Source: a virus
Direction: 5' to 3' (one strand)
DNA length: 48,993 bases
Virus record (IMG/VR): IMGVR_UViG_3300027734_000110
Span: 1-48,993 of that record
How positions within the stretch are numbered: the stretch's first letter is position 1; each line of letters opens with the position of its first letter. The notes below the pieces were generated by a model. The model was not told the origin of the DNA. It did not search any database and worked only from the letters and a program-made list of their open reading frames with translations. Shown piece by piece: positions 1 to 48,993 of the stretch. Position numbers and translations under genes: made by a program.

Positions 1-509
1 CTAAACAATGTGCCTGTGGTGTTATCAATTGTTGTAGACCCACCTACGTTAATGAATGCGCCGTATACAGTACCTGAACCAGTCATAGAGAACACAACTG
101 CAGATGACGTTGACTTGACCGCTGGGTTAGCAGAAGTAGAAGCACCGAAGGTAGGAGTCTTACGTGTGCCAGAATATGTAGGGGCATTTGCACCACCAAC
201 CTCAAACCAACCAGCGTGAGATGCTTGGGTATCAGCATAAGCAGGGGTAAACGTACCAGAACCGTTAGCACCACCTAAACCCATAACAACAGCGCCAGCA
301 GCTGTATTTCCTAGGTAAGCATCGTTTAAAGACGCACGACCTACGTTAGTTGTTAGGTTTTCAATGGTGTCAGACCATTTCTCAACGCCGTTAGCGTCAT
401 AGCAAGTAGCTACATATACGCCTTCCATGCCCACGTTTTCAGTTGCGCCACCGCCATAAGAAGCACTAGCTCCGAAGCTATCGCCCATTTTTGTAATTTC
501 AGAACTCAT
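1..509 (-). CDS. Partial virion/tail-associated protein, 3' end outside window
   Basis: The reading frame opens with ATG at 509 and stays open to base 1, so about 169 residues are visible and the C-terminus is missing. The protein is rich in Gly, Ala, Ser and Thr. It has an N-terminal part with GVYVATCYDANG and KWSDTIENLTTN, followed by a beta-rich part with SHAGWFEVGG. Proteins of this look sit near adaptor and fibre genes in uncultured aquatic phages and are usually unnamed structural proteins; that comparison is from memory. It follows the 518-943 gene in the same leftward operon, 8 bases after its stop. An AGGAG ribosome-binding site precedes the ATG. Continuing past base 1 into base 48993 as if circular gives only about ten codons before a stop, so the ends are probably not adjacent in the genome. 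Confidence 0.7.
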   Translation of the reverse strand, partial: MSSEITKMGDSFGASASYGGGATENVGMEGVYVATCYDANGVEKWSDTIENLTTNVGRASLNDAYLGNTAAGAVVMGLGGANGSGTFTPAYADTQASHAGWFEVGGANAPTYSGTRKTPTFGASTSANPAVKSTSSAVVFSMTGSGTVYGAFINVGGSTTIDNTTGTLF

Positions 510-517
510 AAATACTC

Positions 518-943
518 CTAGCTAAATCTAATTATGGCGTCTTGTGCATCCGCCGTTGGAAAAGTAATTGTAAAACTTGTAGTTGGGGTTTTGTCCGCCC
601 CAAAATTAAGTACAGCAACGGCAGCTCCAGTGGTGCTATTATAGATTAAAGCCCCCCTAGTCGTAAAGGAAGCAGGGGTCCAAGTCACATTAGCAAAGGA
701 TATATAAGCCGTTACGCCGCTAGATGTTGGAACTTGAGAGATAGTTAACGGCTTGCCTGTTGCTGTGTACCCTGTCCCTACCACTTCTCCTGTAGTTCCT
801 GCGTAAGTTAACGTAGTCTCATCTAGGTTGGCGCTAGCTGTATAAAGGGCAATCTTGTAAGTATAGGGGGTTCCAACCGCAAAGTTTTCTAAAGCACTCA
901 AGCAGTTCTGTTTGAAGATGGTGCATTGGCCTTGTGTAATCAT
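518..943 (-). CDS. Hypothetical structural protein (141 aa)
   Basis: An ORF of 141 residues starting MITQGQCTIFKQN, overlapping the end of the upstream adaptor-like gene by 4 bases (translational coupling). The first 30 residues look helical. The rest is Thr/Ser/Ala/Gly-rich beta sequence, including an LYTASANLDETTLTY segment. That pattern resembles small phage proteins with an opening helix and an Ig-like or beta-sandwich body located near tail or adaptor genes. I do not recognise a named family. Its position between the adaptor-like gene and the partial structural gene at the window edge argues for a virion role. Confidence 0.7.
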   Translation of the reverse strand: MITQGQCTIFKQNCLSALENFAVGTPYTYKIALYTASANLDETTLTYAGTTGEVVGTGYTATGKPLTISQVPTSSGVTAYISFANVTWTPASFTTRGALIYNSTTGAAVAVLNFGADKTPTTSFTITFPTADAQDAIIRFS

Positions 944-1857
944 GGGTTAACCGCAATCTTAGCTTGACCATCACGGTAGGCGTCGCCCCGCTCTAGACCA
1001 GTTCCCAAACGATTAAGTTGTAAAAGAGCCTCGGTATACTTGTCTTCGTAGTATTTAACTAAATCTTGCTCGCCCTTCATGAAGAGCATTGCTTCACGCA
1101 TTGAACCGTATAAAAGCACTGGGTCATAGTTATCACCAAGCCAGCTTGTGCCTTGGGTGTTATCAATACTTGTGATAGTGTATAGAAACCCAGAACCTGA
1201 GCCTCCTATAGAAGAACTAGGGCAGCTTAGTTGATCGCCAATAACATAGAAGCTACCATTATTTTTAATAGTCACTGAAGTAACTATCTGCCCAGAAACA
1301 ACAATGTCGGCGTATGCGCCATTACCAGACCCGCCAGACAAAGCTACGTTGTTATATGTACCATTGGTATACAGCGAGCCACCAGTAATAGTTCCGCTAC
1401 CAGAAATAGCGCCTTGAACAATAGATACTGGGTAATAGAAATAATGCAGTTCTACGTTGTAGCTGGTGTTGGGTGTCGGTCCCATAATAAAAGACAGCTC
1501 ATTAGCGTTGCTGTATTGAGAACCAAACAAAGCGTAATACTTAGGCAGTCCAGTAGATGTCGGCGTTGGATAAGCCTCACGAATGAAGTTTACGTCTTTA
1601 TTAAGTAGGTACTTGTATGAGCCGTCTGTATCAATAACCGCCATTGAATAAGTAGATAGATAGTCATTTGGGCAAGATAAATACTTATTGCTGGCTGTAA
1701 CTGTACCCGTTACGTTCTTGCGTAACGATGGGATTTGAACTGAGTTGTAGATGCGCTCTTCGGCTTCTTTTACAAAAAGCGGTATGTTTGCTACAAAAAG
1801 CGATTCCGTATTCTCAGAATAGTCTTGGATTGCTTGGTACAGTTGTACGTAGTTCAT
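940..1857 (-). CDS. Head-to-tail adaptor-like protein with an inserted Gly-rich beta domain
   Basis: A 305-residue protein. The N-terminal half (MNYVQLYQAIQDYSEN, VKEAEERIYNSVQIPSLRKN, the LSCPNDYLSTY region) and the C-terminal part (SWLGDNYDPVLLYGSMREA, then YTEALLQLNRLGTGLERGDA) match the general look of podovirus/SU10-type head-tail adaptor proteins. They are alpha-rich with a C-terminal helix that packs against portal or tail. Residues about 148-233 are very different: Gly/Ser-rich beta repeats with VSGQIVTSVTIKNNGSFYVIGD. They sit between HYFYYPVSIVQ and SWLGDNYD, two blocks that look as if they should be adjacent. This is best read as a domain inserted in a surface loop. A second adaptor-like gene lies at 3082-4038. 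Confidence 0.7.
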   Translation of the reverse strand: MNYVQLYQAIQDYSENTESLFVANIPLFVKEAEERIYNSVQIPSLRKNVTGTVTASNKYLSCPNDYLSTYSMAVIDTDGSYKYLLNKDVNFIREAYPTPTSTGLPKYYALFGSQYSNANELSFIMGPTPNTSYNVELHYFYYPVSIVQGAISGSGTITGGSLYTNGTYNNVALSGGSGNGAYADIVVSGQIVTSVTIKNNGSFYVIGDQLSCPSSSIGGSGSGFLYTITSIDNTQGTSWLGDNYDPVLLYGSMREAMLFMKGEQDLVKYYEDKYTEALLQLNRLGTGLERGDAYRDGQAKIAVNP

Positions 1858-1863
1858 TTGGGT

Positions 1864-2106
1864 TTAGCCCATTTTTCCACTGATCTTGCGACCTTTAGTA
1901 GCCGCGCCGTAACCACGCATAACGCCTACGCCGTATGGATTAATGGGAGCATAGTTACCTTTGCTAATACCGCCTACAGATATATTGCATTGCTCCATAA
2001 CTTTAGCTCCAGCTTCATATCCATTATAGGTATTAACGTTAGTTTGTTCACCGGTCATTTTATGTGGCTCATCATAAGCCTGAGCAGGTTTGTTGTTTTT
2101 TGCCAT
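1864..2106 (-). CDS. Small Gly/Lys-rich hypothetical protein (80 aa)
   Basis: An 80-residue ORF whose C-terminus is basic and Gly-rich (MRGYGAATKGRKISGKMG). The middle carries NVNTYNGYEAGAKVMEQ. No known fold can be read from it. It sits in a run of short, basic, Gly/Lys-rich genes between the two adaptor-like genes, separated by 2 bases from the next gene upstream. Such genes cluster with virion genes in aquatic phages. A virion or DNA-associated role is possible but only inferred. Confidence 0.65.
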   Translation of the reverse strand: MAKNNKPAQAYDEPHKMTGEQTNVNTYNGYEAGAKVMEQCNISVGGISKGNYAPINPYGVGVMRGYGAATKGRKISGKMG

Positions 2107-2108
2107 GA

Positions 2109-2297
2109 TTAACGACCTCTCTGAGCGGCTAATTTAGCCATACCACGACCCATTGTCTTCATGTTAGCGTTTTTCTTGCCAACAGTATGTTTGATTGGAC
2201 CGTTCATAGTTTTTACGGTTGGGCCTGAATCGCCTAAATTCTTGCCTTTTGTTTTGCCTTTGGACTCAATGCCGCCGGCGCCTTTTTTGAATGTCAT
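2109..2297 (-). CDS. Very basic small protein (62 aa)
   Basis: A 62-residue protein with about a quarter Lys/Arg and many Gly, starting MTFKKGAGGIESKGKTKG and ending MAKLAAQRGR. No hydrophobic core is apparent, so it is probably disordered alone. The KGKTKG string resembles the end of the RGKT(K/R) tag found on four neighbouring proteins. An AGGAG ribosome-binding site lies before the ATG at 2297. Nucleic-acid binding or virion packing is plausible from composition only. Confidence 0.65.
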   Translation of the reverse strand: MTFKKGAGGIESKGKTKGKNLGDSGPTVKTMNGPIKHTVGKKNANMKTMGRGMAKLAAQRGR

Positions 2298-2306
2298 AAT
2301 TTACTC

Positions 2307-2735
2307 CTAATTAACTGTTAATGTTACCGTACCTACTTGCCCTATTGCAATCAAGTAATTTGGCGTTAAAACCGTGTCAAAACTACTTGCACCACCAACT
2401 GGAGCCCAGCCCCACTGGATTACCCTACTACCTTCGGCTTGGTATCCATTTTGATCTGTAGATACTCCATTACCGCTTTGGGTTTGTAAACCCGTTTGTC
2501 CTGATGCGTAATAACTTGTATCTGGTCTTGGTTCCCGCACTGCTTGTGGGTCATTAACCGGGTACATCCCTAATTGTAGCTGAGGTTGGTCTGGTTCCCA
2601 ACACTCAGGGCATACTTTAATGCTTACCATTTTAGTCTTAATGGTAAGTTTTTTGAGCTCTACTAACTTGTATCTTTGCCCACAGCGGTCACATTCCGCA
2701 ATTGAGTGTTTACCAGAGCTATATTTACTAGGCAC
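2307..2735 (-). CDS. Zinc-ribbon-like structural-region protein (142 aa)
   Basis: Two CxxC pairs near the N-terminus (AECDRCGQRYKL and KVCPECWEPDQP, about 25 residues apart) predict a small zinc ribbon. A Pro/Asp/Arg-rich stretch (REPRPD) follows, then a beta-rich C-terminal third. The start is GTG at 2735. It overlaps the stop of the upstream gene in the string GTGCCTAG, so translation is probably coupled. The same GTGCCT arrangement recurs at 4948. Zinc-ribbon plus DPQAVREPRPD proteins are common between adaptor genes of aquatic phages, but I know no assigned function. Confidence 0.7.
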   Translation of the reverse strand: MPSKYSSGKHSIAECDRCGQRYKLVELKKLTIKTKMVSIKVCPECWEPDQPQLQLGMYPVNDPQAVREPRPDTSYYASGQTGLQTQSGNGVSTDQNGYQAEGSRVIQWGWAPVGGASSFDTVLTPNYLIAIGQVGTVTLTVN

Positions 2736-3078
2736 GGGTTTTACCTCTTACTGCACAACCGTCCGCGCGAGAAGATGCAGATTTAACTTTACCGCCCTTT
2801 TTCATTGGAACAGAATAGTATTTTTCGCCACGTTTTTCTATTTTAAATCCACGGGCATTTTCTGCATCTACAGCTTTATTAAAAGTTTTATGATTTTTTC
2901 CTTTTAATAACACATAACTATTTTCTGGTATTTCATTGTTTATTGCTTCATCATCAGACACTGGAGCTACAGAACCCCAATGCCCAGAATTTTCACCTTT
3001 TCCAGTTGGCCCCATACCATAAGCCAAGGCTGTTTTGTAATCATAATCGCTGCCTTCTGAATTAAATTTTTTAGGCAT
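2728..3078 (-). CDS. RADGC-tag protein 1 (116 aa)
   Basis: A 116-residue protein starting MPKKFNSEGSDYDYKTALAYG. It has an acidic/polar middle and a basic region with KGKNHKTFNKAVDAEN. It ends in a Gly/Lys/Ser-rich tail carrying the motif RADGCAVRGKTRA. Nearly the same tail closes the proteins encoded at 4601-4948 and 4941-5234, and a diverged form lies near the end of 5236-5712. The N-terminal bodies are unrelated to each other, so the tail behaves like a shared module. Function is unknown; location among virion genes suggests a capsid or tail component. Confidence 0.7.
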   Translation of the reverse strand: MPKKFNSEGSDYDYKTALAYGMGPTGKGENSGHWGSVAPVSDDEAINNEIPENSYVLLKGKNHKTFNKAVDAENARGFKIEKRGEKYYSVPMKKGGKVKSASSRADGCAVRGKTRA

Positions 3079-3081
3079 AAC

Positions 3082-4038
3082 TTACCTTGAATAAGACATA
3101 TTTCTTGGTACAAACCTTAAAGGCGCAGTTTCACGATCTTCGCCCGCGGCCAATTCAAATTGTTGTTCGTAATCTGCTTTTAAACCCATTACTCTTTGTG
3201 GGTCTACATTAGGCAATTTAACGCTTAACATATAAGATAAACCAGCCACAAAACAATTAATAAACCGGAATGGGATATCCTGAATGTTTACACCGTCTCC
3301 GGCATCTTGTAATCTGCGCATACGCCAGTAAACTAAAGTGTAAGGACTGCCACCCGCATCGGGAGTAGGCCATATGTTGACACACGGCAAATTCTGAACA
3401 TATACAGAAGCACCAGCGCTGTGTGTGGCTGCTACGGTACCATTTTGACCGCGCCAACAGTTTAAAAGTTGATTAGTGGATGTATCAATGTTGGTATACC
3501 CAATAGTCTCATTATCAATTTTTACAAAACCAGTAGAGCCTAAATCCGCTACGCTAGTTAAAGTGATGGTAGTAGCCGTTGCTGATACTGGCGGAACAGT
3601 TCCTGTGCTAGCAACTGTAGTAGACGCTTGGCCGTTTGTTTGTGCTGTTTGGCGGTTAAACCATACTTGAATAGGGCGTCCAGTAGTTAGTTTATTAGGA
3701 ATAGTAGAATAAGTAGACTCAGATATACGACTGAGATTAATGTCAGTTTGGTTAGATGCACTTCCATTGCTTGTCCTAGTTACGAGGTCTAAAATATCAA
3801 TAGTATCTGCAGGAACTGGGTATACACCTTGGTTTGTAACTAAAGGAATAGCACACTCTTCAATAGTCCAAAGGTTAAGGCCACGATTAGCCCACTCAAT
3901 CGTCATAAGGTTGATAGAGCGTCTTGCAGTTTTTAAATCATATCCAGACCTTAACTGCGAGCCACAACGCTCAAAAGCCTCTTCTACGAGCTCTGATAGG
4001 TCTAGGTTAAACGAAGTTTGTCCGGATGTAACAGCCAT
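3082..4038 (-). CDS. Second adaptor/tail-tubular-like protein with an inserted beta domain
   Basis: A 318-residue protein. Residues 10-60 (LSELVEEAFERCG, LKTARRSINLM, EWANRGLNLWTIEE), the NIWPTPD strand and the C-terminal VDPQRVMGLKADYEQQFELA helix have the look of phage adaptor or upper-tail proteins. Residues about 131-215 form a distinct Thr/Ser/Ala-rich beta module with FVKIDNETIGYTNI and CWRGQNGTVAATHSAGA. This resembles an IDNE...Y...RG.NGTTAA.H repeat that I recall from several phage structural proteins. It separates QVWFNRQ from LPCVNIWPTPD, which probably belong together. The stop lies 3 bases before the next gene. Confidence 0.7.
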   Translation of the reverse strand: MAVTSGQTSFNLDLSELVEEAFERCGSQLRSGYDLKTARRSINLMTIEWANRGLNLWTIEECAIPLVTNQGVYPVPADTIDILDLVTRTSNGSASNQTDINLSRISESTYSTIPNKLTTGRPIQVWFNRQTAQTNGQASTTVASTGTVPPVSATATTITLTSVADLGSTGFVKIDNETIGYTNIDTSTNQLLNCWRGQNGTVAATHSAGASVYVQNLPCVNIWPTPDAGGSPYTLVYWRMRRLQDAGDGVNIQDIPFRFINCFVAGLSYMLSVKLPNVDPQRVMGLKADYEQQFELAAGEDRETAPLRFVPRNMSYSR

Positions 4039-4235
4039 TATTTATTCGCTTTTAGTATTGATATTTCTTCGCGTAATTTATTTATTTCTGCATCACGTTC
4101 ATCTAATTTACGTATTAGACTAAAGTTTGTATCTGCCCACATTGCCATATCTATAGTACGTTCTTTGTGGTCTTCTAACATCATTTTGTACAACCGCTCA
4201 GATGCTTCTATCTGGCTTTGTATAAAGTCTTTCAT
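4038..4235 (-). CDS. Small coiled-coil protein (65 aa)
   Basis: An almost wholly helical 65-residue protein. The C-terminal half (RKLDERDAEINKLREEISIL) shows heptad spacing typical of a coiled coil. Its stop codon overlaps the start of the adaptor-like gene by 1 base, so the two are likely co-translated. Possible roles are a small assembly factor or minor virion protein; the sequence does not decide between them. Confidence 0.65.
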   Translation of the reverse strand: MKDFIQSQIEASERLYKMMLEDHKERTIDMAMWADTNFSLIRKLDERDAEINKLREEISILKANK

Positions 4236-4604
4236 TTATTTTTTCTTTGCTGTTTTAGCCGATTTAATAAAGTCCGCTTTAGTAGGCGCACCCTTAGATC
4301 CAACTTTACGCATTCTTTCACCAGAGCCAGCCTTAATACGAGCCTGCTTTTTATGAATATTTTCGTACAAACCAACTTTACCACCTTCATCAAAAAAATC
4401 AGCCGCCTTTAATGATCCGGGTTTTGCAAGAAGTTTTTTCACAATAGTAGACGGAGTTCCCGATTTACTAACTGTAACATTATTCCCCATTTTCCCACCT
4501 TTTGCATAAACTTCTACGTCTTGCGGATTGTCTGTACGTTGAATAATTTTTTTACCCGGCATCTTGCTAGGTTTAATATCACCCATTCCACGACTTGCTC
4601 TCAT
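4236..4604 (-). CDS. Basic virion-region protein, AGSGERMRKVGSKGAPT motif (122 aa)
   Basis: A 122-residue basic protein. The C-terminal third contains YENIHKKQARIKAGSGERM, then GSKGAPTKADF and a Lys-rich end. Proteins with this NIH...R..AGSGE.MR..G.KGAPT signature are frequent, unnamed neighbours of structural genes in phages; that is recall, not a search. The N-terminal part is Lys/Gly-rich. The start overlaps the stop of the upstream gene as ATGA at 4601-4604, implying coupling. Confidence 0.7.
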   Translation of the reverse strand: MRASRGMGDIKPSKMPGKKIIQRTDNPQDVEVYAKGGKMGNNVTVSKSGTPSTIVKKLLAKPGSLKAADFFDEGGKVGLYENIHKKQARIKAGSGERMRKVGSKGAPTKADFIKSAKTAKKK

Positions 4605-4948
4605 GCTTTTGTCTTTCCTCTAATGCAGCAACCGTCTGCTCTGGCTGATGCTGATTTAACTTTACCGCCGGCTTTCATATTTTTAGTAATATCACGGTTA
4701 ATTTTTGGCATACCACCGCCGCCACCACCGCCTACGCCACCAACTCTGGTATTTGCTTCTACTTTTTTAAACTCATTACGAGAAGCACGTTCTTCTTTAC
4801 CTTGGTCAATATACTTCTGTAGGCGTTCTGCAAAGTCCTTTTGAATCGCTGGATCCACATTAGGCATACCACGCTTCATGCGTTCTGCAGTTGATTTACC
4901 ATCTCCTGTAGGGCTCATTGGATCAATTGGATTAATTGGATCAGGCAC
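4601..4948 (-). CDS. RADGC-tag protein 2 (115 aa)
   Basis: The open frame extends to 4981, but I place the start at GTG 4948. It overlaps the end of the upstream gene in the string GTGCCTGA, exactly as the GTG start at 2735 overlaps GTGCCTAG. ATG at 4918 is an alternative; neither has a strong ribosome-binding site. The protein has a Pro-rich start, a helical middle (KDFAERLQKYIDQGKEERAS) and a run of eight Gly. It ends in the basic tail with RADGCCIRGKTKA shared with neighbours. No function is known. Confidence 0.6.
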   Translation of the reverse strand: MPDPINPIDPMSPTGDGKSTAERMKRGMPNVDPAIQKDFAERLQKYIDQGKEERASRNEFKKVEANTRVGGVGGGGGGGMPKINRDITKNMKAGGKVKSASARADGCCIRGKTKA

Positions 4949-5234
4949 GGGTTTTTCCACGAATAGCACAGCCGTCAGCACGTTTAGATGCGGAACTTAC
5001 AGAACCGCCTTTTTTATATCCTGCCTGCTCATATGCTTCACCTTCGCGAGCTGAGGCTGGAACCGATTCCCGCATTTTTAAACCCGCTTTAGTTTCATCT
5101 CTGGCTGATTTAGCCATTGTTGGCATAAGCGCTGAGAACGCATCTTTTTCCCCCGCAATGCCTTCTTGGGTTTTTTTGCGGGCAGCGTCTAACTTAGCAG
5201 CTTCTTTTTCGGTAGGCTTTCTGTAGTTAGGCAT
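4941..5234 (-). CDS. RADGC-tag protein 3 (97 aa)
   Basis: A 97-residue protein with a helical, charged N-terminal half (RKPTEKEAAKLDAARKKTQE) and an Ala/Glu/Lys-rich centre. The tail KKGGSVSSASKRADGC followed by AIRGKTRA matches proteins at 2728-3078 and 4601-4948. The last codons overlap the GTG start of the next gene. The conserved cysteine in the tail is the only Cys in the protein, so disulphide or metal contact at the tail is conceivable. Confidence 0.65.
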   Translation of the reverse strand: MPNYRKPTEKEAAKLDAARKKTQEGIAGEKDAFSALMPTMAKSARDETKAGLKMRESVPASAREGEAYEQAGYKKGGSVSSASKRADGCAIRGKTRA

Positions 5235-5235
5235 A

Positions 5236-5712
5236 TTAGCACTTTCCGCCCATTTTCATTTTAACTTCTCTACCCTTGGTTTTGCCTTTAACAGCGCAGC
5301 CATCGGCAGACTTATGCCCAGCAGAAAGACCACCACTAGCCATTTTTTTCATAGGCATACCGCCTTTTTTAAGGCCAGTTAGATCTGTTTTCTTGCCCAT
5401 GTGCTGTTGTTTATCGTGCATACCAACGGCCTTTTTAATAACTTTTTTGTCCATTTTAATGTCAGAATGAGCGGCGCCGCCCTCTTTCATATAGCCCATT
5501 TTATTACGTACGGCTGTAGGTAACTTAGCCAATCCGGGATTTTTTTTCATGTCTACTGGTTTCATAGCTCCACCTTCTTTAAATTTTCTGCCTTTATCGG
5601 CGTTGTTGAAATCTTTACCCACGGATTGTGGGACTCCTACTTTTTTTGCAAATGCAGGGTTATGTGCAATTGCTGCCATAAAATTGTGCTGTTTTTTACT
5701 TGTTGACGGCAT
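5236..5712 (-). CDS. RADGC-tag protein 4, Met/Lys/Gly-rich (158 aa)
   Basis: I choose ATG 5712 (MPSTSKKQHNFMAAIAHNPA) rather than the upstream Met, because it has a GGGAAA-type ribosome-binding site and matches a recurring phage N-terminus with S.KQ..FMAA.AHNP.FAKKVG. The body has repeated KGG/EGG segments (MKEGGAAHSDIKMDKK, LKKGGMPMKKMASGG). It ends SADGCAVKGKTKG plus a short extension with a final Cys. It overlaps the holin-candidate gene by 17 bases. Probably disordered and basic; role unknown. Confidence 0.65.
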   Translation of the reverse strand: MPSTSKKQHNFMAAIAHNPAFAKKVGVPQSVGKDFNNADKGRKFKEGGAMKPVDMKKNPGLAKLPTAVRNKMGYMKEGGAAHSDIKMDKKVIKKAVGMHDKQQHMGKKTDLTGLKKGGMPMKKMASGGLSAGHKSADGCAVKGKTKGREVKMKMGGKC

Positions 5713-5896
5713 CTTTTTTTCCCAACCAACGCTGAACAGTCTTTGTTTCATAAATGCGGATAGCAGTCCAGACTATTGTGAAAATGGCGGCAATAGCGGG
5801 CAACATATCTGCAAGAGTTCCTAGTACGGTTGCAATGGAAGCAAAATCAATAATTTGTTTTGTTGCGTCATCCATGCTCATAAATGGGTCTTTCAT
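5696..5896 (-). CDS. Small membrane protein, holin candidate (66 aa)
   Basis: A 66-residue protein. Residues about 14-46 (IIDFASIATVLGTLADMLPA, then IAAIFTIVWTAIRI) form one long or two short membrane segments with a tight turn. They are followed by a basic C-terminus (KTVQRWLGKK). Size, topology and basic tail fit small phage holins. No endolysin is visible next to it or elsewhere in the window, which weakens the call. It could also be a minor membrane-associated virion or superinfection protein. Confidence 0.5.
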   Translation of the reverse strand: MKDPFMSMDDATKQIIDFASIATVLGTLADMLPAIAAIFTIVWTAIRIYETKTVQRWLGKKDAVNK

Positions 5897-5897
5897 T

Positions 5898-6143
5898 TTA
5901 GCATTTCCAAGCTCTTAATGATTTGTTGATACGGCTATCTGGATCATTTGCCGTCTTTGCTGAAGTAAGTTTTTTTTTCATCCCGGTCATACGGGCACAG
6001 AAAGACTTTTTCCGAGAGCCGCCTTCCGGTTGCGGCGGTTTTAAGTTCATACCCTGTTTCTTCGCTGATGCTCTCCCCTTGGCGTTTAATCCGCCTTCCG
6101 GGTTCTTGCCTTCTTTGCGTGTCCATGCAGGTGTCTTAGCCAT
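5898..6143 (-). CDS. DUF6321-like basic protein (81 aa)
   Basis: The sequence opens MAKTPAWTRKEGKNPEGGLN and continues AKGRASAKKQGMNLKPP, then KKSFCARMTGMKK. The PAWTRKEGKNP.GGLNAKGR signature is one I associate with the small phage family DUF6321, found in marine and freshwater phages next to structural genes. The C-terminus SLRAWKC also fits. No enzymatic motif is visible. The protein is very basic and probably binds nucleic acid or a virion partner. The start touches the stop of the glycosyltransferase gene (1-base overlap). Confidence 0.65.
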   Translation of the reverse strand: MAKTPAWTRKEGKNPEGGLNAKGRASAKKQGMNLKPPQPEGGSRKKSFCARMTGMKKKLTSAKTANDPDSRINKSLRAWKC

Positions 6144-6898
6144 TATGCGGCTTCCTTGTTTGAGTCTACTGGGCGAATCAATGGATATAAAAACTCTTCA
6201 CCAAATGAGCCTTCAAACTCATGGACACCCATATGACCTAACTTAATAGTTGGGTCAATCCATACTTCAAAGCCCATCTCTCTAGCACGGTCACAGAACA
6301 AATAGTCTTCACCAATATACTGACCATCTTTTAATTCAAAGTCAAAGAAACAATATGTTTCATCTCCCTGTTTCTTTTCATCATGGTAAAGCCACTCTGG
6401 GTGAGCTTCGGCTAACTTTTCAAATACTTCACGGCGAATCATCATAAAAGCTGTAGCAACACGTTTGGCTCTTACTAGGCCCATTTTGTCCATAAAAATG
6501 CTGTCATCATCTGTATCTAATGTAGAAAAATAAACTTGACCTTTTTTACGGGCAACTGGGATACCAGCAACAATCCCTTTTACAGGATCTGTATTCCACG
6601 CCATTAAACGGAAAATATCTTCAGCATTAAAGTTGATATCTGAATCAATGAACATTAAATCTGTGCACTCTGACTTTAAAAAATCAGTAGCGATAAGGTT
6701 ACGAACACGGGATACAACAGAACATCCAGAAATATTGCAGATTTGAACGTCAATTCCGTGTCTTGTTGCTTGTAAACAAAACTCAGCTAGCGAAATAGCT
6801 AGCTTTGAAGAAACTTTGTAATCGTAGGAAGGAAGGCCAATCATCACCCTCCGACCTGCTAAATTATATCCAGCTTCTAAGCGTACTTGTTCGGTCAT
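6143..6898 (-). CDS. Glycosyltransferase-like protein (GT-A fold)
   Basis: A 251-residue protein with a GT-A nucleotide-sugar transferase layout: an early VMIGLPSYDYK strand, an RNLIATDFL helix, then LMFIDSDINF with the DxD pair at residues 85 and 87 that would bind metal and nucleotide sugar. A region with GIPVARKK and a C-terminal IGEDYLFCDRAREMGF (acidic acceptor-side residues) follow. Stand-alone phage enzymes of this type may decorate virion proteins or DNA, or modify host envelope sugars; the acceptor cannot be read here. It lies inside the structural operon, which favours a virion or late role. Confidence 0.75.
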   Translation of the reverse strand: MTEQVRLEAGYNLAGRRVMIGLPSYDYKVSSKLAISLAEFCLQATRHGIDVQICNISGCSVVSRVRNLIATDFLKSECTDLMFIDSDINFNAEDIFRLMAWNTDPVKGIVAGIPVARKKGQVYFSTLDTDDDSIFMDKMGLVRAKRVATAFMMIRREVFEKLAEAHPEWLYHDEKKQGDETYCFFDFELKDGQYIGEDYLFCDRAREMGFEVWIDPTIKLGHMGVHEFEGSFGEEFLYPLIRPVDSNKEAA

Positions 6899-6901
6899 TT
6901 T

Positions 6902-7405
6902 TTATCCGTAGTAAACGTTGGCAGAAGTTATGTTGCTCATGCTCATATATATACCATTCTGAACAATCACCCCTTCGCCCGGAATTAGCGCAAAATTACC
7001 AAATAGGTCACCTGCTCCAATGTCGTAACTAGCAAGCCACCGTGATGCATATAATGCTGCCGTTCCACCTGCAATCGTTCCAGAGTTGATGTCTGTAACG
7101 GTAAAGGTGTCTGCGCCTGTGCGTGTAACTGAGTAGTTGCCGTTTGTGCCAGATGACCCACTAGCGGTAGCAAACGTAATACCAATTACGTCTCCAGTAA
7201 CCAAGCCGTGAGCTACCTTTGTAACGGTGATAACCGCAGCATTTCTTGCATACGTGGCTGATACTGGGGCTGTGGTTGTGTCAAAAATATCCAATGTTCC
7301 AGCCGTGGCTGTGCCAACTGTAGAAACAGCTTTAAGCCTATTACGACCCAAAACAACAAAACCAGAGTTGTTAAGGTGTCCTGATTTTACGTCCGTTTGC
7401 ATCAT
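6902..7405 (-). CDS. Small head/decoration-like protein with inserted HGLxTGD beta domain (167 aa)
   Basis: The outer parts (GHLNNSGFVVLGRNRLKAVS near the start and FALIPGEGVIVQNGIYMSMS at the end) look like one small beta protein of a kind found in multicopy on phage heads. Between them, residues about 48-119 form a separate module with AAVITVTKVAHGLVTGDVIG and a YSVTRTGADTFTVTD repeat. This HGL.TGD.V...G.Y.VT pattern is an Ig-like domain common in phage surface proteins. It is the third structural gene in the window with such an insertion. An AGGAG ribosome-binding site precedes ATGATG. Confidence 0.65.
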   Translation of the reverse strand: MMQTDVKSGHLNNSGFVVLGRNRLKAVSTVGTATAGTLDIFDTTTAPVSATYARNAAVITVTKVAHGLVTGDVIGITFATASGSSGTNGNYSVTRTGADTFTVTDINSGTIAGGTAALYASRWLASYDIGAGDLFGNFALIPGEGVIVQNGIYMSMSNITSANVYYG

Positions 7406-7428
7406 AATTAATCTCCTAAAGATTGAAT

Positions 7429-7445
7429 GGGGGCATTAAGCCCCC
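7429..7445 (-). terminator. GC-rich hairpin between two decoration-like genes
   Basis: GGGGGC and GCCCCC form a perfect 6-bp stem with a 5-base loop, just after the stop of the 7452-7922 gene. No strong U-run follows on the transcribed (minus) strand, so it may be an attenuator or RNA-stabilising hairpin rather than a full terminator. Confidence 0.45.
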
Positions 7446-7451
7446 GCAAGA

Positions 7452-7922
7452 TTAATTTTGAAATGCAGTTGGAAGTTGAGCGCCATTTGAAGCACGAACT
7501 ACATAAGTGATTACCAAAGTTGTAGCAGCGCCAGAACCAACTGGAGTGCCCAAAGTATAAGTAACCAAAGCGTCTGTAGAACCTACGTTATTAGCAACTG
7601 CACCGCCAGTAGTAGCAATGGTTAGGCTAGCAACACCTAATGCTGTTGGCAAGTTTTGAGTAGTTACTAATGCAGTACCAGCAACAGAAATACTAATTGT
7701 TCCTGAAGTAAATGCAGTGGTTGGGGTAATGACTTGAACGCCAGTAATCATAGCGCCAGCTGGCAATGCACCAAAAGAAACTGTGCCAGAGTCAGTCTGG
7801 GAAACAGTAACACTTTGAGTAACAACGGTGCAACCCATGTTTTCAACAGTGCCAGAAGTGGTGCCAGTAGTATTTTTAACGGTTCCTAATAGCCAAGGGC
7901 CTAGGTGAGTAGCGAATCCCAT
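7452..7922 (-). CDS. Ala/Thr/Gly-rich decoration or fibre-like protein (156 aa)
   Basis: It begins MGFATHLGPWLLGTVKNTTG and continues as low-complexity beta sequence rich in Thr, Val, Ala and Gly, with a YTLGTPVGSGAATTLVITYV strand pattern near the end. The MGF.THLGPWLLGTVKNTTG start is a recurring N-terminus for unnamed structural proteins beside capsid genes, as I remember it. It is the first gene after the terminator and promoter pair at 8.0 kb, so it can be expressed separately from the capsid, probably at high level. Confidence 0.7.
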   Translation of the reverse strand: MGFATHLGPWLLGTVKNTTGTTSGTVENMGCTVVTQSVTVSQTDSGTVSFGALPAGAMITGVQVITPTTAFTSGTISISVAGTALVTTQNLPTALGVASLTIATTGGAVANNVGSTDALVTYTLGTPVGSGAATTLVITYVVRASNGAQLPTAFQN

Positions 7923-7948
7923 AAGAATTTTCCTATATACAAGTTAAA

Positions 7949-7989
7949 CCTATTAATCGGTATATCGTCTGCTGGGGCAGTTTAATAGG
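7949..7989 (-). promoter_or_regulatory. 5'-UTR stem-loop upstream of the decoration-like gene
   Basis: CCTATTAA (7949-7956) can pair with TTAATAGG (7982-7989), closing a 25-base loop within the leader between the promoter at 8011-8039 and the gene start at 7922. It could stabilise an abundant late mRNA. Only the complementarity is seen; function is inferred. Confidence 0.35.
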
Positions 7990-8010
7990 CTGGTATCACC
8001 CAGATAAGCC

Positions 8011-8039
8011 ATGATACTACAAATATATCGTATGTGCAA
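8011..8039 (-). promoter_or_regulatory. Sigma70-type leftward promoter
   Basis: On the minus strand TTGCAC (8034-8039) and TATCAT (8011-8016, 5 of 6 to TATAAT) are 17 bases apart. The element lies directly after the capsid terminator and before the decoration-like gene, where a fresh promoter would be needed. Confidence 0.5.
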
Positions 8040-8040
8040 T

Positions 8041-8066
8041 AAAAAACCCCGCCTTTTGAGCGGGGT
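8041..8066 (-). terminator. Intrinsic terminator after the major capsid gene
   Basis: On the minus strand a CCCCGC/GCGGGG stem (8047-8052 with 8060-8065, 7-base loop) is followed by six T residues (8041-8046). It sits 23 bases past the capsid stop, so it ends the terminase-to-capsid transcript fully or partly. Confidence 0.85.
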
Positions 8067-8088
8067 CTTAGTAAAGCCAAGGTACCGA

Positions 8089-9003
8089 TTAGGCGCCTTG
8101 TGAGCCCCACATACCGAGAGGATCGGACCAACCAAAGGAATAACGCTCACGAGACTTGTAACGAACGTTACCAGTATCAAAGTCGCCATCCATAGAGTTG
8201 GATAGTGGAGTACGCACAAAGTGCTTCATACCATTAGGTACGTCAGTAGTCAAATACCAACCGTTTGTATCGGTTAGGAAGTGGTTAACTGTGTAACCTT
8301 CAGGAATAGAACCATTGTTCTTCAATGCGTTGATGTCGTTATCGGTTGTACCAACACGTAATTCAGTTTCTAGCAAACGAGTTGCAACGAACATGAGGTT
8401 TGGTGGAACAATCAATTTACGTGGTTTAGCAGCGATTAACAAACCACGCTCATCTGTCCAGCCAGCGATTTGAATAACTGCGGCTTCCAAGGAAGTCTCA
8501 TTCAAATCTACGCCAGTTGAAACAGTATTGCTGTTTGTACCGCCAGAAACCAATGGGTGTGCTGTTGAGAACAAAGGCACGCCATCGCCACCGTAATAAG
8601 CGGCAGAGTTGGTGAATCCGTTGTTAATAACTGCAGCAGCCTTAACTTGCTTGGTGTACGCCATAGAACGTGCTAGACCTTTGGTGTAACGAGCAGACAA
8701 TGAGTCATACAAGTTATCTTCAATGGCTTCTTCAGTCAAACTGAAGCCCATTGCAATGGTTTCGTGGTTGTAGCGTGCAGTCCATGCTTCTTGGCCGTTG
8801 TCGTAACGAATAGCAGAGCCTTCGTTTTTGACTGGAGCGGCTGTAAAGCCTGACAATTTGGTTTCTTCTTCAAAAGAACGCTCAGAGGTCTCTGTATCGT
8901 AGATCTCTTTGTGCTCTTCGCCATAGCGAGCATACTCTAATCCGAACAATGCATTCAGTCCGGGTAGGAGCTCTTTTAATAGTTGTGCGCGTGAAATAGC
9001 CAT
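8089..9003 (-). CDS. Major capsid protein
   Basis: A 304-residue protein. It starts MAISRAQLLKELLPGLNALF, has an N-terminal helical region and then the segments SGFTAAPVKNEGSAIRYDN, MGFSLTEEAIEDNLYD and AYTKQVKAAAVINNGF. These are typical of the HK97-fold coat proteins of this phage group. The segment with VDERG-like DERGLLIAAKPRKLIVPPN also fits. No delta domain or protease is evident and a separate scaffold gene lies upstream. Context is strong: portal, co-chaperonin, scaffold, small decoration protein, then this gene, then an intrinsic terminator. The polypeptide should be the most abundant virion protein. Confidence 0.88.
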   Translation of the reverse strand: MAISRAQLLKELLPGLNALFGLEYARYGEEHKEIYDTETSERSFEEETKLSGFTAAPVKNEGSAIRYDNGQEAWTARYNHETIAMGFSLTEEAIEDNLYDSLSARYTKGLARSMAYTKQVKAAAVINNGFTNSAAYYGGDGVPLFSTAHPLVSGGTNSNTVSTGVDLNETSLEAAVIQIAGWTDERGLLIAAKPRKLIVPPNLMFVATRLLETELRVGTTDNDINALKNNGSIPEGYTVNHFLTDTNGWYLTTDVPNGMKHFVRTPLSNSMDGDFDTGNVRYKSRERYSFGWSDPLGMWGSQGA

Positions 9004-9016
9004 TATTTAGCTCCTA

Positions 9017-9631
9017 TTAGGCTGCAGTTGCTACGCCAGCAGCACTGTAGTAGGTGTGAACACCGAAGTTGAACTTAACGATCACTTCAGTAAAAGAACC
9101 CGATGCATTAACTGTCTCAGGAACGCCAGCTACGATACGCATTGGAACTGCGGTACCTGCGCCAGTAGTTGCTGAAATAGATGCATTTGAGTCGCCTGTT
9201 GTTGTGCTACCAGCGGTCAAAATCAAAGCTGCGTTTTGACCAATAGCTGCTTGCGTTACACCAGAAATTGTTGATGCTCCAGCAGCGGTAACCGCAACTT
9301 TGAACAATGCATCTGGATCATCCAAAACAAAAGCCTGAATGTCAGAAGCTACTGTTGAAGCTGGGTAATACTGTTGTTGCAACAATTGCTTGGTAGATGG
9401 GTTTGTAAACTGACAACCCAAGAAAATACCAACTGCGTCTGTGGCGGTAGCTGTGGTTGAAACTTTGCTTAATGTACCACCTGTGTTCAAACGTACGACA
9501 TCACCGTAAAAAATTGATGTGCCGGAGCCTGAGGCGATAGGAAATAAGCGAGTTGAACCAGCAAATACCTGACCACCGATCAAATTGACCGGTTGAAACC
9601 CATAAGGGCCTGATACGGTAGGATAAGCCAT
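9017..9631 (-). CDS. Head decoration-like structural protein (204 aa)
   Basis: It begins MAYPTVSGPYGFQPVNLIGG and has TRLFPIASGSGTSIFYGDVV. A middle segment reads FLGCQFTNPSTKQ and QQYYPASTVASDIQAFV. The protein is beta-rich and lies immediately upstream of the capsid gene (13-base gap). G(F/L).PVNLIGGQVFAG proteins adjacent to capsid genes are common in aquatic phages and are thought to be head decoration or minor capsid proteins; function is inferred by position. An AGGAG ribosome-binding site is present. Confidence 0.75.
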   Translation of the reverse strand: MAYPTVSGPYGFQPVNLIGGQVFAGSTRLFPIASGSGTSIFYGDVVRLNTGGTLSKVSTTATATDAVGIFLGCQFTNPSTKQLLQQQYYPASTVASDIQAFVLDDPDALFKVAVTAAGASTISGVTQAAIGQNAALILTAGSTTTGDSNASISATTGAGTAVPMRIVAGVPETVNASGSFTEVIVKFNFGVHTYYSAAGVATAA

Positions 9632-9650
9632 TTAAAACTCCTAATTAGAT

Positions 9651-10100
9651 TTAAGAACCAGAACCAAAGGTTGTCGTGGATTTTCTCTCGTTAAAGAGCG
9701 GCATCCGCGGGTCACTTTGGCGCATTAAATTATTATCTACAGCTTCCGTCTGGTTTTGTGCTTGGGCTGCAAAGTGTGCATTCCGTTGCTCAACAAACTC
9801 AGTTGGAGTCTTACAGAGTAATAACCCGCCAATCTCAATATTGTCTTTAAAACGACTATTGGGATCAGCTAACAGTTGAAATTTCGGTTGCTCTTCTATG
9901 CCAACTGGTTCCCAGCCTTCTCTCAGTTTCGCTGACAGATTACGGGGATCAGCTGCGTTCAAAGTAGAAACGCGGATCCATCTATAAGAAAACCCTTCTA
10001 GCTTATCCGGTTCAGGGAGAAGATCTGGTAACTGCCACTGTTTAGGCCGTTCCTCAGTTTGACGGGTACTTATTTCACGGGGTATTCTTGTATTAGCCAT
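9651..10100 (-). CDS. Conserved scaffold-associated protein (149 aa)
   Basis: The core contains EGFSYRWIRVSTLNAADPRN and LREGWEPVGIEEQPKF, with GGLLLCKTP and a Gln/Asn-rich helix (AHFAAQAQNQTEAVDNNL) near the C-terminus. The F.YRW.R......D..N...K..EGWEPV pattern recurs between scaffold and capsid genes of aquatic phages. It overlaps the scaffold gene by 8 bases. A role in capsid assembly is inferred from its place; no catalytic motif is visible. Confidence 0.7.
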   Translation of the reverse strand: MANTRIPREISTRQTEERPKQWQLPDLLPEPDKLEGFSYRWIRVSTLNAADPRNLSAKLREGWEPVGIEEQPKFQLLADPNSRFKDNIEIGGLLLCKTPTEFVEQRNAHFAAQAQNQTEAVDNNLMRQSDPRMPLFNERKSTTTFGSGS

Positions 10101-11049
10101 TTTGGGACTCCTGAATTTTTGTTAGTTCCATTGCATATTGCTCTGGAGAAAGATTGAATTTCTTCGCCAAAGCGAGCTGCGTTGCCGTGAGCTTTACCTT
10201 TTTTGAAGATGTGGATCGTGTGGCTGGAGCAACAACCGTGCTTAGTTTTTTAACAGGCTCTTTGGTTCCTGAATCTTCGGAGTTTTTGGTCTCTTCAGAG
10301 CTACCCAGTTTATCTGGAAAGCGTTTTGCCATTTCGGCATCAATTACATTGTAATAGTGGTCAGAGCCAATTGCAACCCCTTCCTTTTCTAGACGCTTAT
10401 GAATTCCTAATGCTAGGAAGCTCATATCATCGTCTACACCATACCATGAATTGTTATCCAACCATGCTTGGGTTTTTGAGTCCAAACGTTGTGGTTGTTG
10501 ATTCTGCATTTGTACAGCATTTTGTTGATTTTGTAAAGACTCTTCATCATATTGTGGTTTATAACGATCCATTTCAGATGATTTCATCTTCACTTCTGTC
10601 AATTTTTCCTGTGCTTCTGCCAAACGGTCTGAATCTCCGGAGTCATAAGCATCCTTAAATTCACGTTTTGCATCGTTTAATTCACGAACAAGACCTTCTT
10701 TTGCAGTAGAAACATAAACTTTTTCCCCATCAGACAGGCGTCCTTTGAGTTGTTTGTTTTCTTCAATTACCAAATTAGCAACACGCAAAGCTTCTTTTTG
10801 TTCCTTTTCCGCTGCGTCAGCGCGCCTGCGCTCATCGTGCATTGCTTTTTTCATTTGCAATAAACGTTGTTTTGCTTCTTTGGAATACTCTTCTAAGTCA
10901 TCATTGTCAATTTCGTCAATAATTTCCTTAGGCATTGGTTTTGCATTAACACGATCCTCTTCAGGGGTGTCATCTACAATCTCAATTTCTACTTCTGAAT
11001 TGTCAACTTCGTCTGGAAATTTATATTCTTTTTTTTCAAAATCAGCCAT
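10093..11049 (-). CDS. Capsid scaffolding protein
   Basis: A 318-residue, acidic, strongly helical protein. Residues about 15-35 are Asp/Glu-rich. Residues about 55-165 have long coiled-coil character with LQMKKAMHDERRRADAAEKE. A Gln/Asn-rich linker follows, then a basic C-terminal helix-turn segment (KKVKLTATQLALAKKFNLSP) suited to binding the coat protein, as in other scaffolds. It sits between the Cpn10-like gene and the capsid gene, the usual scaffold position. No protease domain is seen. Confidence 0.8.
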   Translation of the reverse strand: MADFEKKEYKFPDEVDNSEVEIEIVDDTPEEDRVNAKPMPKEIIDEIDNDDLEEYSKEAKQRLLQMKKAMHDERRRADAAEKEQKEALRVANLVIEENKQLKGRLSDGEKVYVSTAKEGLVRELNDAKREFKDAYDSGDSDRLAEAQEKLTEVKMKSSEMDRYKPQYDEESLQNQQNAVQMQNQQPQRLDSKTQAWLDNNSWYGVDDDMSFLALGIHKRLEKEGVAIGSDHYYNVIDAEMAKRFPDKLGSSEETKNSEDSGTKEPVKKLSTVVAPATRSTSSKKVKLTATQLALAKKFNLSPEQYAMELTKIQESQNG

Positions 11050-11059
11050 TTTTTACTCC

Positions 11060-11470
11060 TTATGCGCGAGTAATTCCGCGGGGGTCTTGAACAATACCCT
11101 CTACAGAATCATCATTAATTATTCGGAATTCCCTGCCGTGGATCTTTAGTCGTGTGCCAGAGTTTGGTCTGGCTAAAATAAAGTCACCGACTTTACACCA
11201 AGGGCCATTTGGAAAGCGGCCTTTATCTTGATAGCAGTCTGGACCCAATTTGACTACAAAAAACACGGTTGATAACACTTCTTCGTGGTGAAGAGTTTTA
11301 TCCGACTTCAAAATCCCACTTTCGTAGGCTTTTTCCGCGTCTGGAATAGCACAGAGAATGCGGTATCCAGAAGGTTCGGGTAATTGGCTGGCTTTTTCTT
11401 CGTCTGTTTGAGGCAAAGTAGTTGTTGCGTTTACATCATCGGGATTTGAGCCGATTAGTAATTCACTCAT
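11060..11470 (-). CDS. GroES-like co-chaperonin (Cpn10 family)
   Basis: The start is ATG 11470 with GGAGA upstream; the preceding in-frame TTG is less likely. After a disordered N-terminus, the core runs GYRILCAIPDAEKAYESGIL, then a mobile-loop-like stretch, VFFVVKLGPDCY, FPNGPWCKVGDFILARPNSG and a C-terminal FRIINDDSVEGIVQDP. This follows the order of Cpn10 (GroES) strands: early beta, mobile loop, V..VG-like strand, G..V.F-type strand and D(D/E)(V/I)..I. Phage GroES substitutes (such as T4 gp31) adapt the host GroEL chamber for capsid folding. Placement between portal and scaffold supports that role. Confidence 0.75.
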   Translation of the reverse strand: MSELLIGSNPDDVNATTTLPQTDEEKASQLPEPSGYRILCAIPDAEKAYESGILKSDKTLHHEEVLSTVFFVVKLGPDCYQDKGRFPNGPWCKVGDFILARPNSGTRLKIHGREFRIINDDSVEGIVQDPRGITRA

Positions 11471-11657
11471 CAAAATTCTCCAAGTTTTTTTGCAGGTCGG
11501 TTATGTATAAACGTACTGACAGAAGGCCTGTAATCTGTCCGCACGCCTTTTGGTACTCAGCGTAGTCTTTGGCTACTCCAGTACCAAGGGATTCTTCCAA
11601 ACCCCTTACTTTTGCATCTATCTGTTTGAGAAGATGGTCTAGTATTTTGTCTTTCAT
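11463..11657 (-). CDS. Small helical protein between portal and Cpn10-like genes (64 aa)
   Basis: A predicted all-helical protein of 64 residues with Leu-rich heptads at both ends (DKILDHLLKQIDAKVRGLEE and VRLYITDLQKNLENF). It overlaps the portal stop by 4 bases and the co-chaperonin start by 8 bases. Such a gene often occurs at this position in related phages. Coupled expression suggests a role in portal or prohead assembly, but no family is recognised. Confidence 0.65.
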   Translation of the reverse strand: MKDKILDHLLKQIDAKVRGLEESLGTGVAKDYAEYQKACGQITGLLSVRLYITDLQKNLENFDE

Positions 11658-14122
11658 TGTTGTTTTTTACCTTTTTGTTGGTTTTGCTGCCTTTGAATAT
11701 TCATTTGATTTTTTTGCTGGCCTATTTGGGCGCCAATACGCAATCCTTCAATTTGCTGCCTAGATTCAAGCTCTGCTTTGTCTTTGGCAGTCTTGGCTCC
11801 AACTTGCATACCAGCGATTTCCTTCTGCGCAACAATTCTTTGCTTCTCAATCTCCAGTTGATCCGCTTTGGTAGCCGCATCAATAGCCATTTTCTTCTCT
11901 TTAATGGCCACTTCCTGTGTTTTAAGCTGCAATTCTTTAAGTTGCATCTGAATAACAGGGTCTTGAGCCGCTTGTTGTGCTTGTTGCGCTGCAATAGCGG
12001 TTTGATTTTGACCTAAAAGCTGCTGCGCGGCCGGTACTGCCATGCGAGAGATCTGTAATTCCATGTCTCTTGGCATATGTTCTTGATCATCCTCAATGGC
12101 TGGCAAGGTAACGCCCATCATTTGCTCCATTTGACGTCTATATTCCATGCCAACGTGCTCTGTAATATGGGCTTGCATTGCCTGCATCATTATTGGGGCT
12201 TGTGGGTTTTGGCCAATAACCATTTTAATCTTAGGATCTTGCATTGCAGCCATATGGATAGCAATATGAGCTTGATGGTCTTGATAAGAAAACGCTTTTA
12301 CAGGCTTGTTTTGTAAGATATTCATGTTTTCCGTAATAGGATCTACGGGCTTCATGTCATCTTGCATTGGCACCAGTTTTTCCGCGTTCTTAATATTGAG
12401 AACATTGAGCATTTGGCGGTGTAAAAACGGTAAGTTATACAACTGCGGCGCGGACTGCGCTAATTGCAACACGGCCTGATACTGAACTACCTTTTGACTC
12501 ATGGTCGCGGCATTAGGATCAGACACTGGAATGATAGTAACCATGCCATAGTCAGCTTTGCGGGCCTTACGGCTACCTTCTTCTGGCTGGTAGTTATATT
12601 CTGCTGGGGTATCCGCTTCAATAATCTTCTTAAGCAGGCCAAACTCTTGTTTCATGGCATAGTGGATACGCGCTTGAATAGCACTCATTACCTTGAGGGT
12701 GCGCTCCAAAATAGCCAAAGTAGTCCCAACTGGGGACTGAGATGACATATCAGATACCTTTAAGTCTCCAGCGGAAGCGAATCTTCTGCCATCGTCTATA
12801 ATTTGATTAAGCAGTTGAATTAATGTCTGGCTAGGTTCCTTGTAAGGAAGTGGCATGATATTGTCTTTCATCGCGCCACTTGGGACATCTACGTCCCTAA
12901 ACTCGCCCGGAGCGATCGGTGTATCGTCACCCTTGACCCGCAAACCGCGAGTTTTAAATCCGCCCGGTAAATTGGCCAATGAGCCAGCGTCAACTAGCTG
13001 ACGAAGGATAGAGGTACCTGATTTAGCAAAAGCGCCTAGTAAATGGACAATACCAAAGTGATAAAAACCAAATCCGGGAATGTAACCGTAGTGTACAAAG
13101 TGCTGGCGTTTTTGATGTTTTTTATCTTCCGGATCCCAGTTACGTCTAATTGCTAGAATAGACATTGTGTTCTTTTCAATGGTGACTACGTACGGCAGGG
13201 CAATGCCGGTTTCGTTACCATCTTTGTCTTTATGCTCATAACCTTCTAAATCTAGGTCTACGTGCATTTCTAAAATTTTATAGCGGTCGTCAGTTGTAGC
13301 CCTGAAACCCATTTTTTCCGCAATTTTCTTTTCAATCTCATCCATGGTGTTAACTGGATCACCTAAATCTACATCGCGGTAAAATCCTGCAACCTGTAAT
13401 TTGCGCACTTCGTTTTCGGTTTTGCGCATGACATGGGTGATACGTTCTGCGGATTCTAGGCTTGATGCGCCATAAGGAACCACTAAATCGTCAGCGGTTA
13501 CATACATAGATACTTGACGGCCTAAAGAGCTGTCAACGTAAACCTTCTTAAAGCCGTTACCAGATAACCCCATACCCCATAACATTCTCTCGTGCTCTGG
13601 TCTAAATTCCTTCATGACATCGGTTAATTCGTAGTTCATGTCATCTTGAACCCGCTGAGCCGCGTCTTTTTTCTCGGGGGTTTCTTTACCAATAATCTGA
13701 GTCTTTACCGGGCCGGAAGCGGGAAACGTTTCCATGATGGTTTCTGATTGAAACTTAACTACGGCTTCTGCTAGGATTGGGTGATATACGCCGCAGGCGC
13801 CTTCCCAAGGTTCTGAACGCTCTTCAATCTTAAGACCTAAAAGCTCTAGTCCGTCTACGTATGTCTGGATCCAGTCTTTACGGGAGGATACGTCATTTTC
13901 AAAGTCGCCAATTAAATCGCCGGCTAATTCAGATAAGGTTTGTTCTGAAATTTCTTCGGCAATGTTTTTGCCAAAGTCCTCTTCTTCCTTACCAATCTCT
14001 ATTTCTAGATCACCAATACTTAAATGCACGGATTCTGGATCAACAATCTCAATTTCAAAATCCGGTTGATCAATTGCAGCAATGCCTTGTGGTGCTTGGT
14101 AAAGGGCTTTATCTATTGACAT
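11654..14122 (-). CDS. Portal protein
   Basis: An 822-residue protein directly after the large terminase gene. The N-terminal 90 residues are acidic. The portal core has SEPWEGACGVYHPILAEAVV, FPASGPVKTQIIG, RMLWGMGLSGNGFKKVYVD and DLVVPYGASSLESAERITH, features of the podovirus/T7- and SU10-type portal family. A long C-terminal helix from about residue 690 is Gln/Ala/Lys-rich (QLKELQLKTQEVAIKEKKMA), corresponding to the barrel or crown region. The dodecameric portal is the DNA entry channel and the terminase docking site. The length suits C1-type portals with an extended barrel. Confidence 0.88.
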   Translation of the reverse strand: MSIDKALYQAPQGIAAIDQPDFEIEIVDPESVHLSIGDLEIEIGKEEEDFGKNIAEEISEQTLSELAGDLIGDFENDVSSRKDWIQTYVDGLELLGLKIEERSEPWEGACGVYHPILAEAVVKFQSETIMETFPASGPVKTQIIGKETPEKKDAAQRVQDDMNYELTDVMKEFRPEHERMLWGMGLSGNGFKKVYVDSSLGRQVSMYVTADDLVVPYGASSLESAERITHVMRKTENEVRKLQVAGFYRDVDLGDPVNTMDEIEKKIAEKMGFRATTDDRYKILEMHVDLDLEGYEHKDKDGNETGIALPYVVTIEKNTMSILAIRRNWDPEDKKHQKRQHFVHYGYIPGFGFYHFGIVHLLGAFAKSGTSILRQLVDAGSLANLPGGFKTRGLRVKGDDTPIAPGEFRDVDVPSGAMKDNIMPLPYKEPSQTLIQLLNQIIDDGRRFASAGDLKVSDMSSQSPVGTTLAILERTLKVMSAIQARIHYAMKQEFGLLKKIIEADTPAEYNYQPEEGSRKARKADYGMVTIIPVSDPNAATMSQKVVQYQAVLQLAQSAPQLYNLPFLHRQMLNVLNIKNAEKLVPMQDDMKPVDPITENMNILQNKPVKAFSYQDHQAHIAIHMAAMQDPKIKMVIGQNPQAPIMMQAMQAHITEHVGMEYRRQMEQMMGVTLPAIEDDQEHMPRDMELQISRMAVPAAQQLLGQNQTAIAAQQAQQAAQDPVIQMQLKELQLKTQEVAIKEKKMAIDAATKADQLEIEKQRIVAQKEIAGMQVGAKTAKDKAELESRQQIEGLRIGAQIGQQKNQMNIQRQQNQQKGKKQQ

Positions 14123-14134
14123 ATGTCATCCTTG

Positions 14135-15622
14135 TTAATAATAGGCTACTTTTCTACGAAATTCTCTTGGCTCATCTGGTTCATCACTAGGTAACCGAAT
14201 AAATCCGCCTTTTCTAAATCGCAGTAAAGCTTGTGTCGTTGAGTCCACTAAGTCATCGTGGTCTGAATTTGGGAATGCTGCCATTTCTTCAATGACTTCT
14301 TCTGCCCATCTTTTAGGTGGAGCCCAAACCTTGCCAGAGGCAAATAAGTCTGATACAGAATTTACTCTGCTTATTTTATCATTACCCCTTGTTGGCGTAA
14401 ACTCCTGCACCGGAATGCCCATTCTGCGAAGTTCAAAAATAAGCGGCGCACCTGACGCTTTTGCTTCCACAATAAACGCATCTGGCGTCCATTCTTTGTA
14501 CATTTGCAGGGCTCGCGATTTTAATTCTGGAAACTCTAATCGTTCTTTAAGAGCGTCTAATAAAATGATATTAGCATCATTTCGGTCTTCATCTTTATAA
14601 AATACGCCCCAAGTTGTGCAAGCAGAGTAGTCCGCGCGCTCACTTTTGGTAAAGGCGGTATCCCAAGATTGGATCACAAATTCGCAAACCGGAGGCAATT
14701 CTTTGTCCCATTCCTTCCACCATTCTCGTTTTACAAGGGCGCCTTCTTCGCTGGTCGGATCTTGTTGATACTGGGCTTGCCATTTAGAAAGCGGCAATTC
14801 CTCCTTTAAAACCTCTAATTCTTTTAGTGACCAAAATTCCGGCCATAAGGGTTTTGCCGTAGGCAGGATAGCGGGAAGGCTAATCATCTCCCAAGTATCA
14901 CCATCTTTATCTACAGCGGACTGTAAGATCTTGCCCGTTAAGTCCCGCTTTGACCAGCGGGTCATTACGACTACTATTGAACCACCCGGTTGTAAGCGTT
15001 GACGAGGCCCTGATGTATACCATTCATACACCTTGTCAAAAACCGAAGGGTCTCCAGAAGCCAAGGCGGCCTCTTGCTCAGAATGTGGATCATCAATAAT
15101 GAGCAGATCAGCTCCCTTACCAGTAACAGTACCGCCAACACCGATAGCAAAATACTCCCCATTACCAGAAGTACTCCAGCGCCCAGCAGCCTTACTATCA
15201 GATCTAAGAGCGACATTTGGGAAAATTTTGGCATAAGTTTCTCCATCTACTAAGTTACGCACCTTTCGGCCAAAGCCTACTGCCAGCTCGGCTGTGTTAG
15301 AACATTGGATAATTTTTTTATTAGGGAATTTACCTAGGAACCAAGCCGGCAGTAAATAACTGGCAAACTCGGATTTGGTGTGACGCGGCGGCATATTAAT
15401 AATCAGGCGTTTAGATTTACCATTGGCAATATCCTCAAACTTCTTAGCCATTAAAGCATGATGCCGGCCGGATATAAAACCGGGCCACATAGTTTTTACA
15501 AACGTCATAAAATGACTCTGACCCTTTTCCCGTAGGATAGCGTCTTGATATTGCTGCGCCATTGCCATTAGGTTTTCCCTATCGCCCGGCGGTAATGCCA
15601 ATATCAGTTCTTCTAAATTCAT
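14135..15622 (-). CDS. terL: Terminase large subunit
   Basis: A 495-residue packaging motor. The ATPase has a Walker A-type segment INMPPRHTKSEF (residues about 76-86) and Walker B LLIIDDP (173-179). A coupling motif VVVMTRWS (217-224) follows. The RNase H-like nuclease follows with acidic residues in SWDTA (D321), IVEAKAS (E386) and HDDLVD (about D456-D460). It cuts concatemers and pumps DNA into the prohead through the portal encoded just downstream. The start overlaps the small wHTH gene by 4 bases. Confidence 0.95.
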   Translation of the reverse strand: MNLEELILALPPGDRENLMAMAQQYQDAILREKGQSHFMTFVKTMWPGFISGRHHALMAKKFEDIANGKSKRLIINMPPRHTKSEFASYLLPAWFLGKFPNKKIIQCSNTAELAVGFGRKVRNLVDGETYAKIFPNVALRSDSKAAGRWSTSGNGEYFAIGVGGTVTGKGADLLIIDDPHSEQEAALASGDPSVFDKVYEWYTSGPRQRLQPGGSIVVVMTRWSKRDLTGKILQSAVDKDGDTWEMISLPAILPTAKPLWPEFWSLKELEVLKEELPLSKWQAQYQQDPTSEEGALVKREWWKEWDKELPPVCEFVIQSWDTAFTKSERADYSACTTWGVFYKDEDRNDANIILLDALKERLEFPELKSRALQMYKEWTPDAFIVEAKASGAPLIFELRRMGIPVQEFTPTRGNDKISRVNSVSDLFASGKVWAPPKRWAEEVIEEMAAFPNSDHDDLVDSTTQALLRFRKGGFIRLPSDEPDEPREFRRKVAYY

Positions 15623-15843
15623 TCTATATCCCGCACCCTAAGATAGGAAGGACGTACAGACCTAGCCTTATGCGGAACCTTCTTACACATCCCTAACTCT
15701 ACTAGTAGGCGAATCTTACGGGCGGTATTGCCTCGGCTTTTTTCTCCCGTGATACTCATGATGTCATCTATGGAAGGACCAAAGCCAAATTTTTTCCACC
15801 ACTCATCTATGATGACAAAGATTTCCTTTTGAGCCGGCGTCAT
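15619..15843 (-). CDS. LexA-N-terminal-like winged-helix protein (74 aa)
   Basis: The whole protein looks like a single winged helix: MTPAQKEIFVIIDEWWKKFG, then GPSIDDIMSITGEKSRGNTA and RKIRLLVELGMCKKVP. The arrangement (T..Q.E...I......G..PS...I....G..S......I..L...G.) matches the DNA-binding N-domain of LexA, without the self-cleaving peptidase half. It is translationally coupled to terL by a 4-base overlap. It could bind DNA for packaging or regulate the late operon. No close family name is certain. Confidence 0.7.
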   Translation of the reverse strand: MTPAQKEIFVIIDEWWKKFGFGPSIDDIMSITGEKSRGNTARKIRLLVELGMCKKVPHKARSVRPSYLRVRDIE

Positions 15844-16061
15844 TTAAATCCCCAAAACCAGTGTTTTGTACGCTTTGAATACCGTACTCTAAACTTAAAC
15901 TTACCTATTTTGATAATAAACCCAGCGCTATTTTTGTCACTAGGTGGATATACGTTTATCCCATTAAGGCATTCATAACCTTCTATTTTCCACCAGAACA
16001 AATTCCAGCTATAGAACCAACGGTAGGTATGCACAACAAATTTTCCTCTTTTATCAAACAT
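15840..16061 (-). CDS. Aromatic-rich hypothetical protein (73 aa)
   Basis: A short basic protein unusually rich in Trp, Tyr and Phe (YRWFYSWNLFWWKIEGYECL, and a WFWGFK end). There is no clear membrane segment because charged residues are interspersed. It overlaps the wHTH gene by 4 bases and the next upstream gene by 1 base. The function cannot be read from the sequence. Late-operon position suggests an assembly or DNA-contact role at best. Confidence 0.55.
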   Translation of the reverse strand: MFDKRGKFVVHTYRWFYSWNLFWWKIEGYECLNGINVYPPSDKNSAGFIIKIGKFKFRVRYSKRTKHWFWGFK

Positions 16062-16297
16062 TATTTACCGCAGTCCTCTTTATCCCGTAGACGCTTAAAT
16101 AACTGCTCTGCATGAATCTGCGATGAAGCCTCCAGACCACGCATCTGTTTAATGGTTAGCTCGCGCTCTAGTATGAGACTCTGAAGAATCGCAGTCATTT
16201 TTTTTATATCGCGGTCTATGTTTTGTATTTTTCTCAAAATATTACCCTCCCGTGTTTTTATCAGAATTTGATAAGGGGGGTGTTTCACATGAAACAT
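16061..16297 (-). CDS. Helical protein whose N-terminus is encoded by a parS-like site (78 aa)
   Basis: The start ATG 16297 lies inside a near-perfect parS-like palindrome (16281-16296), so the protein begins MFHVKHPP, the peptide this site encodes in that frame. The rest is mostly helical and charged (LRKIQNIDRDIKKMTAILQS, MRGLEASSQIHAEQLFKRLR) with coiled-coil character. It overlaps the 3' end of the small terminase ORF by 56 bases in another frame. No strong ribosome-binding site is visible, so internal starts remain possible. Confidence 0.5.
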   Translation of the reverse strand: MFHVKHPPYQILIKTREGNILRKIQNIDRDIKKMTAILQSLILERELTIKQMRGLEASSQIHAEQLFKRLRDKEDCGK

Positions 16298-17108
16298 CTT
16301 CTATCTCATATTGTGAAATATTACCCCCCTCCCCCTCTTGAATGGAATTTAGAGGTGGGAGAGTGTGTGGAATACTATGCATAGGGCTGGCACTGTATAA
16401 AATAGATTTTAGGGGTATAGGGGTAGTGGGGTCTGGGGTCTGGCCATCGTCTGCGGCCTCCCCAGCTGGTTCCGGCTCGGTGTCTAGTGTATCCGGCTCG
16501 GTGTCTGGTGCTCCCAGCTCTGCCATGAGCTCCGATGCACTAACGTCTACGGCCTCGGCATCCTCCGCGCCCTGTGTAGATAGCGCCAGCCTAATACTGG
16601 CCAGCAACTTATCACGGACGGCGCCGGAGTCCGATACAGTCACCACCTCGCGGCGCTCTGTGAATAGCGCAACTTCGGTCATCTTCCCTAAGAGCTCGGC
16701 CGCCTTGATCTGCTGTGCCGGCGGCGTGTCTGGATTGATCGCGTGCTCCGTTAGTTTATGGATGGCCAGAGCTCGGAGAGCGGCTGGGGTATTATGCTGT
16801 GCCGCCTCTAATGCCAGCTTAAACGCGTCTATCTGAGCCTGTATTGCGCTGTGACTTGTAAGCTCTTGGCCGCGTCTGGATGCTGTGGCTGGCTTGGCCT
16901 TACTCTTGCGGCCGTTAGGTCTACTCTGCCGGAATGACTCGGCCTTAGTCTTACCTAGTGCCATCTGGTAAGCAAAGGCACGCTGTGACGCTGTTAGCTT
17001 AGTCTGGCCGCTATTGGCCGCGCCTAAGATTATCGTATCTATAGGCACGCTCTCCAGACCTTCCTTAATCTGCTTACGGCTTAGCTTGGGGGGTTTGCTG
17101 GGCATCAT
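16242..17108 (-). CDS. Terminase small subunit-like protein
   Basis: A 288-residue protein, first gene of the leftward late operon, ahead of terL. Residues about 38-60 (KLTASQRAFAYQMALGKTKA, then ESFRQS) resemble the DNA-binding helix-turn-helix of small terminases. Helical oligomerisation-type sequence follows (AIQAQIDAFKLALEAAQHNT, AAELLGKMTEVALF). The C-terminal third is disordered and rich in Pro, Glu, Ser and Thr. Small terminases recognise phage DNA and present it to TerL. Start choice between 17108 and 17105 is open. Codon use is GC-rich with many GGCC, like the rightward genes that start at 17371. Confidence 0.65.
   Translation of the reverse strand: MMPSKPPKLSRKQIKEGLESVPIDTIILGAANSGQTKLTASQRAFAYQMALGKTKAESFRQSRPNGRKSKAKPATASRRGQELTSHSAIQAQIDAFKLALEAAQHNTPAALRALAIHKLTEHAINPDTPPAQQIKAAELLGKMTEVALFTERREVVTVSDSGAVRDKLLASIRLALSTQGAEDAEAVDVSASELMAELGAPDTEPDTLDTEPEPAGEAADDGQTPDPTTPIPLKSILYSASPMHSIPHTLPPLNSIQEGEGGNISQYEIEDVSCETPPLSNSDKNTGG
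16281..16296. promoter_or_regulatory. parS-like palindrome
   Basis: TGTTTCACATGAAACA matches 15 of 16 bases of the bacterial chromosomal parS consensus TGTTTCACGTGAAACA, the ParB binding site; the one change is in the centre. No ParA or ParB gene is seen in the window, so any ParB would come from the host. A related 16-mer lies at 28109-28124. Confidence 0.5.
16302..16315. promoter_or_regulatory. Operator-like repeat A (TATCTCATATTGTG)
   Basis: This 14-mer is repeated exactly at 17130-17143. Read with the bases after it, it forms a TCTCA-N5-TGAAA half-site pair, an imperfect inverted repeat. It lies 5 bases from the parS-like palindrome. Confidence 0.4.
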
Positions 17109-17129
17109 TTATAGGGTATAAAAAAAGAA

Positions 17130-17143
17130 TATCTCATATTGTG
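17130..17143. promoter_or_regulatory. Operator-like repeat B at the leftward late promoter
   Basis: An exact copy of repeat A, located where the transcription start of the promoter at 17147-17175 should fall. A repressor or activator bound here would control the terminase-to-capsid operon. Confidence 0.45.
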
Positions 17144-17146
17144 GGA

Positions 17147-17175
17147 ATTGTAGCATTAACTACTATATCTAGTAA
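17147..17175 (-). promoter_or_regulatory. Leftward promoter of the packaging/head operon
   Basis: Minus-strand -35 TTACTA (17170-17175), 17-base spacer and -10 TACAAT (17147-17152), with an extended TGC just before the -10. It faces the small terminase gene that starts at 17108, giving a leader of about 30 bases. Repeat B overlaps the predicted start point. Confidence 0.55.
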
Positions 17176-17250
17176 TAGTCTCTATCTCTAGTCTATCTAT
17201 AGTATCCGCTGAGCCGTTCCGCTTCGCTGGCCTTGGCCGCGTTTTAATTT

Positions 17251-17264
17251 TTCTCACAATACGG
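17251..17264. promoter_or_regulatory. Operator-like repeat C (diverged)
   Basis: TTCTCACAATACGG resembles the reverse complement of repeats A and B, sharing CACAATA and the purine-rich half. It lies in the divergent region upstream of the rightward array. It may belong to the same regulatory set, but the match is partial. Confidence 0.3.
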
Positions 17265-17370
17265 AATGCAAAGGGGTTGACAGCTGTTTACTTAGCCAGA
17301 CGCTGGCCGTTAAACTCGGCAGGTGGCCGGCTCTCTGGTCACCTATTGATTAATTAATTACGGAGGTTTT

Positions 17371-17628
17371 ATGCAATATATCAAGACTAGATACCTACAG
17401 CCCACGGACTGTAAGGGCTCACGGATTAAAGCCACGGCCAGTAATGGCCAGACCCTTACTATTCCTTATGACTACGAATTAAACGAGGCACCGCTACACG
17501 CTAAGGCCGCGCTGGCGCTGGCCGCGCGTCTGGGATGGTCTGCAGAGTATGCCGCCGGCGCTGGGGATGATGGTTACGTATTCGTGCCGGTCACTTATGC
17601 CAATACCTACAAAATGGAGGTCGCATAA
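17371..17628 (+). CDS. First gene of rightward small-gene array (85 aa)
   Basis: A strong GGAGG ribosome-binding site precedes ATG 17371. The protein has KTRYLQPTDCKGSRIKATAS, then LTIPYDYELNEAPLHAKAAL and ALAARLGW. A 'TRY..PT...GSRI.A' start followed by 'PYD..LN....H..AA.AL..KLGW' is a small phage/prophage family I recognise but cannot name with a function. It is the first gene after the divergent control region and is coupled to the next gene by a 1-base overlap. Confidence 0.7.
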   Translation: MQYIKTRYLQPTDCKGSRIKATASNGQTLTIPYDYELNEAPLHAKAALALAARLGWSAEYAAGAGDDGYVFVPVTYANTYKMEVA

Positions 17629-17918
17629 TGTACGCCGTTAATCTATACCTAGTAGACCGCGCCTATGGCGGCGCAGAAGAGGGCGGCTGGTGGTTTGATT
17701 GTGGCCAGCCTGAATTGCATCCACTTAACCGCGTATTTGAGTCCAGAGAGGACGCGCGCCAGTACTTAGAGGACGTCTGCAAACCCGCGGAAATAGAGTT
17801 AAACGAAGGCCGCCGAGAGATTAGCTCGGTGTTATCTGAAGGCCAATATCAGTTTTATATTGGCGATAAGGGCGAAATGCCGGCCGTCTGGCCAGCCGAG
17901 CGCCCACACTACGAATAA
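17628..17918 (+). CDS. Hypothetical early-type protein (96 aa)
   Basis: It starts MYAVNLYLVDRAYGGAEEGG and continues WWFDCG, with a helical middle (SREDARQYLEDVCKPAEIEL). The Y.VNLYLVDRAYGG.EEGGWW start recurs in phage proteins of unknown function. It overlaps the preceding stop (TAATG). The protein is acidic and probably a compact alpha/beta domain. Confidence 0.65.
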   Translation: MYAVNLYLVDRAYGGAEEGGWWFDCGQPELHPLNRVFESREDARQYLEDVCKPAEIELNEGRREISSVLSEGQYQFYIGDKGEMPAVWPAERPHYE

Positions 17919-17927
17919 GGGGAATTT

Positions 17928-18116
17928 ATGCGCTTAGACATGATCAGAATTAAGGCCGCCCAGATATCCATAGGGGATACGCTGTGCTTTCCTAATCCAT
18001 CTATGGATTTTGAGGTGGTCTGCATCTACCGCCGGATGGATGGCCGGCTTGTATTCAACGAAGATGCCGGCTGGCCAGTGGAGCCGGACGCTCACGTTTT
18101 CCGGAAGGTGGCGTAA
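17928..18116 (+). CDS. Small beta-barrel-like hypothetical protein (62 aa)
   Basis: The first half (KAAQISIGDTLCFPNPSMDF, then EVVCIYRR) alternates hydrophobic and polar residues as in a small beta barrel. It is followed by RLVFNEDAG. A GGGGA ribosome-binding site precedes the ATG. Nothing identifies a function. Its stop overlaps the start of the next gene by 1 base. Confidence 0.6.
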   Translation: MRLDMIRIKAAQISIGDTLCFPNPSMDFEVVCIYRRMDGRLVFNEDAGWPVEPDAHVFRKVA

Positions 18117-18331
18117 TGCTCTGCTTACATTTTACGGCCGCCGAGTACGCCAAAGAAAATAAGGTATCAGTATCAACGGCGCGCGTCCGCCTCCAGCGGC
18201 TGGAATGGTCTGGAGAGGTTGACAGCCATATTACCTACGAAGATAACCCGAAGGCGCATTCACGGATTAATTACGGCAATATGCCGCCGGTGAGAGTGCG
18301 TTACTACTTTTTTAAGGAACCAAAAAAATGA
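18116..18331 (+). CDS. Putative winged-HTH protein (71 aa)
   Basis: Residues 5-35 (FTAAEYAKENKVSVSTARVR, then LQRLEWSGEV) read as helix-turn-helix with a following wing (HITYED...RVRYYFF). This is the pattern of small DNA-binding wHTH proteins such as MarR-like single domains. It could be one of the regulators acting on the repeats at 16302, 17130 or 17251, though nothing ties it to them directly. Starts with TAATG overlap of the previous gene. Confidence 0.6.
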   Translation: MLCLHFTAAEYAKENKVSVSTARVRLQRLEWSGEVDSHITYEDNPKAHSRINYGNMPPVRVRYYFFKEPKK

Positions 18332-18531
18332 TATTAGACCAGCCAGAGCAGATAGAGCACTTTAGACTTTTAACCCTACGCCAAGCGCTTAAGCTAGAGA
18401 TTAAGGGCTTGAGAATGAGCCGCGGCGTTAGTTGTTACGCCATCATTAAGCGCGAGCTAGGCCTAAAGGGCTCGCGTATATCGGTGTTTAATCAATTATC
18501 GGAGATGCTGGGTAAGCCAGCGCATGAGTGA
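18328..18531 (+). CDS. Hypothetical small helical protein (67 aa)
   Basis: The sequence (IEHFRLLTLRQALKLEIKGL, RMSRGVSCYAIIKRELGLKG) matches a recurring phage pattern in which an F.L.TL..ALKLE..G...RG.S.Y..IK.E.G string is followed by a short tail. The function is unknown. It overlaps the previous gene by 4 bases (ATGA type), and its stop TGA is part of the GTGACACC block that opens repeated leader element 1. Confidence 0.65.
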   Translation: MILDQPEQIEHFRLLTLRQALKLEIKGLRMSRGVSCYAIIKRELGLKGSRISVFNQLSEMLGKPAHE

Positions 18532-18601
18532 CACCTTTAAACCCTTTACGGAGGGTTTAAGGATTATCACTTGATAGTCATTAACTTAGGGGGGTGTTAT
18601 G
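18528..18601 (+). promoter_or_regulatory. Repeated hairpin leader element, copy 1
   Basis: The order is GTGACACC, a stem TTAAACCC/GGGTTTAA (18537-18544 with 18553-18560, extended by CC/GG), the block GGATTATCACTT, the block GTCATTAACTTA, then a GGGGGG ribosome-binding site and ATG 18599. Copy 2 at 20300-20376 has the same order but a different stem sequence, so pairing rather than sequence is kept. It may be a terminator-promoter junction or a structured translation leader. Confidence 0.6.
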
Positions 18602-18832
18602 AGATCAGTTTCTGCAATTGCATACGATATTAAAAAGGCTTGGCCGAAGGTCAATTACGCGGCCGCGCCGTATCTGGACGCTATGACACGGCTACAGTCC
18701 GCCAGTGATCCGTATTATCAGGATAGCGGCCGGAGTGTTATTAATTACTTTTTAGCTAACGCGGCCGGCTTTAGGGGTGACGCCGCTAAGGCCTTAAAGG
18801 CCGAGCTCAAAAATTTAGTAAAGGGGGCGTAA
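18599..18832 (+). CDS. Hypothetical phage protein, 'Y..A.PYL.AM' type (77 aa)
   Basis: It reads MRSVSAIAYDIKKAWPKVNY, AAAPYLDAMTRLQSASDPYY, then SVINYFLANAAGFRGDAAKALKAE. Similar short proteins, with I...I...W..V...A.PYL.AM......Y...S....I.YFL.N...WRG..A...K.EL, are very common in phages and prophages of many bacteria. They have no assigned function that I know. It is the first gene after leader element 1. Confidence 0.7.
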   Translation: MRSVSAIAYDIKKAWPKVNYAAAPYLDAMTRLQSASDPYYQDSGRSVINYFLANAAGFRGDAAKALKAELKNLVKGA

Positions 18833-18834
18833 TT

Positions 18835-19089
18835 ATGAAGGATCTTGATTATTTTATGGAAGTGTCTGGGCGCTCCGGCGCGCTGGATATTCATTTGGCC
18901 AGTAATTTTTACCCGCCATTGCCGCCAGAGGTTAAGCGCATTTTCTCGGATGCATTCAATGGTTACTGGGCTGGGCTTTACGGCGTTGAAGGTCTGGAGA
19001 AGGAATTAAGCCGCGTATATCGTGGCGGCCTGCATCAGTATGATTTTTGGCAATTCTTAAACGAGGAAGATCTAGAGGGGGATTATTAA
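18835..19089 (+). CDS. Hypothetical protein (84 aa)
   Basis: An acidic 84-residue protein (YFMEVSGRSGALDIHLASNF, then PPEVKRIFSDAFNGYWAGLY). No known motif is apparent. It follows the preceding stop after 2 bases and ends 0 bases before the next ATG, in a tightly packed operon. Its aromatic content suggests a folded domain rather than a disordered peptide. Confidence 0.6.
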   Translation: MKDLDYFMEVSGRSGALDIHLASNFYPPLPPEVKRIFSDAFNGYWAGLYGVEGLEKELSRVYRGGLHQYDFWQFLNEEDLEGDY

Positions 19090-19380
19090 ATGGAAAATTT
19101 TTGGACGTCCGGCTGTGGCCGGCTAGAGTTAAACCTAAGCGCGGATCAGGCCGCGCGCGGATATCATTCCGGCCGGTGTGATGACGATATTGCGGAGCTT
19201 ATGCAATTGCCAGAGATTAAGGCGCAATTATTGGCGCTGGATATCGGTCTAGTGCGCGAGTGCTTACGCGAGTATGGCGCGTGGGATAGCGCCGAGCTAT
19301 CAAACCATGGCGATAACCTAGACCGGCTATTGTGGATAGCGTGCGGCGATATGGTAGATAGAGAGGTGGAAAATGACTAA
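19090..19380 (+). CDS. Hypothetical protein (96 aa)
   Basis: A 96-residue acidic protein (GCGRLELNLSADQAARGYHS, ELMQLPEIKAQLLALDIGL). The first half resembles short phage proteins with W..G.G...L.L....A....HSG.CD.D......P.I..QL. These have no known function. The DNA is notably GC-rich with frequent GGCC and GCGC. Its stop overlaps the start of the next gene by 8 bases. Confidence 0.65.
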   Translation: MENFWTSGCGRLELNLSADQAARGYHSGRCDDDIAELMQLPEIKAQLLALDIGLVRECLREYGAWDSAELSNHGDNLDRLLWIACGDMVDREVEND

Positions 19381-20143
19381 GCCAAGCGGATATATTATTT
19401 ATAGGGGGGCGAGCCAGCTAGACGGCGCGCCGATTGTGGTAGTGGCCATTACTGATAGCACTAACGTAAAAACCGGCAATATGGTACAGACCTATATTTT
19501 AGTAGACAACGGCCGGAGTCCGGTAGATAACGCGCGTGACCTATTAGATGCCAGTATCTGCGGAGACTGTACTCACCGGCGCGGTTTAGGTGGTGTCTGC
19601 TACGTTAATCTAGGCCAAGGGGCGCGCTCGGTGGCCGCGTCTATCGTTAAAGGCAATTATCCGGCCGATATACTGGCCGCGCAGCAAGCGGCTGCTGGCC
19701 GTATGGTTAGGCTGGGAACCTACGGGGATCCGGCCGCCGTGCCGGCTAACGTCTGGAACACGCTACTAGCTAAGGCCTCCGGTCATACCGGCTACTCTCA
19801 CCAGTGGAAGAGCGGCAAGGCTGGCGCGGATATTATGGCGCTCTGCATGGCGTCCGCAGATAGTGAGGCCGATAGAGTGCTAGCTAAATCTAAGGGTTAT
19901 CGCACCTTTAGGATCAGGCTAGATACTCAACCGGTGCGGTCTGGTGAGTTTATCTGCCCAGCATCAAAAGAGGCCGGCAAGAAAAAATCTTGCGGAGAGT
20001 GCGGCGCGTGCGATGGCGGTTTAAATACACGGCGCGCGGATCCGGTAATTGTAGTCCATGGATCACTTGCCAGCCGCTTTATTAAATCAAAATCAATATA
20101 TGAGAGGTTTTTAAATGTCAAAGTCATTAAACAATATTCTTGA
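19373..20143 (+). CDS. DUF7227-like cysteine-containing protein (256 aa)
   Basis: It reads GYIIYRGASQLDGAPIVVVA, KTGNMVQTYIL, ASICGDCTHR, GVCYVNLGQGARSVAASIV, GRMVRLGTYGDPAAVPANVW, HTGYSHQWKSG, FICPASKEAGKKKSCGECGA. This set fits the phage family I recall as DUF7227. The paired cysteines (CGDC...C, then C...CGECGAC) could bind zinc or an Fe-S cluster. The family is widespread on phages and plasmids but uncharacterised. It is the largest gene of the rightward array. Confidence 0.75.
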   Translation: MTKPSGYIIYRGASQLDGAPIVVVAITDSTNVKTGNMVQTYILVDNGRSPVDNARDLLDASICGDCTHRRGLGGVCYVNLGQGARSVAASIVKGNYPADILAAQQAAAGRMVRLGTYGDPAAVPANVWNTLLAKASGHTGYSHQWKSGKAGADIMALCMASADSEADRVLAKSKGYRTFRIRLDTQPVRSGEFICPASKEAGKKKSCGECGACDGGLNTRRADPVIVVHGSLASRFIKSKSIYERFLNVKVIKQYS

Positions 20144-20303
20144 TAGCTCACCACTGGCGTACATGATGGTAATAGAGGCTATAAGCCGGTTTTCTGCGGA
20201 GGTGGCCGCGTCTAAGGTGGAAGATTATCCGCCGCGCGGTTTTGTGGAGCCGCTGGCATGGATTGAGACGGCGCAGAAGATCCAGCAATTAATTAATAAG
20301 TGA
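20115..20303 (+). CDS. Hypothetical helical protein (62 aa)
   Basis: It starts at ATG 20115, 28 bases inside the end of the DUF7227-like gene in another frame, with GAGG 7 bases upstream. The sequence MSKSLNNILDSSPLAYMMVI, SRFSAEVAASKVEDYPPRGF is consistent with a small helical domain. Its stop TGA opens repeated leader element 2. The function is not recognised. Confidence 0.6.
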   Translation: MSKSLNNILDSSPLAYMMVIEAISRFSAEVAASKVEDYPPRGFVEPLAWIETAQKIQQLINK

Positions 20304-20376
20304 CACCTCTAAGTCTCCGGCTGGGGGCTTAGGGATTGTCATTTTTTGGCGGTCATTAACTTAAGGGGGATATATG
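20300..20376 (+). promoter_or_regulatory. Repeated hairpin leader element, copy 2
   Basis: GTGACACC, then a stem CTAAGTCTCC/GGGGGCTTAG (20309-20318 with 20323-20332, two G-T pairs, GGCT loop), then GGGATTGTCATTTTTT, GTCATTAACTTA, GGGGG and ATG 20374. It matches copy 1 in block order and flanks while the stem bases differ, which is compensatory change. The T-run after the stem makes a terminator function possible for this copy. Confidence 0.6.
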
Positions 20377-20553
20377 CAATTTTATTTCAATAGTAAGCCG
20401 GTACCTAGAGGTCTGGCGCGTATCATTTTTGTAGACGCAAACCCGTCTCTAGCTTATGCAGAGGCTCAGGCGATTTTTAAAGGGGCGCAGACGTCCGGAG
20501 GGAGCAAGTTTAGGGCTCACCTACGCGATTATGGTCTTGAGGTGGTGTTATGA
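20374..20553 (+). CDS. Small basic protein (59 aa)
   Basis: An ORF of 59 residues with an AAGGGGG ribosome-binding site, directly after leader element 2. The sequence MQFYFNSKPVPRGLARIIFV, then AQAIFKGAQTSGGSKFRAHL, has a mixed alpha/beta look. It overlaps the next gene as ATGA. I do not recognise it; its ribosome-binding site and tight packing make it likely real. Confidence 0.6.
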   Translation: MQFYFNSKPVPRGLARIIFVDANPSLAYAEAQAIFKGAQTSGGSKFRAHLRDYGLEVVL

Positions 20554-20645
20554 GTGAGTTAAAGGAAATTATCCTTAATGTACTGGTGGCAGCCGCCAGC
20601 ATGGCCGCGATCTATTTTTTAATTGTTTTCTTTTTATCTATCTAG
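20550..20645 (+). CDS. Single-pass membrane micropeptide (31 aa)
   Basis: A 31-residue peptide with a short charged start (MSELKEII) and one membrane span (VLVAAASMAAIYFLIVFFLS). The start is coupled to the previous stop through ATGA. Tiny membrane proteins in early phage operons may alter host membranes or exclude other phages, but nothing here specifies the role. Confidence 0.5.
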   Translation: MSELKEIILNVLVAAASMAAIYFLIVFFLSI

Positions 20646-20653
20646 GGGGGCTT

Positions 20654-20830
20654 ATGTTCTATGTATATCGCAATACAACGAAAGATAGCGCGGCCATAGC
20701 GCAATTTGAAGATAAGGATGAGGCTATGGAGATGATGGAGCGCTTGGCCATGCGAGAATTTCGCGATGGCGTTACCGGTTACGCGGTGCGTGATTATCAA
20801 TTAAAAACTTACGCGGAGATGGAGATATGA
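20654..20830 (+). CDS. Hypothetical small protein (58 aa)
   Basis: GGGGGG precedes ATG 20654. The sequence starts MFYVYRNTTKDSAAIAQFED and ends with a charged helix and a short strand (GYAVRDYQL). It could be a compact ferredoxin-like or alpha/beta fold. Stop and next start overlap as ATGA. Confidence 0.6.
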   Translation: MFYVYRNTTKDSAAIAQFEDKDEAMEMMERLAMREFRDGVTGYAVRDYQLKTYAEMEI

Positions 20831-20985
20831 AATATATCGGGGTGGTGGTGGAGAAATATAGCTACATGATAGAGGTAGAGGCCAATAGCTGGGATGAGGC
20901 CAGCGAGGCACTAGAGCAAATAAATACAAAAATGTTAAAGCCATATCATGTGGATACCGAAATTTTAAAAGTGGGGGATGCATGA
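20827..20985 (+). CDS. Hypothetical small protein (52 aa)
   Basis: The 52-residue sequence MKYIGVVVEKYSYMIEVEAN, SWDEASEALEQI has a beta-beta-alpha look: two strands followed by a helix beginning WDEA, common in small phage proteins that repeat this half-fold. It is coupled to both neighbours by 4-base overlaps. Confidence 0.6.
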   Translation: MKYIGVVVEKYSYMIEVEANSWDEASEALEQINTKMLKPYHVDTEILKVGDA

Positions 20986-21200
20986 AAAATCTTACCGATT
21001 TGGAAAAGCTGCGGCTGGTAAAGGATATCCTTGGCCGCGTCACCAGTATGCGGCTGGATGTAGAGCTTAAATTAGAGGTGGCCAGCTCTTTTGTAGATGA
21101 GGCTATTGAATTTATGGAGGATGACCATCGCCCAGACTGTCCGGCGGTGGATGGTTTTGGATGTCATTGTGATGAGGTGGAAAATGAACAAGTACATTGA
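20982..21200 (+). CDS. Acidic protein with C-terminal Cys/His cluster (72 aa)
   Basis: A helical N-terminal part (LEKLRLVKDILGRV, EVASSFVDEAIEFMED) is followed by a C-terminal cluster with HRPDCPAVDGFGCHCDEVE. The Cys and His residues could hold a zinc ion. It is translationally coupled to the previous gene and overlaps the next by 17 bases in another frame. Confidence 0.6.
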   Translation: MKNLTDLEKLRLVKDILGRVTSMRLDVELKLEVASSFVDEAIEFMEDDHRPDCPAVDGFGCHCDEVENEQVH

Positions 21201-21360
21201 AGAGCTGGTAACAGAGCTGCTATTTGATTTTAATGATTTGGCACTGGGCAATAGTTACAAGGATGTAGGCTATGAATCTAAAAGAGAGTTTTTTAAAGAG
21301 ATGAGTAAAAAGGTAGATGAGCTGTATACCAGACTATTAAAGGAGGGAGAAAATGCGTAA
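21184..21360 (+). CDS. Small helical protein (58 aa)
   Basis: The open frame runs further upstream, but ATG 21184 (MNKYIEELVTELLFDFNDLA) has a GGTGG-type site before it and gives a sensible all-helical protein. It ends LYTRLLKEGENA. It overlaps the preceding gene by 17 bases and the next by 8. No function is recognised. Confidence 0.6.
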   Translation: MNKYIEELVTELLFDFNDLALGNSYKDVGYESKREFFKEMSKKVDELYTRLLKEGENA

Positions 21361-21589
21361 TTTAGTATTGTTTGGAAGTATTGAGTTTGGCGAATTTTTA
21401 AAGGATGGTGGCCGCGATCATTTTCCGTGCGCAATCGTCCATGATATTCAATGCCAGCTGATGATGGAAGAGGAAGAGGCTGATGATTTTATGGTCAAGC
21501 ATTCGTATGATGGCTATTTAATCCCAGCATTATTTAAGGGTGAAATTTATTTTTCGGGGAAAAATGATGGAAAAATGCTCGGTTTGTAG
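21353..21589 (+). CDS. Hypothetical acidic protein (78 aa)
   Basis: A GGAGGGAG ribosome-binding site precedes ATG 21353. The protein has an LVLFGSIEFGEFLKDGGRDH start, an acidic MEEEEADDFMV centre and a beta-like end. It overlaps the next gene by 26 bases in another frame. No known motif. Confidence 0.6.
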   Translation: MRNLVLFGSIEFGEFLKDGGRDHFPCAIVHDIQCQLMMEEEEADDFMVKHSYDGYLIPALFKGEIYFSGKNDGKMLGL

Positions 21590-21887
21590 TTGTGATTTTT
21601 CGCTGGAGGAAGAGGGCGGTATCTCTGGTGCCTTTGGGGTTTTGCCGGTGGACTTTTGTCCTACTTGCTTTAGCTCAATGATGGATATGGCCGATAAGTT
21701 GGGTGACGATGTCACGTTAGGCTGGGGTAATAGCAGAGTTGCTACTAAATACATATATGAACGCGTTCATGGCATCCTAGATGGCAGAGTGGCAGATATG
21801 CCATATGAGCTATCTAGATTTATGGATGAGCTGGCGCATAACTATGAAGTAGATACTGGAGAGAAGATAGGAGAGAGTGATGAGTAA
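21564..21887 (+). CDS. Zinc-finger-like protein (107 aa)
   Basis: I choose ATG 21564, because GGGGA lies just upstream and the first cysteine pair follows at once (MMEKCSVCSCDF). A second pair is in VDFCPTCFSSM, giving a CxxC...CxxC zinc ribbon. The C-terminal part is helical and acidic. Small zinc-ribbon proteins in early phage operons often contact host RNA polymerase or nucleic acids; that is only a possibility here. Confidence 0.65.
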   Translation: MMEKCSVCSCDFSLEEEGGISGAFGVLPVDFCPTCFSSMMDMADKLGDDVTLGWGNSRVATKYIYERVHGILDGRVADMPYELSRFMDELAHNYEVDTGEKIGESDE

Positions 21888-22134
21888 ATTAAAAGAGTAC
21901 GAAAAGATTGTAATGGCTACAGATGAGCTGGATGACGGCTCAATCGTGGTCAATTTTGATGTTGTAGACGAATATAACTGCACAACTAGAACCGGCGGTT
22001 ACGTTAAGGCAACGCAAGACAATGACGATAAATGTTTTTATGTAACTATCTGCGATGAGCAAGGCAATCTCTTATCTGAGACAGTTGTGCCATTTGTTTT
22101 TATGAACCATGAAGATGAGGAGGGGGAAGAATGA
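21880..22134 (+). CDS. Hypothetical acidic protein (84 aa)
   Basis: ATG 21880 (MSKLKEYEKIVMATDELDDG) has GGAGAG upstream and overlaps the previous stop. The protein is acidic with a beta-rich middle (SIVVNFDVVDEYNCTTRTGG) and an acidic tail ending DEEGEE. It may mimic nucleic acid charge, but this is a weak guess. The next gene overlaps by 4 bases. Confidence 0.6.
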   Translation: MSKLKEYEKIVMATDELDDGSIVVNFDVVDEYNCTTRTGGYVKATQDNDDKCFYVTICDEQGNLLSETVVPFVFMNHEDEEGEE

Positions 22135-22316
22135 AAGCATTTCCATATAACCCTCAGTTTAATGAGGAGCATAACGGCATGAATTTGAGAGATTACTTTG
22201 CCTCAAAAGCGATGCAAGCAATTCTTACAGGACAATGGAACATCACTAATCCTGATGAAGTAATGAAAAAATCTTATGAGTATGCAGATGCCATGATTAA
22301 AGGAAGAAAATTATGA
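22131..22316 (+). CDS. 'MNLRDYFA.KAM' family small protein (61 aa)
   Basis: The body GMNLRDYFASKAMQAILTGQ, then SYEYADAMIKGRK, matches a very frequent phage family with G...RDYFAA.AM..L......A..AY..ADAML..R. I know no function for it. A cousin with a similar C-terminal helix (ADEMLEARKP) is encoded at 31391-31567. It is coupled on both sides. Confidence 0.7.
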   Translation: MKAFPYNPQFNEEHNGMNLRDYFASKAMQAILTGQWNITNPDEVMKKSYEYADAMIKGRKL

Positions 22317-22591
22317 AAGTAATGATTGAGGTAAATATTCCGGTTAGCGGATCCAAGGCCGAGGCCGAGATGGCCGTTAAGCGCCACTTTGATCCTGATT
22401 GGATGGCAGAGTGGTGGTGCGTTGATGATGTCATTGAGCAGGCTTGCGAAGACATTAGTACAGAAGAGGCGCGCTGGGTGCTGCAGATGATGGAAAAGCG
22501 CCACGATTGTAACCATGGCCATACTTGGGATTCCATGGATCATTGGATTGATAAAGCTATTGAAAAGAGGGGTAAAAATGAAACGCTTTAA
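22313..22591 (+). CDS. Hypothetical protein (92 aa)
   Basis: The sequence MKVMIEVNIPVSGSKAEAEM is a strand followed by a helix. A Trp-rich centre (DPDWMAEWWCVDDVIEQACE) and a His-rich stretch (KRHDCNHGHTWDSMDHW) come next. The His/Cys residues could bind metal. It overlaps the next gene by 14 bases. Confidence 0.6.
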   Translation: MKVMIEVNIPVSGSKAEAEMAVKRHFDPDWMAEWWCVDDVIEQACEDISTEEARWVLQMMEKRHDCNHGHTWDSMDHWIDKAIEKRGKNETL

Positions 22592-22769
22592 ACTTTATGA
22601 CAGCAAGAAAGACTATTTAGGTGAATTTGATACCTTTGTGGAGGCTTGGCAAGAGGGTACCGATTACAAGGCTACTACCGGCAACACCTACTTTATTCAA
22701 GATACTGGCCGCCAGTATGCCAAAGTAATAGAAAAACTCAGAGGAGAAGAAAATGCTAAGACAGTATGA
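22578..22769 (+). CDS. Hypothetical small protein (63 aa)
   Basis: The frame extends upstream, but ATG 22578 (MKRFKLYDSKKDYLGEFDTF) has GAGGGG before it and makes a compact beta-rich protein. The F.LYDS...YLGEFDTF..A pattern is common in small phage proteins. It overlaps the last gene of the array by 17 bases. Confidence 0.6.
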   Translation: MKRFKLYDSKKDYLGEFDTFVEAWQEGTDYKATTGNTYFIQDTGRQYAKVIEKLRGEENAKTV

Positions 22770-22923
22770 TGTTACGTTCCACCTACGCCGCTCAGTCACC
22801 ATTACAGTTGACTGCCGTAACGAGGATGATGCCGAGGGTGACGCCTACGATGAATTAAAACTCCAAGAAGACGAGGAGGTCGTTGACATTGAGATCTCCG
22901 AGGGCGATCCTAGCGGTGAATAG
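22753..22923 (+). CDS. Last gene of the rightward array (56 aa)
   Basis: The AGGAGA ribosome-binding site and ATG 22753 give MLRQYDVTFHLRRSVTITVD, then an acidic end. The V.F.LR..VTI.VDC...D.A...A beta-alpha pattern is typical of small phage proteins of the array. Its 3' end overlaps the convergent primase-like gene by 14 bases, so the two transcripts meet tail-to-tail with no visible terminator. Confidence 0.6.
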   Translation: MLRQYDVTFHLRRSVTITVDCRNEDDAEGDAYDELKLQEDEEVVDIEISEGDPSGE

Positions 22924-23734
22924 TATAATTGGGCATCAATACTTTTTTAAGGCTTTGGCTGGCGGTAAAGATGCCCACTCTCATATGATAATCGTTGAAA
23001 TCCTCCCCAGTTGTTCCGCTGAGCCAGTAAGGATGGCCTGTTTCAATCGCAACGGATTCACCGACATGACTGGGGTCATTGTCAGCAACAATGATCCCCT
23101 TCCCGACTGTCCGCGCTACTTCCTTGAGATTTCCTGCACTGAAGCAGATGTAGATACAATATCTCAGGTTGCTGCTTTTCATAGCGAGGCGAATGGAATT
23201 CCCCGTGGCAAATCCCTCGCAGAGGATGGGAATCCCTTTTGCGTCCATGGTGAAACTTGCGCCCTTAGTCGTTTGTCCATACAGGAATTTTTTCTCCCCT
23301 TGCTCATTGATGAGCTGGCATCCGATCAATCGTTCTCCGATCCGCATCGGTATAACTAACTTACGTTCCCCGTTGTCGTTCCATACCGGCCACTTCTCAT
23401 CCGGAAATCCTTTTTTCTCCATATACGGGTGCGCTTCCATTTGTGTCTGGTGCATAATCCAGCCAGCTTTGGCCGCTGCTTTGTCCGCCAGTTCTTTGCG
23501 CTGATTATTGCTATTCTTAATGCGCGTAATATGGATTGGATTGGGGCTTTCCGATTTCCAAACCGCCGGTTTTTCCATGGTTGCCCAGTTTTGTACTGCG
23601 CCTCGGTTCCCGTCAAAAATGTATGAGCCATTTTTCTTGTGTGGGTGATCGGTTGTGGGGACTCTAACCCACTTGTCATACATCAGTGAGTTGATAATCA
23701 ACCCATGAGCTCTGGCAAAATCTTGGAAGTGCAT
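22910..23734 (-). CDS. TOPRIM primase-like protein (274 aa)
   Basis: I choose ATG 23734 because AAGGA lies 5 bases upstream and MHFQDFARAHGLIINSLMYD fits known primase starts; the longer frame adds ten residues without a site. An N-terminal region with KNGSYIFDGNRGAVQNW resembles the zinc-domain remnant of phage primases but lacks its cysteines. The TOPRIM domain has the catalytic Glu in PILCEGFATG (about residue 173) and the DxD of IIVADND (about 218-220), then GEDFNDY. It lacks a helicase half, so the adjacent SF2 helicase may partner it. It could start DNA replication. Confidence 0.75.
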   Translation of the reverse strand: MHFQDFARAHGLIINSLMYDKWVRVPTTDHPHKKNGSYIFDGNRGAVQNWATMEKPAVWKSESPNPIHITRIKNSNNQRKELADKAAAKAGWIMHQTQMEAHPYMEKKGFPDEKWPVWNDNGERKLVIPMRIGERLIGCQLINEQGEKKFLYGQTTKGASFTMDAKGIPILCEGFATGNSIRLAMKSSNLRYCIYICFSAGNLKEVARTVGKGIIVADNDPSHVGESVAIETGHPYWLSGTTGEDFNDYHMRVGIFTASQSLKKVLMPNYTIHR

Positions 23735-23735
23735 A

Positions 23736-23903
23736 TTAATCCTTGAAGAACAGATTCGCGTCAATGCCGCGGCGCTCTAGCTCTCTTTTAATCTTTTGCA
23801 TAGCTTGCTTTTCAATTACGTTTACTGTAGCTTTATGAATGCCTAGTTGTTGGGCTACTTCTTGTTGCGTCATGTTCAATGTTTCTTTAACTACTGGCTG
23901 CAT
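23736..23903 (-). CDS. Stand-alone sigma-region-4-like HTH protein (55 aa)
   Basis: ATG 23903 with GAGGA 7 bases before it gives a 55-residue protein. It has MTQQEVAQQLGIHKATVNVI, then EKQAMQKIKRELERRGI. This is the form of sigma-70 region 4: a T..E.A..LGI....V...E..A..K.R..L helix-turn-helix. Regions 1-3 are absent. It overlaps the upstream gene stop as TAATG. Such solo domains could bind -35 elements or RNA polymerase beta flap and redirect transcription. A simple HTH regulator is the alternative. Confidence 0.7.
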   Translation of the reverse strand: MQPVVKETLNMTQQEVAQQLGIHKATVNVIEKQAMQKIKRELERRGIDANLFFKD

Positions 23904-24394
23904 TATTCATTCCTCATAAATTTTAATAAGTTGGTTTTACAAATGTAAAACTCCTGTGTCATATCCTCGTACCGCTTATCTTTATATGTCTTTACAAACC
24001 ATTCTGCGTGGGTATCTCCTTTTAAGGTTGCAATATGGGTCTTATCCTTGCTTAAGTAGATATACAAATAAGGCTTAGGGTCTGCGTTGTCAAAGCTATG
24101 CCGCGCGCAAACCATAAAGTTCTCACCAAACTTCCAATCTTCAGCGCCGGTAAACTCGGTGCCTAGGTGTTTAACCTCTACCCGTTTTTCATCTTGGCCG
24201 CGTATATCGCAGATGTATAGATCACCCTCATCCACAAAGTTCATGCGCTCTTCGTAACTGGGCGTCACTTTGGTTGGCGGAATAGTTACCACCTTCCCAA
24301 GGGAAGATAACCATTGAGCCATTTCCCACACTGCCTGCTGGCTGGCATTTAGATGCTTTACAAACCTTCGGTTGTCTTCTTTTCGGCTATCCAT
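23903..24394 (-). CDS. Putative PD-(D/E)xK nuclease-like protein (163 aa)
   Basis: The central stretch EGDLYICDIRGQDEKRVEVK, then HLGTEF, has the spacing of the PD-(D/E)xK catalytic core: an Asp in a strand after a loop, then ExK in the next strand. N-terminal helices include SQQAVWEMAQWLSSLGK. The C-terminal part has an alpha/beta look with a Lys-rich end. The fold assignment is tentative. It sits among replication genes, which would suit a DNA-repair or junction nuclease. Confidence 0.5.
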   Translation of the reverse strand: MDSRKEDNRRFVKHLNASQQAVWEMAQWLSSLGKVVTIPPTKVTPSYEERMNFVDEGDLYICDIRGQDEKRVEVKHLGTEFTGAEDWKFGENFMVCARHSFDNADPKPYLYIYLSKDKTHIATLKGDTHAEWFVKTYKDKRYEDMTQEFYICKTNLLKFMRNE

Positions 24395-24549
24395 TTTCTA
24401 CATTTCTTTTGCACATTGATGGGGTCTGCAGTTGACACTTCGCTGCACTGATACACTATTGGCCTTAGTGCGTGACTCACAGCCATCTCTAATCCATTAA
24501 AGAAAGCAATAACAAACAAGGTCAAGAACACCAATTTAAAAAATATCAT
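24358..24549 (-). CDS. Membrane-anchored small protein (63 aa)
   Basis: An N-terminal hydrophobic segment (MIFFKLVFLTLFVIAFFNGL) is followed by a soluble part with two cysteines about 14 residues apart (YQCSEVS...QKKCRKW). It reads as a signal anchor with a small periplasmic domain that may have a disulphide. It overlaps the helicase stop by 4 bases, so it shares its transcript. Lysis or exclusion roles are possible. Confidence 0.55.
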   Translation of the reverse strand: MIFFKLVFLTLFVIAFFNGLEMAVSHALRPIVYQCSEVSTADPINVQKKCRKWIAEKKTTEGL

Positions 24550-26030
24550 GCCGCTAGCTTTTCTTTACGATTAGACCAAGCAATATTCCGAGACTTAATC
24601 CAGCCCATGGTAGATAAAGATGGCGGCCGAGTCTTATCTTCTAAACCTCTTGGCCAGACTTTAAATTTCTCTTTATATTTATGGCTTGCCCAGTACTCGT
24701 TATAGCCACGTTCTTTGGCAACATACAATAATTCAGAGTAGAAAAGCTGCTTGTCATCCTTCTTAACCTTAACTGTTTCCATGGCCAGCTCTTCCATGGT
24801 GCCGGCAACTGCAGCAATCTCACTACGCCGCTGGCGAATATGACCGCAAGATGGGCAGCAATCGGTATTCTTTGGCAAGAGAAAAGAACACGCTGGGCAT
24901 TTAGCCTCTTTCTTGAGCCGCTCGGTAGGTTCTTTCTTAGCCTTCTCCCCATCATTGTCTAATACTTGCACGCCATTTTGGAACACTTCGTCCCAGTCAT
25001 CTCTGAATCTTAAGAAATTACCAGAGTGGTCTAGCCACAGAGCAAAATCCTTAGTAGGATGGGGGCGCATGACTCTCCCCAGTTGCTGGATGTGGGAAGA
25101 AAGTGACTTGGAAAAAGGTCTAGCGGATACTCCAATGGCGACATCAGGAACATCAAAACCCCTAGTAAGAATATCGGTAGCAATAAGGCCGTGAATCTGT
25201 GTATCTGGCCGCGAAAAATCTGCAATAGCTTGTCGTTTATATTCACTATCGTCCTTATATGAAATTGATACAAAATTGTATCCGTGCTCGGCAAACTGTT
25301 TTACTAAGTCTGCACCGTGAGCAACGCCCGCACAAAAAACAATAGTCTTTTTAGGCATACCAAAAACTTCGTGGGTCTTCTTGATCCACTCTTGCACTAT
25401 ATCGCCAGTCAACTTCATGCCGCGCTCTGTTACCGCGTCTTGTGACCACTCACCGGCAATCTTCTTAACGCCAGTCATGTCAATCTCTTTAGCAATAAAT
25501 ACTTTTAATGGTGTTAACCACTTATCGTTTACTAATGATTCCGTTGTTGATCCACACACTACATTCGTGTAAAGACTAGCCAACCCTTTGGTAAATGGTG
25601 TTGCGGTCAGCCCAATCACTTTAATATGTGGGTTGTTTCTAATAAACTCTGAGGTCTGCTTGCGTGCTATGTGACATTCATCCACAATCAATAGATCCAT
25701 CTGCGGAAAGTCTTTCATCTTCTCCAAAGTCTGCGCTGAGCAAACTTGCAGTCGGTGTGTTCTATTGTGTTTAAAGTGCTTAGCCTGCAATACTCCGTGA
25801 GGAATATTGTATTTATCTAATCTATCGCTGGTCTGGTCAACCAAAATAATGCGGTCTAAAACCATTGCCGCTTTTTTATATTTCTCATTGGTTGCCTTCA
25901 TTAAGGCAATAGCTACTTCAGTCTTTCCAAATCCTGTTGGTGCGTATAGTAACTGTGATCTATGGCCATCCCTAAATCCCTCTCTCAACTTTTCAATAAC
26001 GTGCTGCTGGTGCTCGCGCAAAACTAACAT
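24546..26030 (-). CDS. Superfamily 2 DNA/RNA helicase with zinc ribbon
   Basis: A 494-residue helicase with motif I LLYAPTGFGKT (about residues 27-37), motif II DECH (117-120), motif III TATP (142-145), and the C-domain motifs IVFCAG, ATDILTRGFDVP and QLGRVMRP (316-323). After residue 375 a zinc ribbon appears (CPAC...CPSC). This architecture resembles phage/T5-type and UvsW-like SF2 enzymes that unwind branched DNA in recombination and replication restart. AAAGGAGA precedes its ATG. It is the core enzyme of the leftward replication cluster. Confidence 0.85.
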   Translation of the reverse strand: MLVLREHQQHVIEKLREGFRDGHRSQLLYAPTGFGKTEVAIALMKATNEKYKKAAMVLDRIILVDQTSDRLDKYNIPHGVLQAKHFKHNRTHRLQVCSAQTLEKMKDFPQMDLLIVDECHIARKQTSEFIRNNPHIKVIGLTATPFTKGLASLYTNVVCGSTTESLVNDKWLTPLKVFIAKEIDMTGVKKIAGEWSQDAVTERGMKLTGDIVQEWIKKTHEVFGMPKKTIVFCAGVAHGADLVKQFAEHGYNFVSISYKDDSEYKRQAIADFSRPDTQIHGLIATDILTRGFDVPDVAIGVSARPFSKSLSSHIQQLGRVMRPHPTKDFALWLDHSGNFLRFRDDWDEVFQNGVQVLDNDGEKAKKEPTERLKKEAKCPACSFLLPKNTDCCPSCGHIRQRRSEIAAVAGTMEELAMETVKVKKDDKQLFYSELLYVAKERGYNEYWASHKYKEKFKVWPRGLEDKTRPPSLSTMGWIKSRNIAWSNRKEKLAA

Positions 26031-26068
26031 ACTTCTCCTTTAACTGCCAGAATCCCTCTGGCGTGGGC

Positions 26069-26350
26069 TCAAAGTTTTTTAAACTTTTTAGCATATGAAT
26101 TTAATGATGCTGTCAATTCGGCATTGCGGTTCTGAAACATATCCCTGCTATACCGTAATGATTTGTTGTCTATCTTTAAAAGTTCGTTTTCTTTCCGTAA
26201 CTCTTTTAGTTCCTCCTGTATCCAATCCCTCTCTATATCACTGGCGTCCCAAAGCTGCGCTGCAATGATCCCCGTAAGGTTTCTATTTTCCTCTGATAGC
26301 TCATTTATTACATCAGTAAGTTCCCTAATGCGGTCATTTTCATCAATCAT
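26069..26350 (-). CDS. Coiled-coil hypothetical protein (93 aa)
   Basis: A 93-residue highly charged helical protein (IRELTDVINELSEENRNLTG and LKELRKENELLKIDNKSLRY) with long heptad runs. It is the first gene downstream of the leftward promoter at 26375-26403 and precedes the helicase by 38 bases. It may be an accessory oligomerisation factor; function is not known. Confidence 0.65.
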   Translation of the reverse strand: MIDENDRIRELTDVINELSEENRNLTGIIAAQLWDASDIERDWIQEELKELRKENELLKIDNKSLRYSRDMFQNRNAELTASLNSYAKKFKKL

Positions 26351-26374
26351 TTTTATCCTAGCAGTGGATCTAAA

Positions 26375-26403
26375 ACTATACAGAAAAAGATTTGGTATTA
26401 CAA
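26375..26403 (-). promoter_or_regulatory. Leftward promoter of the helicase/primase cluster
   Basis: Minus-strand -35 TTGTAA (26398-26403), 17-base spacer and -10 TATAGT (26375-26380, 5 of 6). It directs transcription into the coiled-coil, helicase, nuclease-like and primase-like genes. A rightward promoter candidate lies 30-80 bases away, making this a divergent control point. Confidence 0.5.
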
Positions 26404-26425
26404 GTCAACTTACAAGAAATAGTTA

Positions 26426-26452
26426 TTGATTTTCATAAAAGTATGGTTTAAT
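26426..26452 (+). promoter_or_regulatory. Weak rightward promoter candidate
   Basis: TTGATT (26426-26431) and TTTAAT (26447-26452, 5 of 6) are 15 bases apart, shorter than ideal. It would serve the metallophosphoesterase and SprT-like genes, which have no other visible promoter. Confidence 0.3.
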
Positions 26453-26484
26453 TGCTTGAATTTGTTCAACAAATGGGGAAAAAG

Positions 26485-27447
26485 ATGGCCGCATATTTTT
26501 TAACGGATGATCAATTTATCACATCGTGGAAAGAGATTGGCAGTCCACAAGCATTTGCAAAAAAACATGGCATGGATGTCAGATCCGTATATAACCGGCG
26601 AAGATCAATAGAAAACCGTTTAGATGTTAAATTGCCGACATTGGATGACAAACGTTATTCACCCATGCGTAAGTTAGAACAAGTGATTGGCAACGCAAGA
26701 CGCGGCACAGAGATGGAAAAGGGTAGGGTGGTTGTATTCTCAGATGCCCACTTCTGGCCAGATGACTACACTACCGCATACAAAGCCCTCTTGATGATCA
26801 TTAAAGAGTTCCGCCCTAAAGTCGTGATCGCCAATGGAGATATATTTGACGGTTCCCAGAATAGCCGGCACCCAAGGATAGGCTGGTCTAAGAGCCCTAC
26901 AGTTAAAGAAGAACTGGAGGCCTGCAAAGAGTTTATGGCTGGCATTGAAAAAGTATCTATTGGTGCCGAGTTGGTCTGGACGATGGGTAACCATGATGCC
27001 CGTTTTGAAACTTTCTTGGCTGCCCAAGTCCCCCAGTATGAGGGGATATCAGGGTTTACCCTTAAGGATCACTTCCCTATGTGGAAACCTTGTTGGTCTT
27101 ACTGGGTTAATGAGGATACTTGTATTAAACACCGCTGGAAAGGTGGTTTTGGAGCCGGCCGTGCCAATGCCCTAAACTCCGGTGTAAACATGATTACAGG
27201 CCACACGCACAATCTAGCAGTCCAACCTATCACCGATTACAACGGAACCCGCTATGGCGTCCAAACCGGCACTCTATCGGATCCTAACGGCGAACAATAC
27301 GTACATTACACGGAAGACGGTTGCAAGGACTGGCGCGCCGGATTCGCCCTGCTGTCTTTTGAGCGTGGTAGACTAATGCTTCCAGAGCTAATTCAGGTAT
27401 GCGGCGAGGATGAGTTTGAGTTCCGCGGCTGCATAAACTATGTATGA
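26485..27447 (+). CDS. Metallophosphoesterase with N-terminal HTH-like region
   Basis: ATG 26485 with GGGGA five bases upstream is the preferred start; ATG 26473 is an alternative. The calcineurin-like motifs are clear: SDAHFWPDD (D87, H89), IANGDIFD (D119), MGNHD (N169, H170) and ITGHTHN (H240, H242). These would bind two metals. Residues about 20-47 (SPQAFAKKHGMDVRSVYNRR) read as a helix-turn-helix, giving DNA targeting. Phage enzymes of this type may be SbcD-like nucleases or phosphatases. It is coupled to a SprT-like gene and lies in a rightward island within leftward genes. Confidence 0.75.
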   Translation: MAAYFLTDDQFITSWKEIGSPQAFAKKHGMDVRSVYNRRRSIENRLDVKLPTLDDKRYSPMRKLEQVIGNARRGTEMEKGRVVVFSDAHFWPDDYTTAYKALLMIIKEFRPKVVIANGDIFDGSQNSRHPRIGWSKSPTVKEELEACKEFMAGIEKVSIGAELVWTMGNHDARFETFLAAQVPQYEGISGFTLKDHFPMWKPCWSYWVNEDTCIKHRWKGGFGAGRANALNSGVNMITGHTHNLAVQPITDYNGTRYGVQTGTLSDPNGEQYVHYTEDGCKDWRAGFALLSFERGRLMLPELIQVCGEDEFEFRGCINYV

Positions 27448-27791
27448 AATTAAACACATCTATTTTGCGTAATCTGTACAGTGCAATCTACTGTATGAAG
27501 CCGTTTAGTCGGTGGCCTATGCCGCTGCCGGAGCAAATTAAGTTTGTGGTAGATTCAGACCCAGATACTATGGGCACCTATTTATATGATGATGGCGAAG
27601 ACTATGAGCACATCATTACTATTTCAGATAAAAAATGTGGCCACCTGTCAACAGTGATCCGCGTTTTAATTCATGAATGCGTTCATATGAGCCGCTGGAA
27701 GACCCAAAGATGGTCACATCACGATGCCGAGTTTCGCCGGCGCACCAAGGTTATATCAGACGAACTAGGCTTTGATCCCTTGGAGTTGTAG
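27444..27791 (+). CDS. SprT-like zinc metalloprotease domain protein (115 aa)
   Basis: A 115-residue protein with the zinc motif LIHECVHMSRW (H77, E78, H81) and a further His pair in WSHHDAEFRRR (about H92-H93). The HG.EF-like third-ligand pattern is that of SprT/Spartan-type proteases. The small N-terminal region has a strand and helix before it. SprT-like proteins cut proteins crosslinked to DNA; a phage copy could process DNA-bound host or phage proteins. It overlaps the metallophosphoesterase by 4 bases (ATGA). Confidence 0.7.
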   Translation: MKLNTSILRNLYSAIYCMKPFSRWPMPLPEQIKFVVDSDPDTMGTYLYDDGEDYEHIITISDKKCGHLSTVIRVLIHECVHMSRWKTQRWSHHDAEFRRRTKVISDELGFDPLEL

Positions 27792-27798
27792 CCACAAA

Positions 27799-27823
27799 GT
27801 ATATATTAAATATATACGTTTTT
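27799..27823 (+). terminator. AT-rich hairpin after the SprT-like gene
   Basis: GTATATAT and ATATATAC pair perfectly (8 bp, TAA loop), followed by GTTTTT. The stem is A/T-only except for the closing pair, so terminator strength is uncertain. Confidence 0.45.
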
Positions 27824-27861
27824 ACCTATATGTATAAAAAACGCAAAAAAATATACATTTG

Positions 27862-27886
27862 AATGTGTACTATATTACACATTTTT
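27862..27886 (+). terminator. Second hairpin after the SprT-like gene
   Basis: AATGTGTA and TACACATT form an 8-bp stem with a CTATAT loop, followed by T residues. Together with 27799-27823 it gives a tandem terminator for the rightward pair. Confidence 0.5.
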
Positions 27887-27918
27887 GGGGTTCAGTTTTA
27901 TTGACGTTTCATGCACTT

Positions 27919-27934
27919 GGGGGCCGTAGCCCCC
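27919..27934 (-). terminator. GC-rich hairpin at the end of the phasin-like gene
   Basis: GGGGGC-CGTA-GCCCCC is a perfect 6-bp stem and 4-base loop just past the stop at 27943. The U-run is weak on the minus strand and stronger on the plus strand (TGATTTT), so it may act in either direction. Confidence 0.45.
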
Positions 27935-27942
27935 TGATTTTA

Positions 27943-28089
27943 TTACTTCTTTTTGCTGTTGCTGCTGTATAAATCTTTCCAAGTATCCATTACGGTACTT
28001 AACCAGAACTCATACGCTTGCTTGGTTTGGTTAGCTACAGTCTCAAACTTCTCTAATGCATCTTTATATTGCTTTTCAAAATCAAACAT
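27943..28089 (-). CDS. Phasin-like amphipathic mini-protein (48 aa)
   Basis: A longer frame extends to 28317, but I place the start at ATG 28089 with AAAGGA eight bases before it. The 48 residues (MFDFEKQYKDALEKFETVAN, then QTKQAYEFWLSTVMDTWKDL) make one amphipathic helix with the FDFEK...F......KQAYEFW look of polyhydroxyalkanoate granule phasins. Upstream DNA carries a TGC-rich GTGCACTGCAGCA segment like PhaR sites of betaproteobacterial phasin genes. The family call is from pattern memory. A virion or membrane-interacting helix is the alternative. Confidence 0.4.
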   Translation of the reverse strand: MFDFEKQYKDALEKFETVANQTKQAYEFWLSTVMDTWKDLYSSNSKKK

Positions 28090-28108
28090 GGTTTTTTCCT
28101 TTAAGTTT

Positions 28109-28124
28109 TGTGTTACATGAAACA
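28109..28124. promoter_or_regulatory. Second parS-like site
   Basis: TGTGTTACATGAAACA matches parS at 13 of 16 bases. Aligned to the other site at 16281-16296, 14 of 16 agree. It lies about 20 bases upstream of the phasin-like start, so it could also be part of that gene's promoter. Confidence 0.35.
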
Positions 28125-28219
28125 TATTATGCTGCAGTGCACCAATATTACCACAAAATTTAAGTAAAGGTTCCCCAAGGGTGACAGCCCCCACATCTAG
28201 AGTGCTGTTACCTGACCCA

Positions 28220-28240
28220 GTGTATACAGTGTGTATACAC
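28220..28240. promoter_or_regulatory. Tandem GTGTATAC palindromic boxes
   Basis: GTGTATACA and GTGTATACAC are each palindromes and repeat with an 11-base period. This is a classic arrangement for a dimeric DNA-binding regulator binding twice on one face of the helix. The regulator is not identified. Confidence 0.45.
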
Positions 28241-28320
28241 CCAGTCCTACCGGAGTTAATGTTCATTCGTTGGAAGACTTGTCTCACCCATGTATCTTCC
28301 ACTTGTGTAGTCGCCATTTA

Positions 28321-28520
28321 ACGCTACGAGGCACGCAATCAGGTGTAAACCGGCCTATGTATTATCCACGCAGCCCATGTAGGCTCTTGGTGACGTCTGG
28401 AGTACGACTGAAGTGGAGAATAGAAGATAGACGACAAAATTAATTGTCATCATCCTCGTATCATCCACTTAGCAGTAAGAACAGAATACACCAAAATAAA
28501 AAAAGGTGCAATAGAAAGAG
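28321..28520. other. Non-coding stretch, no gene seen
   Basis: No convincing ORF on either strand. A GCCTATG/CATGTAGGC pairing potential is present around 28350-28385. The end is A-rich on the plus strand, giving a T-rich tail to the leftward RNA candidate. Nothing else is supported. Confidence 0.5.
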
Positions 28521-28652
28521 AGAACCCCCAGATGGAGATATCTGAGGGTTCTGGGCGCGGGGAGCGCTGAGGAGGAGGTGAAACTTTTACCTGTGTCCAC
28601 TGCTAAATGGATACACGAGGGGATGATGCAAGAGCTAAGGCGGGGCTTAACT
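28510..28652 (-). ncRNA. Candidate small regulatory RNA with own promoter and terminator
   Basis: A leftward transcript starting near 28652 would contain several hairpins: GTGT..CCA/TGG..ACAC, GCGC-TCCCC-GCGC, and a final 12-bp stem AGAACCC.CAGAT/ATCTG.GGGTTCT at 28521-28552. A U-rich tail (CUCUUUCUAUU) and later a seven-U run follow. Between the stems lies UCACCUCCUCCU, of which UCACCUCCU is identical to the 3' tail of 16S rRNA. The RNA could pair with Shine-Dalgarno sequences. An alternative on the plus strand is a 37-codon frame from a GTG at 28579 with AGGAGG too close to the start. Confidence 0.5.
28521..28552 (-). terminator. Long hairpin, probable terminator of the small RNA
   Basis: AGAACCC pairs with GGGTTCT and CAGAT with ATCTG, one C-A mismatch between, 6-base loop. 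On the minus strand CTCTTTCTATT follows. Confidence 0.5.
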
Positions 28653-28658
28653 GTTCGC

Positions 28659-28688
28659 AGTATACCACATTATGAAAAGTATGGTCAA
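28659..28688 (-). promoter_or_regulatory. Strong sigma70-type promoter of the small RNA
   Basis: Minus-strand TTGACC (28683-28688, 5 of 6), 18-base spacer, TGG extended element and TATACT (28659-28664, 5 of 6). It begins just after the stop of the HNH-like gene and is the best promoter match noted in the window. Confidence 0.6.
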
Positions 28689-28692
28689 TAGG

Positions 28693-28986
28693 TTATTTAT
28701 GTACGTCTAACCTACCGGTTTCAAAGAGCCAGCCAATAGTTTTACGGTGAGCTTCATCCCACATCTCAACACGCTCTTCCTTGGATAGCTTGGCGCCTTG
28801 GTCTAAGTCCATATGGCATTTATAGCAAAGGGCTGCCACACGGTAATCGTGGGCTTTAATAGACCGTCCTTTGCCGTCCCGCAGCTGGTTAGAATGAGCC
28901 GCGACTATGGTTCCGTTTTCAACGTCACAATGCTGGCAAGGGCTCTGGCGGATAATTTCTAAGAGTTTTTTATTCCGGTAAATCAA
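28693..28986 (-). CDS. HNH nuclease-like zinc protein (97 aa)
   Basis: Start TTG 28986, coupled to the previous stop as TTGA; no ATG is available in frame. It contains SPCQHCDVENGTIVAAHSNQ, then GRSIKAHDYRVAALCYKCHM and DLDQGAKLSKEER. The C..C...H...H....C..CH pattern is that of HNH-type or DUF1364-like phage nucleases, with AAHSN and CHM.LDQG around the ligands. It may nick or cut DNA in recombination or packaging; catalytic proof is lacking. Confidence 0.65.
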   Translation of the reverse strand: MIYRNKKLLEIIRQSPCQHCDVENGTIVAAHSNQLRDGKGRSIKAHDYRVAALCYKCHMDLDQGAKLSKEERVEMWDEAHRKTIGWLFETGRLDVHK

Positions 28987-29138
28987 CAACGGCCATCCAT
29001 ATCTTCATCATCTAAAAGAGCTTCATAGGCCGTTTTATAGGCATCTCTCTCCTGTTTGATGCGCTCTAATTCTTTTTCCAAGGCATCTATATAAGCAAAA
29101 TGATCATTAAAATTAAAATTTTCAATGACGAGTTTCAT
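28983..29138 (-). CDS. Small helical protein (51 aa)
   Basis: ATG 29138 gives MKLVIENFNFNDHFAYIDAL, then EKELERIKQERDAYKTAYEA, a coiled-coil-like helix with an acidic tail. It is coupled to the HNH-like gene through TTGA and overlaps the preceding gene by 17 bases. No function is recognised. Confidence 0.6.
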   Translation of the reverse strand: MKLVIENFNFNDHFAYIDALEKELERIKQERDAYKTAYEALLDDEDMDGRC

Positions 29139-29361
29139 GTTTTAGCTCCAATTCCATAATGCGGTTGGCCATCCAGCGAATTTTATCCGTTAATTCCGTG
29201 ATATCTTTTTGATATCTTAGAATCATTTGGCCGGTTTCTTGAATTGCCTGCCCAAAATCCACTGCTAAATCCTGCATTGCTTCTCCGTTTTCATAGGAGT
29301 CTTCAAAAGGATTCTGGCCAAGCGCGTAAAGTTCTTCGGAAAGTTCTATTAAGCGGTTCAT
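29122..29361 (-). CDS. Helical hypothetical protein (79 aa)
   Basis: A charged helical protein (IELSEELYALGQNPFEDSYE, then RYQKDITELTDKIRWMANRI). It overlaps the next gene by 17 bases and the previous by 4. The C-terminal half has heptad repeats. No family known to me. Confidence 0.65.
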   Translation of the reverse strand: MNRLIELSEELYALGQNPFEDSYENGEAMQDLAVDFGQAIQETGQMILRYQKDITELTDKIRWMANRIMELELKHETRH

Positions 29362-29552
29362 TGTCTGGTATGTTTCCTGTCCATGATCTTAATCAGTTCC
29401 TCAACTTCTTCTTCATCAAGAGGCCGGGAATCTTCTTCAAATGAATCATCTTCAACCGACCGGATAACGTCCTCAACCAGAGCATCAAGCTCTTCTTGAC
29501 TTAGTTCAAGGTCATCAAAACAACCGGGGGCGAAAATGATTTTTTTAGGCAT
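29358..29552 (-). CDS. Strongly acidic hypothetical protein (64 aa)
   Basis: A 64-residue protein with about one third Asp/Glu (LSQEELDALVEDVIRSVEDD, LDEEEVEELIKIMD). Acidic helices of this type can mimic DNA, as in some anti-restriction or nucleoid-blocking proteins, but no specific motif identifies it. Coupled to neighbours by small overlaps. Confidence 0.6.
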   Translation of the reverse strand: MPKKIIFAPGCFDDLELSQEELDALVEDVIRSVEDDSFEEDSRPLDEEEVEELIKIMDRKHTRQ

Positions 29553-29820
29553 TTTTTACAGGTCTTATAAAGGAATTAAGTCTATGAGCCATTATAGGAT
29601 AGTCGTAAAAATTTCTTTCATCAAGCAGGCTTGGGATATCGTTGTAAAAAATCTCCCCTTCCTCATTTTTATAGGCTGTGGTAATGAATGACATAGGCTC
29701 TTTGGCGTGCAATTCATATAAAACCTCATCAATTTTTTTAACTGTTTCCTTTAGCGTCCCGTTTTTTCTCCCCTTGCTGCTTGCTTCTACTAGCTTTTGT
29801 CTTGCTTGTTGGCTTAACAT
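29545..29820 (-). CDS. Phage family 'KGRKNG...IDE.LYE' protein (91 aa)
   Basis: The sequence KLVEASSKGRKNGTLKETVK, KIDEVLYELHAKEPMSFITT, DIPSLLDERNFYDYPIMAHR is one I recognise as a recurring phage protein with no assigned function. Its N-terminal 27 codons overlap the upstream gene by 83 bases in another frame. The basic first helix could bind nucleic acid. Confidence 0.65.
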   Translation of the reverse strand: MLSQQARQKLVEASSKGRKNGTLKETVKKIDEVLYELHAKEPMSFITTAYKNEEGEIFYNDIPSLLDERNFYDYPIMAHRLNSFIRPVKNA

Positions 29821-29986
29821 TTTTCATCTCCTCTGTTACAAATGATTCTGAAGTGTCAACTGAGCGCTTCAGTACTGCTAAAAAACCTTCTCCAATAAAA
29901 AACTCTTTTGCATCATTGTCCATTTCCATCCAGACAATGGCAGAACCATCCTCCATTTCTTTCATTTTTTCAACTTTGATTATCAT
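29738..29986 (-). CDS. Hypothetical phage protein (82 aa)
   Basis: It starts MIIKVEKMKEMEDGSAIVWM, then EMDNDAKEFFIGEGFLAVLK, a pattern (DGSA...E.D...K.FLI..GF..IL) often seen in small phage proteins. The C-terminal 30 residues are basic and low-complexity, and share DNA with the next gene in another frame. Both frames have family-like sequence, so the long overlap seems real. Confidence 0.65.
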   Translation of the reverse strand: MIIKVEKMKEMEDGSAIVWMEMDNDAKEFFIGEGFLAVLKRSVDTSESFVTEEMKNVKPTSKTKASRSKQQGEKKRDAKGNS

Positions 29987-30194
29987 GATTTTCCTTGAAT
30001 TTGAGTACTGGTTTATCTAATGCTTCTAAAGCCCAACCAACATAAGTACGTATCTCTTCTTTGTTTTCACCAGACATTGTGGCCGGCGTATAGCCCAAAG
30101 GTTTACCCATGGTGTCATAAAACACTTCACACACTTCAATGCATTCTTCCCCATCGGGTTCCGATACATCTACTAATCTAAGATTCCAAGTCAT
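29970..30194 (-). CDS. 'MTWN.R...' conserved phage protein (74 aa)
   Basis: It begins MTWNLRLVDVSEPDGEECIE, then VCEVFYDTMGKPLGYTPATM, and ends with a helix EEIRTYVGWALEALDKPVLK. The start, the EV.YD..GKP.GYT strand pair and the LEALDKPVL end mark a widespread phage/prophage family of unknown function. It overlaps the next gene by 17 bases. Confidence 0.7.
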   Translation of the reverse strand: MTWNLRLVDVSEPDGEECIEVCEVFYDTMGKPLGYTPATMSGENKEEIRTYVGWALEALDKPVLKFKENHDNQS

Positions 30195-30311
30195 TTAACT
30201 ATTCCTTATAAATTTAACCAGTTCACCAAACTCTAAAATACCCCAGACTACCCACCATCCCCAAGCGGCATCTCCGTAATACAAAAAGAAAGCAGTAAGT
30301 AATCCTAACAT
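30195..30311 (-). CDS. Membrane micropeptide (38 aa)
   Basis: ATG 30311 to TAA 30195 gives 38 residues with an aromatic, hydrophobic centre (AFFLYYGDAAWGWWVVWGIL) and a short basic end. It fills the gap between two genes exactly, ending one base before the next start codon. One membrane span is likely. No function assigned. Confidence 0.45.
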   Translation of the reverse strand: MLGLLTAFFLYYGDAAWGWWVVWGILEFGELVKFIRNS

Positions 30312-30315
30312 TTTA

Positions 30316-30552
30316 TTATCCTATGTGGTGAGCTTTTTCAATAGCGCGGGCAAATTCATAACGGTCTGTATATTGTTTGCTAATTTCCATTATTTTATCT
30401 TTGGTCAAAGGTTTTTCTTTTACATGGTCAAGAATATTTCTAACTTGACTGTATTGATCAGAAACCATGCTGCTTAAAATTTTAAACTGGTCTTCTTGCG
30501 AAAAAATGCCCGCTGCAATTAATCTATCTTCAGTTGTAAAAGTTGTCATCAT
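30316..30552 (-). CDS. Helical hypothetical protein (78 aa)
   Basis: The body EDRLIAAGIFSQEDQFKILS, then YTDRYEFARAIEKAHHIG, has a C-terminal FARAIE helix like the one in the 30904-31206 protein (IEFARAILRRAQ). These helices are common at the C-terminus of small phage proteins. ATG 30549 is an equal start candidate given the GGAGA site. Confidence 0.6.
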   Translation of the reverse strand: MMTTFTTEDRLIAAGIFSQEDQFKILSSMVSDQYSQVRNILDHVKEKPLTKDKIMEISKQYTDRYEFARAIEKAHHIG

Positions 30553-30557
30553 TTCTC

Positions 30558-30704
30558 CTATTTAGTTGCCATTAAATACAAACCCACATTGCCAAGAGCA
30601 TAACCAAAATAGCAAATAGCCATGCCCAAGTTACCTTTGAAATACTGCTCTGCCGATATATATGCATATATTGCTCCTGTTAAAATAATTAACCAACCAC
30701 TCAT
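30558..30704 (-). CDS. Two-span membrane protein (48 aa)
   Basis: I choose ATG 30704, which overlaps the upstream stop as ATGA. The residues (MSGWLIILTGAIYAYISAEQ, FKGNLGMAICYFGYALGNVG) form two membrane helices joined by a short loop with YFKGN. This two-helix pattern recurs in small phage membrane proteins. It could be a holin-like or envelope-modifying protein; its early position argues against lysis. Confidence 0.6.
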   Translation of the reverse strand: MSGWLIILTGAIYAYISAEQYFKGNLGMAICYFGYALGNVGLYLMATK

Positions 30705-30907
30705 TTGCCTACCCGTTTTTGAATTTCTCGGTCTAGGTACCACCGCGCTTTACGCAGATCTTCTATGTCATCATTCTTAAGATCGGCACGCCAGATGTAT
30801 TTAATAGCATTGCCAAGACAAAAACCCATATGTTCAGCAATTTGAATGCACTCAATACCGGAAGGATGTGTCGTGTAATGTTTTGGATGGTTTACTGGGT
30901 CATTCAT
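30701..30907 (-). CDS. DUF3310 protein (68 aa)
   Basis: It starts MNDPVNHPKHYTTHPSGIEC, then IQIAEHMGFCLGNAIKYIWR and DLRKARWYLDREIQ. This is the DUF3310 family (V.HP.HY......ECI.....F..GNAIKYI.R...K....DL.KA..YL), common in phages of many hosts. It is sometimes annotated as nucleotide-kinase-like, but a function is not proven. It is coupled on both sides through 4-base overlaps. Confidence 0.85.
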   Translation of the reverse strand: MNDPVNHPKHYTTHPSGIECIQIAEHMGFCLGNAIKYIWRADLKNDDIEDLRKARWYLDREIQKRVGK

Positions 30908-31206
30908 TTCTCTTGTGCCCTTCTTAGTATTGCTCTAGCAAATTCAATATCGCCATTCCATCTGTGCTGATAGGCTAATTCTTTTATTTCATCATCTGTT
31001 AGTGTCTTTGCTGGATAACTAACATACTCACCAGCCATATGACTAGCGGTGCGATCAAATGATTCGTCTGGTATATGCCTTTGTAAATCAGATAAATCAT
31101 CTTGTAATTGCCGTAGCATGGGAATAGTTTGTTCTTTAACCAGTCTTGCAATTTTACTAATGCTTTTGGCATTTTCCAGTTCATTAGATAACTCGTATGC
31201 GTTCAT
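30904..31206 (-). CDS. Helical hypothetical protein (100 aa)
   Basis: The first half is coiled-coil-like (ELSNELENAKSISKIARLVK, MLRQLQDDLSDLQRHIPD). The second half has LTDDEIKELAYQHRWNGDIE, then FARAILRRAQEK, the LT.EEI..LA......D...FARAI small phage domain. Function unknown. Confidence 0.65.
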   Translation of the reverse strand: MNAYELSNELENAKSISKIARLVKEQTIPMLRQLQDDLSDLQRHIPDESFDRTASHMAGEYVSYPAKTLTDDEIKELAYQHRWNGDIEFARAILRRAQEK

Positions 31207-31394
31207 TTTTTAGACTCATATTTACGTGAACTTTTCTTTTCTTGGCAACTTAAACATAACCAGCGGCGAATTTTTTCCCCAACCATTCCACCGCCAACCG
31301 TAGGTTTCATAGTTTGGCAGCTGGTGCAAAATCGTTTGGAGTCTTCTAAAGAGTCTAAATCTACTAATCCGGCAAATGGTATGGGTTCAATCAT
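31203..31394 (-). CDS. Zinc-ribbon-like small protein (63 aa)
   Basis: Two cysteine pairs (RFCTSCQTMKP and WLCLSCQEKKS, about 20 residues apart) predict a zinc ribbon, preceded by an acidic stretch (LVDLDSLEDSK) and ending basic. Proteins of this form are common in phages and may bind nucleic acid or polymerase. Both ends overlap neighbours by 4 bases. Confidence 0.65.
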   Translation of the reverse strand: MIEPIPFAGLVDLDSLEDSKRFCTSCQTMKPTVGGGMVGEKIRRWLCLSCQEKKSSRKYESKK

Positions 31395-31567
31395 TTTGCT
31401 TTCCTTCGTTTAATAGCCGGCAAACCAATTTCCGGGTTTGGTTTACGAGCTTCTAACATTTCGTCTGCCATTTCCCAAATTATTTTTGGATCTACCTCTT
31501 TATATTTCATCAGCATACCAACTGAAAGAAACATGGCAAAACAATCTCTTAGGTCTTGATCATTCAT
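31391..31567 (-). CDS. 'ARKPNPEIGLP' small phage protein (58 aa)
   Basis: ATG 31567 gives MNDQDLRDCFAMFLSVGMLM, then EMADEMLEARKPNPEIGLPA. The ADEMLEARKP helix and basic tail belong to a common small phage family related to the MNLRDYFA type seen at 22131. It is coupled on both sides (ATGA overlaps). Confidence 0.65.
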   Translation of the reverse strand: MNDQDLRDCFAMFLSVGMLMKYKEVDPKIIWEMADEMLEARKPNPEIGLPAIKRRKAK

Positions 31568-31842
31568 TTGTGCAATCCCTCAATTTGTTCTGTCAATATG
31601 GCTCCCAAGTCTTTACCTTTTACGGCAATCATTTGGGCCTCATTGCAGGCATACACCAGTTTTGCTGCATCCTTAACCGCTTTGTTATATCCACTGGTAA
31701 AAGCATCATTACCGTCAATAATCATATCTATAGCGTCCCGAATCAAAGCGGATGCCTTTCTTTCCTTGGCCAGTTTTTTCAACTTTTTGTGCTGGCCTTC
31801 CGGAAGATAAACAGAGTATGGTATTAGTTTTTTTTGTTCCAT
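31564..31842 (-). CDS. Ribbon-helix-helix-like DNA-binding protein (92 aa)
   Basis: The N-terminal part LIPYSVYLPEGQHKKLKKLA, then KASALIRDAIDMII, fits a ribbon-helix-helix (Arc/MetJ-type) fold: a strand with alternating residues, then two helices with S.LIRDAI. The C-terminal half is helical, with MIAVKGKDLGAILTEQIEGL, which recurs in phage relatives. It is likely a dimeric repressor or accessory factor; the operator is not known. Confidence 0.65.
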   Translation of the reverse strand: MEQKKLIPYSVYLPEGQHKKLKKLAKERKASALIRDAIDMIIDGNDAFTSGYNKAVKDAAKLVYACNEAQMIAVKGKDLGAILTEQIEGLHK

Positions 31843-32249
31843 TGATTAAATTCCTGTATGACTTTATCTAAAAGTTTTTGAGCCGCCTCATTGGTTTTAA
31901 GATCAGACCGAGATGGAATGTTTAAGTATTCTCTTAACCACTCTGTGGCCTCGGTTTCGCTTTCTTCCATAATTTGGTTTTCGTCAAATAAAAACTTCCA
32001 GAATAAAGAGTTTTTGCAAAGCATCCCTGCGGCACGAACATACTTGTCGTGTTCTTTTCTCTCTAATGGTTGCTCATTGTCGCCAATCCGAACCATCACA
32101 ACCATGTACCGCGACCCGACAAAGTCCCGAAGAAGTTCTTCAGGAGCATCGTCAGGGTGCAGCGAGAGCGTTAGTACATAACCAGTCTTGTCCTGTTTAA
32201 GAGCTACTTTACAGCCTTCAAACTGAATGCTATTCAAGATTATTCCCAA
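31824..32249 (-). CDS. Conserved phage hypothetical protein (141 aa)
   Basis: It begins with strands (VALKQDKTGYVLTLSLHPDD), then ELLRDFVGSRYMVVMVRIGD. The L.LHPDD.P..LL.D.VG.RYMV..VR.GD.E.P pattern is shared by phage proteins found near recombination genes. A helical C-terminal half follows. No catalytic motif. It overlaps the RHH gene by 19 bases and the next by 10 bases. Confidence 0.7.
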   Translation of the reverse strand: MGIILNSIQFEGCKVALKQDKTGYVLTLSLHPDDAPEELLRDFVGSRYMVVMVRIGDNEQPLERKEHDKYVRAAGMLCKNSLFWKFLFDENQIMEESETEATEWLREYLNIPSRSDLKTNEAAQKLLDKVIQEFNQWNKKN

Positions 32250-32518
32250 GGGTTGCTGTTGGTTGCTTCTGCTGGTTTCTCATAAGGCTCAGACGCGGCC
32301 AAAGATAAGAACTTCAAACCATCTTTAGATTCTTTTTTCCAAGCGCCTAAAGAAATCTTAACAGTTGCACCTTTAGATTTATCCATCATCTGGATTAAGA
32401 ATGTTTTGTCTAAATGCACATCCCCGCGCATATCTGGATACTTATCGGTCTTTTTCTCGTTGTTTGGAAACAAAGCGCCGGTGTTTGGTTTAACTTCAAA
32501 AGGTTTTTCGTAAGACAT
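32240..32518 (-). CDS. Possible DNA-metabolism accessory protein (92 aa)
   Basis: The sequence has VKPNTGALFPNNEKKTDKYP, then a beta-barrel-like stretch HLDKTFLIQMMDKSKGATVK and LKFLSLAASEP. It ends with a polar tail closing NPWE. The NTG.LF.N..K....P...G pattern followed by small strands resembles DUF736-like phage proteins near recombinases. An SSB-like role is possible but not shown. It is 2 bases after the ERF gene. Confidence 0.55.
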   Translation of the reverse strand: MSYEKPFEVKPNTGALFPNNEKKTDKYPDMRGDVHLDKTFLIQMMDKSKGATVKISLGAWKKESKDGLKFLSLAASEPYEKPAEATNSNPWE

Positions 32519-32520
32519 AA

Positions 32521-33201
32521 TTACTCCTTAAATGAATTTTTAACTTCGGTAAATTTAGCCATCATCTCTTTAAAAAAGATGGCATCTTCTGTTTTGACGG
32601 TATCAAATAGAACTTTGTTCTTTTTAAATATCGCCATTACATCTTCTTCATTGGAACAAAGATCAAGCAACATAAATGATGATGTCTTAATCATTTGTAG
32701 CCAATCGGATACAGCACCCTCTGGTACAGCTGGGGCTACGATCTGCCACTCACCTTTTTGGCCAGCAATAGGTGCCTTGATCGGAACGACCTTTGCTGGC
32801 TCAGGCTTTTTTACTGGCTCATCCTTTCCCATTACCGAGTCTAGGGCGTCATGCTCCACAATTTCAAAAGCATTAGTCCATAGATAGCGGCGAAGGTAGG
32901 TCTGCACGGCTCCCAAGTTTTGCACATCGTGACAACCCTTGAGCGCAGCTGACGCCATTGGAGAGGTGAACGTAATAAACTGGCCAGCGTCCTCCACATC
33001 GTAAATGGTCAAATACGCTGTATCGCCGGTAAACGATACGGCACCGCACAAACCCACCTTATTGCAGATACTTTGAATCGCCGGCAAAAAATCACCGAGT
33101 TCAAAATACTCATAACCAGCAAACTTATTCTTGCCCGATTTTTTTAATTGCGTTGACTGCAGAATTATTCTGGCATCTTGCAATTTCTTGTACACACTCA
33201 T
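32521..33201 (-). CDS. ERF family single-strand annealing recombinase
   Basis: A 226-residue protein with the ERF core: LKKSGKNKFAGYEYFELGDF, then LPAIQSICNKVGLCG, strands with LTIYDVEDAGQFITFTSPMA, and GCHDVQNLGAVQTYLRRYLW. ERF proteins anneal complementary strands during phage recombination. A 90-residue helical tail follows and could bind partners. The gene sits with the RecB-like nuclease and upstream of RusA, forming a recombination set. GAGGTAGAAA before ATG 33201 supports the start, although the upstream gene overlaps it by 77 bases. Confidence 0.85.
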   Translation of the reverse strand: MSVYKKLQDARIILQSTQLKKSGKNKFAGYEYFELGDFLPAIQSICNKVGLCGAVSFTGDTAYLTIYDVEDAGQFITFTSPMASAALKGCHDVQNLGAVQTYLRRYLWTNAFEIVEHDALDSVMGKDEPVKKPEPAKVVPIKAPIAGQKGEWQIVAPAVPEGAVSDWLQMIKTSSFMLLDLCSNEEDVMAIFKKNKVLFDTVKTEDAIFFKEMMAKFTEVKNSFKE

Positions 33202-33352
33202 TTTCTACCTCTCTGTAAAGTTCATTTAACTCCCCTATTGCATCTTGAATGCAATCCAACTTTGTTACTGGATCCAACCTTGAAAGCCCCTCATAAAATA
33301 CAATCTGGGCTCCACCAATTGCCGAATCATATGCAAACTCAAACAATTTCAT
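33125..33352 (-). CDS. Hypothetical protein overlapping the ERF gene (75 aa)
   Basis: ATG 33352 with GGAG before it gives MKLFEFAYDSAIGGAQIVFY, then a helical centre (LDCIQDAIGELNELYREVEN). Its last 25 codons overlap the first part of ERF in another frame. I do not recognise the family. The long overlap makes coupled translation probable. Confidence 0.55.
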   Translation of the reverse strand: MKLFEFAYDSAIGGAQIVFYEGLSRLDPVTKLDCIQDAIGELNELYREVENECVQEIARCQNNSAVNAIKKIGQE

Positions 33353-33363
33353 ATTTACTCCAA

Positions 33364-33570
33364 TTAGAGTTTGGAAATTCTTGTAAAGTAAATTCCCAAT
33401 CTTTGCTTAATTAAACCAACATCATCCCAGTAAGCAGTTGTCTTGGTTTCAAGCAATGGCTTAATACGAAGATTGCGTTTAATAAAGTCTTTATTGATTT
33501 GAATCCCAAGCTCTTTATTAAGTTGACCAGTAACCATTGGTGTATTTTTAAATGTTTCTTGCTTTCTCAT
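33364..33570 (-). CDS. Hypothetical basic protein (68 aa)
   Basis: The frame extends upstream, but ATG 33570, overlapping the nuclease stop as ATGA and preceded by AAGGAAAGA, is the likely start. The sequence MRKQETFKNTPMVTGQLNKE, then DFIKRNLRIKPLLETKTTAY, is basic with one possible helix-turn-helix (MVTGQLNKELGIQINKDFIK), similar to excisionase-like or phage regulatory helices. Function unresolved. Confidence 0.55.
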   Translation of the reverse strand: MRKQETFKNTPMVTGQLNKELGIQINKDFIKRNLRIKPLLETKTTAYWDDVGLIKQRLGIYFTRISKL

Positions 33571-34451
33571 TTCTTTCCTTCCAAAGTTGATTGATAATTG
33601 CGCCATTGCTCACACCAATGACTTACTGGGCAATAAGACATACACCGAGTACGCTCGCCCTGACGATACTCAATTTCATACTCTGCACTTAAATCTTTTA
33701 ATGCCTCGGTAGCTTTATCTTCTGCATCATATAACGACTTAGCACGGATATTGCCTTTTTTCTTAATTGCCCATACAGCTGGCTTTTCCCACATATCTTC
33801 AGGTGTGCAGTCTGGCAATACACCTGATGTTTCCATATCAAAGTCACAAGCACTATGCATCGCAATCCGCTTAGAGATATAAGCCTCACGCTGAGCCATC
33901 GGCCAGACCTTAACGGGTAATTCTTTAATTGGGGATTCTGGATAGCCTTCTTTATGGCCGGCATCGCGGCGGCTCCAATCGCGGATAATGGCCACAATAC
34001 CTAAGTCCACTATCGGTGCCTGCTTAACCTTTTCTACCAACCATGCGTAGATATTAAGTTGTAGTTCCCACTCATACTTTTGTTTCATTACCGCCCACAC
34101 GGAGGTAGTTTTGTAATCGCGGATAGAAATACCTTCTGGATGCAGGATTTGTAAATCAATTGCACCAGAGATATGCCAGCCATCTAACTCGGCATGAAGA
34201 CGCTCTTCTACTAAATGGTTCTCATCTTTGCCGTGCTCCAAGACATTATGTAGAGCGCTACCAAATAAAGAAAAAACCATATCAGAAGCATCTTGTTCAA
34301 TCTCATCATCAAACTTTCTCCGTAGTGCCACCACTTTAGGGCTGTCCAATAGCTGAGTTGCAGACAGATGAGCCTTGCCCTTGCTATAGGTAGGGCGATC
34401 CAAGACATTGATAAACGTCTGTGGAATATTAAATTTATTAGTAATTTTCAT
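33567..34451 (-). CDS. RecB/Cas4-like PD-(D/E)xK nuclease
   Basis: A 294-residue nuclease. GSALHNVLEHG supplies the motif-I His (about H68), SGAIDL the Asp (D99), IRDYKTTS the DxK (D112, K114) and ELQLNIYAW the QxxxY-like motif near residue 131. This is the order of RecB and Cas4 nucleases. Near the C-terminus CMSYCPVSHWC offers three Cys that, with an earlier Cys, could bind a 4Fe-4S cluster as in Cas4/AddB. It likely resects DNA ends for the ERF protein encoded downstream. Confidence 0.8.
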   Translation of the reverse strand: MKITNKFNIPQTFINVLDRPTYSKGKAHLSATQLLDSPKVVALRRKFDDEIEQDASDMVFSLFGSALHNVLEHGKDENHLVEERLHAELDGWHISGAIDLQILHPEGISIRDYKTTSVWAVMKQKYEWELQLNIYAWLVEKVKQAPIVDLGIVAIIRDWSRRDAGHKEGYPESPIKELPVKVWPMAQREAYISKRIAMHSACDFDMETSGVLPDCTPEDMWEKPAVWAIKKKGNIRAKSLYDAEDKATEALKDLSAEYEIEYRQGERTRCMSYCPVSHWCEQWRNYQSTLEGKK

Positions 34452-34672
34452 GAGAACAAAAAAGCCCCAAAAGTAATAAGCAAAAATGCAACCATACTGA
34501 TTAAATTAACCAGCCGCGCTTGGCGTGATTGACGCGCATACTCTGGCGTTGCTAATAAAGCCTCTTGAATAAAAATCATATCGGGATCATCAATGGGCGA
34601 ACGAATGCCGTATTCCCCGTGGCGGCAGCCAATCTTAATTCCGGTACTAGTTGTGTATGGAACTGTTTTCAT
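34448..34672 (-). CDS. Tail-anchored membrane protein (74 aa)
   Basis: I choose ATG 34672 with a strong AGGAGG four bases upstream. After a soluble part (MKTVPYTTSTGIKIGCRHGE, YGIRSPIDDPDMIFIQEALL) it ends with a membrane span (ISMVAFLLITFGAFLF). The motif-less soluble domain may face the cytoplasm. It heads the leftward recombination operon, starting about 80 bases from the divergent RusA gene. Confidence 0.6.
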   Translation of the reverse strand: MKTVPYTTSTGIKIGCRHGEYGIRSPIDDPDMIFIQEALLATPEYARQSRQARLVNLISMVAFLLITFGAFLFS

Positions 34673-34750
34673 ATATCCTCCTCTTTGTGAAAGCATATCA
34701 CAAGTCATTAGGTTGTACCCACTATAAGTCACCTACCGAGATAAATATTT

Positions 34751-35095
34751 ATGAATGTTGTTTTTTTGCCATGGCCACCCAAAGAACTATCCCCCAATGC
34801 GTCTATTCACTGGGCTAAGAAAGCTAAGTTTAAGAAGGCCTACAGGCATGATTGCTGGGCATTAGCCTTAGAAGCGGGCTTAAAAGCCCCACAAGGCTCT
34901 GAAAAGATCCGGCTGAAGATAACCTTCTATCCGCCGGATAAACGCCACAGAGACGCGGATAATATGGTTGCGGCTATTAAGTCTGGATTGGATGGTTTGG
35001 CGGACGCACTAAGGGTAAACGATAGGTTATTTTTACCTACCTTTATATTTTCTGATGAGCCCAAGGGGTTTGTTGAGGTTATAATAAACCCGTAG
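34751..35095 (+). CDS. rusA: RusA-family Holliday junction resolvase
   Basis: A 114-residue protein of typical RusA length. It starts NVVFLPWPPKELSPNASIHW, has a helix AKKAKFKKAYRHD, and strands ITFYPPDKR. The catalytic region is RHRDADNMVAAIKSGLDGLA (D68, D70), with a further acidic residue in VNDRLF (D91), the three aspartates of RusA. RusA cuts Holliday junctions to free concatemers for packaging. It runs rightward, opposite to both neighbours, with its own terminator. Confidence 0.9.
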   Translation: MNVVFLPWPPKELSPNASIHWAKKAKFKKAYRHDCWALALEAGLKAPQGSEKIRLKITFYPPDKRHRDADNMVAAIKSGLDGLADALRVNDRLFLPTFIFSDEPKGFVEVIINP

Positions 35096-35115
35096 TACTC
35101 ACGTTGAAGAGCTTA

Positions 35116-35147
35116 GGGGTGGTTACCGATTACCACCCCATTTTTTT
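35116..35147 (+). terminator. Intrinsic terminator of rusA
   Basis: GGGGTGGT (35116-35123) and ACCACCCC (35132-35139) form an 8-bp stem with an 8-base loop, then A and seven T. It lies between the convergent rusA and the polyvalent-protein gene and ends transcription from rusA. Confidence 0.85.
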
Positions 35148-38100
35148 ACAAGCCGGCTTCTTTGCGGATCTGGATTACGTCTTCTAGGATTTCATTCTTC
35201 GTTCTTTGCAGTTCTTGGACTTCCTTGCGGCGATCATCTTTAGAGAAATTAGGATCTCTTACTTCGCTAACCCTGCGAATTTCTTTGTTGATTTCTTTGA
35301 GCGCAGACTCAATTCCAGTGACATATTCATAAGCAGCAATCTCTTTCTCATGCTTATTGAAGTATTTATCAGCCTCTGCATCCTTCTCGCGTTCAATTAA
35401 CTTCATAAAAGTCTTGTGCTTAGGCTCAACCTCAGTTTTAAGATCATAGAACAGGGCTTCTGGGCCGCGGCCTACGTCCCTATCCATCAGTCCACCCCAT
35501 AGCGGATTGTCTTTTTGTTCCGCAGTTGGACGCTCACCAGAGAGCATATTAGAACCCCACATGACTACAGCGCCGTTGGTTCCAAAGATACCTCTAACCA
35601 AGTGATCCATCTCAATTGGGTTTAATGCACCACCAACAACTGCGCTAAGAATCTTGCCTAACTCAGAAGTAGATGCGTTGTACTGTTCTGCCGCGTCTAA
35701 ACCTTCCAATCCTTTTGGAGTAATTGCGCCGCCGGTGAAGAAGTTGCGGTTAAGGCCAATCTCTACGGCAGGTTTGATACCGGTAGCGATAGGATTAGGG
35801 CCAAGCAAGGAATCTATTGCAGCCTCAGACAGAGACTTGCGCAGCCTAGTGAAGTCTACTTCGTTCTTGGTGCCTTTTTTGAGAACATAGTTTGTAATCA
35901 ATTCTGGCATTGCTTTAAAGAAGTAGGCTGCAGAAGTATTCATCGGCAACAAGATGTTGTCATCTACGCCAATATGCTTGGTTAAGTTCTTAGGAATAAC
36001 AAAGTTACGGGCTTTCTTCTGGTCATCCATTTTCTCGTAGTCATCGTTACCGCCCATAATCCATGTATAAATCGTTGTCCACATGGTTAACATTGCAGCT
36101 ACCTTGAGCATGGAGCCAAACGCAGCACCGCGGTTCTTGCCTTTTAAACCACCGCCGGCCAGAGCTTCAGCCAGTACGTCTAGCTGCTGGGCATAGGCGT
36201 TCATGAATGATACGGAACGGGTAATCGCAACAACCATCTTGGCGTTACCGTGCTTCTTAAAGTCAATGATGTTATTAGATCTAATCAACGCCAATGTCTC
36301 ATCACCAGTCTCAGCCAGCACGCGTTTGTAGGTTGCTATACGCTGAGCCATATCAGAGGCATCACCAATCTTATCTAAGATATTAGTGAATTGATCTAAC
36401 TTGTTTTGCTCAATCAAACCAATCTGCTGCTTGTACTGTTGCTCTGGTGAGCGGGTATACGATTGGAAGCCACCGATACCGTAAGCTTTAAGGTGACGAA
36501 CGATTGGGTCTTCTGAATTAAGAGCGTTTAAGAATGACTTAAAAGTATCTGCATAAAGAATGGCAGAGTTCTTAGCACCTAAGCCGGAAACCATAGCAGC
36601 GGTTGGAGCATCCATGAACAGCTGGCGTAATTGGAACTGTGGCCAAGTAGTAATACCACGGCGCAGCAGGTTAGCCATGACTGCAAATATCTCAACCGCC
36701 GGCATATTGATGTTTTCCATACCAACAACTGCCTCAGCAATCAATGGATCTGGGATGTTAACAATCACTCTTTTGCCGTTAACTACGATATTTAAACGCA
36801 CACCGTTGTCATCTCTACCTTCTTCTCTGTAAAGTTTTAGTTTGTCTTTCTTTTTACCTTCGGTGTAACGTTCTGCGTACCGCGAGGCAATCATATTAGC
36901 GGCATGATTACGCATAGAGTTGCGGCCAAGAACGGCTGTGTTATGCAGCATATTGTCTAGGATGTCATCAATCTCACCTAGGTTCTCTTGATACTTTTGA
37001 ATAGCTTCATTAAATTCATCAAGATCAATCTTGCCATCAATGTAGTCTCTGGCTGCCTTATTGACAGCTGCGTTGCGTTTAAAGACTTTTTCTTTAGCTA
37101 CATTGGTTAGACTTTTAGTTGATCCACGGACAGGGGCGCTATGGACGTCATCCATCTCATCTTGGACACGCTGCCATGGAACGTAGTCTTCAATCTCACG
37201 TAAAGACTTAGCACGCTTTTTGCTGATAAGGCCAGAGAACTCCATGTTGTCAAGGTTATTGCTATTAACGGCCTGCCAGTTTTCCATCATATTTTTAAGC
37301 TCTGGATTGTCATCTTCCAGCGCGGAATAGATGTCAATGGACTCATCACTTAACTTTACCTTGCTTCTGGCAACGGCGATGTTATAGAAATCGTTCTTGG
37401 CTTTTTCTACTTCATCCAAGGCGTCATAATACGCATCGGTGCCAAACTCTAATTTCTCAGCCTTTTCTTTAGCTTTCTCTACGACACCTTCTTGCTTTTG
37501 GAAAGCATTCAAAATACTTCTGGAGCGTTTGGCCTCAAAGTAATCTTGAATCATGTTATTGGCTTCTTGGCCGCCAACGCGCTCAATCAAGTCATGCTTA
37601 GCCAACATCACATTAGCAAGGGATTCTTTAGCATCTTCAGCGCGGAACATCTGTGATTTAGTATCAAACATCAACTTACCACGCATAATGGCCTGAGACA
37701 TAATCTCACCGGAATGCAGAGCGTTAGTCAAAGCTACAGTAGCAATGGCCTTTTCTTGGCCGTCTCTGACCTTGCCGTTAAATTTCTTAACCTCGGCAAC
37801 TTCTAGTCCGCGGCCATACCAGACACCCTTAATACGTGCGTAAGTGATTGCGCGGTCTAGTTTGCTGGTCATCTTATTAACGGCCAGCATTGGGCTTTCT
37901 TTTACCGCTTTAGCTGCTTCTCTAGCCGCTCCGTAAGATCCGAGCAGCATATCCTTGACAGACTTAGAAGTCTTAAGTTTAAAGTCTTCACGGCCATCAG
38001 CTTCACGCTGGGCTAGATACTCTTGCCTTCTGTCATATTCTTCTTCAGCGTCTTCAGAATCGGGGCGTACAGGTTCATTCCTTCCTTGTCCTGTTCTTGC

Positions 38101-41100
38101 TGATAATTGCGATACCTTGTCTCCGCGGCCGCTATCATCTCCTCTAGCTGATTTGGCCCCTTTGTTGATATCCTCAAGAGACTTTGCAATATTTGTTGTT
38201 GTTGATCTTTCATATGCTTCCTTCATTGCGGTAAATGTTGATTCGTGACGAGCCAAAATATCTAAAATTGCATCGCGGTAATAATCCAATAGTCCTTGGT
38301 CAGCAAGGTACTGCTCAACTTTAATCATCTGGCCATTGTGTCCAACACCGTGATCCATGCTGCCTGTATGAGCAATTTCGTGGATCATTGTGTTTAAAAA
38401 GTTTTGGCGTACACCAAATAAAGATTTAGCACCCCAACCATAAAACGGATTTAAAAACACTCCTTTATAAGGTAGTTTAATATGTACGCCGCCGTATCCT
38501 TTGTCTATGGATACTCCACCAAAGAATAAGTTTTCTGGACTAAGGGTGTCATACCCATAAAATCCCGGAGCTTTAGCTAATTCTTCTTTCATTTCAACTA
38601 TTAAAGTGCCAAGCTCAGCAAAAAACTTTTCTGGATCTCCGTATTGTTTGCCAATTTCAACATAATCCACATTGGTATTGTTGTGAAAAATAGGCATCTT
38701 GGGGTCTTGAGTCATTTCAATCATGAACTCATCGCGAGTAGGCGCTGCTTTTTCCGCTTGGAATGTGCTAGCTTTCTTTTTTTCCTCTTCTTTTACTTTG
38801 TCATAAATGACCCTGCCTTGAACATCAGAAACAACATTGTCTTTAATGGTTATTTCTTTGGGCATTTCTGGTACTTTTGTTTGTTGACCAGCACCACGTT
38901 GATCAAATACTTTTTTAAGTTTTTTACTTACCTCAGCAACGTCTTCTCCAACCTCAATACGAGGCATAGAAACAATGCCCTCAAAACTTTCTTTTAGGTC
39001 TTTCGCTTCTTCTCCACGAGCAACACGAGAAAGATACGCACCCAACGAATCAATGTCTTCTTTAATTCTTGGTTTAAAAGATTCACGACTATTTTCAAAT
39101 GGGTAATCTTCGCTTTTGGCGTTGACGCTTGGTTTAACGTTAACGATGATGTCATAAGGAATTTTTTCATTTTGGCTCATCATAAAATGGCTTGAGTATC
39201 TACTTGGACCATTAAATTGGTAAACACCGCTAGAAAGAATTTGGTGCTTAGGGTTATCTTTTCTTTGCACTCCAAAATAAACGTCAGCGTGGCCCCAGTC
39301 AAAATTTACTTTTGTTTTAAATGGAGTAGATTCTTCATCAAAATTCATTCCAATTGGTAAAACTGTTGTTTTTGTATCACCATACGCATGGTAATTTAAA
39401 GTAACTTCAGCTGGTCCTATCAAAGGATGCTGTAATGTATCTATATGTTTTGGATCAGTATAAAAATAAATTTCTCTTACTTCACCTTTTTCAGTTGTAT
39501 AGTTTTTTGGAATTGTTACTTCAACAGTAGTTCCATGTTCACTTTTTGGCGCTGGTGATTTAATAATATTAAAATTACTGTTAGAAATATCTTCGCCGGT
39601 TGCATCAACTTTAATTCTTACACCATCTCTTACAGTATCCAGTTTGAGGTTTTCTGTTGAAACCATAAAACCAATTTTTGCTAAACCAAAACCACCGCTT
39701 GATTCTCCGGGCGGTAAATCTGTTTTATCTGATCCGGCAACAGTAAAAAATGCTTTTTTAACTGTTTCAAGACTCATACCTCTGGCATCATCTGTAATTT
39801 TTATGGTTCTTTTATCGGTATCTATATCAATTTTAATATGACCAACTTTGTATAAAGACGGAGATTTGTAATTTGAAACTGCACCCTTAACTGCGTCAAA
39901 AGAATTTTGTAACAATTCTTTAACGCTGGTTTCAACTAAATTTGCGCCGTACATATTTCGGCCCATTAAAGTTAATGTATTACCTTTGTTAATATCAAAC
40001 TCACCAGCTTCTGTGCCAAACTTTTCTGTTTCTTCTTTGGATGCTGATGAAATCAACCCTTCATCTGGACGAGACACAAACTCAACATTTTTCTTTTGAA
40101 CTCTTTGGTATGCTTTAGGATTTGTGGCGCTAATAGGTCTAAACTTAATATAGTCGCCTTCTAATCCAACCACCGTTCCGGGCGTGTTTCCAACACGGAC
40201 ATCATCGCCAACCATAAAGTCATTTAATTTTTTCTCTGCAAAATCTTCAACAACTTTATTTACATATGAACCGGGCTTACCGTTATCCTCATCTTTAACT
40301 TTTGGTGCGGACACTTCAATTGCTTTTGCGCCGGGTTCCCTAATGATAACTTTTTCACTTACTTTGCTTGGCTCAAATCCAAACTTGCTATAAAAACTAG
40401 ACAACTGCACGGCAGTCATTCCTTTTTCTTCAAGCTGTGCTGGCTCTCCAAAAAGTGTATAACCATGCTTATCTGCTACTTCCATTAAATCTGCAACAGC
40501 TTTAGTGGCTTTGCCTTTATTACGCTGCGCTGGATCTACACCAAGAAAATGCCAAACAATCTGGTCTTCATTTCCATATCCAATTTGTGGCGGCCTATTA
40601 GGGTATTTTGGATCAGCAAACAATACCTCTCCTGTACCAAAAGAAAGTCTTACGCCATCTTTTTCAATTGTTCTATATCTTGTTTTGCCTTTGCTTTCAT
40701 ATGTGCGTGGATTATCAAAGCTAAGCACTTTGTAACCCTTGGCACCCATGTCTACAAACAATGGGAAAGTTAACTTGTCGCCTTCATCGTCTAAAACAAA
40801 GTTTTTTTCTGTAGGGCCAACTAACTTTTGAAGTTGTTTAACGGTATATGGTTTAACAACGCCTTCAGGATAATTAGGGAATACCGATAACATCCGTTCC
40901 GCATCCATAGAAGTAATCTTGCGCTTGGCAATATCACTCTTTAGCTGGCTTTCGGTAGACTTAATAGTGGTATCTATTACCGCACTAAAACGTGCTTCTT
41001 CTTCACGAGCCAACTCTCTATCAAGCCTTTCGCGAGCAGCACCCAGCTCTTTATCAGATGGTTTTTCTGCTTCGGCCTCAACTTCACGCTCAAATTCAGC

Positions 41101-44100
41101 TGGGTTCTTTAAGTATCTATCAACCCGTCTTTTTTGGATCATGCTTAGTTTGACATCTTTAATGTCCAACTTCTGGAGCTTTGCATACTCCATAGCATTT
41201 TCCATGTCATTTTCATCAACCATAGACTTAAATGCTTCTTTGGCTCCAGAGCTTGGTCCACCATAAGTTGGGGCGGCTTTAGGAGTTACGGCACTAACAA
41301 TCTTAGACTGAAGTTCTTTTAAACGCTCTACGTTATTTTTAACCTTAAACTTGCCATCGCCGGGAATGCTAATAGTGACATAGCTGTCTGTAGCAGTGCG
41401 ATCCCATTCTTTATCAGTCTGTATAGTAGCGCGTTTAATAGCCTGATCAAATTGATTTTTAACCGCGGTCTTGATTTTGGCATAGTCAACTTTAGACGCG
41501 GCCTTGTCCATAGACTCTTCAATAGTCTTAGAAGTAACTGGCTCTTCTTTCTTGCCTTCAATGTGGACTTCTTTTTCTGTTGGCTTTTCTTTGGCCGCCT
41601 TAGTATCTGCAATAGCTTTTTCAATGGCGGCAATGTAATCTTTAACATTGCTAGTCATCTCTTTGTACATTAGAGACTTGGCCTGTGCACCAGTAATATT
41701 ACCAGATTTTTGTGCGTCTGCCAACAACATAGCCGCGTACATGGCGGTGCCTTTTTTAGGCTCTTTAGGTTTTGGAGCTTCTTTGGTAGCTTCTTTTTGT
41801 TTGGCCTGACGTTCTTTATTAATTTCAACTTTAGATTTTGGTTTCTCTTCTTCCGCCAAACCAATGGCTCTCTTAGCTGCAGGAGTTAGATGTGCAGATA
41901 GTTTATTTTTTACATCTTCTTTTTCTTGTACAGTAACTCCTGAAATGTTGCCATATTTTAAAATTTCTTTTTCTATTTCTTGAGCTTTTTTAAGTTCTGC
42001 TGGTGTCAAGTCTAGCTTAACAAGATATCTTTGATCTTTTATTCTTTGACCAGATGCATACCAATCGTTGCCATCTTTAGATGAAACAATATTAATTGGA
42101 ATATTTTTTTCTATTCTGTTTTTAATTAATCCGGCCGCTTCTTTATTTACAGGTTCAGCAGGTTTTGTTTCAGCTGTTGTAGGTTTGGGTGCCGGCAAAT
42201 TATAGCCAAGGAATGACCTTACCTTATCCATGTCTGGTGAATCAGTAAACCGAACAAAAGAATCTCCACCTCTAATTCCGGCAGCTTCTGCTTCTTGAGA
42301 AACGTATACTTTGTTGTTCTTTATATTAAGTAAGCCAGCCTTTTCAAATTTCTTAAGCACTGGTTTAACTTCATCGTTATATTGAAGGCCATTACCACTT
42401 CCAACAACTTGTCCAACAAAGGCTATTTCTTCAGGAGTAAACTCTTGAGGAATAATTTTTCTTGGTGGTTTAATTTCTTCTGGCGCCTTTGGCGGGGCAA
42501 CAGTCGTGGTTGTTTCGGCAACAGGCGTTGATGGAGCAGCTTCTTTTTTAACTTCTTCATTGGATTGATATCCCAATGGCTCGTAATGATAAGCTAAAAG
42601 ATCTGCATCAGATTTACCTTTTGCAAAATCTTTATTTGTTTTGATAACATGACCTTGGTCATCAAGAATATCAACTGACCCATCTTTCATTCTCATTATT
42701 TGTACTGGGAATGTTCCGGAATCTTCAGTGATTACGTTATAAGTTGCAGAAGATTGAATTGAAGATTTTTCTTTACGATCTTCTGTTGGTGCTTTGGGCG
42801 CGGCAGCTTCTGTAGGCGGAGTTACGCCACTGGCAACCAGCTCGTTTATCTCTTTAGTAATCTCGCCTTGACGTCTATTAAGATCACCAAACTCGGCTGG
42901 AGTTGCAGTCTTATACTTCTCGTCAATTGTTTTAAACTCGGCCTCTAAAGCATCAAGCCGGTCAATCTTTTCTTTGTCTTGCTCTTCAATGTCTTGGTCT
43001 TCAAGCGCTTTAAACTTGCTTAAATCTTGTGGGCCGGTCGGCGGTGTACCTGCAGGAGGAGCAGGCGGTGTAGGAGGAGCGCCTTCTACAGTAACATTCT
43101 TGCCTTGCTGTAAGACTGTTTGATCTTTTTTGAGGAAATCTGGATTGTAGTTGCGGATCTCTTTAAGGATCTTGTTAGATGCCATACCAGCACCACCCAT
43201 AACCGCGCCTTGGCCTACGGTAACTAATGCGGTATCTACAGCACCTTGGAAGAACTGTTCTAGACTGGCTTGTGGATTTAATCCAAAGCCCAAGTCGGTT
43301 AGGTATTGAGACAGGTAAGTTAATTCTTCACCGGCCAGATCTTTCATGACAAAGTTGGCTGCAGTTTTGGCTAACTCTTTTGCAGAAACGCCGGCGCCAA
43401 TGTCTTTAATACCTTTAAACAATGTAGGCAAGCCAATCCGCTCACCCAATACTTCGGCAGCACCAAACAGAGCAGAACGTGCCGTACTTTGGGCTACGTT
43501 CAATCCTTCATTACGGCTGTCGTCATAAGTTTGCAGAAACGACTGGCCAAACATTGTGGTGTACGCGGCTGGCAGTCCGGCTGCAAGACCGGTATAAATA
43601 GTAGGAACGTTAGCTAATACAGACTCGCCAATGTTTTTGGCAATCTTTAATCCGTAGTTATCTTCAAAAGTCTTTTCTACAGCGCCCTGTTCTTTGGCCA
43701 GCTGCTTACTGACGCCTTTAACGTCATCTTGATGAAGGCCGGTCATATCCGCAATCATGCGGGCACCACCTAGCCATGTTTGTTGCAATGCAGTAGATGC
43801 ACCATATGCAGCTGCTTTAGCGGTGCGCAAAGCCTTCTCTCCAGTACCCATCTCTGGAGTAAGACCAAATGTAGCCGCGGCTCTTTCCGCTTCGGTGGGC
43901 ATCTTACTAACATCAAACTTAGGTACTTCAGATAGATTTGGTGTGCCAACTTCACTAATCATCCGATTGCCCATAGGAGGAGCATCTGCTGGAAGTGTGG
44001 TGCCGGCCAAAATGCTTGGCTTAGAATCAACAACAGGTGGCGGAATAACCCATTGGTTGTTTATTAAAAACGCAGATTGACCTGCGTCATTTTTAGCAAC

Positions 44101-44175
44101 CTGCGTAGGGGCTACCCATTGGTTATCAACTAAAAATACTGTTTCCCCAGTAGCTGGATTAACTGCTCTTTGCAT
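35146..44175 (-). CDS. Giant polyvalent internal virion protein (GNAT-like, GHKL ATPase, HExxH peptidase-like)
   Basis: A 3009-residue protein. N-terminal FLxxNQWV repeats (1-45) precede an Ala/Gly-rich hydrophobic helical part (about 90-330), a Pro-rich linker, and long Lys/Glu-rich regions. A GNAT-like domain follows (VDPAQRNKGKATKAVADL near 1215), then an SH3-like strand set (VGDDVRVGNTPGTVVG). Next is a GHKL ATPase: VKELLQNSFDA (E1420, N1424), KITDDARGMS (D1463, G1466) and GGFGLAKIGF (1494). After it comes a metallopeptidase-like motif MIHEIAHTGSMDHG (H1932, E1933, H1936). A large helical C-terminal part resembles LPD38-type phage polyvalent regions, ending in a coiled coil. It is probably carried in the virion and injected. 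Confidence 0.75.
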   Translation of the reverse strand: MQRAVNPATGETVFLVDNQWVAPTQVAKNDAGQSAFLINNQWVIPPPVVDSKPSILAGTTLPADAPPMGNRMISEVGTPNLSEVPKFDVSKMPTEAERAAATFGLTPEMGTGEKALRTAKAAAYGASTALQQTWLGGARMIADMTGLHQDDVKGVSKQLAKEQGAVEKTFEDNYGLKIAKNIGESVLANVPTIYTGLAAGLPAAYTTMFGQSFLQTYDDSRNEGLNVAQSTARSALFGAAEVLGERIGLPTLFKGIKDIGAGVSAKELAKTAANFVMKDLAGEELTYLSQYLTDLGFGLNPQASLEQFFQGAVDTALVTVGQGAVMGGAGMASNKILKEIRNYNPDFLKKDQTVLQQGKNVTVEGAPPTPPAPPAGTPPTGPQDLSKFKALEDQDIEEQDKEKIDRLDALEAEFKTIDEKYKTATPAEFGDLNRRQGEITKEINELVASGVTPPTEAAAPKAPTEDRKEKSSIQSSATYNVITEDSGTFPVQIMRMKDGSVDILDDQGHVIKTNKDFAKGKSDADLLAYHYEPLGYQSNEEVKKEAAPSTPVAETTTTVAPPKAPEEIKPPRKIIPQEFTPEEIAFVGQVVGSGNGLQYNDEVKPVLKKFEKAGLLNIKNNKVYVSQEAEAAGIRGGDSFVRFTDSPDMDKVRSFLGYNLPAPKPTTAETKPAEPVNKEAAGLIKNRIEKNIPINIVSSKDGNDWYASGQRIKDQRYLVKLDLTPAELKKAQEIEKEILKYGNISGVTVQEKEDVKNKLSAHLTPAAKRAIGLAEEEKPKSKVEINKERQAKQKEATKEAPKPKEPKKGTAMYAAMLLADAQKSGNITGAQAKSLMYKEMTSNVKDYIAAIEKAIADTKAAKEKPTEKEVHIEGKKEEPVTSKTIEESMDKAASKVDYAKIKTAVKNQFDQAIKRATIQTDKEWDRTATDSYVTISIPGDGKFKVKNNVERLKELQSKIVSAVTPKAAPTYGGPSSGAKEAFKSMVDENDMENAMEYAKLQKLDIKDVKLSMIQKRRVDRYLKNPAEFEREVEAEAEKPSDKELGAARERLDRELAREEEARFSAVIDTTIKSTESQLKSDIAKRKITSMDAERMLSVFPNYPEGVVKPYTVKQLQKLVGPTEKNFVLDDEGDKLTFPLFVDMGAKGYKVLSFDNPRTYESKGKTRYRTIEKDGVRLSFGTGEVLFADPKYPNRPPQIGYGNEDQIVWHFLGVDPAQRNKGKATKAVADLMEVADKHGYTLFGEPAQLEEKGMTAVQLSSFYSKFGFEPSKVSEKVIIREPGAKAIEVSAPKVKDEDNGKPGSYVNKVVEDFAEKKLNDFMVGDDVRVGNTPGTVVGLEGDYIKFRPISATNPKAYQRVQKKNVEFVSRPDEGLISSASKEETEKFGTEAGEFDINKGNTLTLMGRNMYGANLVETSVKELLQNSFDAVKGAVSNYKSPSLYKVGHIKIDIDTDKRTIKITDDARGMSLETVKKAFFTVAGSDKTDLPPGESSGGFGLAKIGFMVSTENLKLDTVRDGVRIKVDATGEDISNSNFNIIKSPAPKSEHGTTVEVTIPKNYTTEKGEVREIYFYTDPKHIDTLQHPLIGPAEVTLNYHAYGDTKTTVLPIGMNFDEESTPFKTKVNFDWGHADVYFGVQRKDNPKHQILSSGVYQFNGPSRYSSHFMMSQNEKIPYDIIVNVKPSVNAKSEDYPFENSRESFKPRIKEDIDSLGAYLSRVARGEEAKDLKESFEGIVSMPRIEVGEDVAEVSKKLKKVFDQRGAGQQTKVPEMPKEITIKDNVVSDVQGRVIYDKVKEEEKKKASTFQAEKAAPTRDEFMIEMTQDPKMPIFHNNTNVDYVEIGKQYGDPEKFFAELGTLIVEMKEELAKAPGFYGYDTLSPENLFFGGVSIDKGYGGVHIKLPYKGVFLNPFYGWGAKSLFGVRQNFLNTMIHEIAHTGSMDHGVGHNGQMIKVEQYLADQGLLDYYRDAILDILARHESTFTAMKEAYERSTTTNIAKSLEDINKGAKSARGDDSGRGDKVSQLSARTGQGRNEPVRPDSEDAEEEYDRRQEYLAQREADGREDFKLKTSKSVKDMLLGSYGAAREAAKAVKESPMLAVNKMTSKLDRAITYARIKGVWYGRGLEVAEVKKFNGKVRDGQEKAIATVALTNALHSGEIMSQAIMRGKLMFDTKSQMFRAEDAKESLANVMLAKHDLIERVGGQEANNMIQDYFEAKRSRSILNAFQKQEGVVEKAKEKAEKLEFGTDAYYDALDEVEKAKNDFYNIAVARSKVKLSDESIDIYSALEDDNPELKNMMENWQAVNSNNLDNMEFSGLISKKRAKSLREIEDYVPWQRVQDEMDDVHSAPVRGSTKSLTNVAKEKVFKRNAAVNKAARDYIDGKIDLDEFNEAIQKYQENLGEIDDILDNMLHNTAVLGRNSMRNHAANMIASRYAERYTEGKKKDKLKLYREEGRDDNGVRLNIVVNGKRVIVNIPDPLIAEAVVGMENINMPAVEIFAVMANLLRRGITTWPQFQLRQLFMDAPTAAMVSGLGAKNSAILYADTFKSFLNALNSEDPIVRHLKAYGIGGFQSYTRSPEQQYKQQIGLIEQNKLDQFTNILDKIGDASDMAQRIATYKRVLAETGDETLALIRSNNIIDFKKHGNAKMVVAITRSVSFMNAYAQQLDVLAEALAGGGLKGKNRGAAFGSMLKVAAMLTMWTTIYTWIMGGNDDYEKMDDQKKARNFVIPKNLTKHIGVDDNILLPMNTSAAYFFKAMPELITNYVLKKGTKNEVDFTRLRKSLSEAAIDSLLGPNPIATGIKPAVEIGLNRNFFTGGAITPKGLEGLDAAEQYNASTSELGKILSAVVGGALNPIEMDHLVRGIFGTNGAVVMWGSNMLSGERPTAEQKDNPLWGGLMDRDVGRGPEALFYDLKTEVEPKHKTFMKLIEREKDAEADKYFNKHEKEIAAYEYVTGIESALKEINKEIRRVSEVRDPNFSKDDRRKEVQELQRTKNEILEDVIQIRKEAGL

Positions 44176-44178
44176 AGT

Positions 44179-46380
44179 TTATCCTTGTGGAACTAGTTGA
44201 AATCCTTTTGGAAGTGCAGGTATATTGCTGCCGGGAGGGGGAGTAGTTACCCCAAGGTTCTTATTAAGCTGATTTGGGTCAAATTGAGTCATCTTTAACA
44301 ATGGCCTTAGTTCTGGAGATAGGTTCTTCATTGCAAAATCTGCAGCGTCAATTTCCATCTGTCCGGGATTATTTTTATATTTGTTATATAAAGGTTTACC
44401 GGGTTTAGCGTTATCTTTAATGTGCTGCAAGCTCTGAGTCAGTAAAGTATTATAACGTTCTTGAGCCATTCCAGTAAGCTGCATTTCTTTGTAAGTGCTA
44501 GTATTTTCGCGGCTAGCGCTAGCAGCGGCTAACTGGGCATTTTTTATATCCAGATTAGCTTGCATTTTTAGCAATTCGCCTGCTTTTTCAAGTCTTTCTT
44601 TATTGTCTGAGGCAATACCTTTGGAATCCATTTGAGCTAATTCGCGTTTCAAACCAAGAATTGCATTATTTTCTTTTTCAAATGGTCCTAATGCAGCAAT
44701 ACCAGAGCGTCCTACGTTAGATGCTAACTGACTAAATTCTCCGCCCGGTTGACCGGCAGGAGCATTCATCATATTTAATCCAAAACGAGTTAAAGCAGAT
44801 GGAATGATCATCCCTTTTTGTTCTGCAATGCTTTGTTTCAATTCTTCTTTATCAATCGCTCTTTGTTTAGCAGCTTGATTTTCCATGGCCAGTAATGCAA
44901 CGCCGGCTTTACCAGCATCTAATTTACCGTCTTTACCGGTATTTTGTTTTATTATGTCTGCCATGGTTGGGAGAGCTTTTTCTTCAGTAACCTCATCGCC
45001 TTTGGCAAAGGAGGCAATACCGCCTTCAGCCATCTGGGTCATATCACCTGTTGGCGCGGCAGCTAAGCCGGCTTGTTGAGGAATGTCCTGTGGCATTGGA
45101 AGGCCGGGCTGCAGTGGGCTGGAAGATTGTTGCATTAAACCGGCTACTTGTGGAGCAGCTTGTGGGTTGCTACGGTTATACGCACGCTCCTGCATTAGTC
45201 CTTGAGCATACATATCGTCTATAGGAGTAGATACTGGGCTCTGTGGAACTCTAGCCAATTGGTCATCGGTATACATCTTCATTGGTACTGCACCGCCGGG
45301 TGCCATTTTAATGACCCCGCCATCCGCTTTAGTGGCCGCGTTATACATTGCAGCCGCGCCCAATCCTGCGGTTCCAAGACCGGCCAATTGAGATATTTGG
45401 CTAGGAGCTGCTTGATACATCTGGGTAGAAGACTGTTGCATAGGCAGACCGCGCAACATAGAGTTAAGCATACCCAACTGCAAGAATGGATACTGCTGAG
45501 CTGTAGCGTAGTTTTGAACAGCTTGATTAATGATGTTCTGTTGATTCTGTTGTTGCAACGCACCCTGTTGTGTCTGGGTTCCAATAATTCCTTGTCTTGC
45601 TGCCAGTTCTTGACCACCAAGGCCGGCCAACTGATTTGCATTTTGCATAGCAGCTTGGTTGGCTTGCAATCCAAAGCCTTGGTTTTGATTGTATTGGTTT
45701 TGCGCTGCACCAAATGCTTGATTATAACCTTGGCCAATTACTTGGTTCATGGCCGTATTTTTATTACGTTGATTCTCAGCGGACATCAATGCTTCACGAT
45801 TGCCACCAAAAGCACCGGCACGGGTAGCTCCAGCTCGTTGTTGCATACCAGTAATATCATATTGCCGGCCAATTTCTTGCAGTGCTGGGTTCAAAGCATT
45901 TTGAATATACGGATTCATATATCCACCAACTTGACTTTGGAAGTTTTGTGGATTTGCGTTTGCCCCCATTCCTAAAGCATTACCAACACCAAAACCAGTA
46001 ATTCCTTGTGCCACTCCATAAGAGCCGGGAACTTGAAGATTGGCTGATGAAGATTGCGCTTGTTGTTGTAGTGGACTAAAGCCAGCTATATAATCCTGTG
46101 GGTTGGCGCTATAAGGCGTATATTGATTAAATCCTGTCATATCAGGCGTATAAACTTGTGCCTGTGCAGCATTTAACATATTCATTACGTATGGCTGTGC
46201 ATACTCAGGAATGTTAGTATTTTGAACTGTGGTCTGGGTAGGACCAGCTGGAGCTGGAGCAGGTGCTGATCCACCGCCGCCACCGCCACCATAGATACGG
46301 CCACCGCCTACTTTTTTAACGGTAACAGAGTCCCCTAAAGGCTCACCAAGTGCATATAGTTGACGTTTTGAATAACTCAT
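44179..46380 (-). CDS. Large Gln/Ala-rich internal virion (ejection-like) protein (733 aa)
   Basis: After a Gly-rich start, residues about 40-330 are Gln/Asn/Ala/Gly-rich helices (QQQAQSSSANLQVPGSYGVA, MQQRAGATRAGAFGGNREAL, YNQNQGFGLQANQAAMQNA). Gly-Asp-Ala-rich segments with ADGGVIKMAPGG and MAEGGIASFAKGD come next. The C-terminal third is helical, with MQANLDIKNAQLAAASASRE. This layout is that of internal/ejection proteins of aquatic podoviruses, which form a conduit for DNA during infection. It ends 3 bases before the giant gene, so the two are coexpressed. Confidence 0.65.
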   Translation of the reverse strand: MSYSKRQLYALGEPLGDSVTVKKVGGGRIYGGGGGGGSAPAPAPAGPTQTTVQNTNIPEYAQPYVMNMLNAAQAQVYTPDMTGFNQYTPYSANPQDYIAGFSPLQQQAQSSSANLQVPGSYGVAQGITGFGVGNALGMGANANPQNFQSQVGGYMNPYIQNALNPALQEIGRQYDITGMQQRAGATRAGAFGGNREALMSAENQRNKNTAMNQVIGQGYNQAFGAAQNQYNQNQGFGLQANQAAMQNANQLAGLGGQELAARQGIIGTQTQQGALQQQNQQNIINQAVQNYATAQQYPFLQLGMLNSMLRGLPMQQSSTQMYQAAPSQISQLAGLGTAGLGAAAMYNAATKADGGVIKMAPGGAVPMKMYTDDQLARVPQSPVSTPIDDMYAQGLMQERAYNRSNPQAAPQVAGLMQQSSSPLQPGLPMPQDIPQQAGLAAAPTGDMTQMAEGGIASFAKGDEVTEEKALPTMADIIKQNTGKDGKLDAGKAGVALLAMENQAAKQRAIDKEELKQSIAEQKGMIIPSALTRFGLNMMNAPAGQPGGEFSQLASNVGRSGIAALGPFEKENNAILGLKRELAQMDSKGIASDNKERLEKAGELLKMQANLDIKNAQLAAASASRENTSTYKEMQLTGMAQERYNTLLTQSLQHIKDNAKPGKPLYNKYKNNPGQMEIDAADFAMKNLSPELRPLLKMTQFDPNQLNKNLGVTTPPPGSNIPALPKGFQLVPQG

Positions 46381-46388
46381 AATCTTCC

Positions 46389-46835
46389 TTACAACATTTT
46401 TGTAAATACTTTGTCTGTCATTTTGTAACCCAAATACTCAAATAACTTTGAATTGTCTAAGTGAACTTTAGTGTGCATCACGATTCTTTGAACTCCACGT
46501 TCTTTTAATACTTTTTCAGCGTATTGGAATAACTTAATTCCTACCCTACCTTTGCGAAACTCCTTAGTCACAAAGTACAAATCTTCTATTGCCGTTATAC
46601 AAGACTTGTAGTGAAGATGAGGGGTTACCATAAAAATAATGTAACCAATTAACTGTTCATCATTCCTGCAAGTAATGCACCGCAGCATTCCTGCCTGTGC
46701 CATCCTTTTATAAGCCTCATAATCGGGCTCATAAGGAAACTCTTTTGTTACGCATAACTCTTCATAATGCTCTGGAAAGAGTCTTTCAAACTCATCTACA
46801 AATTTAAATCCATCAACGTCTTCATAGATAATCAT
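46389..46835 (-). CDS. GNAT family N-acetyltransferase (148 aa)
   Basis: The compact GNAT fold is visible: an N-terminal helix and strand, GYIIFMVTPHLHYKSCITAI, EDLYFVTKEFRKGRVGIKLF with the acetyl-CoA loop RKGRVGIK, then AEKVLKERGVQRIVMHTKVH and a final strand LFEYLGYK. The Q/R-x-x-G-x-G/A motif is met as RKGRVG. The substrate is unknown. Phage GNATs beside internal virion genes may acetylate virion or host proteins. It overlaps the next upstream gene by 4 bases. Confidence 0.85.
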   Translation of the reverse strand: MIIYEDVDGFKFVDEFERLFPEHYEELCVTKEFPYEPDYEAYKRMAQAGMLRCITCRNDEQLIGYIIFMVTPHLHYKSCITAIEDLYFVTKEFRKGRVGIKLFQYAEKVLKERGVQRIVMHTKVHLDNSKLFEYLGYKMTDKVFTKML

Positions 46836-48805
46836 GCTGGTAAGTATTTATATGCTTTCGTGTCTGCTGCAATATTCTTCGTCTTGGATCTTTTAGCTTT
46901 AATACGATCCATCATCGCATATAAACGCTTAGCTCCGGCATCTGTAGATCCGTTTCCAAGTTCAGAAACAATACGGGCTGGTATTACAAATTCGCCGGTA
47001 GCTAATCTTGCCGGTTGTTTGCCGCCAATTGTAGCAGGGATAGAGTCAGAAACGCCGTCTCCGGGGCCTCTAAGCAAGCGTCCGCCATCTGAGTATCCAC
47101 CTAAGTGGCCAATGCCACCACCTGCCGCATATCGCAAGCCAGCGGGCATTAAACCGCCACCTGCTCCGCCACCAGTATTATCATAAGTTGGTTGGGCGCT
47201 TGCTGCGTTTCTTGCAGCTTCTTGTGCGGCTTTTTCTGCAGCTATTGCATCATCTATTGCTTTTTGAGCGTTATAAGCTGGAGAACCTATCATTAATAAT
47301 GGATCAATAGCATACCCACCACTTCCCGGAGCAGCTTGTTGTTGCATTGGCAATCCTGCTGGCATTATCTGTGGGTTGTAAGATTGCATAGCGCTTTGAA
47401 TATCAAACGGGGTAGCTTGATAATCTACATATGATGGTTTATAAACATGGCTAGCATTTGCATTATTTTCAGATTTACCACCTTCTGCCATAGCCATTAA
47501 TCCGCCTTCTTTGGACTCAGTAGTTGATTCTCTGGCAATAGATCTTTTGGCCTGCTCTTCTGCCATCATTTGGGCAGGGTCGGTACTAATAGCTCCCAAT
47601 ACATTTTGGCTTGGTATACCTTTTGCTATCTTTACTTTGCTGGATCCAGAAAGCATTTCTAACATTTTACGGGCGCGGTTGTAAGAATCTAAACGGCGTA
47701 ATTCAGGTTCATCAGGCTCAATTTCCACAGGCGCATTACGAGCCTCTAGTACTTGACGTTTGGTTGCCATTTCTAAACCACGCTCTACTTCACCAATGCC
47801 ATCAACCATACTGCCGTAATCTGGAGATCCCTTATAACGTGGAACACCATCAGCATCCATTAAACCACCACCGGCAGCACCAGAAACGTAAGGATTTTTT
47901 ACATAATCCGGATAAACTGGTCTGTATGGGGGATTTGGCGGAGTTGGTAATGAAGCGTTAAAAATTGGCTTGCCATTTGCATCCCGTGGAATTTCTTTCA
48001 TTCCAAAAGGATTTGTACCTTGTGATTGCTGTGCTGGACCACCGGGTAGGGTTGGTTGTTTTGAAAATGCATCGGTTAACAATGGTGCAGCTATACCAGC
48101 CACTGCTGGTAAGTTGTTTTTGGCAACAGATCCCAAAGTTGAAAGACTGCTTGCACCTTTTAACATATTGCTAGCTGGGCCAGATCCCATTGCTGCATTG
48201 GCAGCACCAGCGTTTCTTGTTATCATTTCGGCATTAACGTCTGTTAAATTTGGTCCAGTAAAGTTTGCTACTTGGTCGGCTGTCAAGTTTTGCATATTGC
48301 CAATTTGTGATTTGGCTAATTCTTGTACTTGAGGTTCAACCATGCCGCGACTGGCATTCATGGTTTGGCCCGTTAATGCTTGAGTTTGTGATTTAGCAAA
48401 TTCTTCTGCTGCCGCATTACCGCCTTCTTCTGCAATAGTGCTCGCTCCCGCTTCAGCTAACCCACTAGCCAAGCTGCTACCAGACCAAGCTCCTATACCA
48501 GCCATAAGACCTTTTGTTAGGCTTCCTGTCATGGCATAAGTACCACCAGCTGAAATGGCTATTGCCGCCGGTATAGCCCACCATTGACCTGATGCGGCCG
48601 CGGCTGCACCTAATGCCATAGGTAATACTGTACTTAACACACCTGCTTCTGGAAGGCCGGTTTTTGGGTTAATGGTAAGCGATTTTCCCTGACTCTCTGC
48701 AAGCTTTTGCATTGCAGCAAGTTCTTTGGAAGTCATGTGGACTAGATGAGTGTCTCCCCCACGGCCTTGCGTGGCTAAATAATTGGCAGCTTGGACTAAA
48801 CTCAT
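46832..48805 (-). CDS. Large internal virion protein, membrane-active N-terminus (657 aa)
   Basis: Residues about 55-110 are hydrophobic and Ala/Gly-rich (VLPMALGAAAAASGQWWAIP, AAIAISAGGTYAM), able to insert into membranes. The middle is Pro/Asn/Gly-rich. The C-terminus carries RLLRGPGDGVSDSIPATIGG, then KQPARLATGEFVIPARIVSE and LGNGSTDAGAKRLYAMMDR. This C-terminal signature is very common in internal proteins of marine and freshwater phages. It also has MAMAEGGK-type segments like the 733-residue neighbour. It is the first gene of the internal-virion operon within the window, probably an ejection protein. Confidence 0.65.
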   Translation of the reverse strand: MSLVQAANYLATQGRGGDTHLVHMTSKELAAMQKLAESQGKSLTINPKTGLPEAGVLSTVLPMALGAAAAASGQWWAIPAAIAISAGGTYAMTGSLTKGLMAGIGAWSGSSLASGLAEAGASTIAEEGGNAAAEEFAKSQTQALTGQTMNASRGMVEPQVQELAKSQIGNMQNLTADQVANFTGPNLTDVNAEMITRNAGAANAAMGSGPASNMLKGASSLSTLGSVAKNNLPAVAGIAAPLLTDAFSKQPTLPGGPAQQSQGTNPFGMKEIPRDANGKPIFNASLPTPPNPPYRPVYPDYVKNPYVSGAAGGGLMDADGVPRYKGSPDYGSMVDGIGEVERGLEMATKRQVLEARNAPVEIEPDEPELRRLDSYNRARKMLEMLSGSSKVKIAKGIPSQNVLGAISTDPAQMMAEEQAKRSIARESTTESKEGGLMAMAEGGKSENNANASHVYKPSYVDYQATPFDIQSAMQSYNPQIMPAGLPMQQQAAPGSGGYAIDPLLMIGSPAYNAQKAIDDAIAAEKAAQEAARNAASAQPTYDNTGGGAGGGLMPAGLRYAAGGGIGHLGGYSDGGRLLRGPGDGVSDSIPATIGGKQPARLATGEFVIPARIVSELGNGSTDAGAKRLYAMMDRIKAKRSKTKNIAADTKAYKYLPA

Positions 48806-48844
48806 AAGGGTCCTTTTTGGATATTTTGTGTTGATTTTATCATA

Positions 48845-48993
48845 TTAAACCGTAGTTCCATCAGCCTTTTTCCATACTGTGCCGTTCCACCAAATGGGTC
48901 TATCTAGCGTAGTATCGTAGTAATACTGCCCTATTGGTAACGGTACTTGCGCTGTGCTTATGGGCCTACTTGCAGTATTTCCAGAATCCGGTA
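48845..48993 (-). CDS. Tail fibre-like protein, C-terminal fragment
   Basis: The last 48 codons before TAA 48845 are open to the window edge. They read VPLPIGQYYYDTTLDRPIWW, then NGTVWKKADGTTV. The P.GQ.Y.DTTL..PIWWNGT.W.DA.GT.V pattern is a common C-terminal piece of phage fibre and tail-tip proteins. It lies 39 bases before the next gene start. The N-terminal part is outside the window. Confidence 0.6.
   Translation of the reverse strand, partial: PDSGNTASRPISTAQVPLPIGQYYYDTTLDRPIWWNGTVWKKADGTTV

Follow-up and report, generated by a model that had tools for sequence, protein, structure and literature searches.

Phage polyvalent proteins are recognized by the combination of several effector-like domains with an LPD domain, and metallopeptidases are among the modules they carry. 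It has been reported that the third zinc ligand of the polyvalent MPTases is a glutamate on a later helix and that these peptidases form 12 clades unrelated to known zincins (Iyer et al. 2017, PMC5512222). The main text of that study contains no GHKL, histidine-kinase or gyrase-type ATPase and no WLM protease, and a full-text literature search of openly licensed papers did not find a GHKL-metallopeptidase polyvalent protein. Among eukaryotic proteases, Wss1 and SPRTN are described as removing DNA-bound proteins. The giant phage protein analyzed here, P0001, belongs to the known polyvalent kind; what is new is the cassette it carries, in which a GHKL ATPase is followed by a zincin.

The window, i.e., the whole stretch of DNA that was analyzed, is a virus record (G000) of 48,993 bases. 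The 3009-residue ORF reported in a preliminary description of this DNA was recovered on the minus strand, with an ATG start codon at position 44175 preceded by an AGGA-like ribosome-binding site (Table 1). It lies in a minus-strand cluster encoding TerL, portal, head protein, and tail or virion proteins, and the gene directly upstream shows weak similarity to DNA-ejection genes. In three close relatives (L002-L004), the genes flanking the giant gene on either side keep the same order. P0001 combines an LPD38 domain (4e-19) with a GHKL ATPase (3e-10), a zincin and a GNAT-like module, and its C-terminal similarity extends to a DarB-like antirestriction protein. Its earlier assignment to the polyvalent-type phage proteins is thus supported by the LPD38 domain, the late-gene position and the adjoining ejection-like gene. 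This context also fits a packaged internal protein, to which it lends plausibility rather than proof. Two stand-alone ORFs of the window were also noted: a putative acetyltransferase (46389-46835, minus strand; PHROG 2e-12) between two virion-type genes, and a small protein (27444-27791, plus strand) with an HECVH...SHH motif that by eye resembles SprT.

Table 1. Features of P0001 and its upstream neighbor in the window
Feature	Coordinates	Strand	Basis
P0001, giant polyvalent-type protein, 3009 aa	35146..44175	-	ORF analysis
N-terminal conserved region, residues 45-465	42781..44043	-	82% identity with L002
GNAT-like module, residues 1123-1293	40297..40809	-	acetyl-CoA loop QRNKGKA at 1217
GHKL ATPase and transducer-like region, residues 1395-1715	39031..39993	-	Pfam core 1415-1547
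ATPase-zincin linker	38719..39030	-	conserved spacing in 72 proteins
WLM/YgjP-like zincin, residues 1820-2003	38167..38718	-	AlphaFold pLDDT 96
HExxHx5H motif HEIAHTGSMDH, residues 1932-1942	38350..38382	-	zinc ligands and catalytic Glu invariant
C-terminal scaffold, residues 2044-3009	35149..38046	-	93-95% identity in relatives with different cargo
LPD38 domain, residues 2711-2892	35500..36045	-	Pfam E 4e-19
Upstream neighbor gene, DNA-ejection-like	44179..46380	-	weak match to PHROG 4287, 2e-6

The GHKL ATPase named in the preliminary description was confirmed by a match of residues 1415-1547 to Pfam HATPase_c_3 (E 3.4e-10, better than the curated cut-off), by conserved Bergerat motifs and by the predicted fold. 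In an active-site alignment of 105 sequences (73 distinct by core), the residues of both the ATPase and the zincin sites are invariant except at G1495 and T1549; the Bergerat motifs (E/N, DxxxG, GGxG, GT) are kept in 105/105 sequences apart from single G1495S and T1549S changes. E1420, N1424, G1466, G1494, G1497 and G1548 do not vary in any aligned relative, so four of the motif residues listed earlier stand, whereas the fifth, D1463, does not: this position is N in most relatives, and the G1 aspartate is D1462. Because the catalytic residues hold in relatives down to about 22-30% identity, these features of P0001 are not due to chance. An AlphaFold model of residues 1395-2045 (18 sequences) reached a pLDDT of 76 and, in Foldseek searches, matched HtpG/Hsp90, GyrB 43K and MutL (E 1e-10 to 1e-13); the structure prediction proposed as a check therefore recovered a GHKL core. 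A viral-structure entry of 1404 residues (A0A516L4L2) aligns over most of the same query with a TM-score of 0.66. On the model, the ATPase half is predicted to be a GHKL domain plus transducer of the Hsp90/GyrB/MutL type. Hsp90 proper was rejected, as P0001 has no match to the Pfam Hsp90 family and the hhalign alignment with Escherichia coli HtpG (probability 95%, E 3e-8) spans only about 88 residues. R1697, in an invariant position within YPFxxxR, was considered as a possible counterpart of the Hsp90 catalytic arginine.

The second half of the cassette is the zincin, for which the motif HEIAHTGSMDH had been noted at residue 1932. H1932, E1933, H1936 and H1942 are all invariant, and the HExxHx5H zinc site is found in 62/62 aligned zincins, the third ligand being a histidine five residues past HExxH. 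Among these 62 homologues, Pfam assigned WLM to 34 (best 1.5e-6), YgjP-like to 27 and SprT-like to 8, while the window's own copy reaches no Pfam model, WLM included. The domain alone was modeled with high confidence (62 sequences; pLDDT 96, pTM 0.92), which bears out the peptidase part of the proposed structural check; Wss1 was its nearest solved fold, by a weak Foldseek match (E 0.3, probability about 0.7), and Wss1p was also the best PDB profile match (0.003). Its nearest kin thus appear to be the Wss1/WLM, YgjP and SprT-type zincins, a relationship that lends some indirect backing to the earlier suggestion of DNA-bound targets. The common MPTase-PolyVal (PF18818) could be ruled out: it was matched by 1/62 homologues at E 0.062, and the histidine ligand and the separateness of the 12 polyvalent clades set the cassette zincin apart.

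The linkage between ATPase and peptidase, to which the preliminary description had drawn attention, proved to be very tight. In a GHKL-only search of viral contigs, 23/23 loci encoded, within the ORF and downstream of GHKL, a zincin of the same type. A zincin-only search returned 80 loci, and GHKL was absent only from L077 and L083, both of which start at a contig end immediately ahead of the zincin. Scaffold-only queries (LPD38-type A9 and LPD39-type A10) were also used, and the 91 proteins whose N-terminal part was complete were retained; 36 have both domains, 55 neither and none only one, in counts made with HMMs built from cassette members, which very diverged lone domains could escape. 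Fisher's test for pairing gave 3e-26, a value that overstates independence as the proteins are related and some contigs near-identical. At least 72 distinct proteins contain the pair, and the spacing from the GHKL end to HExxH is 196-298 residues in 72 proteins, mostly 211-214. A search of genome contigs detected the pair on two MAG contigs only (L028 and L029); in L029 it is split across two overlapping ORFs, perhaps by a frameshift. A third candidate, L030, was discarded as an unrelated HD-GHKL protein. The L028 polyvalent protein (3-6242, on a Deltaproteobacteria MAG contig) additionally contains two stretches recognized by eye, one ParB-like and one, at the C-terminus, resembling peptide deformylase. 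Chance adjacency is ruled out by the lack of single-domain giants and by the correlated divergence described below. On sequence evidence, GHKL and zincin form an obligate pair.

Further analysis indicated that this pair moves between proteins. Across a dereplicated set of 61 full proteins, GHKL identity between pairs correlates with zincin identity (rho 0.86; 0/500 permutations), but neither correlates with the identity of the C-terminal scaffold (0.04 for GHKL and 0.05 for zincin). Part of this correlation reflects physical linkage, because neighboring domains are more often transferred in the same recombination event than domains lying far apart, and the perfect presence/absence pattern is the stronger argument. 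L009 and L008 share 83%/93% identity in the cassette and 26% in the scaffold. Among 16 representative giants, LPD39 was found in 9 and LPD38 in 6. The pair is thus exchanged as a unit among scaffolds of the LPD38 and LPD39 types, and it is optional, being present in 36/91 complete scaffold-collected proteins. In LPD39-type relatives (e.g., L193-L269), an HEVVHAAT zincin beside the scaffold is nearly constant, and a second site, upstream of the scaffold, is occupied either by the GHKL-WLM cassette or, in many cassette-free proteins, by a different zincin with a HEILHHMERMLP-like motif.

Close relatives of P0001 show the same modularity over short distances. The C-terminal 966 residues of L002-L004 are 93-95% identical to those of P0001, and the N-terminal 420 residues are also common to L002 and L004, whereas the middle differs. 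In L002 it contains a distant GHKL and zincin (33% and 27% identity; 32% and 22% in the pairwise comparison with the window) and no GNAT match, on a scaffold that is 95% identical; between close relatives, the cassette therefore diverges far faster than the scaffold. In L003 (8768-17665) and L004 (9830-19390), GNAT is kept on the same scaffold and the GHKL-zincin pair is replaced by other domains, including a YkuD-type L,D-transpeptidase-like domain (SHGC motif), a HELTH zincin and a GNHRI motif that is ParB-like by eye; L004 also carries ART-PolyVal. GNAT, found there without the pair, is thus a separate module. The acetyl-CoA loop placed near residue 1215 could be located at 1217 (QRNKGKA), followed by an LYxxxGF-like YSKFGFE at 1262, and a three-sequence profile matches GNAT structures at 5e-4; on the other hand, the Pfam signal at 1202-1269 is below the cut-off in P0001 itself (0.0039), compared with 3.5e-5 in one relative. 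The GC content of the P0001 middle (residues 466-2010) is 34-40% versus 45-47% at the ends, which is consistent with exchange, though weak by itself.

As the ATPase and the protease always occur together, at near-fixed spacing, and are exchanged jointly, they most likely constitute one ATP-gated protease machine. We give a probability of roughly 0.5 to the reading that P0001 is a polyvalent protein whose cassette acts as such a protease, delivered with the phage DNA and cleaving host proteins that hinder it. The changeable middle of P0001 houses the cassette, a GHKL-transducer followed by a WLM/Wss1-like zinc protease. On binding ATP, the GHKL-transducer may close and clamp a client protein, or DNA carrying the client, which would then be presented to the zincin. 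P0001 probably enters the cell alongside the phage DNA, and the cassette would cleave those host proteins that stand in the way of the entering genome. DNA-bound host proteins are the leading candidate substrate because Wss1 and SPRTN act on proteins of this kind. ATP coupling, packaging, injection and the substrate are the elements that we infer. The bolder picture of a new kind of energy-dependent protease that phages exchange as a mobile weapon cassette, i.e., a virion-carried and injected Hsp90-fold ATPase joined to a Wss1-like protease that clears incoming DNA or dismantles defense complexes, is tentative and falls short of even odds.

The main rival is self-processing, in which the zincin would cut P0001 between cargo and scaffold, with GHKL serving as a built-in chaperone or switch that times the cut; this cleavage could take place ahead of packaging, inside the head or once the protein has entered the cell. 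Polyvalent MPTases have been proposed to process themselves, P1 DdrB being a precedent (Iyer et al. 2017, PMC5512222), and 31/34 LPD38 proteins that lack the cassette have a different HExxH zincin, mostly just before the scaffold. Since such zincins in the same position lack an ATPase partner, processing itself needs no ATPase. That other zincin is missing from 4/6 cassette proteins on LPD38 scaffolds, where the cassette zincin tends to fill the slot; on LPD39 scaffolds, however, 28/30 cassette proteins also have an additional HExxH peptidase next to the scaffold, and overall a further one coexists with the cassette in 30/36 proteins, usually in that place. Self-processing also fits L080, L081, L085, L086, L095 and L097, in which the ORF stops about 100 aa past the zincin, with a separate ORF starting directly behind it; the downstream ORFs of L080 and L095, the two tested, match C-terminal ends of giant phage proteins. 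The coexisting peptidase, the optional nature of the cassette and its fast divergence between near-identical phages (22-32% identity versus 95% for the scaffold) speak for an effector, with processing the less likely reading. Both roles could also be combined in one cassette.

Several features of these split loci were recorded as well. The cassette ORF is 1590-1747 aa long where the N-terminal part is present and ends in a conserved DISCG/YSCG-like tail, with the next ORF within a few bases. This separate ORF is about 965 aa in L080, L081, L085 and L086, a scaffold-like length where complete, and the matches of the L080 and L095 downstream ORFs include the DarB-like family. In L080 (2026-6795), a sigma-70 region 1.1-like domain (1e-6) lies upstream of GHKL in the phage giant protein.

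An assembly or unfolding helper is an unlikely explanation. GHKL would then be a chaperone-like clamp keeping the giant protein or the DNA ejectable, with the zincin as an accessory and no host target. The Hsp90-like fold and the late position adjoining an ejection-like gene are in line with such a role, and a role in virion assembly has been proposed, according to a jumbo-phage review, for a MoxR-vWA chaperone pair to which a metallopeptidase is fused; yet both domains are missing from more than half of the complete relatives on the same scaffolds, and every catalytic residue of the protease is invariant. Least probable of all is an rIIA-like protector countering host exclusion from the membrane, with the zincin as the variable C-terminal domain that accompanies GHKL in literature descriptions of rIIA: many rIIA proteins were among the Foldseek matches to viral models, and some members gave weak rIIA PHROG matches or weak tblastn matches to rIIA ATPase regions, but hhalign with T4 rIIA gave a probability of 1.4% (E 0.037) versus 95% for HtpG, and rIIA proteins are products of stand-alone genes, about 700-800 aa long, rather than giants of the virion type.

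The cassettes of the window and four other members were also compared by tblastn with 50,697 phage records, which yielded only GHKL/rIIA fragments, no two-domain match and no cultured phage carrying the pair, and the window's cassette had no match in plasmids. PADLOC returned no match and PHROGs no useful match for whole P0001; the only PHROGs match of the cassette, in all members, was phrog_6203, an unannotated GHKL family. If the preferred reading of an ATP-gated protease effector is true, ATP-gated proteolysis would join the functions that phages may deliver with their DNA. The cassette is a compact expressible unit of 620 residues with clear active-site mutants.

Compared with known systems, P0001 resembles the LPD38/LPD39 polyvalent proteins (Iyer et al. 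2017, PMC5512222) in being giant, multidomain, late and LPD38-scaffolded and in its GNAT-like and zincin modules and swappable cargo (ART-PolyVal in P0004), and differs from those of that main text by its obligate pair of GHKL and WLM-type zincin. It shares Bergerat ATP-binding motifs and a GHKL plus transducer-like fold with Hsp90/HtpG, GyrB and MutL, whereas the downstream part of the cassette is a protease. Like the WLM/Wss1, YgjP and SprT zincins, the cassette zincin has HExxHx5H in a conserved context; unlike them, it has extra conserved N- and C-terminal helices and forms part of a giant phage protein, in fusion with a GHKL ATPase. T4 rIIA is likewise a phage GHKL ATPase with a variable C-terminal part, but it is encoded by a stand-alone gene, lacks a WLM zincin and has very weak sequence similarity to P0001. 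To our knowledge, the energy-dependent proteases described so far consist of a zinc or serine protease working with an AAA+ unfoldase, and an obligate combination of a GHKL/Hsp90-type ATPase and a zincin would differ from them in design.
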